From Alphaproteobacteria bacterium (lineage in GTDB: Bacteria > Pseudomonadota > Alphaproteobacteria > UBA8366 > GCA-2717185): a DNA stretch of 35,487 nucleotides. The DNA is taken from contig JAPKDL010000023.1 in the NCBI GenBank assembly GCA_028822585.1, forward strand, positions 1 through 35,487, given 5' to 3'. Each line of letters opens with the position of its first letter. Positions within the stretch are counted from its first letter, which is position 1. The notes below the pieces were generated by a model, which ran no database searches, was not told where the DNA came from, and saw nothing but the letters and a program-made list of their open reading frames with translations. The position numbers and the translations under genes were made by a program. Shown piece after piece: positions 1 to 35,487 of this stretch.

Positions 1-2
1 CG

Positions 3-227
3 ATTGTTGTGGAAGTTAGCGACACTGGCGTCGGCGTTCCCGATGACAACTGGGGCCGTTTAACCGAACCGTTCGTGCACGGCGAAAGTAACCCTTATAA
101 ATCACAGGAAAGGGTGGGCTTGGGGCTGTCGATTGTACGGTCCCTTGTGACTCTTAATGGCGGCGCTTTAACCATAAAAAGCGAAGTTGGTGTGGGGACC
201 ACGGTATTGGTGTCGTTTCCGACCTAA
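3..227 (+). CDS. Sensor histidine kinase, C-terminal end (5' partial)
   Basis: This is the ATP-binding tail of a two-component sensor kinase; the gene enters from the left edge, so no start is visible. The reading frame is open from base 3 and ends at TAA 225-227. Two HATPase_c signatures are readable: a G1 box (DTGVGVP) near the beginning and a G2 box (GLGLSIVRSLV), followed by the usual closing G-x-G-T-x-F-x-F-type strand. The domain binds ATP and phosphorylates the dimerisation-domain histidine, which lies outside the window. The sensed signal and partner regulator cannot be seen. Family assignment is secure; specificity is unknown. Confidence 0.88.
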   Translation: MVVEVSDTGVGVPDDNWGRLTEPFVHGESNPYKSQERVGLGLSIVRSLVTLNGGALTIKSEVGVGTTVLVSFPT

Positions 228-323
228 GGTGACGGGAGCTGAAATTCATTTCCATGAGCCTTGTCGATGCAGTCCCGAGGTGCTTAACATTGACGCCTAG
301 GAATTAATTGTTAAGGGGACGTC

Positions 324-1925
324 ATGGAAAGTCGCGCGGTGGATTATATCATTGTAGGCGCGGGGTCGGCGGGGTCGGTTCTCGCAAATCGCTTGAGCGC
401 TGATGGCCGCCATCAGGTTTTGTTGTTGGAAGCCGGTCGGCCCAGTCATCCGTGGTCGCGTATTCCTATCGGCTTCGCCAAACTCATCGATAACCCGGCC
501 GCCAATTGGTGCTATTCGGCGGAACCGGAGGAAAACACCGACAATCGCCGCATCGAAGTGCCCCGGGGGCGATTGTTGGGTGGGTCCAGCGCCATCAACG
601 GCATGGTGTTCGTGCGCGGCCAAGCACAGGATTTCGACACCTGGGGACAGCTTGGCAATCGCGGCTGGAGTTATCGAGATGTCCTGCCGTTCTTTCGATC
701 CATGGAGAGCTACGATGGTGGCGACGACGAATTCCGGGGCCGCGACGGGCCGTTGAAAGTTTCCGACATTCACGAACGTGGTCCTTTGTACGACGCTATC
801 ATCGAGGCGGCGGGCCATGTGGGAATACAGCCGACAGGTGATTACAATGGCGCGTCGCAGGACGGCATTGGCATGACCCAGGCGACAATCCGCAACGGGC
901 GGCGTATGAGCACGGCGCATTGTTACCTGGACCCAGCGAAGTCTCGTGCTAATTTGCACATTGAAACTGGGGCGCTGACCGAATGCCTGATTTTGGAGGG
1001 CAAACGCTGCGTTGGGGTTCGCTATTTGGTCAACGGCGTCGCGCATGAAGCGCGCGCAGGACGCGAAGTGATCGTCAGCGCCGGGTCGATAAATTCACCG
1101 CAGCTGCTTGAATTATCCGGTATTGGCCAACCCGAACGCTTGAAAGATTTAGGCATTGAGGTGCGGCATGGCTCGCCTGGCGTTGGAGAAAATTTACGTG
1201 ACCATTATGCGCCCCGCATGAAGTGGGATGTCGTCCAAAAGGGCCTGACCTACAACGACAAGGGACGTGGGCTGGGCCTGGTGTGGCAAGCACTGAACTA
1301 TGCCCTGACCAATAACGGTCTGCTGGGATTGCCGGCGACGCCGATCCGCGCCTATGTCCGCACGCGGGAAGGGTTGGAAAGCCCGGATGCGGGTATTTCA
1401 TGGCTGCCATTCCTGGCGAATGCCAAGCGCAAGCTGTCAAGCCGGTCGGGAATTACGGTGATAAGCCACGCCTTGCGATCAGACAGCACCGGCAGCATCC
1501 ATATTTCATCCGTCGATGCCAAAAGACCGCCCGCGATCCGGTTTAATTTTTTGTCGTCTCCGCTGGATTGCGACATCACCCTCGCCGCCATGCGGATTGC
1601 GCGCAACATTATGAATGCGCCATCTATGGAAGGTATTCTAGGCGGGGAATTTGCGCCGGGCCCGTCCGTCCAATCCGACGACGAAATGCTGGGCTGGGTC
1701 AAGGCGAACGCGGAAACGACCTATCATCCAGTGGGCACGTGCAAGATGGGGTCTGACCCCATGGCGGTGGTGGATGACCATTTGCAGGTGCGCGGCGTTC
1801 AGGGATTGCGGGTCGCAGATGCGTCCATTATGCCGACGCTGACATCAGGCAACACCAACGCGCCGTCCATAATGATCGGCGAAAAGGCTGCGTCCATGGT
1901 GCTTGAAACCGCCGCCGCTGCGTAA
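324..1925 (+). CDS. GMC-family FAD-dependent oxidoreductase (choline dehydrogenase-like)
   Basis: A 533-residue flavoprotein of the glucose-methanol-choline family, which oxidises an alcohol group using FAD. The N-terminal dinucleotide-binding motif GAGSAG is at residues 12-17. A GMC signature (GRLLGGSSAING) lies near residues 82-95 and a second one (GSINSPQLLELSGIG) near 255. The C-terminal catalytic pair is visible as His468 in YHPVGT and Asn512 in GNTNAP. Length is normal for the family. The ATG at 324 follows a GGGGA ribosome-binding site. The substrate cannot be deduced: BetA-type choline dehydrogenases share this architecture, but no betaine genes are nearby and the neighbours are sugar-acid or dicarboxylate enzymes, so another alcohol is likely. 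Confidence 0.93.
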   Translation: MESRAVDYIIVGAGSAGSVLANRLSADGRHQVLLLEAGRPSHPWSRIPIGFAKLIDNPAANWCYSAEPEENTDNRRIEVPRGRLLGGSSAINGMVFVRGQAQDFDTWGQLGNRGWSYRDVLPFFRSMESYDGGDDEFRGRDGPLKVSDIHERGPLYDAIIEAAGHVGIQPTGDYNGASQDGIGMTQATIRNGRRMSTAHCYLDPAKSRANLHIETGALTECLILEGKRCVGVRYLVNGVAHEARAGREVIVSAGSINSPQLLELSGIGQPERLKDLGIEVRHGSPGVGENLRDHYAPRMKWDVVQKGLTYNDKGRGLGLVWQALNYALTNNGLLGLPATPIRAYVRTREGLESPDAGISWLPFLANAKRKLSSRSGITVISHALRSDSTGSIHISSVDAKRPPAIRFNFLSSPLDCDITLAAMRIARNIMNAPSMEGILGGEFAPGPSVQSDDEMLGWVKANAETTYHPVGTCKMGSDPMAVVDDHLQVRGVQGLRVADASIMPTLTSGNTNAPSIMIGEKAASMVLETAAAA

Positions 1926-1947
1926 TGCTGCGAACAGGGGTTAAGCT

Positions 1948-2681
1948 ATGAAGATCACCAAGGTGACCCCGATGCACGCGGAATAATTTCTGTTCGTCCG
2001 AATCAAAACACATTCCGGCCTACATAGGGTGGGGGAAGGCGACCCCTGGGGGCGGATCGAAGCGGCGGTAGCGGACTCCGCCAAATTTGCGACCTATCTG
2101 GAGGGCAAAGGCCCTTTTCCAATTGAACGCCATTGGGACGTGATGTACCGGTTCTCCTATTTTAAGGGCACGCGATCAACGCTGCGGTTTCTGCCATCGA
2201 CAATGTCCGGTAGATGCGGGAGGTCGCGGGTGACGATATGGATATCTGTATTGAACTTCACCGCTGCCTGACGCCGGCCGAAGCCGTGGTGTTCGCGCGT
2301 GGGATCGAGGGATATCACCCGATGTTCCTGGAAGACCCGATGCGGTTTGAGGATGCGGACGCGATGGCGCGCATCGTTGATAAAACCCACATTCCCATTG
2401 CTACCGGCGAGCGGCTTTCGACGATTTATGAATTTCAGGTGTTATTCACCCACAATGCGGTGAAATATGAGCGGGTCGATGTGTGTCTGTGCGACGGCAT
2501 CACCGGCAGCCGCAAGCTCGCGGTCATGGCCGAAGTGCACAATGTCATGGTGGGGCTGCACTATCCGCTGTCGCCGATGGGACTGGTCGCGTGTTTGCGG
2601 CTCGACGCAGCGATTCGTCCGCCGATTAGCAAACGGGCGCTCATGCGGATGCATGCGGACGGTTTGCCCGTCGATCAATAG
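1948..2681 (+). pseudogene. Decayed enolase-superfamily sugar-acid dehydratase (galactonate dehydratase/mandelate racemase-like)
   Basis: Remnant of a mandelate racemase/galactonate dehydratase-type gene carrying three lesions. The ATG at 1948 starts MKITKVTPMHAE and meets an in-frame TAA at 1984-1986. The same frame continues with recognisable family sequence (FLFVRI, VGEGDPWG, YRFSYFKG) to about 2168. There one base is missing and the homology moves to another frame (HAINAAVSAID) until TAG 2211-2213. The sequence then jumps straight to MREVAGDDMDICIEL, skipping the stretch that normally carries the first catalytic lysine region, which implies an internal deletion of very roughly 80 codons. 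The C-terminal part (FLEDP, IATGE, DVCLC) keeps metal-ligand motifs. It abuts the convergent gene with no spacer, so its own end is probably also lost. It cannot make active enzyme. Confidence 0.85.
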
Positions 2682-2682
2682 G

Positions 2683-3453
2683 CTAAGCAGTGGCGGTTCT
2701 AAGACGGTCCGCCCAACCGTAGCCCGCCAGCCAAGGTGCCAGGTTTTCCGCGCTGGGCGCGTCGCCATCAACGGCTAACTTCGTGCGCCAGGCCAAGCAC
2801 AACATACAGGAAATCACCGGAGGCCCGCCTGCGCCTGCGACGTCCGCGATGGGTGCCAGCGTCGGCATGCCGGTCCCTAACAACACGATTGCGTCCAAGG
2901 TGGGGTATTGTTCGCGTAGCGGCGTTATGGCATTGCGAGCCGAGTCGCCGGTCAGGCTGTAAATTGGATGGAAGGCACCGTCGACGCCTACTGCCTTGAC
3001 GCAATCTCGCACCGTAAATCCCCGACTTTCCCAATAGCCGATGCTGGCTTCGGTTAAATCGTCCGGATAGGGCGATACCAATCCAATGTTCTGGGCGTTG
3101 AGCGCCCGCAACGCATCGGTGATGGCGAGCGCGGAAGTGATCAGCGGATACCCCCGTTCGGTTTTGATCCGGTCGACCAACGCGTCTTCTGAATCTTTGC
3201 CCGCCACATAAGATGCGCCCGTACAGCAATACGCGACCGCTGAGAGGGGGGCGACGCCGAATTGATCGAGATAAGAATCCGTGCTTGGCCAATAATCCCG
3301 CATGCGCTGCATCAGCGACTCGCTTGGCGAGGTGATCCGGGCGTTCAACAGCGCGTAGCCAGGTGGCCAAAGAATAGCGAATTCAGGTTCGACGGTGGTG
3401 TTGGCCTGGGGCGTCAACGCGCCAACCAAACCCTTGGGTCCATATTCCAGCAC
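2683..3453 (-). CDS. Asp/Glu racemase superfamily protein (maleate isomerase/arylmalonate decarboxylase-like)
   Basis: A 256-residue protein of the Asp/Glu racemase fold group that includes maleate cis-trans isomerase and arylmalonate decarboxylase. The two cysteine regions expected of cofactor-free members are present: AYCCTGASY in the N-terminal half and VISCMLCLAW in the C-terminal half. LLGTGMPTL precedes the second. The start is a GTG at 3453, supported by an AAAGGGGGT ribosome-binding site a few bases upstream; an ATG ten bases further in is in a different frame. It is transcribed away from the gene at 3577. The substrate is unknown; a dicarboxylate or hydantoin-type compound is typical. 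It runs convergently into the dead dehydratase gene. Confidence 0.85.
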   Translation of the reverse strand: MLEYGPKGLVGALTPQANTTVEPEFAILWPPGYALLNARITSPSESLMQRMRDYWPSTDSYLDQFGVAPLSAVAYCCTGASYVAGKDSEDALVDRIKTERGYPLITSALAITDALRALNAQNIGLVSPYPDDLTEASIGYWESRGFTVRDCVKAVGVDGAFHPIYSLTGDSARNAITPLREQYPTLDAIVLLGTGMPTLAPIADVAGAGGPPVISCMLCLAWRTKLAVDGDAPSAENLAPWLAGYGWADRLRTATA

Positions 3454-3494
3454 TGCGGCACCCCCTTTAATAAATCTCTCTAAAAAATATTTGG

Positions 3495-3505
3495 GACCCT
3501 GGGTC
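3495..3505. promoter_or_regulatory. 11-bp perfect inverted repeat in a divergent intergenic region
   Basis: GACCC-T-GGGTC lies between the divergent starts at 3453 (minus) and 3577 (plus). It is placed where an operator would sit, but the arms are only 5 bp and no second copy was noticed, so chance is a real possibility. Confidence 0.2.
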
Positions 3506-3576
3506 TTTACCAGTGATTATTGCTATAAGGAAGTGAGGTGCGCCAAGCGTCAATCGTGTGTCAGGAGAAACATTGC

Positions 3577-3968
3577 ATGGAATGGTCGACAATGCCGGAT
3601 GGGTCGGTCGATTGGATGACCGTGTTTCAGTTGCCGAAAGTGGGGTTTTTGCCATTTATGGACCGGGCCGGCACCTGTGAAAAACTGTGCGAATGCTTTC
3701 TTTTGATCATCGATTCGCTGTTCGCCCGTATTGGTGACGTGGATATTCTCGCTACCTACCACAAAACCGCCGAGGAATTTTTTCGGGTGCGCCGAATGAA
3801 GGGGCGTTGTCTGGACAAAAGTTCAAGCTGCGCATGGTGATGATGCGCGTCATGAATGATCGCATCACTCGCGCCCACGATTACGAATCGATGATAGCCA
3901 GTGAAAATGAGGCGATTAGCGACACACGTCAGAATGACGAAGACCCAACAACGGAGTTGGAGAGGTAA
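3577..3968 (+). pseudogene. Unrecognised protein with a -1 frameshift, first gene of the valine operon
   Basis: No family was recognised. The ATG at 3577 follows AGGAG (3563-3567) and opens MEWSTMPDGSVDW; this frame stops at 3840. A second frame carries on with KFKLRMVMMRVMNDRITRAH and a strongly acidic tail ending ELER at TAA 3966-3968. That stop overlaps the ATG of the acyl-CoA dehydrogenase (TAATG), the spacing expected for translational coupling, which argues that the second frame is the true 3' end. One base appears to be missing between about 3780 and 3834; joined, the product would be about 130 residues. It may be a real pseudogene, a sequencing indel or, less likely, a programmed shift. 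No signal peptide or membrane segment is obvious. Confidence 0.6.
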
Positions 3969-5116
3969 TGTCATTACTCGATGGTCGATTGTCAGAAGAT
4001 CAGCGTGCGTTTCAGGATAGCGCACGCGGTTTTTCGCAAGAACAAATGGCACCCTTCGCCGCAGAGTGGGACGCGGATCGTATATTCCCCGAAGAAGCGT
4101 TGCGTGCAGGCGCGGCATTGGGGTTTGCGGGGGTATACGTGCGCGAAAAACACGGCGGATCCAATTTGAGCCGGGCGGACGCGGCAGTGATTTTTGAGGA
4201 GCTGGCCGCTGGGTGTGTGTCAACGGCGGCGTATATTTCCATCCACAATATGGCGAGCTGGATGATCGATTCCTTCGGTACCGAAATACAACGAGCCCGG
4301 TGGCTGCCGAAGCTGATGACGATGGAGCACTTCGCAAGTTACTGTTTGACCGAACCGGGGTCAGGGTCCGACGCAGCCGCCCTGGCGACGAAAGCGCGGC
4401 GGGACGGCGATGATTATGTATTGAACGGGTCGAAGGCGTTCATTTCGGGCGGGTCACGGAGCGACATCTATGTTTGCATGGTGCGCACCGGCGATGACTC
4501 GCCGGGCGGAATTACATGCGTGGTCGTGGAAAAAGATGCGCCGGGTCTGAGCTTCGGTAAACAGGAACGCAAGCTTGGTTGGAATAGCCAACCGACCGCA
4601 GCTGTCATTTTCGAAAACTGCCGGGTACCTGTCGCCAACCGGATTGGCGCGGAGGGTGATGGTTTCAAGATCGCGATGAAAGGTCTTGATGGTGGTCGGG
4701 TGAATATTTCGGCGTGTTCAATTGGTGGCGCGCGCGCTTGCTTGGACGCCGCCAAGGCTTACATGCTCGAACGCAAACAATTCGGCAAACGACTTGCTGA
4801 TTTTCAGGCGCTACAATTCAAGCTGGCGGACATGGCCACGGAATTGGAAGCTGCGCGATTGATGACGCATCACGCCGCCCGCGCGATTGATGACGGAGAC
4901 GTCGACGCGACCATGTATTGCGCCATGGCGAAGCGCTTCGCCACGGATACCGGATTTACGGTGTGCAATGACGCCCTACAACTTCATGGCGGCTACGGAT
5001 ATCTGCGCGATTATCCGATTGAACGTTATTTACGCGATGTCCGGGTGCATCAAATTCTGGAAGGAACCAATGAAATTATGCGGGTGATCGTATCGCGAAA
5101 GCTCCTGGATCAATGA
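3968..5116 (+). CDS. Acyl-CoA dehydrogenase, isobutyryl-CoA dehydrogenase type
   Basis: A 382-residue flavoenzyme that introduces the 2,3 double bond into a short acyl-CoA and passes electrons to ETF. The family signature [18 protein letters not shown] is in the middle domain. The C-terminal signature [19 protein letters not shown] is followed by ILEGTNE, whose Glu365 is the expected catalytic base. Isobutyryl-CoA as substrate is inferred from the operon: the next two genes encode later valine-degradation steps. The ATG overlaps the stop of the upstream unknown gene (TAATG), and the stop overlaps the next start (ATGA), so the three are translationally coupled. The missing step is a methacrylyl-CoA hydratase, which must be supplied elsewhere. 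Confidence 0.93.
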
Positions 5117-6156
5117 CGAAGTCGGACCTTTTGTTTGATGTCGCATCCGGAGTCGCCGTTGTGACGCTTAACCGCCCCGACGCGATGAACGCGCTGACCT
5201 TGCTAATGATCCATGCATTAACCGAACAGTTGCGCGATTGGGCGAAAGATGATTCGATCTCTGCGGTTGTGGTCCGGGGCGGGGAGGGGCGGGCGTTTTG
5301 CGCGGGTGGCGATATTCGCGCCCTTTATGACGCACGTGAAGAAGTTAGGGGGCTAACCGAAACCTTTTTTTGCGCCGAATACCGACTGGATCATCTGGTG
5401 TATCATTATCCAAAACCTTATGTCGCGTTGATGGACGGTATCGTCATGGGCGGCGGAGTCGGCATATCGCTGCATGGGAGCCATCGGGTGGTGTGTGAAA
5501 AAACCATGTTCGCCATGCCGGAAACTGGGATCGGGTTGTTTCCCGATGTGGGCGCGTCGTATTTCCTGCCGCGTTTGTCGGGCGAACTCGGCATGTTTCT
5601 GGGACTGACGGGGCATCGTTTGCGTGCGGCGGATTGTGTATATGCGGGAATTGGCGATTATTTTATACCGATGGGCCGGCACGATGATATTGTCGCTGTA
5701 TTGCGCGATGGTGGTGATATTGCGACGACGTTGGCCGGGTTGAGCGAGGTTGCAGGGGTGCCGCCACTGCGCGACCAACGTGATTGGATTGACCGGTGCT
5801 TTGGCGCGGGTTCTGTTTTGGAAATATGGAGCGCCCTGAACAAAGAAGAGTGCGAAGACGCGAAGGACGCCCTCACAGCGTTGCGGACCAAATCGCCGCT
5901 CGGCTGTATGATCACCCATCGGCAATTACGGTCCGGGGCAGCGATGGATTTTGATGCGTGCATGAAAATGGAATTCCGGATTAGCCAACAGGTCATGGCG
6001 GGCCATGATTTTTTTGAAGGCGTGCGGGCGTTGATCATCGACAAGGACAACAAACCGGAATGGCGCCCGGGCGTCCTGTCGGATGTAACGCCGGACATGG
6101 TCGCGAGATTTTTTGCGCCGCCGTCCCAGGGCGACCTCACGTTTGATACTAATTAG
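5113..6156 (+). CDS. 3-hydroxyisobutyryl-CoA hydrolase (crotonase fold)
   Basis: A 347-residue member of the enoyl-CoA hydratase superfamily that releases 3-hydroxyisobutyrate from its CoA ester in valine breakdown. [13 protein letters not shown] forms the first oxyanion-hole region and [16 protein letters not shown] the second. [21 protein letters not shown] is the hallmark separating hydrolases of this group from simple hydratases; Glu137 and Asp145 are the likely catalytic acids. The length (about 350 residues, versus about 260 for hydratases) also fits the hydrolase. Its start overlaps the dehydrogenase stop by 4 bases. Annotation as a generic enoyl-CoA hydratase would be misleading. Confidence 0.93.
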
Positions 6157-6174
6157 AGACGAAGGAGATCGAAA

Positions 6175-7047
6175 ATGACGACGATTGGATTTATAGGACT
6201 GGGCAATATGGGTGCGCCCATGGTGAAAAACCTGCTGGCGGCGGGCCATACGGTGAAGGCGTACGATATTGTGCCAGAATTGTTGGACGCCACCCAGGCG
6301 ACCAAAGCCGAGTCCGCCGCTGGTGCGGTCAAGGGCGCGGAGATGGTGATCACGATGTTGCCGGCGGGCCCGCATGTGAGCGGCGTGTATATGGAGTCTG
6401 TGCTGGATAACGCTGAAGCGGGCGCCTTGCTGATAGATTGTTCGACGATTGACGTGGAAACTGCCCGCGCCGTGGCGGCGGTGGCGGCGGAACGGGGATT
6501 AGACATGCTGGACGCGCCGGTGTCCGGCGGCGTCGGTGGATCGGAGGCGGGAACGCTGACCTTTATGGTTGGGGGGCCGGATCAGGCGTTTGAAAAGGGC
6601 AGGCCGATTTTAGAGGTGATGGGCAAAACCATCGTGCATACCGGCGGCAGTGGAAATGGCCAGGTCGCCAAGATTTGCAACAATATGATCCTGGGTGCGA
6701 CCATGATTGCGGTGGGCGAAGGGTTTGTCATGGCGGAAAACCTGGGTTTGGATAAACAGGTGCTGTTCGACATCGTCTCGACCTCTTCAGCGTCATGTTT
6801 CGCGATCACATCGCATTGCCCGGTTCCCGGACCCGTTCCGGAATCTGCGGCGAATCGGGATTTCCAGGCGGGCTTTACTGCAGCCATGATGTTGAAGGAT
6901 TTGAAGCTGGCCCAGGCGGCGGCGCAAACGGCGGGAACAGCGACACCCATGGGGGCGGCTGCGGCGGCAATGTTCGGGTTATTTTGCGGCGCTGGGAATG
7001 AAGCGCTGGACTATTCTGGGATTATCAAGATGATTCGCGGAAAATAG
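6175..7047 (+). CDS. mmsB: 3-hydroxyisobutyrate dehydrogenase
   Basis: A 290-residue NAD-dependent beta-hydroxyacid dehydrogenase that oxidises 3-hydroxyisobutyrate to methylmalonate semialdehyde, the step after the upstream hydrolase. The N-terminal Rossmann motif GFIGLGNMGAPM is at residues 5-16. DAPVSGGVGGSEAGTLTFMVGG is the substrate-binding signature, and GNGQVAKICNNMILG carries the catalytic Lys166. CPVPGPVPESAANRDF is typical of true hydroxyisobutyrate dehydrogenases. A strong AAGGAG site precedes the ATG. It lies 18 bases after the hydrolase gene, in the same operon. The next enzyme, methylmalonate semialdehyde dehydrogenase, is not in the window. Confidence 0.95.
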   Translation: MTTIGFIGLGNMGAPMVKNLLAAGHTVKAYDIVPELLDATQATKAESAAGAVKGAEMVITMLPAGPHVSGVYMESVLDNAEAGALLIDCSTIDVETARAVAAVAAERGLDMLDAPVSGGVGGSEAGTLTFMVGGPDQAFEKGRPILEVMGKTIVHTGGSGNGQVAKICNNMILGATMIAVGEGFVMAENLGLDKQVLFDIVSTSSASCFAITSHCPVPGPVPESAANRDFQAGFTAAMMLKDLKLAQAAAQTAGTATPMGAAAAAMFGLFCGAGNEALDYSGIIKMIRGK

Positions 7048-7055
7048 AAAAAATA

Positions 7056-7082
7056 TTGTACTAAAGGCGTATATTATATAAG
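7056..7082 (+). promoter_or_regulatory. Candidate promoter of the LdtR-like regulator gene
   Basis: TTGTAC (7056-7061) and TATAAG (7077-7082) are separated by 15 bases, in an A+T-rich gap after the valine operon. The spacing is short, so this is a suggestion only. Confidence 0.3.
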
Positions 7083-7126
7083 TCAAGGCAGGGTATTTAA
7101 GGTAAATATCGAAAAAGGTGTACAGT

Positions 7127-7594
7127 ATGGCCGTAAAAACGGATTATCTGCAGTCAATCCACTTAATTGAACGCTTGCATCGACAATTTCTTGAAGTTGT
7201 CAAAAACGAACTCGATCGTCACGGATACCAGGATATAAATAATATTCAGGCAGTGATTATTTATAATATTGGTGAAGATGAGCTGACCGTTGGTGAATTG
7301 ACCAACAGAGGTTACTATTTGGGCTCTAATGTTTCGTATAACGTGCGAAAAATGGTTGAAAACGGCTATTTGATACAGGAGCGGTCGACACATGACCGGC
7401 GATCCATTCGCGTTCGCTTGTCGGAACATGGATTAAAATTGCGTTCTATCGTCGATGAAATGTTTGATCGGCACGCGGAACGGATTGGTGCGGACACAGT
7501 GCCTGTCGAAGATTTAAAACAAGCCAACACCATACTGCTTCGTTTGGAGCGTTTCTGGAGTGGCGGCATGGGGTTTGGCATTAGTCGGTTATAG
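7127..7594 (+). CDS. MarR-family winged-helix regulator, LdtR-like
   Basis: A 155-residue transcription factor. The arrangement YLQSIHLIERLHRQFLEVVK, then DINNIQAVIIYNIG, then the winged-helix core (LTVGELTNRGYYLGSNVSYNV) and the wing (STHDRRSIRVRLSEHG) closely matches the LdtR group of alphaproteobacterial MarR proteins, as I remember that family. Known LdtR controls an L,D-transpeptidase and stress tolerance; whether that holds here is inference. I place the start at ATG 7127, because AAGGTG ends six bases upstream; a GTG at 7118 would lie inside that site. The gene is separated from the valine operon by an A+T-rich gap, so it may be unrelated to it. Confidence 0.85.
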   Translation: MAVKTDYLQSIHLIERLHRQFLEVVKNELDRHGYQDINNIQAVIIYNIGEDELTVGELTNRGYYLGSNVSYNVRKMVENGYLIQERSTHDRRSIRVRLSEHGLKLRSIVDEMFDRHAERIGADTVPVEDLKQANTILLRLERFWSGGMGFGISRL

Positions 7595-7603
7595 GGCGAC
7601 GAC

Positions 7604-7876
7604 ATGCTGGGCCGTGCTGAAGAACGCGTCATTCTGGAGTTTTTTAAATTGGCCGCTATGGGAAGGTTTCGGCGGTTGATACGAAAACAGCGCCGAAGTC
7701 TCCATTGTAGGGGACCCGGCGCAGGGCGAAACGATTATGAAGTGGACAGTGATCCGAAAACTTCAATATGGAATGAACAAAAACAAGAATACGTAAACGC
7801 CGCCCGCCGTCGGGAGACGCATTTAAAGATCTGGCCTTTCGTTACCGCCCCTTTGGACTTTCTGACAACGGGTTAG
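7604..7876 (+). CDS. Doubtful small ORF, basic protein of unknown function
   Basis: A 90-residue open frame starting ten bases after the LdtR-like gene, with a weak GGGCG upstream. The product begins MLGRAEERVILEFFKLAAMG and is rich in arginine; no family, signal or membrane segment was recognised. It overlaps by a few bases the convergent membrane ORF on the other strand. It may be a chance frame. Confidence 0.22.
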   Translation: MLGRAEERVILEFFKLAAMGRFRRLIRKQRRSLHCRGPGAGRNDYEVDSDPKTSIWNEQKQEYVNAARRRETHLKIWPFVTAPLDFLTTG

Positions 7877-8097
7877 TCAGAAAGGGCGGCGACTCGGGTA
7901 CGCAAGTTGACCAGGATGGTTACGGCCCACATGAACGCGCCACTCACCAAGAAAACGATTGGATCGATGAAGGCGTCCCCCATCGCGCAAATGGAGAGAA
8001 TCAAAAGCGTTGAGATAGGAAACGAAAAGGCCAAAATTCTAATGGCTAAACGGGATTTCCTTTGTCTCCAAGAACAGTATGTCGGCCAGCGTGTCAT
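7873..8097 (-). CDS. Possible small two-helix membrane protein or remnant of one
   Basis: A 74-residue minus-strand frame whose second half has two hydrophobic stretches (LAIRILAFSFPISTLLILSI and PIVFLVSGAFMWAVTILVNL) flanked by charged residues, which is more membrane-like than a chance frame usually is. The bases upstream are open in a different frame (to about 8281), containing TLLIGGHYDTLADILFLETK, so a longer gene may have been frameshifted near 8040-8095. The start ATG 8097 has no convincing ribosome-binding site. Family unknown. Confidence 0.3.
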   Translation of the reverse strand: MTRWPTYCSWRQRKSRLAIRILAFSFPISTLLILSICAMGDAFIDPIVFLVSGAFMWAVTILVNLRTRVAALSD

Positions 8098-8409
8098 AAT
8101 GTCCGCCGATTAACAGAGTTTTGCGTGTTTCCATGCGCGCTGGGTACGTCTTCAGGCCCGGCTCTTTTTTCAATACTGAAAATACTTTGTGACAGCCAGA
8201 GTATGGGCGCTGGAACGCACGGGTCGGCGGCGCAGTCGTTCGGAGGGGCGCGTGTGTTTGAGGCAAAAACATAACTGACAAGCATTATCGAACGTCTGCA
8301 TTCAATAGCTTTAACGTTGCTAAAGCCTTCCGCGGCTACCCCAGAACATTGAGGCTGGAATTTAGATACAGATTCTGAAATGCCCTCTATGAAGGCGCCC
8401 GCAACGAAC
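8098..8409. other. Intergenic stretch without a recognised gene
   Basis: Only short overlapping frames on both strands, none with family resemblance. The minus-strand frame at 8039-8281 may be the broken 5' part of the adjoining membrane ORF. No hairpin terminator or RNA gene was recognised. Confidence 0.4.
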
Positions 8410-8868
8410 TCAAACGGTTTGTTGCCGGCTTAAAGCCGAAGGGCGTCCGTCACTTTTGCCGAGACCAATCCGCTTTGCGAAATTTGACCGTTGTGCCGAG
8501 TAATTGGGCGCGACCATGGGGTAGTCGGGTTTAAGGCCCCATTTGGATCGGTATTGATCTGGCGTCAGACTATAGGTCGTCCGGAGGTGACGTTTTAACA
8601 TTTTCAGTTTTTTGCCGTCTTCCAAACACACAATATAGTCCGGCGTTATGGATTTTTTAATAGGTACGGCGGGGCGCAGATGGCTGGTGTTGTCGGCGGA
8701 TCCGTTTTCGATCCCGTTTAATTTGGATAACGTAACGTAGACGTTATTAATAACTTCAGGAATGTTCGCCAGTTGGACGGTATTATTGCCAACATATGCG
8801 GCGACCACGTCAGTCGTCATCTTTAAAATATTAGCGCGTTTACTTTCGCCCTCAGCCCCAGCATTCAT
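8410..8868 (-). CDS. MucR/Ros-family transcriptional regulator
   Basis: A 152-residue DNA-binding protein of the Ros/MucR family of alphaproteobacteria. The hallmark runs from PAVPIKKSITPDYIVCLEDG through LKMLKRHLRTTYSLTPDQYR to WGLKPDYPMVAPNYSAQRS. Cys81 and Asp84 sit where the first two zinc ligands fall, and His94 is present, but the position where Ros has its second histidine is Thr98. This is therefore a non-canonical finger, as in some MucR/Ml proteins that fold without the classic Cys2His2 set. Such proteins bind A+T-rich DNA and often repress their own promoters; the region upstream of this gene is strikingly A+T-rich. The target regulon is unknown. Confidence 0.93.
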   Translation of the reverse strand: MNAGAEGESKRANILKMTTDVVAAYVGNNTVQLANIPEVINNVYVTLSKLNGIENGSADNTSHLRPAVPIKKSITPDYIVCLEDGKKLKMLKRHLRTTYSLTPDQYRSKWGLKPDYPMVAPNYSAQRSNFAKRIGLGKSDGRPSALSRQQTV

Positions 8869-9268
8869 TTAAAACCGCCCCAATTTAGTTCGCCCTGATT
8901 ATGAAAAATCGCATATTGTTTTTACTGTGTCAAATAAGTGTGAAAATTTTTATAGTATTTATTGAAATAGATAGAGTCTTAATCAGTAAATGGAATTTAT
9001 TTAAAGTTAATTTTCCAATATATAGATAAATAAAAAATAATATTACTACATAATGTGTGCATGAGTATTATTCTTTTGGCCTATCTCAATTATGGCGCAT
9101 AGGAATTGATGTTGGAAGTGTTATTCGCAACTGCGCGCCGGTTTCTCAGAAACCGCTCCGCCAAAAACGCAATAAATTGTAGCAAGGGTGGTGTCTGTAT
9201 GCGACATATGGTATTGGAAGCCTATATTCGCGGGCAATTTTTCGGATGTGAAGGTGGACGTTTTCGGT
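8869..9268. promoter_or_regulatory. A+T-rich divergent control region between mucR-type gene and rpiB
   Basis: About 400 bases without a gene between divergent coding regions. From roughly 8900 to 9070 the sequence is dominated by A and T tracts, unlike the rest of the window. A perfect minus-strand TTGACA (complement at 8928-8933) could be the -35 element of the mucR-type gene; no equally good -10 is seen at standard spacing. MucR/H-NS-like proteins favour such DNA, so autoregulation is a reasonable inference. Confidence 0.45.
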
Positions 9269-9706
9269 ATGCGAAATGATGTTGTGGCCGTCGCCTCGGA
9301 TCATGGTGGTTTCGAGATGAAAGGTGAAATCGTAAAATTTCTGGAGGAATTCGGTTGCGAGGTTCTCGACCTTGGGACCGATGGTCCGGAGTCCGTCGAT
9401 TATCCCGAATTTGCCAACCTTATGGCGTCGGCGATCAAGGAAGGTCGCTGCGATCGGGGTGTGTTGTTTTGCGGGACGGGCATCGGTATTTCGATTGCCG
9501 CCAATCGGCATCCGCACATCCGCGCGGCGCATTGTCGAGACGTGACGGAAGCGCGGTTGAGCCGGGCGCATAACAACGCGAACGTTTTGGCGCTTGGCGG
9601 GAGAATTATCGGCGGCGAAGTTGCGAAAGATTGTGTGCAAGTGTTCTTGAAGACCGAATTCGAGGGAGGTAGGCACGCCCGACGCGTGGCGAAAATATCG
9701 GATTGA
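9269..9706 (+). CDS. rpiB: Ribose-5-phosphate isomerase B
   Basis: A 145-residue enzyme of the RpiB/LacAB family that interconverts ribose 5-phosphate and ribulose 5-phosphate. ASDHGGFEMK at the N-terminus binds phosphate. FCGTGIGISIAANR carries the catalytic Cys68, and SRAHNNANVLALGGRII carries His101. Upstream starts would add about 27 residues; I prefer ATG 9269 because it gives the family's normal length and AAGGTGGA lies 10-11 bases before it. Ribulose 5-phosphate is also the substrate of RibB, whose fused form is encoded further along the run. GlyA follows on the same strand, an arrangement common in alphaproteobacteria. Confidence 0.94.
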   Translation: MRNDVVAVASDHGGFEMKGEIVKFLEEFGCEVLDLGTDGPESVDYPEFANLMASAIKEGRCDRGVLFCGTGIGISIAANRHPHIRAAHCRDVTEARLSRAHNNANVLALGGRIIGGEVAKDCVQVFLKTEFEGGRHARRVAKISD

Positions 9707-9778
9707 GGTTGCTGCCCCGACTCGTAAGCGTAACCTATGTGTAGCCCACCTCTACGAAACCAGGAATTTAGACTGACA

Positions 9779-11098
9779 ATGTTGAACAACGACGACACCG
9801 CCACTACAGCTTATACTCCCCAGGGTTTTTTCACGCAGGGTCTGGGGGACGCCGATCCCGATATATTCGGATCCGTAACCGATGAACTGCGTCGCCAGCA
9901 AGAGCAGATCGAACTGATTGCGTCGGAAAATATCGTCAGCAAAGCGGTGCTTCAGGCCGCAGGCACAGTTTTAACGAATAAATACGCGGAAGGTTATCCG
10001 GGGCGCCGCTATTACGGCGGTTGCGCATATGTCGATGTTGCCGAACAATTGGCGATTGACCGCGCGACGGCGTTGTTCGGATGCAACTTCGCCAATGTGC
10101 AGCCCCATGCCGGAGCGCAGGCGAATGAGGCGGCGTATCTCGCTTTGTTGAAGGGCGGCGATACGATCATGGGGATGTCGCTTGCCGCCGGAGGTCATTT
10201 GACCCACGGGGCGCCGCCGAATATCTCCGGAAAATGGCTAAACGCCGTGCAATACGGCGTTCGGCGTCAAGACGCGCTGATCGATTTTGACGATGTCGAA
10301 GCTCTAGCGACCAAGCATAAGCCGAAATTGATCGTGGCTGGAGGTTCTGCGTATCCCCGACGTATCGATTTCAAGCGGTTTCGCGAAATCGCTGATTCGG
10401 TGGGCGCGTTATTCATGGTCGATATGGCGCATTTCGCGGGATTGGTCGCGGCGGGAGTGCATCCGTCGCCATTGCCGCACGCCCATATCGTGACGACGAC
10501 GACACATAAAACACTTCGCGGCCCTCGTGGCGGCATGGTTTTGACGAATGACGAAGCCATCGCAAAAAAAGTGAACTCCGCCGTATTTCCCGGACTGCAA
10601 GGCGGCCCGCTGATGCACATCATCGCGGCTAAAGCCGTGGCGTTTAAAGAAGCGCAGCAGGTTGAATTTAAAACCTATTCCAAAGCCGTGGTTGCGAATG
10701 CGAAGGCGTTGGCGGAAGCCATGATCGCCGACGGATTTGATATGGTTTCGGGCGGCACCGACACGCATTTGATGCTGGTTGATTTGCGCCCGAAAGGATT
10801 AACCGGAAACATCGCGGAAGACGCGCTGGAACGCGCCGGTATTACCTGTAACAAAAATGGCATTCCGTTTGACCCGGAAAAGCCAATGGTGACGTCGGGG
10901 CTTCGGTTTGGCAGTCCGGCGGCGACATCACGCGGGTTTGGCGTCAAAGAGTTTCGCGAGGTTGGCAGCATGGTTGTGGAAGTGCTTGACGGACTGGCGA
11001 CAAACCCGGACGGAAACGCGATCGTGGAGTCGGGTGTTCGCGCGCGCGTAATGGAACTGTGTGGAAGGTTTCCGATTTATTCGGGGCTGATGTCCTGA
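9779..11098 (+). CDS. glyA: Serine hydroxymethyltransferase
   Basis: A 439-residue PLP enzyme converting serine and tetrahydrofolate to glycine and methylene-tetrahydrofolate in the cytoplasm. Recognisable blocks are [40 protein letters not shown], the [17 protein letters not shown] region and [15 protein letters not shown], in which Lys244 forms the PLP Schiff base. Length matches the family when ATG 9779 is used; it follows AGGAA by 12 bases, while an upstream ATG at 9737 would add 14 residues with no homology value. It is the first gene of a run continuing into nrdR and the riboflavin genes. No glycine riboswitch is visible in the 70-base leader. Confidence 0.96.
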
Positions 11099-11137
11099 GT
11101 GGGATTTTAAGTCATGTCAAAAAGGGGAGGTTGATAG

Positions 11138-11599
11138 ATGCGGTGTCCATTTTGCGTCCATAACGATACGCAGGTGAAGGATTCGCGTCCGACGGAGGAC
11201 AATTCCGCCATTCGGCGTCGCCGGTATTGCCCGAATTGTGGGGCTCGATTCACCACATTTGAACGGGTTCAGCTTCGTGAACTCACCGTTTTGAAACGGA
11301 CGGGGCAACGCGAACCGTTCGAGCGTGAGAAATTACTGCGGTCGATGCGAATTGCGCTACGGAAGCGCCCGGTCGAAGAGGAGCGTGTGGATCGTGTCGT
11401 CAATGGCATCGTGCGCCGGCTGGAAAGTTCCGGTGAAAGCGAGATCAAGGTCGATAACATTGGTGAGTTGATCATGGAGGCGCTCGCAACGCTTGATCAG
11501 GTCGCCTATGTGCGATTTGCGTCGGTCTACCGGAATTTCCGCGAAGCAAAAGACTTCGAAGATTTTATTACCGGCGAACTCTCCGTGGACGACGATTAG
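11138..11599 (+). CDS. nrdR: Transcriptional repressor NrdR
   Basis: A 153-residue zinc- and ATP-dependent repressor of ribonucleotide reductase genes. The zinc ribbon ligands Cys3, Cys6, Cys31 and Cys34 are all present (MRCPFC and YCPNCG). The ATP-cone follows, with [20 protein letters not shown] and [12 protein letters not shown] near the C-terminus. Length is typical. GGGGAGG precedes the ATG at good spacing. It sits between glyA and ribD, the classical alphaproteobacterial position. Confidence 0.97.
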
Positions 11600-11623
11600 T
11601 CTCGGTTAAATGAAAATAATGCC

Positions 11624-12745
11624 GTGACAGGGACCCAACAACCAGCGGACCAAGAGTACATGCGGCTGGCGCTGGCACTGGCTCGGCGCGGGCTGGGACA
11701 GGTGTCGCCAAATCCGACGGTTGGCGCCCTCCTTGTCCGGGATGGCTGCGTTGTAGGTCGCGGATGGACGCAACCTGGCGGTCGCCCTCATGCAGAAACA
11801 GAAGCGTTGCGCATCGCTGGGTCCCTGGCGCAAGGTGCTACAATTTATGTGACGCTGGAACCGTGCAATCATCATGGTGAAACGCCGCCTTGTGTGGATG
11901 CGTTGATCGCGGCGTCGGTGGCGCGCGTGGTCTCTGCTGTTGAAGACCCTGATGACAGGGTAGCCGGGCAAGGTCATGCGCGCTTGCGGGCGGCGGGAAT
12001 ACAGGTTGATGTTGGTATCTGCCAAGCTGCGGCGCATCGTTTGAATGAAGGGTATTTTCTAAACCGGCGCAAACGCCGCCCCTTGGTCACATTGAAGGTC
12101 GCCAGCACGCTGGATGGGCGGATCGCGCTGCAGAATGGCCAAAGTCAATGGATTACCGGACCGGCTGCGCGTGCACGTGGACATATGTTGCGTGCAACCC
12201 ATGATGCAATATTGGTGGGTAGCGGTACCGCCTTGGCCGATGACCCTTCTTTAACTTGCCGTCTGGATGGATTAGAGGCGCGATCGCCGGCTCGGGTGGT
12301 TTTGGACACTGCTCTTCAGCTTCCACGGGATAGTCAGCTTGCGCGAACGGCGCGTCAGACGCCGGTATGGGTCATGACGTGTGCGCCGACTGATGCGGCC
12401 CTTTCGAACCCTTTAACGGCGCAAGGCGTGGACGTTGTGAAGGTAGTGCCGGGACCCAATAACAAACCTGATATTCACGCGGTGTTGAATTTATTGGCGG
12501 CGCGGGGCATTACACGTCTTCTTGTCGAGGGGGGCAGTGTCATTCTGTCCGCTTTTCTTCAGGCCGGACTTGTGGATAGGGTGGTCTGGTTTCGTGCTGG
12601 CGGCGTGATTGGCGGTGACGGCGTCCCGGCACTGGGACCGATGGGGCTCGACGATATGGCACATTTGGAACGCTTTGAACGCGAGGATGTGGTTCTGCTG
12701 GGCGCCGATGTCATGGAGGTCTATAGAAGGGCGAAAGATGGTTAG
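11624..12745 (+). CDS. ribD: Bifunctional riboflavin deaminase/reductase
   Basis: A 373-residue two-domain enzyme for the second and third steps of riboflavin synthesis: deamination of diaminohydroxyphosphoribosylaminopyrimidine and NADPH-dependent side-chain reduction. The N-terminal deaminase has the zinc motif HAE (His56, Glu58) and PCNHHGETPPC (Cys81, Cys90). The reductase domain starts around residue 146 (PLVTLKVASTLDGRIAL) and includes ILVGSGTALADDP and LLVEGGSVILSAF. The start is GTG 11624, which gives the standard N-terminal lead into YMRLALALARRG; the ribosome-binding site is weak. The 24-base gap after nrdR suggests cotranscription. Confidence 0.95.
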   Translation: MTGTQQPADQEYMRLALALARRGLGQVSPNPTVGALLVRDGCVVGRGWTQPGGRPHAETEALRIAGSLAQGATIYVTLEPCNHHGETPPCVDALIAASVARVVSAVEDPDDRVAGQGHARLRAAGIQVDVGICQAAAHRLNEGYFLNRRKRRPLVTLKVASTLDGRIALQNGQSQWITGPAARARGHMLRATHDAILVGSGTALADDPSLTCRLDGLEARSPARVVLDTALQLPRDSQLARTARQTPVWVMTCAPTDAALSNPLTAQGVDVVKVVPGPNNKPDIHAVLNLLAARGITRLLVEGGSVILSAFLQAGLVDRVVWFRAGGVIGGDGVPALGPMGLDDMAHLERFEREDVVLLGADVMEVYRRAKDG

Positions 12746-12757
12746 TAGGGAAAATTT

Positions 12758-13357
12758 GTGTTTACGGGATTGATTAGCGATGTCGGCGTGGTGCGGGCTG
12801 TTTCCGGGAATGGAGACACCCGATTTGTGATTGGTGCGAACTACGATATGGCGACGGTTGCAATAGGCGCTTCCATCGCCTGTGATGGTGCCTGTCTTAC
12901 TGTCGTGCAAAAGGATTCCGACAGCTTTTCGGTAGACGTGTCGGCGGAAACATTATCCTGCACGACGTTGGGCGGGTGGGTGACTGACACGCCGGTCAAT
13001 CTTGAACGCTCTTTGCGGATTGGCGAGGAATTGGGCGGACATTTGGTGCTGGGTCATGTTGATGGCGTTGCTGAGGTGATCGATCGCCGCGCCGATGGCG
13101 ATAGCATCAGATTTGAATTTGAAGCGCCGACGGATTGTGCGCGGTTCATTGCGCAAAAAGGTTCGGTGACATTGAATGGCGCATCCTTGACGGTAAATGA
13201 TGTTGACGACGCCAGGTTTGGCGTGAATATCATTCCCCACACCGCCGAGGTGACGACATTCGGCGCGTTGCAGGCGGGGTGTCGAGTAAACCTTGAGGTG
13301 GACCTATTGGCCCGATATGTTGCGCGGTTACAATCTGGCACCAAGGCCTCGACGTAG
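12758..13357 (+). CDS. ribE: Riboflavin synthase alpha chain
   Basis: A 199-residue enzyme dismutating two molecules of dimethylribityllumazine into riboflavin. It shows the expected two lumazine-binding repeats: the first opens MFTGLISDVGVV and contains IACDGACLTVV; the second begins GGHLVLGHVDGVAEV and contains VTLNGASLTVNDV. The NIIPHTAEVTTFG block closes the second half. The start is GTG 12758 (GTGTTTACG), because MFTG is the invariant family N-terminus. It lies 12 bases after ribD. Confidence 0.96.
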   Translation: MFTGLISDVGVVRAVSGNGDTRFVIGANYDMATVAIGASIACDGACLTVVQKDSDSFSVDVSAETLSCTTLGGWVTDTPVNLERSLRIGEELGGHLVLGHVDGVAEVIDRRADGDSIRFEFEAPTDCARFIAQKGSVTLNGASLTVNDVDDARFGVNIIPHTAEVTTFGALQAGCRVNLEVDLLARYVARLQSGTKAST

Positions 13358-13391
13358 AAATTAGAAGCGCTGGATGAATTCGGGAGTTATC

Positions 13392-14600
13392 ATGCAAGGT
13401 GGCGTACGTTCGGCGAATTTAAACAAGCAGGATTTGGAATCGGTGTCTTTTCACGAATACAAATCAAGCATCAGCGAGATAATCGAAGAGGCTCGAAATG
13501 GCCGGATGTTTGTCCTTGTCGACGACGAGGATCGGGAAAATGAGGGCGATCTTGTTATTCCTGCGCAAATGGCGACGCCGGAAGTTATCAATTTTATGGC
13601 CATGCATGGCCGGGGCTTAATTTGTCTGTCGCTGAACAGTGATCGGATTGGACAACTCGGGCTGTCCATGCTGCCGCAGCAAAATTCCAGCCGCTTGGAA
13701 ACCGCCTTCACTGTTTCCATTGAAGCGCGGGAAGGCGTGACGACAGGCATATCAGCGCCGGACCGAGCGCGAACCGTCGCGGTGGCGATCGACCCAACGA
13801 AAGGCCCTGGTGATATCGCGACACCGGGACATATTTTTCCGTTGCTGGCGCGCGATGGCGGCGTGCTTGTCCGCGCGGGCCATACCGAAGCGTCGGTTGA
13901 TATAGCGCGGTTGGCAGGGTTGAACCCATCAGGGCTGATCTGCGAAATCATGAACGATGACGGCACGATGGCGCGCCGTGAAGATTTGGTGAAGTTCGCC
14001 CAGTTCCACAGTTTGAAGATTGGCACCATCGCGGATTTGATCGCCTATCGCCGACGGCACGACCGACCGGTCAGGCAGATTGCAAAAACATCGCTGAACA
14101 GCCGCTATGGCGGCGACTGGAACATGAAAATTTTCGCCAACACTGTTCCCTACGCCGAACATGTAGCGTTAGTGAAAGGCGATATCACCGGCGAGGAGCC
14201 CGTGTTGGTTCGGATGCATGCGACAAATATTTTCGATGACATCCTGGGATCGTTGGATAGTGAGCGGGCCGGCGCCTTGCAGGAATCGATGAAATTGATT
14301 GGCGAAGCGGAGCGAGGCGTGGTTGTCATCATTCGTGAATGGTACGATATGATGTTGTCCGACCTGGTGCATGATCGCAACGGCGAAGTTGGTAAGACAT
14401 CGGATAAACATAATATTGAATTGCGTGATTATGGTGTTGGGGCGCAAATTTTGTTGGATTTAGGCGTCAAAAACATGGTTCTGCTAGCCAATGCGCCAAA
14501 GAAAATTGTTGGAATTGACGGGTATGGATTAAACGTGGTCGATCATCAAACCATTCCCGTGCTAAAGGATTTGCCATGGCCTCGCGACAAAAAACAATAA
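13392..14600 (+). CDS. ribBX: RibBX: active DHBP synthase fused to a GTP cyclohydrolase II-like domain lacking zinc ligands
   Basis: About 402 residues. The N-terminal domain is 3,4-dihydroxy-2-butanone-4-phosphate synthase, converting ribulose 5-phosphate; its metal-binding VDDEDRENEGDL lies near residues 43-54 and GHTEASVDIARLAG near 165. The C-terminal half aligns with GTP cyclohydrolase II (AEHVALVKGDI; ILLDLGVKNMVLLANAPKK), but the three zinc cysteines are replaced by Asn279, Ser290 and Arg292, and the catalytic RQEGRG-type motif reads REWYDMM. This matches the described proteobacterial RibBX variant, which lacks cyclohydrolase activity. A separate ribA should exist elsewhere. I prefer ATG 13392 (GGGAG five bases upstream) over ATG 13374. 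No FMN riboswitch fits the 34-base leader. Confidence 0.92.
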   Translation: MQGGVRSANLNKQDLESVSFHEYKSSISEIIEEARNGRMFVLVDDEDRENEGDLVIPAQMATPEVINFMAMHGRGLICLSLNSDRIGQLGLSMLPQQNSSRLETAFTVSIEAREGVTTGISAPDRARTVAVAIDPTKGPGDIATPGHIFPLLARDGGVLVRAGHTEASVDIARLAGLNPSGLICEIMNDDGTMARREDLVKFAQFHSLKIGTIADLIAYRRRHDRPVRQIAKTSLNSRYGGDWNMKIFANTVPYAEHVALVKGDITGEEPVLVRMHATNIFDDILGSLDSERAGALQESMKLIGEAERGVVVIIREWYDMMLSDLVHDRNGEVGKTSDKHNIELRDYGVGAQILLDLGVKNMVLLANAPKKIVGIDGYGLNVVDHQTIPVLKDLPWPRDKKQ

Positions 14601-15016
14601 TGATAGTTGAATCGCGATATTATGAAGAAATCGCGGAAGAACTCCTGCGGGGTGCCACAAAGGCGTTGGATGAGGCGGGTGCGGCGTATGAATGCGTGAC
14701 GGTGCCGGGCGCGTTTGAAATACCGGCTATGGTAAAATTTGCGGTTGATGGAGCCGATTCGATCGATGGCTTCGTGACGCTGGGCTGCGTAATACGCGGG
14801 GAAACGACGCATTACGACTATGTTTGTCAGGAAAGCGCACGCGCGCTGCAAGATTTGGCCGTGCATCATTCTCTGGCGATCGGATATGGTATTTTGACCT
14901 GCGAAAACCGAGGCCAGGCGATGGCGCGCGCGGCGGTGGATGGTGGCGACAAGGGCGGTTTTGTCGCCAACGCCTGTTTGTCGATGATTGACCTGAGGGC
15001 TAAATACGGTTCGTAA
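14576..15016 (+). CDS. ribH: 6,7-dimethyl-8-ribityllumazine synthase
   Basis: A 146-residue enzyme condensing the RibB and RibD products into lumazine, the substrate of the upstream riboflavin synthase. VPGAFEIPAMVKFA and LGCVIRGETTHYDYVCQES are the signature blocks; His79 is the expected catalytic histidine. The closing block GYGILTCENRGQAMARA is near standard. The ATG lies inside the last 25 bases of ribBX, so translation is probably coupled. NusB follows, as in most alphaproteobacteria. Confidence 0.95.
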   Translation: MASRQKTIMIVESRYYEEIAEELLRGATKALDEAGAAYECVTVPGAFEIPAMVKFAVDGADSIDGFVTLGCVIRGETTHYDYVCQESARALQDLAVHHSLAIGYGILTCENRGQAMARAAVDGGDKGGFVANACLSMIDLRAKYGS

Positions 15017-15062
15017 ACGCTAATAATGGTTGAGAGATTCGAGACTAATCGGGAAATTTATA

Positions 15063-15611
15063 ATGGCGCGTAGCGCATCCTTATCTGTGGGTAAACGGCG
15101 TAGCGCCGCCCGCTTGGCGGCGGTCCAAGCGCTGTATCAAATAGACATTGCCGGCGGCGAGGCAAATTCAGTCGTGGGCGAGTTCGCACAGTATCGGTTG
15201 GGTGAAGATGTTGATGGCGTCGCGATTGTCGAGGCCGATCGAGAGCTGTTTGGCGACCTAGTGCTGGGCGTCACCTCGCATCGAAATACTATCGACGACC
15301 AATTGCGCGCGGTTTTGACCGGTCTATGGACGCTGGAAAAACTGGAGCTCCTAGTACGCGAAATATTGCGGGCGGCGACTTATGAACTCCTGCACCGTAA
15401 CGATATCGACCCGCCCCTGACGGTCAGTGAATATGTCGACCTAACGGCGGCATTTTTCTCCGAAAAAGAGCCGGATTTTGTAAATAGCATTCTGGATCAG
15501 GTCGCGCGAGGGTTAGGGGCTGCCAGTATGAAAACTGTTGCGCCGGCCTCGTCGCCGGAAACTGCTGAAACTGGCGAAACCGGAACGACAGAAACTGATG
15601 AAAACCGGTGA
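15063..15611 (+). CDS. nusB: Transcription antitermination factor NusB
   Basis: A 182-residue RNA-binding factor that with NusE/S10 supports antitermination of rRNA transcription. The fold is visible as RSAARLAAVQALYQIDIAGG at the N-terminus, then LEKLELLVREILRAATYELL and PLTVSEYVDLTAAFFSEKEPDFVNSILDQVAR. The last 30 residues form a Thr/Glu-rich tail (PETAETGETGTTETDENR), longer than in most NusB proteins and probably disordered; thiL starts inside its coding sequence. ATG 15063 is preferred to the upstream TTG. Confidence 0.94.
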   Translation: MARSASLSVGKRRSAARLAAVQALYQIDIAGGEANSVVGEFAQYRLGEDVDGVAIVEADRELFGDLVLGVTSHRNTIDDQLRAVLTGLWTLEKLELLVREILRAATYELLHRNDIDPPLTVSEYVDLTAAFFSEKEPDFVNSILDQVARGLGAASMKTVAPASSPETAETGETGTTETDENR

Positions 15612-16575
15612 ATTCGAACGGATTATCCAGTATTTTGCACCGCTCGCGTCGGAATTTCCCGGTGCCTTTGGTCTGACGGACGACGCCGCGGTTCTGTCGG
15701 CGGCGCCAGGGTATGAATTCGCGGTGACGACTGACACCGTGGTGGAGGGCGTTCATTTTGTTGGTGATGAACCTCCTGCACAAATCGCCGCGAAAATGTT
15801 GCGGGTTAATTTGTCCGATCTGGCCGCCATGGGCGCGCGCCCGGTGGCGTACACGTTGAATATTGCACTGCGTCGCGATGTGGACGACGCCTGGTTAAAA
15901 GGGTTTTGCGCCGGATTGCGGGCCGATCAAGACGCATTTGGTGTTCATCTAATGGGTGGCGACAGCGTCGCCACTAACGGCCCTGTAGTTCTAACGGTAA
16001 CGGCCTTTGGAGAGACCCCTTCGGGTAAAGCGTTGCGCCGAAATGGCGCTGTGCCGGGTGATCGGATTTATGTAAGTGGGACGATTGGCGACGCCGCGCT
16101 TGGGCTACGTGTGGTGCAAGGTAAATTGGTGGGATTGGAGGACGCGGCGGCAGCGGGGCTGGCGTTGCGTTATCACCTGCCGGAACCGAGATTGACGCTG
16201 GGGCGGGAACTCATCAACGTGGCGAGCGCCGCTGCCGACATTTCCGATGGGTTGGTCGCTGATTTGGGACATATTACAGACGCCTCTGGCGTTGGCGCGG
16301 TTTTGAATTGGGAAGACGTGCCGATTTCGGCGGCGGCGCGGGCGACCGCAACGCTTGTTGACAACTTGCCGGAGGTTATTCTGACGGGCGGTGATGATTA
16401 TGAGCTTGTGTTCACCGCACCGGTGGATGTGGCACCGAAGTTGTCGGTGTTGGCGAAACGGTTGAATATCGACTTATGTGAAGTTGGGGTGATCGAGGCC
16501 AACAATGGCGTTCGGGTCATTGACGTCAACGGCCGCGAAATTGTTTTGCAAGAAAAGGGATATGCACATTGTTGA
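15598..16575 (+). CDS. thiL: Thiamine-monophosphate kinase
   Basis: A 325-residue ATP-dependent kinase that makes thiamine diphosphate. Motifs in order: GLTDDAAVL (metal/ATP site), DTVVEGVHFVGDEPP, MGGDSVATNGPVV, then DISDGLVADLGHI and the C-terminal GGDDYELVFTAP. Length is typical. ATG 15598 lies 14 bases inside nusB and begins MKTGEFERI, the usual family opening; a longer frame upstream reads through nusB and was not used. No TPP riboswitch is seen, as expected for an internal operon gene. Confidence 0.95.
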   Translation: MKTGEFERIIQYFAPLASEFPGAFGLTDDAAVLSAAPGYEFAVTTDTVVEGVHFVGDEPPAQIAAKMLRVNLSDLAAMGARPVAYTLNIALRRDVDDAWLKGFCAGLRADQDAFGVHLMGGDSVATNGPVVLTVTAFGETPSGKALRRNGAVPGDRIYVSGTIGDAALGLRVVQGKLVGLEDAAAAGLALRYHLPEPRLTLGRELINVASAAADISDGLVADLGHITDASGVGAVLNWEDVPISAAARATATLVDNLPEVILTGGDDYELVFTAPVDVAPKLSVLAKRLNIDLCEVGVIEANNGVRVIDVNGREIVLQEKGYAHC

Positions 16576-16596
16576 TGGGGGTGAAATGGTAGCAGC

Positions 16597-17081
16597 TTGA
16601 AGATCGCGATCATAATTGTCGTGGTGCTTGTTTTACTTGGTGGCGACGGGGTTCTTGGTCTTGAAAGAAGATCCTGACGCCAAGCCAGTGGAAGCCTTAG
16701 TTGAAGAGGTTGCATTCCTTGAAATAGACCCGCTCAATGTTGCGGGTCATTAAGAATGCCCCGATACAGCGCAATGTCCTGTTACGTGTGACGTTGAATA
16801 TGAGAGATGGCGAGGCTAGGACATTGGCTCTCGCTGCAATGTCGAAGCTGAGGCACAGGTTTATTAACGATTTGTATGGATATTTTGGAAGCCTGCCTGC
16901 GTCGGAAAAAAGCGTGAATATTAAAACTATCAAACGTCGAATGTTACGAACTGGCAATGCCGTTTTGGGTGCCGACACCTTTCAGGGTATCCTTATTTTG
17001 GGTGTTTTGAGCGGCCGTAGAAAGCCACAAACTAGTCGGGAATGCAGTATGCTGCGTTCTTTTTCTATACTTAATTTCTAA
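16597..17081 (+). pseudogene. FliL-like single-pass membrane protein broken by two frameshifts
   Basis: Pieces of one protein lie in three successive frames. From TTG 16597 the first frame reads LKIAIIIVVVLVLLGGDG, a membrane anchor, then goes out of register at about 16650. The second frame gives FLVLKEDPDAKPVEALVEEV and FLEIDPLNVA, and stops at about 16753. From about 16737 the third frame gives VIKNAPIQRNVLLRVTLN, FINDLYGYFGSLPA and NIKTIKRRMLRTGNAVLG, ending at TAA 17079-17081. The order of anchor, acidic linker, EIDPLNVPVI-type strand and RDLYGFF/IKRRM block recalls FliL-like proteins that I remember following thiL in related alphaproteobacteria. Family assignment is from memory and moderate; the two shifts are seen directly. 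Confidence 0.65.
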
Positions 17082-17101
17082 TCCAGGATGCATCGTCGAC
17101 A

Positions 17102-18319
17102 ATGAATGACGCCCAAGTCACGGTGCCTTTGGGCATGAAGCAAACGGACCCGGCGCGAAAAAACGTAACCCTGCTTGCGGTGTGTCAGGCGCTGGCGAAT
17201 AGCGGGTCTTCGTTGATCCTCTCGGTGTCGGCGCTGGTCGGTTTATGGCTGTCCGAGGATAAAAGTTTAGCGACCCTGCCGATTGCCTGCCAATTTACCG
17301 CGACGATGTGCAGTACGCTCCCTGCATCGTTTTTGATGCGCCGGATCGGGCGCAGGGCCGGGTTCACGATCGGGCAATGTTTCGGTCTAGTCGGGGCGTT
17401 GGTGTGCTCCTATGCAATCTACCGGGTAAATTTTTACGGTTTCATCGCGGGCAGTGTTCTGGTCGGCGTCCACAACGCATTTTGGCAATATTATCGCTTT
17501 GCTGCAGCTGATACGGCCAGTGAGGCGTATCGGAGCAAGGCGATATCCTATGTGCTTGCCGGTGGAGTTGTCGCGGCTTTTGTAGGGCCGGGGTTGGCTG
17601 TTCTCAGCCTGGATATGTTCGAAGGTGTTCGGTATGCGGGCAGTTACATCGCGGTGATGGGATTGATCCTCACCGCGATCACAGTTTTGCAATTTATTGA
17701 TATCCCAAGGGATCGTGCTACGGCGCGGCGCGGTGATGCGCGGCCCATCATGGATATTGCCCGCCAACCAGCATTCATCGTCGCGGTTTTATCGGCGGTT
17801 GTCGGTTATGCGGTAATGGCGTTGGTCATGACCGCGACGCCTTTGGCCATGAAAACGCATGGCCACGGCTTTGGCGAAACGGCATTCGTCATTCATTGGC
17901 ATTTGCTGGGTATGTTTGCGCCAAGTTTTGTCACCGGACATATCATTAATCGGTTTGGATCGTTGCGGGTGATTATCGCCGGTGTATTTTTGATGATATT
18001 TTGCATTGTGATCAACATTGTTGGCGTTGATGTCCTTAATTTTCGCGTGTCGTTAGTTTTGCTGGGTGTAGGTTGGAATTTTATGTTTGTCGGTGGCACT
18101 CACTTGTTGACGAATACCTACACTGCCGCGGAACGGACCAAAGTGCAGGGCACGAACGACTTTCTGGTCTTCTCCTTTGTCGCGTTGGGGACGTTGTCGT
18201 CCGGGGTCATTCAACACTCGTTTGGCTGGTCGTGGGTGAATCTGGGAGTGTTGCCGCCCTTATTGATCGTTCTGGCGAGCGTCGCGTGGCTGTCGTTGCA
18301 GAAAACTGCGTCTCGGTAG
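17102..18319 (+). CDS. Major facilitator superfamily transporter
   Basis: A 405-residue polytopic inner-membrane protein with about 12 hydrophobic segments. The loop SFLMRRIGRRAGFTIG after the second segment is the MFS signature (D/R-x-x-G-R-R), and RDRATARRGDARPIMDIARQ forms the central cytoplasmic linker between two six-helix halves. The substrate is unknown. It is followed 72 bases later by a sulfatase gene on the same strand, so it may move the sulfatase's substrate or product, or export sulfate; this is inference. The ATG follows a weak leader after the broken FliL-like gene. Confidence 0.9.
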   Translation: MNDAQVTVPLGMKQTDPARKNVTLLAVCQALANSGSSLILSVSALVGLWLSEDKSLATLPIACQFTATMCSTLPASFLMRRIGRRAGFTIGQCFGLVGALVCSYAIYRVNFYGFIAGSVLVGVHNAFWQYYRFAAADTASEAYRSKAISYVLAGGVVAAFVGPGLAVLSLDMFEGVRYAGSYIAVMGLILTAITVLQFIDIPRDRATARRGDARPIMDIARQPAFIVAVLSAVVGYAVMALVMTATPLAMKTHGHGFGETAFVIHWHLLGMFAPSFVTGHIINRFGSLRVIIAGVFLMIFCIVINIVGVDVLNFRVSLVLLGVGWNFMFVGGTHLLTNTYTAAERTKVQGTNDFLVFSFVALGTLSSGVIQHSFGWSWVNLGVLPPLLIVLASVAWLSLQKTASR

Positions 18320-18391
18320 CTATGGGTATTGTAAATTATTTTGGTTTCGGTCACGTTTTCTCTAATAAACTTGAAAATCGAAGGAAAAATG

Positions 18392-19987
18392 ATGGTAAAA
18401 CAACCTAATTTCATCCTGTTTATGACTGACCAGCAACGCTGGGATCACCTTGGGTGCAACGGCAACAAGGTTCTCAAAACACCAAATATTGACGCGATTG
18501 CGGCGCGTGGTGTTCGCTTCGATAAATTCAGCGTGGCCAGCGCCGTCTGCATGCCCAACCGCGCGACACTGGCGACTGGGCGCATGCCGTCCTTGCATGG
18601 GGTTCGTTATAACGGCGTGCCGCTGACAAAGGATTCGGTGACGTTTGTCGATTTGTTGCGCGCCGCCGGATACAACACTGGGTTATGCGGCAAGTCCCAC
18701 CTGCAAAATTTTTCCGACATGGAAGTTACTCTGCCGCCGTACACCGAAACCGGTGCGCCGCCGCCATCGGATCTGCAAGAAGCACGTCGCGGAACCATCA
18801 GCGGATCGGAATACGAGGAGGAAAAACTGCCGAAGGAAGAACGCCAAGGGTATTTAAATCTTCAAACTCCATTTTATGGCTTCGATCACGTGGACTTGGT
18901 CACTCGACATGGTGACCGGGCGCGCGGCCATTACGATGAATGGCTCAAGGAACAGCATGCGGACGCTGATAGCCTTCGCGGCGCGGACAATGCCATTCCT
19001 GAACCGAATTATTGCGCGCCGCAAGCCTGGCACACTAGTATTCCCGAAGAGCACTACACCTCCACCTATGTGGCGGATAAGAGCGTAGAGTTTCTCGAGG
19101 CCAATGCTGTGGGCAAGAATGATTCGCCGTTCTTTCTACAATGTTCGTTCCCGGATCCGCACCATCCCTACACCCCACCGGGTAAGTATTTCACCATGTA
19201 CGATCCAGACGATATCGAACTGCCGGGAAGCTACAATAATCCGTCGCCGCAACCAACAACGGCCTTTATTCAACAGCAAACATTGGCCAATGCAATGCCG
19301 CGGACAGGCAATCTACCCTTTGCGACCACGGAGCGGGAAACTCGCGAAATCATCGCGGTCACCTATGGCATGATCAGCATGGTTGATGATTGCATTGGCC
19401 GGGTGGTGCAAAAATTAGGGGATTTGGGTCTCGCCGAAGATACTGTTCTCTTGTTTACCAGTGATCACGGTGATTTTATGGGCGATCATGGGATTATGTT
19501 GAAAGGCCCGCTGCATTATCAAAGCCTGATCAACGTGCCGTTTATCTGGGCCGACCCGAAGGATGGTTTGAACGATGTTAGGAACCAAGAATTAGGTGGC
19601 ACAATCGATATTGCCCGCACCGTGTTAGCTCGTGCTGATCTTGCGCCTTATAATGGCATGCAAGGCCATGATTTGGGACCATTGATGCGGGGTGAGGTTG
19701 ATAAGGTCCGTGATGGCCTGATACTAGAACAGGATTCGCAAAAACCGAATTTCCACTTTGATACGCCGATAAAAGCGCGCACTTACCTAACGACCCGATG
19801 GCGTTTATCGCGTTATATGGGATCGAAATTTGGTGAATTATACGACTTGGTAAAAGACCCTTTGGAAATGGACAATCTATGGAATGACCCGGATCACGCT
19901 AGCGTTAAGGGCGAATTGTTGGGGGAGATGGTGATGGCGATGATTGAACACCAGGAAACATCGCCACACCCAACGGATTTTGCATAA
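18392..19987 (+). CDS. Cytoplasmic sulfatase-family hydrolase
   Basis: A 531-residue member of the type I sulfatase/phosphonate monoester hydrolase family, with no signal peptide, so it acts in the cytoplasm. The metal-binding N-terminus is FMTDQQRWDHLG (Asp13). The active-site motif VCMPNRATLATGR places Cys53, to be converted to formylglycine, in C-x-P-N-R instead of the usual C-x-P-S/A-R. The second metal site TSDHGDFMGDHG contains Asp358 and His359, and LKGPLHYQSLINVPFIW follows. A formylglycine-generating enzyme is not in the window. ATG 18392 is better spaced from AAGGA than the ATG at 18389. The substrate cannot be read from sequence; phospho- or phosphonate monoesters remain possible. 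Confidence 0.92.
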   Translation: MVKQPNFILFMTDQQRWDHLGCNGNKVLKTPNIDAIAARGVRFDKFSVASAVCMPNRATLATGRMPSLHGVRYNGVPLTKDSVTFVDLLRAAGYNTGLCGKSHLQNFSDMEVTLPPYTETGAPPPSDLQEARRGTISGSEYEEEKLPKEERQGYLNLQTPFYGFDHVDLVTRHGDRARGHYDEWLKEQHADADSLRGADNAIPEPNYCAPQAWHTSIPEEHYTSTYVADKSVEFLEANAVGKNDSPFFLQCSFPDPHHPYTPPGKYFTMYDPDDIELPGSYNNPSPQPTTAFIQQQTLANAMPRTGNLPFATTERETREIIAVTYGMISMVDDCIGRVVQKLGDLGLAEDTVLLFTSDHGDFMGDHGIMLKGPLHYQSLINVPFIWADPKDGLNDVRNQELGGTIDIARTVLARADLAPYNGMQGHDLGPLMRGEVDKVRDGLILEQDSQKPNFHFDTPIKARTYLTTRWRLSRYMGSKFGELYDLVKDPLEMDNLWNDPDHASVKGELLGEMVMAMIEHQETSPHPTDFA

Positions 19988-20057
19988 AATTATCACTTTA
20001 GTGCCTGGGTTTTCCAGTACTTGATTTTGAGCCTATTTCTAGATAAATTTTCACGAC

Positions 20058-20063
20058 TATAAT
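20058..20063 (+). promoter_or_regulatory. Candidate -10 element of the tctBAC operon
   Basis: A perfect TATAAT lies about 22 bases before the GTG start of tctB. The -35 partner is poor (TTTCTA at 16-base spacing). Initiation here would give a leader of about 15 bases that still contains the AAGGGGG ribosome-binding site. Confidence 0.38.
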
Positions 20064-20085
20064 TTTGTTTCAAGGGGGATATTGA

Positions 20086-20538
20086 GTGACAAGGTCGGAT
20101 TTCATTTCTGGGATTGTATTGCTGGTGTTCGGCTTAGTTTTTTTGTTCGTCTTGATTCCCCACGATATTGAAGCCGGACCGGAAGGTGTTTTGCCGCCGA
20201 GCCTAGTGCCGAATTTGATGGTGGGCGGTATCGCACTCTTGTCGCTCATTTTGATCGTTAAAAATTGGAAGCGCCCGGGCGGTCAAAATGTGGCAAGAGA
20301 GCAGTCCCCGATTTCCATTTCTGAAGTTAAGGCTGTGGCGTGGGCCATTACAATAATTGGGGTGTCGATCCTTTTGTTCCTATGGGGCGGTGCGTTGCCG
20401 GCTGCGACGCTTCTCGTCATTGGTTTGATGTTGGCGATGGGTGAGCGACGGCTCTTACCGCTTGTCGTAACGCCAGTGACGTTACTGATTGGCGCGTACT
20501 TACTTTTCTACCAATTGCTTGGGACATCTATAGAGTAA
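20086..20538 (+). CDS. tctB: TTT transporter small membrane subunit TctB
   Basis: A 150-residue protein with four hydrophobic helices (for example ISGIVLLVFGLVFLFVLIP and LIGAYLLFYQLLG), the size and pattern of the small membrane subunit of tripartite tricarboxylate transporters. It starts at GTG 20086 after AAGGGGG. The next gene, tctA, begins three bases after its stop, so the pair is coupled. TctB proteins are poorly conserved in sequence; the call rests on topology plus gene order. Confidence 0.9.
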   Translation: MTRSDFISGIVLLVFGLVFLFVLIPHDIEAGPEGVLPPSLVPNLMVGGIALLSLILIVKNWKRPGGQNVAREQSPISISEVKAVAWAITIIGVSILLFLWGGALPAATLLVIGLMLAMGERRLLPLVVTPVTLLIGAYLLFYQLLGTSIE

Positions 20539-20541
20539 CCC

Positions 20542-22068
20542 ATGGAAAATTTAATCGGAGGCTTTCAGGATATCCTAACGCCGGTGAATATCGCCTGGAT
20601 CGCGCTGGGTGTTACCATTGGTTATGTTGTCGGTGTGCTGCCGGGCCTTGGCAAAGGGACGGCGGTCGCTGTTGCAATTCCGCTGACCTATTACATTTCA
20701 CCGCTTGCCGCGATTGCACTTTTGATCGGCATTGCCAAGGGCAGTACCGCGGGTAGCGCAGTTTCCGCCATTTTGTTGAATGCGCCGGGCGAACCTTCTT
20801 CGGCACCGACCGCACTGGACGGATATCCGTTGGCACGACAAGGCAAGGCGCATAAGGCGCTTAAAATGGGCCTATTCGCCTCAGTAATTGGCGATTTTAT
20901 TTCAACGCTTGTGTTGATTGTGCTCGCGGCACCCTTGGCGGAATATGCTTTACTGATTGGTCCTGTCGAACTTTGTGCCATCCTTTTGTTCTCGCTTACC
21001 TTTATTGGTGGGCTGTCCGGATCGTCACTCTCGAAGGGAATGATAGCCGCGTGTTTCGGCATTCTGTGCTCGACGGTTGGATTGGAAATAGAAACCGCCA
21101 TTCCTCGCCTGACGTTTGGCGTTCTGGAACTCCAGGATGGATTGCCGCTTATCCCTGTAGCGATTGGCATGTTGGCGACGGCGGAAATGATTGTTCAAAT
21201 GGGCAATCACAAATCCATAGACCAGCAAACTAGTCTTTTGGACGAAGGTAATGCGTCCCGTGAAGACAAAATCGTTCTATGGGAGGATTGGAAATATTGC
21301 ATTCCCGCCATAGGGCGAGGTACGGCGATTGGCACGGTGGTCGGCATTTTGCCAGGTTTAGGGGCGAGTGTTGGCTCGTTCCTGTCTTACGGTGCTACCA
21401 AGAAGGCCTCTAAGCGACCGGAATTGTTTGGCAAGGGCGCTATTGAAGGCGTTGCTGCGGCGGAAAGTGCGGACAATGCGGTGGTGCCCGCAAGTTTGGT
21501 GCCTCTTTTCGCAATTGGCATTCCTGGTAGCGTCATCGCTGCCATTTTGATTGCCGCCTTCATTATTCATGGCGTTACGCCGGGACCGATGATGTTTGTT
21601 GAACAGCCCCGGTTGGTCTACGGAATATACGCTGCGATGATTTGTGCCAGTTTGTTATTATTGTGTATCGGCTATTTTGGTCTGCGGTTTTTCGCGCTTG
21701 TGACCAAGGTTCCGATGCGCATGATCATCCCGGTTGTGTTGTTCTTGTGCGCGATAGGTGCATTCTTGCAAGGGGACGGTATCTTCGGCGTGATGGTTAT
21801 GTTGGCGTTTGGCGTTATCGGGTTTCTGGCTAAGAAACTGGAATTTTCGTTCGTCACCTTCTTGATCGGGTTCGTTATTGGGCCGTCCTTTGAACTAACA
21901 TTCCGTCAATCTATCGCTTTGTTAAACAGGGATATTACGCAAATTATTGACCGCCCGATCGCTATTGCGTTCATTGTTTTAACCGTTCTTACAATTTGGC
22001 GGATAGCGGTTGCAAATGGGAAGAAAAACCAATTGGCGCAAAAAGACTCTGAAATTCCAAAAACTTAA
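20542..22068 (+). CDS. tctA: TTT transporter large membrane subunit TctA
   Basis: A 508-residue inner-membrane protein forming the transport channel. The family's duplicated motif is clear: GVLPGLGKGTAVAVAIPLTY near residue 32 and GILPGLGASVGSFLSYG near 270, each followed by the conserved Ala/Pro-rich loops (LLNAPGEPSSAPTALDGYPL and the ESADNAVVPASLVPLFAIGI region). About twelve hydrophobic segments are present. It works with TctB and the periplasmic TctC to import a carboxylate with proton or sodium symport. The exact substrate is unknown. Confidence 0.96.
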   Translation: MENLIGGFQDILTPVNIAWIALGVTIGYVVGVLPGLGKGTAVAVAIPLTYYISPLAAIALLIGIAKGSTAGSAVSAILLNAPGEPSSAPTALDGYPLARQGKAHKALKMGLFASVIGDFISTLVLIVLAAPLAEYALLIGPVELCAILLFSLTFIGGLSGSSLSKGMIAACFGILCSTVGLEIETAIPRLTFGVLELQDGLPLIPVAIGMLATAEMIVQMGNHKSIDQQTSLLDEGNASREDKIVLWEDWKYCIPAIGRGTAIGTVVGILPGLGASVGSFLSYGATKKASKRPELFGKGAIEGVAAAESADNAVVPASLVPLFAIGIPGSVIAAILIAAFIIHGVTPGPMMFVEQPRLVYGIYAAMICASLLLLCIGYFGLRFFALVTKVPMRMIIPVVLFLCAIGAFLQGDGIFGVMVMLAFGVIGFLAKKLEFSFVTFLIGFVIGPSFELTFRQSIALLNRDITQIIDRPIAIAFIVLTVLTIWRIAVANGKKNQLAQKDSEIPKT

Positions 22069-22094
22069 CATGCAAATTAACTAGGAGTAAGTTC

Positions 22095-23057
22095 TTGAAA
22101 AATTCTATGCTTAGCAATTTAGGCCTCACCTTTGTGGCGGCCAGCTTCGGAACGGCAGTGGTTGCCGGTCCGGCGCTCGCAGAATATCCAGATCGTCCCA
22201 TTACAATGATGATCGGCTATAAGGCTGGCGGTGGGACTGATACGGTAGGGCGGGTTTTGGCAAAAGTCATGGGTGAAGACCTCGGCCAACAAATAAATAT
22301 CCTTAACAAAGCTGGCGCCGGTGGAGGCATCGCTACAATCAAGCTAAAGAAAGCGAAGCCAGACGGTTATACGATCTTGCTGAACCCGTCGACGTCACTC
22401 ACTCTCAACCCCTATCTGGTCAAAAAGCTGACCTATAGGATTGACGACTATACTTATGCTGGGATGTTGACGGCTTATCAAGCGGCCCTCGTGGCACCTA
22501 TTGACCGGCCTTATAATAATCTTAAGGAATTTCTGGCCTATGCAAAGAAAAACCCAGGTACGAAATACGCTGCGTTGAATTCAACTGCGCGAATGGTCAT
22601 GAATGTTATCACGAAAGACTCAGGGCTCGACATTAGTATTGTTCCGGTTAAAGGCGGCGCGGGCATGTTGGCGGTCGTATTTGGTGGCCAAGTCGATCTC
22701 GCCTATAGTGGAGGTATTCACCAGCAGCATCCAACGAAAATTAAGCTGATTGCAGCAGGGACGAGCTCCCGTCAACCGTTGGGCCCAAATATTCCGACAT
22801 TACGGGAAGATGGCTACGATATGTCGTTTGATTCGTTTACGACGTTGATCGTGCCGAAGAAAACACCTAAGGCAATTGTTGCAAAACTTGAGGCTGCCTT
22901 GGCAAAGGCGGCAAAGAATCCGGATATCATTGCGCTTTCAGCCCGGGTAAGTTTCCCGATGGCGCATCGTAATGGCGCTGATGCGACCGCAGAAATGCAC
23001 CGCCAATGGCGTGATTACGGCAAGCTCATCAAGGCTACGGGTACTACAGCAAAGTAA
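22095..23057 (+). CDS. tctC: TTT transporter periplasmic solute-binding protein TctC
   Basis: A 320-residue Bug/TctC-type binding protein. A signal peptide is evident: short basic start, hydrophobic core and AGPALA before EYPDRPI, with cleavage expected after about residue 29. YPDRPITMMIGYKAGGGTDTVGR and NILNKAGAGGGIA are the standard ligand-binding loops. The start is most likely TTG 22095, seven bases after AGGAG; the ATG at 22107 would be 19 bases away and would shorten the signal peptide. The gene closes the tctB-tctA-tctC operon and is followed by a strong terminator. Confidence 0.93.
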   Translation: MKNSMLSNLGLTFVAASFGTAVVAGPALAEYPDRPITMMIGYKAGGGTDTVGRVLAKVMGEDLGQQINILNKAGAGGGIATIKLKKAKPDGYTILLNPSTSLTLNPYLVKKLTYRIDDYTYAGMLTAYQAALVAPIDRPYNNLKEFLAYAKKNPGTKYAALNSTARMVMNVITKDSGLDISIVPVKGGAGMLAVVFGGQVDLAYSGGIHQQHPTKIKLIAAGTSSRQPLGPNIPTLREDGYDMSFDSFTTLIVPKKTPKAIVAKLEAALAKAAKNPDIIALSARVSFPMAHRNGADATAEMHRQWRDYGKLIKATGTTAK

Positions 23058-23080
23058 CCTTAGGCAAAGTACCTTAAGTA

Positions 23081-23122
23081 AATAAGCCGGACGGGCGTGC
23101 TTGCCGTCCGGCTTATTTTTTT
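23081..23122 (+). terminator. Strong intrinsic terminator after tctC
   Basis: A perfect 14-bp stem, AATAAGCCGGACGG at 23081-23094 pairing with CCGTCCGGCTTATT at 23104-23117, has a 9-base loop and ends in a T run. It lies between convergent genes, and the A-rich left flank gives a fair T-rich run on the minus strand, so it may serve both directions. Confidence 0.93.
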
Positions 23123-23138
23123 AACAGTAAGTCGCTGT

Positions 23139-23534
23139 CTACGCGGCCCAACTAGACCGTCCTTGGATGCCCCATTGGCCGCCTTTCTGGGTGAGAATAT
23201 AAAAGGATTTATAGCTTCCAATCACGGAACCGTCCGGATTATATCGTGTAAATTGAACGCGGAAATGTACTTTATTTGGACCAGAATCAACTAATTCCAC
23301 GTAATCCCAAGCTGAGCTGCCCCAATTCGTCGATTGGCCTTCCCGTTCCCAAACTGGCATCTTTAAATCTTGTGGTGTTTCCATGATAGTGATTTTGTCG
23401 CTATGGAAGCGGACATGGGGGAAATGAAACCAGCGATTCCGGAGCGCATCGGCGTCCTCTTTGTTAAAGGCGGCCATGTAGCCGTCCATCGCTGCACGGG
23501 CGGCGGCAATATTTTCATCTGAGTCTGTGGTCAT
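23139..23534 (-). CDS. NTF2/SnoaL-like small protein
   Basis: A 131-residue protein with the layout of the NTF2-like superfamily: an N-terminal helix pair (NIAAARAAMDGYMAAFNKED), a FHFPHVRFHSDKITIM strand region, and a C-terminal sheet (KVHFRVQFTRYNPDGS, YKSFYILTQKGGQWGIQGRS). The fold may be a small enzyme or a ligand-binding protein; no catalytic residues can be assigned. It is cotranscribed downstream of the carboxyltransferase gene, 33 bases away, suggesting a role with it. Confidence 0.72.
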   Translation of the reverse strand: MTTDSDENIAAARAAMDGYMAAFNKEDADALRNRWFHFPHVRFHSDKITIMETPQDLKMPVWEREGQSTNWGSSAWDYVELVDSGPNKVHFRVQFTRYNPDGSVIGSYKSFYILTQKGGQWGIQGRSSWAA

Positions 23535-23567
23535 TGAGGTTTCCTAATAGATTTTAGTTTAAGTTTG

Positions 23568-25148
23568 TCACGGCCGAACGCCGGATTTTAATTTGGGCCC
23601 CAGTCCCTGTTCTAGGCGCTCTTGCATCGCATCGACAAATTTGCAGAGGTAGGGACGGGTTTCACGAGGGTCGATGATGTCCTCCACGCCGAATGCTTCT
23701 GCGGTGAGAAAGGGCGATGAAAATTCGCGCATTTCGTCTTCCAGCTCTTTCGTGCGCTTGGCTGGGTCGGGTGAATTGGCGATGTCACGTCGGAAGGCGG
23801 CGACGACCCCGCCTTCAATTGGTAACGACCCCCATTCCGCTGAGGGCCAGGCGATTTTGAAATCTAGGTTGTTGTAATCCGTCATTGCGGCACCCGCCAT
23901 GCCAAAGCAGCGACGAATGATGACGGAGGTTATAGGGACGCTCGCCTGCATCTGTGCATATTGTAACCGCATGCCTTCGACCAGAACCGCGTCGGACTCC
24001 GCTGCTTCGCCAATCGCGAAGCCCGGCACGTCAACGAAGAACAGGATCGGGATATGGAAACAATCGCAGAGGTCAACGAAATGGGTTTGCTTGCGTGCTG
24101 CTTTCGCGTCCACGGCGCCCCCAACCATCGGGTTGTTCGCGATAATGCCGACGACACGGCCATTCATACGGGCGAAAACTGTGATCGCCGCGCGACCGTA
24201 AGTGGGTTGAATTTCAAAAACCGAACCACGGTCAACGACCAGGGATATGAGTTTGCGCATGTTGTAGGGTTTACGCCTGTCGCGTGGCACGATGTCCAGC
24301 AAAGCGTCCTCGCACCGGTCCACGGGATCATCACAGGCAGTCCGTGGCGGTAACTTCCAGATATTTTGTGGCATATAGCTGAGGTATCGACGGATCATCG
24401 CGAAGGCGTCTTCTTCGCTATCCACGGCGTTGTGGATGGTGCCTGCGCGATCGACCGCGACCTTGTATCCACCGAGTTGTTCTTTTGTCAGCACACCGCC
24501 TACGCCGCGTTCCACCACGGCTGGTCCCGCTGCGAAAATTTGTGTTTTGTCTTTCACCATGACGGAAAAATGCGACATCACCGCGCGCCCCGCCGGGCCG
24601 CCCGCGGCAATGCCAAGCACCGCACCGACGACGGGGACTTGTCCCAGAAGTTCAACGAATATCTGTTTTGGGGCCTGGCTGTGCCCCGGCAGGACAGAAT
24701 AGCCTTTGCTCTTCGCCGACCCGGCGCTGCCGCCAAAGCCGTCGATAAGCCGGATCAGGGGGATTTTATAGTCGAGTGCGAGGTCGTCTACGAAGCCGCC
24801 TTGGCCGCCCTTTCGCCGCATGCCACCCTGATAGGTACCACCGCCAATTGTAGTGTCTTCGCCGCCAATGGCGACGGGTCGACCTTCGATTTCTGCCAAT
24901 CCCATGACATACGAGGCCGGTTTGACGCCAGTGAGCACGCCGTCCTTATAAACGCCGCCTCCAGCAAGCTTGCCGACCTCACGAAATGAGTCTGGGTCCA
25001 CCACCCCGGTGATTCGTTCGCGAACGTTGAGGTGTCCTCGTTCTCGCTGCCGGTCGACCCTTTCGGCACCGCCCATTTCATCCGCCCATTTGCGACGTTG
25101 ATTGAGTTCGTCGACTTCCGATTGCCACGACATCGCTCGAATTTCCAT
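23568..25148 (-). CDS. Acyl-CoA carboxylase, carboxyltransferase (beta) subunit
   Basis: A 526-residue biotin-dependent carboxyltransferase of the propionyl-/methylcrotonyl-CoA carboxylase type. The N-terminal half has RERGHLNVRERITGVVD and IDGFGGSAGSAKSKGYSVLPG, forming one oxyanion hole. The C-terminal half has VVGIIANNPMVGGAVDAKAARK, FVDVPGFAIGEAAES and IIRRCFGMAGAAM. Normally it pairs with a biotin carboxylase/biotin carrier subunit, but none is adjacent, so either a distant alpha subunit serves it or it acts differently, for example as a decarboxylase-like transferase. Two starts are possible, ATG 25148 and ATG 25133; neither has a strong ribosome-binding site. It is divergent from the acyl-CoA synthetase gene. 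Confidence 0.9.
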   Translation of the reverse strand: MEIRAMSWQSEVDELNQRRKWADEMGGAERVDRQRERGHLNVRERITGVVDPDSFREVGKLAGGGVYKDGVLTGVKPASYVMGLAEIEGRPVAIGGEDTTIGGGTYQGGMRRKGGQGGFVDDLALDYKIPLIRLIDGFGGSAGSAKSKGYSVLPGHSQAPKQIFVELLGQVPVVGAVLGIAAGGPAGRAVMSHFSVMVKDKTQIFAAGPAVVERGVGGVLTKEQLGGYKVAVDRAGTIHNAVDSEEDAFAMIRRYLSYMPQNIWKLPPRTACDDPVDRCEDALLDIVPRDRRKPYNMRKLISLVVDRGSVFEIQPTYGRAAITVFARMNGRVVGIIANNPMVGGAVDAKAARKQTHFVDLCDCFHIPILFFVDVPGFAIGEAAESDAVLVEGMRLQYAQMQASVPITSVIIRRCFGMAGAAMTDYNNLDFKIAWPSAEWGSLPIEGGVVAAFRRDIANSPDPAKRTKELEDEMREFSSPFLTAEAFGVEDIIDPRETRPYLCKFVDAMQERLEQGLGPKLKSGVRP

Positions 25149-25255
25149 CTTATTTACAAGAGTCTATAACAACATCACACCATGGTGATGGGGTCCAGCC
25201 TTGTTGGGCTCCCCTGTTGGACAGAGTGGAAACGCGGCAGGTATACTCCGTGATA
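25149..25255. promoter_or_regulatory. Divergent promoter region with a 10-bp palindrome
   Basis: Shared upstream region of the carboxyltransferase and acyl-CoA synthetase genes. CACCATGGTG at 25178-25187 is a perfect palindrome and a possible operator. A TATACT at 25242-25247 with TTGGAC at 25217-25222 (19-base spacing) would start transcription almost at the synthetase ATG, giving a nearly leaderless message. Confidence 0.33.
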
Positions 25256-27490
25256 ATGAATACTTCCCTCAGCGCCATCGATCCATCCGCCCTCGCCATA
25301 TTCGATCTCCATGCAAAAGCGGCGCGCGGGGCGGGTCTACTAACTCTCCCCGAACCAGACGGCAAGGCGATTCTGGCTAAAATTGGCCTCGCCGTACCAC
25401 GGGGCGTTTTCATTACTGATCCGCAGACAATTGAGGGTGATTGCGGATCGCTGAAATTTCCGGTCGCGGTTAAAGGTGTTTCACCCCAGCTTATACATAA
25501 AAGTGATTTGGGTGGGGTTCGCCTTGGCCTTCAAGATTTCAAGGAGGTGCGAAGCGCCTGCATTGAAATGCGCGATGCGGTTGGTGATATTTCCTTGGAC
25601 GGGTTCCTGATTGAGGAAATGGCACCGCCCGGCGTTGAAGTTATCATCGGCGGACTCATCGACCCACAGTTCGGTCCCGTGATTATGGTTGGTATTGGTG
25701 GCGTCTTTGTCGAAATTCTCGCGGATGTATCTTTTCGCATCTGCCCTATCGATTCGCACGACGTGGCTGACATGCTCAATGAATTGCAAGCCGGGCCATT
25801 ATTGGACGGTATTAGAGGCGGCGCTGTCGCGTCCCGTGCGGCGATAATAGAGGCTATGCTTCACGTTGGCGGTGAGGGCGGTATTCTGTACCAGCGCCAA
25901 ACGGAAATCGAGGCGTTGGACATCAACCCGCTCATCGTGTCGGAAGACGGCGCGGTGGTGGCGGATGTGCGTATCGTTTTGCAGGAAACGCCTGCGCCAT
26001 CGCTTGTCGACACGCCCGTAGACTCTATTGATGAAATTCGTGACTTGTTCCGCCCTTTGTTTGAGCCGTCGACAATCGCAGTCGTCGGCGCCTCGGCAAC
26101 GCGGCGGATGCGGTCCAACGCGGTTATTGATCAACTTCTTCAATATGGTTTTGCGCGCGATAAATTATACCCAATCCACCCCACGGCGTCGGAAATTGAT
26201 GGGCTCCCGGCGTATAAGTCATTTCAGGATACGCCGGAACCTGTGGACTACGCCTATATAGCCATTCCCGCCGCCCGTGTTCCCAATTTGCTGTCGGATG
26301 CAAAAGGTCGATTGCGGATCGCCCAAGTGACTGCAGGCGGTTTTGCCGAAGTTGGTAGGCACGATTTGCAAGATACGCTAGTGGCGGCGGTGCGCGAATC
26401 TGGTGCGCGCTTGATAGGGCCGAATTGCAATGGCGCGCATTCGCCGCGTGGAAAATTGACCTTCTGCTATGATTGTGCGCCGGAAGAAGGATCGGTTGGT
26501 ATTATTTTACAAAGCGGCGGTCTGGGGATGGACACGATCCGGCGCGGCAATCACCGCGGACTACGCTTCAGCGGCGTCATAACGGTGGGTAATTGTGCGG
26601 ATATAGGCGTGACCGATTTGCTGGCGTTTTACCTAAATGATTCGGAAACCAAGGTGATAGGCATGTATTTGGAAGGCGCGCCCGAAGGCAGGCGTTTGTT
26701 CAACCTTCTGCGCCAACGCCCATCAATGAAGCCTGTGGTAATCTTGAAAGGTGGGCGCAGTGAGCGCGGTGGCACTGCCGTGGTTACGCATACGGGGACC
26801 CTCAGTGGCGATGATCGAATTTGGGAGGCGCTGTCCCGGCAAACCGGTGCCGTGCTCGCGACGTCGCTCGATGATTTTATTGACAATCTTCTGGCGTTGC
26901 AAAGCGCTGAACCGCGCATTGGAGCGCCGACCGTGCGCGCCGTACTGCTTGGCAATGGCGGCGGTGCCAGCGTGTTGGGCGTCGACTCTTTCGCGCGCGT
27001 CGGGGTCGATATTACACCATTTACAGCCACAACCATTCAACGTTTGGAAGGGCTTGGCCTGGATCCGGGCGCGGCCTATTCAAACCCAGTTGACCTGCCG
27101 CAACCCGTGTTGGTTGCGCGGGAAGGTCGCGATACCGAGAATGTTTTACGTATCATTTGTGAAAATGAAGATCCGCAAGCGATCGTCATGCATGTGAATT
27201 TATCGGTCGTGATGAGCCTGGCGAAAGGAGGGGACGATCCGTTGATGAAGCTTCTCGACGTCGCCGTGCGGGTGAATCGTGCATTTCCGGGGAAAGCGCA
27301 TTTTCTGCTGGTGTTGCGATCTGATGGCAGCCTTGCCTATGAAAAAGCGAAGATACGCTATCGTGCGCGGGCGTTGGAATGTGGAATTTCGACATATGAT
27401 GAACTCCCCGCCGCTGCGAACGCCGTCGCCGCAATCGCGACACATGAAAATTATACAGCGCGGGAACGCCGAAACGGCGTCAAATATTAA
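25256..27490 (+). CDS. Acyl-CoA synthetase (ADP/NDP-forming), fused, ATP-grasp domain first
   Basis: A 744-residue enzyme that makes an acyl-CoA from acid, CoA and ATP, with ADP and phosphate as products. Domain order is unusual: an ATP-grasp domain (about residues 15-245, FPVAVKGVSPQLIHKSDLGG to EIEALDINPLIV) comes before the CoA-binding domain (about 265-400, PSTIAVVGASATRRM) and the ligase domains. E. coli-type homologues place ATP-grasp last. Both phosphorylated histidines seem present: His81 in IHKSDLGG and His512 in VVTHTGTLSG. ATG 25256 is chosen because homology starts soon after; the ribosome-binding site is poor (GCAGG 14 bases away). The substrate acid is unknown; the nearby TTT transporter may supply it. 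Confidence 0.9.
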   Translation: MNTSLSAIDPSALAIFDLHAKAARGAGLLTLPEPDGKAILAKIGLAVPRGVFITDPQTIEGDCGSLKFPVAVKGVSPQLIHKSDLGGVRLGLQDFKEVRSACIEMRDAVGDISLDGFLIEEMAPPGVEVIIGGLIDPQFGPVIMVGIGGVFVEILADVSFRICPIDSHDVADMLNELQAGPLLDGIRGGAVASRAAIIEAMLHVGGEGGILYQRQTEIEALDINPLIVSEDGAVVADVRIVLQETPAPSLVDTPVDSIDEIRDLFRPLFEPSTIAVVGASATRRMRSNAVIDQLLQYGFARDKLYPIHPTASEIDGLPAYKSFQDTPEPVDYAYIAIPAARVPNLLSDAKGRLRIAQVTAGGFAEVGRHDLQDTLVAAVRESGARLIGPNCNGAHSPRGKLTFCYDCAPEEGSVGIILQSGGLGMDTIRRGNHRGLRFSGVITVGNCADIGVTDLLAFYLNDSETKVIGMYLEGAPEGRRLFNLLRQRPSMKPVVILKGGRSERGGTAVVTHTGTLSGDDRIWEALSRQTGAVLATSLDDFIDNLLALQSAEPRIGAPTVRAVLLGNGGGASVLGVDSFARVGVDITPFTATTIQRLEGLGLDPGAAYSNPVDLPQPVLVAREGRDTENVLRIICENEDPQAIVMHVNLSVVMSLAKGGDDPLMKLLDVAVRVNRAFPGKAHFLLVLRSDGSLAYEKAKIRYRARALECGISTYDELPAAANAVAAIATHENYTARERRNGVKY

Positions 27491-27670
27491 AAGTGGAGGG
27501 TGGTTGCATTTCTGCTGATGTTCTGGCATATGTTCCGGCGAAATTTACGGTCATCGCAGCATTTCTGGTATTCTTGAGGACGACCCTTGAGGGCTAGCAA
27601 ATGAAACGTTGTGTTTGGCGAGTAAGTTTAAAGCCACAAGTTTTCTCTAATTGTACAAGGTTGCACAGTG

Positions 27671-29773
27671 ATGTTGGAATTCGTCATTGCCTGCGGCGTG
27701 TTTGCGCTGCTGTATGGTATTTGGGCTAGCCGGGTTGTTCTGAGCGCAAGCTCTGGGAACGAACGGATGCAGGAAATCGCGGCGGCGATTCAAGAAGGCG
27801 CTGCGGCGTATTTGAACCGCCAGTATACGGCCATCGGCATCGTCGGTGTCGTGGTGGCCGTATTGGCCTGGTTCTTTTTGGGGTGGCAATCGGCGCTTGG
27901 GTTCGCAATTGGGTCCATTCTGTCGGGCGCAGCCGGCTATATTGGTATGAACATTTCTGTTCGCGCCAATGTCCGCACTGCCGAAGGCGCGCGGGAAAGT
28001 TTGGCGCGCGGCCTTGATATCGCCTTTAAATCTGGCGCCATAACGGGGATGCTGGTTGCTGGTTTGGCGCTTCTGGCCATTGCCGTATATTATGGGGTTT
28101 TAACGTCTATCGGACTTGAAGGTCGGGAACTGATTGGTCCGCTTGTGGCGCTTGGCTTTGGCGCTTCGCTGATTTCAATTTTCGCGCGGCTTGGCGGCGG
28201 CATCTTCACCAAGGGTGCCGATGTTGGCGCCGACCTGGTGGGCAAGGTCGAAGTGGGCATTCCCGAAGATGACCCCCGAAACCCGGCGGTGATAGCCGAT
28301 AACGTTGGCGACAATGTTGGCGATTGCGCGGGCATGGCGGCGGACTTGTTTGAAACCTACGTTGTTTCCATGGTCGCCACGATGGTGCTGGGCATTATCT
28401 TTTTCACCGGCGAAGAAGCGGCGAACTTCATGATGTACCCGCTGATGATTGGCGCGGTGTGCATTATCACGTCGGTTATCTCAACGTTCTTCGTAAAGCT
28501 TGGCGCTAGTAACAACATTATGGGGGCCTTGTATAAGGGGTTCATAGTGTGTGCGGTGCTATCTGCGATCGCGCTGTATCCAACGACAGATTATGTCATT
28601 GGATTGGAGACAAAGTTCGACGTTATGGGCAAAACCTTCACTGGCATGAGCCTGTTCTATTGCGGCTTGGTTGGATTGGTGGTGACGGGGTTGATTATTT
28701 GGGTAACCGAATATTATACCTCCACGGAATACCGTCCGGTCCGTTCAATCGCGCTGTCGTCCGAGACGGGCCATGGTACGAACGTCATTCAGGGCCTCGC
28801 GATCTCACTTGAAGCGACGGCGGTGCCAGCGTTGATCATTTGCGCAGCCATTGTCTCGACCTTCATGCTGGCGGGACTGGTCGGCATCGCGATTGCGGTG
28901 ACGGCGATGTTGGCGGTGGCGGGCATGGTTGTTGCGCTCGACGCCTACGGTCCTGTGACGGATAACGCGGGCGGCATTGCGGAAATGGCGGAAATGGACG
29001 AAGACGTCCGGAAAACCACCGATGCGCTGGACGCTGTCGGAAACACCACGAAAGCCGTGACCAAGGGGTACGCCATCGGGTCCGCTGGATTGGGCGCGTT
29101 GGTGCTGTTTGGTGCCTACACGCAGGATTTGGAGTTCTTCATCCAAAATGCGACGGGAGATAAATTTGCGTATTTCCAGGGTGTCACGCTGGACTTCTCG
29201 CTTTCCAACCCGTTTGTCGTTGTCGGCTTGTTCCTGGGTGGATTGCTGCCGTACCTGTTTGGTGCCATGGGCATGACCGCCGTTGGCCGCGCCGCCGGAT
29301 CGGTGGTGATTGAAGTACGTCGGCAATTCCGGGAAATTCCGGGGATCATGGAAGGCACGGCCAAGCCGGAATACGGTAAATGCGTTGACCTGCTGACCCG
29401 CGCCGCGATTAAGGAGATGATTATACCGTCCCTGATGCCGGTGCTGGCGCCGGTCGTCGTGTTTGGTGTGGTGTTGCTAATCGCGGATAAGTCCGCAGCC
29501 TTCGCGGCGCTTGGCGCGATGTTACTGGGCGTGATCGTTACGGGGTTGTTCTTGGCGATATCCATGACGGCCGGTGGCGGCGCTTGGGATAACGCCAAGA
29601 AGTACATCGAAGATGGCAATCATGGTGGCAAGGGTTCTGACGCGCACAAGGCTGCGGTGACCGGTGACACGGTTGGCGATCCGTACAAGGACACGGCCGG
29701 ACCGGCGGTGAACCCGATGATCAAGATCACCAACATCGTCGCGTTGTTGTTGCTGGCGGCGCTAGCGCACTAA
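27671..29773 (+). CDS. hppA: Membrane-bound proton-translocating pyrophosphatase, K+-independent type
   Basis: A 700-residue polytopic enzyme coupling pyrophosphate hydrolysis to proton pumping. The pyrophosphate-binding signature [11 protein letters not shown] is followed by [20 protein letters not shown] and [16 protein letters not shown]. The C-terminal acidic motifs [15 protein letters not shown] are present. In the GNTTKA segment the lysine replaces the alanine of potassium-dependent enzymes (GNTTAA), so this one should not need K+; that reading relies on established family rules. About 16 hydrophobic segments are expected. The start is ATG 27671 or the preceding GTG 27668; AAGG lies 7-10 bases upstream. 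Confidence 0.97.
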
Positions 29774-29820
29774 GGTTTAGGGCGTACGCAACGCTCATAT
29801 ACGGGCGAATTGTTAACGGA

Positions 29821-29850
29821 TAAAGCGTTCAGGGCGACCTGGACGCTTTA
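29821..29850. terminator. Hairpin between convergent hppA and bamE, probable terminator
   Basis: TAAAGCGTTCAGG (29821-29833) pairs with CCTGGACGCTTTA (29838-29850) over 13 bp with one G-T pair and a 4-base loop. The T run after it is poor on both strands, so termination may be bidirectional but weak. Confidence 0.6.
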
Positions 29851-29864
29851 TCCCGTTTGCGGCC

Positions 29865-30311
29865 TTATTTGCCGAAGCGACCGAGATTACCAAGCAATTG
29901 GTCAATGATTGAATATTTTCGGCCAGCGGTTGGCGTTGTTCGTTCGACTATTTCGACCTGTCGCTTATCGTCTTTGTTGTAACGATGGATGGCTTGGACC
30001 ACGTTTTTATCGTTGAAGTAAACGGCGATGACTTGTTGATCGACGATTTCTGCTTCGAAGAAGGCGGTCTTTTCAGTTTTTCGGCTGATATAGTACCATA
30101 CGTTACCGTCGAACGTGCCCCTGGTTGAAGGTGTTCCAAGGATGCGGGCGACCTGTTTGCGGTTATGAGATCCAATTTCGACCTTTGACAGTTCTGTGTC
30201 TCGGGGTAAATTTCCGCGAACGGTGACACGCGGGGCGCAGGCGGATAAGGCAAGGGATGCGATGACGAGGCTCGAAAGCGCCGCAAGATTGATCAAGCCT
30301 GGTTTACGCAT
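29865..30311 (-). CDS. bamE: Outer-membrane assembly lipoprotein BamE/OmlA
   Basis: A 148-residue lipoprotein of the SmpA/OmlA family, a small subunit of the beta-barrel assembly machinery. A lipoprotein signal ends in LALSAC with Cys25 as the lipidated residue. The domain features VEIGSHNRKQVARILGTPST and VWYYISRK, then a strand with VIAVYFNDKNVVQAIHRY. The ATG at 30311 is chosen because it puts the basic n-region directly before the hydrophobic core; the frame is open about 50 residues further upstream with no signal value. It is divergent from the cytochrome bc1 chaperone gene, separated by about 190 bases. Confidence 0.93.
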   Translation of the reverse strand: MRKPGLINLAALSSLVIASLALSACAPRVTVRGNLPRDTELSKVEIGSHNRKQVARILGTPSTRGTFDGNVWYYISRKTEKTAFFEAEIVDQQVIAVYFNDKNVVQAIHRYNKDDKRQVEIVERTTPTAGRKYSIIDQLLGNLGRFGK

Positions 30312-30497
30312 TTTGGATCGGTTTCCGTTATTGTTTGGTCGTTCAATTGTTCGAGGGCGGTTTGGCCCGGAAATTTGTATTGGTGCGTTTGTAATATATA
30401 AGGACATAGTGTGCATTATGCGAGCGTTTGCACGGACATCATGGCCGGAGAACGCTGGAAATGTCATCCTGAGTGTTAATCAAGGGAGCAGGGGCCG

Positions 30498-31070
30498 ATG
30501 ATTCGCTCATTAAAGCGGCTGTTTCAGCCGTCTGCACAGGACGTTGCGGCGCGTCAGCTATACATCGCAACCGTGAACCAGGCCCGCAGCGTCGCATTTT
30601 ATGAACAGTGGTCGGTGCCGGATACGGTAACGGGGAGATTCGACATGATTTCGCTGCACGCTTATATAGTCATGCGCCGCTTGATGAATGGGCCGTCGGC
30701 GAAAGCGTTTTCAGAGGCGTATTGCGGTATGATATTTACTGATATGGATCGAAGTTTACGGGAAATGGGCGTTGGCGATCTTAGCGTCGGCAAAAAGGTC
30801 AAAAAACTTGCCGAAGGATTTTACGGTCGCGCCGCCGCTTACGAAACTGCGTTAAATGGGGGGCAAGATTCTCTGTCCGACGTCTTGCAACGGAATATAT
30901 ATGGCGGCGAAAACCCCGGCGCTTCCGTGCTGTCGGCAATGTCCGTTTATGTCCAGGAAAGTCTTGTGACGCTCGCAGGGCAGAATTTGTCGGATATTAT
31001 AGAGGGCGTGGTACAATTCCAACCGCCGCCGGGTGCTGAACCGAGTGAACAAAACGGGGTGGGCGCATGA
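30498..31070 (+). CDS. Ubiquinol-cytochrome c chaperone (CBP3/UPF0174 family)
   Basis: A 190-residue protein of the CBP3-like family that helps assemble cytochrome b of the bc1 complex. It opens MIRSLKRLFQPSAQDVAARQ, then has the family core FYEQWSVPDTVTGRFDMISLHAYIVMRRL, FTDMDRSLREMGVGDLSVGKKVKKLAEGFYGRAAAY and a C-terminal LSAMSVYVQESL helix. GGGAGCAGGGG precedes the ATG. Its stop overlaps the start of the DUF177 gene (ATGA). The family role is known; its client here is inferred. Confidence 0.93.
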   Translation: MIRSLKRLFQPSAQDVAARQLYIATVNQARSVAFYEQWSVPDTVTGRFDMISLHAYIVMRRLMNGPSAKAFSEAYCGMIFTDMDRSLREMGVGDLSVGKKVKKLAEGFYGRAAAYETALNGGQDSLSDVLQRNIYGGENPGASVLSAMSVYVQESLVTLAGQNLSDIIEGVVQFQPPPGAEPSEQNGVGA

Positions 31071-31651
31071 CGGATATTAAGCTGGAGTTTTCCCGACTAT
31101 TTGACACCGGAACGGTAGGGCGCGATCCTAAAAAAATTGTGCTGGAAGCCAACAAAGAGGAATGTGCGGCTCTGGCGGCGCGGCTGGACCTAATCAGCAT
31201 TGAGTCGATTTCAGCCTCATTGCGCGTGGCGCGAACGGGCAGAGGCCCCGTGTTCCGGGTAAAGGGTGTCTTGGTCGCCAATGTCGTCCAGCGATGTGTG
31301 GCCTCTCTGGACCCTTTGGTGGCGCATGTCGACGAACAGGTTGAGTTCCGTTATGGGCCGGGGGGCGGACCTGCTGGTAAGTCGGCGTCTGATCTTGATT
31401 TGTCCATCGAATTTGATGATCAGGACCCGCCTGAGCCCATGACGGGTGATTTGATTGAACTTGGTGAACCCATTGCGCAGTTCCTATCGTTGGCGCTGGA
31501 TCCTTATCCTCAACTGCCCAACCTGGATAAAGGCGGTTGGTCGCAGGACGAACCCGGATCAGAGGCGGCAAATGCAGCCAGTGACCCGAATGACCCTGAG
31601 CGGGAAAATCCTTTTGAAATTCTCGCGACTTTGATGGATAAGAAAGAGTAG
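31067..31651 (+). CDS. DUF177/YceD-family protein
   Basis: A 194-residue protein of the YceD/DUF177 family, linked to 23S rRNA maturation in other organisms and nearly always encoded just before rpmF, as here. Family features are the central VLVANVVQRCVASLDPLVAHV strand region with a single Cys, followed by DLIELGEPIAQFLSLALDPYP and a closing NPFEILATL. It overlaps the chaperone stop by 4 bases and precedes a likely rpmF promoter. Confidence 0.9.
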   Translation: MTDIKLEFSRLFDTGTVGRDPKKIVLEANKEECAALAARLDLISIESISASLRVARTGRGPVFRVKGVLVANVVQRCVASLDPLVAHVDEQVEFRYGPGGGPAGKSASDLDLSIEFDDQDPPEPMTGDLIELGEPIAQFLSLALDPYPQLPNLDKGGWSQDEPGSEAANAASDPNDPERENPFEILATLMDKKE

Positions 31652-31658
31652 CCTATAC

Positions 31659-31687
31659 TTGCTGTTTCCACGGTTTCTGTATATGTA
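31659..31687 (+). promoter_or_regulatory. Candidate sigma-70-type promoter upstream of rpmF
   Basis: TTGCTG (31659-31664), a 17-base spacer and TATGTA (31682-31687) lie between the DUF177 gene and rpmF, 44 bases ahead of the rpmF ATG. Spacing is ideal; the hexamers match only partly. Confidence 0.42.
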
Positions 31688-31730
31688 ACCCAACAATTTT
31701 GTGTTTCCCTAAAACCGAAAGTGCTAATTC

Positions 31731-31913
31731 ATGGCAGTCCCTAAGAAAAAGATATCGAAATCGCGCCGAGGCATGCGCCGCGCCCATGACGCTTTAACCA
31801 CGACGTCATCTACCGAATGCATGAATTGCGGTGAATTGAAGCTACCGCATCACGTTTGCGCCGCATGTGGGCATTATGATGGACGTGAAGTCATGGAAGC
31901 GTCGGCAGTATAA
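31731..31913 (+). CDS. rpmF: 50S ribosomal protein L32
   Basis: A 60-residue ribosomal protein. The N-terminus [22 protein letters not shown] is the family signature. Four cysteines (30, 33, 43, 46) make an intact zinc ribbon, so this is the zinc-binding form. It begins the rpmF-plsX-fabH cluster that joins ribosome and lipid synthesis in many bacteria. Confidence 0.98.
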
Positions 31914-31934
31914 CATTGTTATGATGGCTATGGT

Positions 31935-32993
31935 GTGCGGACCTTGACGGACGACCTTGTTATCTCACTCGATTGTATGGGCGGTGATCGTGCGCCACAA
32001 ATTGTGGTGGACGGTGCAGCATTGGCGCGTGAGCGTTATCCTGAACTGCGGTACTTGATGTTTGGTGATAAAAAGCAGTTGACGCCTTTGCTGGACGCCC
32101 ATCCCGAGCTTGTCGAAATAACGACGATTCATCATACCGACAGTGTAATTTTAAACGAAGACAAGCCCTCGACTGCGTTACGGTCGGGACGAGATTCAAG
32201 CATGCGTCTGGCGATTAACGCGGTGCGCGAGGGGCAAGCTGCAGCCGTCGTGTCGGCGGGGAACACCGGTGCGTTGATGGGCATGGCGAAATTCGTTTTG
32301 AAAACCCTGCCAGGCATCGCCCGTCCGGCGATTGCGGGGATTATTCCCACCGCGCGTGGCGAAACGGCAATGCTTGATTTAGGCGCGAATGTCCAGTGCG
32401 ACGCGGAAAATTTGGTGCAATTCGCCGTTATGGGCGAAGTGTTCGCCCGAACCGTGCTGGATTTACAAAGGCCAAGCATCGGATTGTTGAACATTGGCGT
32501 CGAAGATATGAAGGGCGTCGAAGCGGTGCGCGAGGCGGCTACAATCTTGCGCGAGACAACCTTGCCAATTGTCTTCAAGGGGTTTATCGAAGGGAATGAT
32601 ATTACGGCGGGTACCGTCGATGTTGTCGTCACCGACGGATTTACAGGGAATGTTGCCTTAAAGACGGCGGAAGGGACCGCGAGCCTTTACGCCAATTTCC
32701 TGAGAGAGGCCTTCAAAAGTAGCTGGATGTCGAAGCTGGGGTACTTGTTGGCGAAAAACTCGATGCAAACATTACGCACGCGCTTTGATCCCCGTCGATA
32801 TAACGGTGCGATGTTGTTGGGCCTCAACGGCATTGTCGTGAAAAGCCACGGTGGCACGGATGAAGTTGGTTTCTCCAACGCAATCGGGGTCGCCGTGGAA
32901 ATGACTCAGCATGGATTTATTGAAAAAATGACCGACGACTTCAATAGCCTACAGACCGATTTGAACCCGCAGAAAGAGGTTGCAGGTCAGTAA
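31935..32993 (+). CDS. plsX: Phosphate acyltransferase PlsX
   Basis: A 352-residue soluble, membrane-associated enzyme that makes acyl-phosphate from acyl-ACP for phospholipid synthesis. Recognisable blocks are [77 protein letters not shown] and the C-terminal [19 protein letters not shown]. The start is GTG 31935; no in-frame ATG lies close upstream. It is 21 bases after rpmF and one base before fabH, so the three should be cotranscribed. Confidence 0.96.
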
Positions 32994-32994
32994 T

Positions 32995-33966
32995 ATGCAT
33001 AGGTCTTTGGTTCTTGGATGCGGTGCCTATCTGCCTGAACGTGTCGTCACGAATGAAGAGTTGGCGAAAACAGTCGATACCTCCGACGAATGGATTGTGA
33101 AACGGACGGGGATTAGGCAACGTCATATAGCTGCTGATGGTGAACTAACATCCCAATTGGCGGTCAACGCCGCGCAGGATGCGTTGACGCGCGCCGGGGT
33201 TGAAGCCAGCGACATCGACCTAGTCATCGTTGCCACATCAACGCCTGACAACACCTTCCCGGCGACCGCGACGCGCGTTCAAGCGGCCCTGGGGGTGCGC
33301 CAGGGAGCCGCCTTTGATGTTCAGGCGGTATGTGCGGGATTTATCTACGCGTTGTCGGTCGCCGATAATATGATCCGGTTAGGTCAAGCGACGACGGCGC
33401 TGGTCATCGGCGCCGAAGTTTTCAGCCGAATTCTTGACTGGGAAGACCGGGGAACGTGCATTTTATTCGGTGATGGCGCGGGCGCCATGGTTATACGTGG
33501 CGTCGAAAATGGGGGCGATAACGCAGCTCCGGGAATATTATCGACACATATTTACTCCGATGGCCGCTATTACGATATGCTCTATGTGGATGGCGGTCCG
33601 GGTTCGACAGGGACGGCTGGATTTTTACGCATGGAAGGCAAGGAAGTTTTCCGTCATGCGGTGAGCCGGATGGCCGAAGCGATTGAAACAGCGCTGGAGC
33701 ACAACAATCTGACGCTGCCTGACATTAATTGGTTAGTGCCACACCAGGCGAATATTCGGATTATTGAAAGTATTGGGCGACGTTTGCGGTTATCGCGCGA
33801 TAATGTCGTGGTCACCGTGGACCAGCAAGCGAACACGTCTGCCGCGACAATTCCATTGGCGTTGACGCAAGCGCAAAACGATGGACGCTTGGCGTCAGGG
33901 GACTTAATTGCATTATCGGCGCTTGGCGGGGGGTTTTCCTGGGGCTCTGCGTTGCTTCGATGGTAG
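32995..33966 (+). CDS. fabH: Beta-ketoacyl-ACP synthase III
   Basis: A 323-residue condensing enzyme that starts fatty-acid synthesis from acetyl-CoA and malonyl-ACP. The Cys-His-Asn catalytic triad is visible: Cys113 in [13 protein letters not shown], His250 in [11 protein letters not shown] and Asn280 in [30 protein letters not shown] is the usual N-terminal block and [15 protein letters not shown] the C-terminus. ATG 32995 begins one base after the plsX stop and gives the standard length; upstream TTG 32980 is rejected. Confidence 0.97.
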
Positions 33967-34013
33967 AAGTTGGAATTAATTCAATTTAGGCCTGTGCCCG
34001 CATCCTTTTGTAA

Positions 34014-34042
34014 TTGACGGGTTTCTCACCTCGCGGTACCGT
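34014..34042 (+). promoter_or_regulatory. Candidate promoter of ihfA
   Basis: TTGACG (34014-34019), a 17-base spacer and TACCGT (34037-34042) stand 36 bases before the ihfA start. The -35 is good and the spacing ideal; the -10 is weak but acceptable for alphaproteobacteria. Confidence 0.48.
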
Positions 34043-34078
34043 GCGCTATATAAAAAAATTATTTGAGCGGAGAATACG

Positions 34079-34378
34079 ATGTCGGGGAATACAGTAACTC
34101 GGGCGCAGCTCACAGAGGCGGTTTATCAGGAAGTCGGTCTATCGCGACATGAGTCGGCTGATTTGGTTGAATCCGTGTTATTGGAAATTTCGACGACACT
34201 GGCGCAGGGTGAAATGGTGAAGATTTCATCTTTTGGCAGTTTTTCGGTGCGTCAGAAAGGTCAACGCATTGGTCGAAATCCAAAAACAGGCGAAGAAGTG
34301 CCCATTTTGCCACGGCGGGTGCTGGTCTTTCGGCCAAGCCACGTGTTGAAAAATAAAATTAACACGAATTTCAAATAA
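34079..34378 (+). CDS. ihfA: Integration host factor subunit alpha
   Basis: A 99-residue HU/IHF-family DNA-bending protein. [30 protein letters not shown] is the helical N-terminus; [21 protein letters not shown] and KTGEEVPI form the DNA-clasping arm with the conserved intercalating proline; [12 protein letters not shown] is the C-terminal element. The order fabH-ihfA-MerR regulator is standard in alphaproteobacteria and supports the alpha rather than beta subunit. A GGAG site precedes the ATG. Confidence 0.96.
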
Positions 34379-34396
34379 GGACTTTTGGATTATTTA

Positions 34397-34897
34397 ATGT
34401 CCGACGCTGTGGATGAACCAGGCCTTCAAAAAACGAAGAGCCGTAAAAAAACCACGAAATCCCCCACTGCGTTCCGGACGATCAGTGAAGTTGCGACCGA
34501 ATTGGAAGTTCCGCAGCACGTGCTGCGCTTCTGGGAAACGAAATTCACGCAAGTCAAACCGATGAAGCGTGGCGGCGGTCGACGGTATTACCGGCCCGGC
34601 GATATAGAATTAATTCGCGCTATACGTAATTTACTTTACCAGGATGGATACACCATTCGGGGCGTACAGCGTTTGCTGCGTGAAAATGGCGTAAAATCAT
34701 TGTTGCCAAATGGGACTGTCGAGGTGGCATCAGCGCCTGTTGTCGATCCGTCGGCAGGGCAGGCCAGGGCTGTCCCAATTGCTACCCCCTTCGGCGTTGC
34801 CCTCCATAGCGACCAGGGCGACAAACAGATCCTGCAGGAGATATTACACGATTTAACGTCGATGCGGGATCTCTTGAAAGGTGCGAGCGAACGTTAA
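34397..34897 (+). CDS. MerR-family transcriptional regulator
   Basis: A 166-residue regulator with an N-terminal basic stretch ([15 protein letters not shown]), then the MerR helix-turn-helix and wing: [39 protein letters not shown] and [20 protein letters not shown]. No metal-binding cysteines appear in the C-terminal half, so it is not a metal sensor. It is the regulator usually found beside ihfA; its targets are not known. ATG 34397 is chosen, but the AAGGA site is 15 bases away; TTG 34385, only three bases from it, is an alternative. Confidence 0.9.
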
Positions 34898-34994
34898 AAC
34901 AGGCGCTTTCACATTAGATTATGTTACATTTCATTGCGTTTCCCAAAACCGATCGGTAAAGTGCCGAGCGTTTTGAGGACGTTGTTCTTGGTAT

Positions 34995-35071
34995 CGGAGC
35001 GTGGCGCAGTCTGGTAGCGCACTTCACTGGGGGTGAAGGGGTCGGAGGTTCGAATCCTCTCGCTCCGACCA
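34995..35071 (+). tRNA. tRNA-Pro (anticodon GGG)
   Basis: A complete 77-base cloverleaf including an encoded CCA. The acceptor stem CGGAGCG pairs with CGCTCCG; the anticodon stem CTTCA/TGAAG holds the loop CTGGGGG with anticodon GGG; the T arm GGAGG-TTCGAAT-CCTCT is standard. It reads CCC and CCU proline codons. Confidence 0.97.
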
Positions 35072-35076
35072 ATGAA

Positions 35077-35120
35077 AATAAAAGGGTTAGCCGTAACTGG
35101 CTGACCCTTTTATTTTTACT
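35077..35120 (+). terminator. Intrinsic terminator downstream of tRNA-Pro
   Basis: AATAAAAGGGTTAGCC (35077-35092) pairs with GGCTGACCCTTTTATT (35099-35114) over 16 bp with one G-T pair and a 6-base loop, followed by TTTA. It also lies at the end of the convergent dehydrogenase gene and may terminate both. Confidence 0.9.
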
Positions 35121-35486
35121 TCGGCCGCGTCATGATTGTGGTCAAATTGCCGTCCGGGTTCCGGTCGTTGGCGTGTCGTCGCGGACTTCTTGTTTGTCGC
35201 CACCGAGTTTGGATTTGAGGTTGAAGCCAAGGGGGCCGCCCATGCAGGGCCGCCTGTTCGGTGGCGGGGCGTGCGGCGTCCCATGATACCGCGTCATACC
35301 GCAGACGCCATCAGTCGAGTCGGAGACTAACCAAACTGCAGGCGCCCGCATTTGATTGGGGTGCATCATATGCAGACGCCCCGACGTGGTCGCGACTCGT
35401 TTTTCCTCTGGCGTGGCGAAGCACGGCGTGTCGCCAGTAGCGCCAGGGTTCAGGATATTGACGGTGACGCCGGTACCTTCTAAATC
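35116..35486 (-). pseudogene. Short-chain dehydrogenase/reductase, 3' end with an apparent frameshift (partial)
   Basis: The gene enters from the right edge; its N-terminal part is outside the window. The first visible frame gives DLEGTGVTVNILNPG, then MHPNQMRAPAVWLVSDSTDG, the C-terminal substrate-binding part of an SDR. After VCGM (about 35270) this frame continues with unlike sequence to 35142. Another frame supplies DAVSWDAARPATEQAALHGR, resembling the W-D-A-x-x-P motif expected there, and ends at 35116-35118. The lesion is probably one indel near 35270. The family is clear; the substrate is not. Confidence 0.6.
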
Positions 35487-35487
35487 C

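Follow-up and report, generated by a model that had tools for sequence, protein, structure and literature searches.

The window, by which we mean the whole 35,487-nucleotide stretch of DNA analysed here, carries between thiL and hppA the genes for an MFS transporter, a formylglycine-type sulfatase, a three-subunit TTT transporter, a carboxyltransferase and an ADP-forming acyl-CoA synthetase (Table 1). All five gene types are present at these positions with Pfam scores above the curated cut-offs. The seven genes listed in the first-pass annotation of this DNA are thereby recovered, but that inventory had overlooked a minus-strand gene for a 131-aa protein between tctC and the carboxyltransferase gene. 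Its grouping of the five gene types does not stand, since the MFS gene is part of the backbone and the rest belongs to two inserts. The region is a conserved transporter gene with two separately inserted pieces, and a single five-gene pathway is not supported.

Table 1. Coordinates of the features in and around the thiL-hppA interval
Feature	Position	Strand	Support or context
thiL	15538-16575		left conserved flank
MFS transporter gene	17102..18319	+	Pfam MFS_1; conserved hppA neighbour, outside the island
Formylglycine-type sulfatase, predicted cytoplasmic	18389..19987	+	Pfam Sulfatase (PF00884), 150 bits; 84% to G001
tctB, small membrane subunit of TTT transporter	20086..20538	+	Pfam TctB, 44 bits (cut-off 29.1)
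tctA, large membrane subunit of TTT transporter	20542..22068	+	Pfam TctA, 455.6 bits
tctC, periplasmic solute-binding protein of TTT transporter	22095..23057	+	Pfam TctC, 161 bits
Intrinsic terminator after tctC	23081..23122	+	sequence; RNA fold
Gene for 131-aa protein, predicted NTF2-like fold	23139..23534	-	between tctC and carboxyltransferase; 73% in G001, same place
Second insert	23519..27483	.	replaces about 160 bp of same-genus G001
Carboxyltransferase, propionyl-CoA-carboxylase beta type	23568..25148	-	Pfam Carboxyl_trans, 309 bits; 1vrg, E 5.4e-85
ADP-forming acyl-CoA synthetase (beta-alpha fusion)	25217..27490	+	Pfam ATP-grasp_5, CoA_binding_2, Succ_CoA_lig
hppA, membrane pyrophosphatase	27668..29773	+	right-hand conserved flank; NCBIfam PRK00733.1-2, 1166.9 bits

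The thiL-MFS-hppA arrangement is the conserved backbone of the chromosome, and two unrelated pieces have been inserted into it between the MFS gene and hppA. Outside the genus, the hppA locus was informative in 22 cases; 16 of these have the MFS gene 145-318 bp upstream of hppA, and the MFS gene was for this reason rejected as a member of the island. None of the 22 has a sulfatase, tct, 131-aa, carboxyltransferase or synthetase gene at the hppA site, which agrees with the earlier description of accessory DNA between thiL and hppA, except that the MFS gene is ancestral and the acquired DNA consists of two inserts. The sulfatase gene, tctB, tctA, tctC and the 131-aa gene form one insert (piece 1) in common with the same-genus genome G001, where the order is MFS-sulfatase-tctBAC-131aa gene-hppA, without the carboxyltransferase/synthetase pair (piece 2). 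Acquisition as one block was rejected, since G001 has the first insert without the second. Piece 1, including the oppositely oriented NTF2-fold gene, would have entered before the split of the two genus members. Base composition was rejected as proof of transfer, being suggestive only: the GC content is 0.50-0.52 in piece 1, 0.53-0.57 in thiL, MFS, hppA and plsX, and 0.55-0.58 in the carboxyltransferase and synthetase genes.

The sulfatase ORF opens at a TTG codon (18341), the ATG at 18389 being the more likely start. The active-site motif C-x-P-x-R-x4-TG is present as CMPNRATLATG at ORF residue 70. Its Cys form is found in 75 of the 86 family rows and the Ser form in none, with 11 rows lacking the exact pattern. 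Type I sulfatases of the Cys form require a formylglycine-generating enzyme, and one is encoded in the genome (PF03781, G000:C33:7308-8078, 168.8 bits). An obvious signal peptide is absent, so that the enzyme is predicted to be cytoplasmic, as had reasonably been proposed. Its best solved matches are 4upl (E 7e-53) and 4upi (E 5e-48), with which it shares the C-x-P-x-R...TG motif and the Pfam Sulfatase domain. It differs from that group in belonging to an about 42-51% family with a CMPNR/CQPNR motif, in the missing signal peptide, and in its receptor-type transporter partner. Against the NCBIfam sulfatase families it scored below every cut-off.

The genes for TctA, TctB and TctC are all present and adjacent (20086-23057), tctB following the sulfatase gene after a gap of 98 bp. 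As in the TctCBA, SlcHFG and TpiBA/TphC systems, the three Pfam subunits score above cut-off and lie in one operon, whereas the order B-A-C and the position behind a sulfatase gene set the window apart. TctC has a hydrophobic N-terminus, and its best solved match is BugD (2f5x, E 5.5e-34). The terminator proposed after tctC is real, as judged from its sequence and from the RNA fold of 23070-23135 (z = -4.62, with 0 of 200 shuffles equally good); a consensus terminator scan gave no excess (17 vs 15.8 expected). For the 131-aa protein, no Pfam family was matched. Its AlphaFold model (pLDDT 88.1) has Foldseek matches to NTF2/ketosteroid-isomerase-like folds with TM up to about 0.75, and the modelled fold is NTF2-like. 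The protein is under purifying selection (pN/pS 0.17), and the piece-1 genes span pN/pS values of 0.11-0.26.

Piece 1 is most likely an organic-anion scavenging operon. In the periplasm, TctC would capture a small molecule that is carboxylated and possibly sulfated; TctAB would then import it, and the formylglycine sulfatase would remove the sulfate in the cytoplasm, yielding sulfur and/or a carbon skeleton. We infer both the substrate and the order of the steps, with transport preceding desulfation. The coupling of import to desulfation, as claimed earlier for this locus, is retained as an association at the level of the sulfatase family. With an adjacency threshold of 600 bp, TctC/TctA was found beside the sulfatase in 34 of 80 loci and a TRAP permease in 11, giving 45 loci with either TTT or TAXI-TRAP; in 27 loci neither occurs within 5 kb. 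There are 36 TctC starts within 600 bp of the sulfatase, where the 1.5-5 kb zone at these loci would predict 3.0 (Poisson, related loci being treated as independent). In Burkholderiales, a same-strand TctC start lies within 600 bp at 25 of 28 sulfatase loci. Cultured hosts that carry such a pair include Tateyamaria omphalii (L159, with TRAP) and Ramlibacter aurantiacus (L182, with TctC). On the family tree, 13 changes are required for the TTT label, and starred branches force at least 9 of them; in this tree, four sulfatase homologs (42-44%) in G007, G009 and G035 were scored as 'no partner' without the transporter search given to the other 80. The association with TTT or TAXI-TRAP arose repeatedly on this tree and recurs in many other bacteria; the sulfatases of the window and of G001 fall outside the main TTT clade. 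The flanks of the sulfatase loci gave no clue to the substrate: once known classes were removed, 86 ORFs remained, of which 3 partial ones were dropped, and no Pfam family occurred in more than 6 of the 83 complete ORFs scanned. At a single one of the 80 loci, L185, a partial synthetase match lies 7 kb away. No description of the sulfatase-TTT/TRAP link was found in the literature searched, which covered few subscription papers, and the word 'sulfatase' is absent from the text of a TTT review (PMC5812351).

According to that review, TTT ligands are mostly di- and tricarboxylates, sulfolactate included (PMC5812351). The closest relatives of the window transporter (L116, L309, L310 and L311; TctA 64-68%) lack a sulfatase match throughout the stretches examined; in two of them, L116 and L309, CaiB-type CoA-transferases adjoin the TTT genes, so that the window transporter may import a non-sulfated acid. 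It is conceivable, if rather unlikely, that the cargo of the TTT system is an ordinary dicarboxylate or aromatic acid and that the sulfatase-like enzyme works separately, in phosphodiester/phosphonate ester hydrolysis or in general sulfur scavenging, the adjacency of the two being one of operonic convenience. The best solved relatives of the sulfatase, which belong to the sulfatase/phosphonate-monoester-hydrolase group, would fit such a division of roles, as this superfamily is promiscuous. However, this one sulfatase family stands repeatedly beside receptor-dependent transporters of two unrelated families, a pattern not expected from convenience.

In piece 2, the carboxyltransferase fold is full-length (Carboxyl_trans positions 2-481 of 493). 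The domain and the 1vrg match are as in the beta subunits of acyl-CoA carboxylases (PccB, MmdA, 12S transcarboxylase), but the window enzyme has no linked biotin carboxylase, none being found on the 35.5-kb contig, and its partner is an ADP-forming synthetase; the MmdA score is 322.6 against a cut-off of 998.8. In the genome, 12 of 17 carboxyltransferase matches share a contig with none of the 6 biotin carboxylases, and a subunit acting in trans is possible. The synthetase, with a possible alternative start at ATG 25256, contains both His motifs, IHKSD and THTG, which we take to be catalytic. Its three domains and both motifs resemble those of ADP-forming acyl-CoA synthetases (3-hydroxypropionate/4-hydroxybutyrate CoA ligases and the DMSP lyase DddX), from which it is distinguished by its beta-alpha order and by scores far short of the NCBIfam equivalog cut-offs (355 vs 1200), none of which is reached. 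The best solved matches are 9y43, 8wzu and 4xyl, the DMSP lyase 7cm9 being weaker. The synthetase would activate a carboxylate by forming the CoA thioester, and the carboxyltransferase, borrowing a biotin carboxylase from elsewhere, would add, move or remove a carboxyl group; we infer all of these CoA chemistry steps.

The DNA alignment between the window and G001 stops at 23518 and restarts at 27484, leaving the hppA leader intact. The carboxyltransferase lies within 1.5 kb of the synthetase in 17 of the 20 best loci, and the two genes are a recurrent two-gene unit. An orthologous pair is present at other sites in G007 and G009, and in G019 and G028 the two orthologs are on different contigs. 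In the latter two genomes, other TctA/TctC genes are located no more than about 5 kb from the carboxyltransferase ortholog. A two-step insertion is indicated, with gain of piece 2 favoured over loss. Deletion in G001 of a pair that the genus ancestor had carried here is improbable: with two informative genomes in the genus the count alone does not separate gain from loss, and G001 has some unmatched sequence at this site, about 160 bp long, but the pair occurs at unrelated places in the four other genomes and G001 shows a clean junction with the hppA leader.

In the same genome, a paralogous carboxyltransferase-synthetase pair (G000:C158) directly follows DctPQM-CaiB-enoyl-CoA hydratase genes, indicating that uptake, CoA activation and carboxyl chemistry form a real operon type in this lineage. 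By analogy with this TRAP-linked pair, and with the CaiB CoA-transferases adjoining close TTT relatives, the window TTT system might feed a carboxylate to piece 2, the second insertion creating a new pathway in this strain. We regard this as quite improbable, as the arrangement was seen in no other genome examined and the parts are separate transcription units. The five-gene uptake-and-activation pathway of the first-pass annotation, in which one compound would be imported by MFS and TTT, desulfated, activated with CoA and subjected to carboxyl chemistry, is very improbable: physical clustering in the window, the C158 pair and the TctA/TctC genes near the carboxyltransferase of G019 and G028 speak for it, but the MFS gene is backbone, G001 retains the first insert alone, the orthologous pair is elsewhere or split over contigs, carboxyltransferase matches are absent from all 80 sulfatase loci, and the parts are oppositely oriented with a strong terminator between them. 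Gene order across relatives thus already largely refutes it, the five genes being scattered and not co-conserved as a block.

With moderate confidence, we propose a backbone with two unrelated inserts, piece 1 an organic-anion scavenging operon and piece 2 a separate CoA/carboxyl unit. For the window, a false five-gene pathway is corrected and a better-supported carboxyltransferase-synthetase operon is pointed to elsewhere in the genome. Tentatively, this sulfatase family, cytoplasmic and widespread among Proteobacteria, may supply the enzyme for an 'import first, desulfate inside' system, having repeatedly and independently recruited receptor-dependent secondary transporters, both TTT receptors (often an orphan TctC) and TAXI-TRAP permeases. 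Many Bug/TctC receptors of Bordetella and other Burkholderiales are, according to the review, without a known ligand (PMC5812351); given such recruitment, the unassigned ligands of many of them would be carboxylated organosulfates. If the neighbouring sulfatase reports the ligand class, a simple sulfate-ester screen could assign a set of Bug/TctC receptors and could show the use of small organosulfates by Burkholderiales.

All five gene types named by the first-pass annotation are present in the window with strong Pfam family matches (see table), flanked by thiL on one side and hppA on the other, and every protein family in the region is already known. The terminator noted beside tctC is confirmed as strong and located 3' of tctC. 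A gene for a 131-residue protein had been overlooked. A Pfam scan assigned this protein to no family, but it shares 73% identity with its counterpart in the same-genus genome G001, its gene has a pN/pS of 0.17, and the fold matches of its predicted structure (pLDDT 88.1) are NTF2/ketosteroid-isomerase-like proteins. The gene is kept at the same site within the genus and is found at unrelated places in other genomes. The small ORF separating thiL from the MFS gene has a homolog in a relative (L117, genome G005) with a weak FliL match of 22.3 bits, below the Pfam cut-off of 24.6.

Features of the region and of a related operon in the same genome
Feature	Position	Strand	Pfam result
Small ORF	window 16737-17081	+	
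MFS_1			82.9 bits
Sulfatase			150 bits
TctB			44 bits
TctA			455.6 bits
TctC			161 bits
131-aa gene	window 23139-23534	-	no family
Carboxyl_trans			309 bits
ADP-forming acyl-CoA synthetase			all three domains matched
DctP-to-CinA operon	L112 (G000:C158) 2377-11879		

hppA matches were found in 38 of 44 genomes searched, and hppA loci were taken from 25 relatives. Setting aside L126 and L131, with ≤120 bp upstream of hppA, and L101, from G001, leaves 22 loci. An MFS ortholog lies 145-318 bp upstream of hppA in 16 of them, and no match to the sulfatase, Tct, carboxyltransferase or synthetase genes was found in any of the 22, some of which extend only 0.6-1.9 kb upstream. The MFS gene thus belongs to the backbone and not, as had been proposed, to the grouping. 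The gene order in G001 is thiL, small ORF, MFS, sulfatase, tctB, tctA, tctC, 131-aa gene and hppA. The DNA of the window and G001 aligns up to window position 23518 and again from 27484 (9251 and 9411 in G001), with ~3.97 kb carrying the carboxyltransferase and synthetase between the breakpoints in the window versus ~160 bp in G001. The region is therefore a backbone with two inserts, of which G001 has only the first. Based on these two genomes, gain of the second insert in the window lineage is favoured, while its loss in G001 is possible.

An alignment of six sulfatases was scanned against genome contigs, and the best 80 loci among the matches listed were all checked for transporter neighbours by tblastn. 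TctC or TctA lies ≤600 bp from the sulfatase in 34 and a TRAP permease in 11, so that one or the other is found within 600 bp in 45/80 and within 5 kb in 53/80. There are 36 TctC starts at ≤600 bp, where the 1.5-5 kb zone of these loci, which are not all independent, predicts 2.96. Same-strand TctC is this close in 25 of 28 loci assigned to Burkholderiales by record title; the remaining 52 loci have 9 TctC starts versus 0.67 expected. On a tree of 86 sulfatases (these 80 and six more, from the window and relatives' genomes), the TTT label requires 13 changes, at least nine of them on starred branches; shuffled labels gave 27.7 changes, with 0/500 shuffles as low as 13. Outside the main TTT clade, the window and G001 sulfatases pair with each other. 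The label changes and this position indicate that the pairing arose several times, the window's being a separate instance. Searches of the literature, whose coverage was partial and is no proof of absence in print, turned up no description of the recurrent sulfatase-TTT/TAXI-TRAP partnership; the word "sulfatase" is absent from the main text of a TTT review (PMC5812351).

TctC-TctAB would most likely import an organic acid in anionic form, which may be a sulfate ester, and the cytoplasmic sulfatase, matured by an FGE (gene found at G000:C33), would most likely strip the sulfate. TctC matches at E ≤ 1e-40 occur in 16 of 385 class genomes, and 12 places were examined besides locus L116. No sulfatase turned up in the stretches examined around the four closest TTT systems (TctA 64-68%), and a CaiB gene adjoins two of these systems; both observations count against a sulfated ligand.

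In the second insert, the synthetase would activate a carboxylate through ADP-forming chemistry; both catalytic His motifs are present. The carboxyltransferase would shift a carboxyl group, with the carrier supplied in trans. It has no linked biotin carboxylase. The window's genome, G000, holds 17 carboxyltransferase matches (4 partial) versus six biotin carboxylases, and 12 of the 17 are on contigs with none of the six, in an assembly fragmented into 265 contigs. This excess suggests that biotin partners are shared or missing.

A carboxyltransferase lies ≤1.5 kb from the synthetase in 17 of the 20 best synthetase loci, the exceptions being L024 and L025, which have none within that distance, and L039, cut at a contig end. 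Among the 17, the window, L022 and L023 show the divergent form with a window-type carboxyltransferase, leaving 14 in which the carboxyltransferase is a distant one (30-34%). Carboxyltransferase is followed by synthetase in 20 of 22 larger tandem-form stretches, which were selected after the hit lists were seen and hence not blind. Four genomes (L049-L052) have two different carboxyltransferases adjoining each other as a tandem pair, 54-59% and 33-35% to the window's. In five of the 22 tandem-form stretches (L112, L113, L264, L275, L280) a TRAP permease is also upstream, with CaiB and/or enoyl-CoA hydratase in between.

The evidence offers no reason to assume that both inserts meet in a single pathway. 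The operon at L112 runs DctP-DctQ-DctM-CaiB-enoyl-CoA hydratase-carboxyltransferase-ADP-forming synthetase-CinA, and the order is similar in G001, G003, G004 and G005. The "uptake and activation" operon sought in the window is better represented by this one in the same genome, a putative uptake and CoA-activation pathway.
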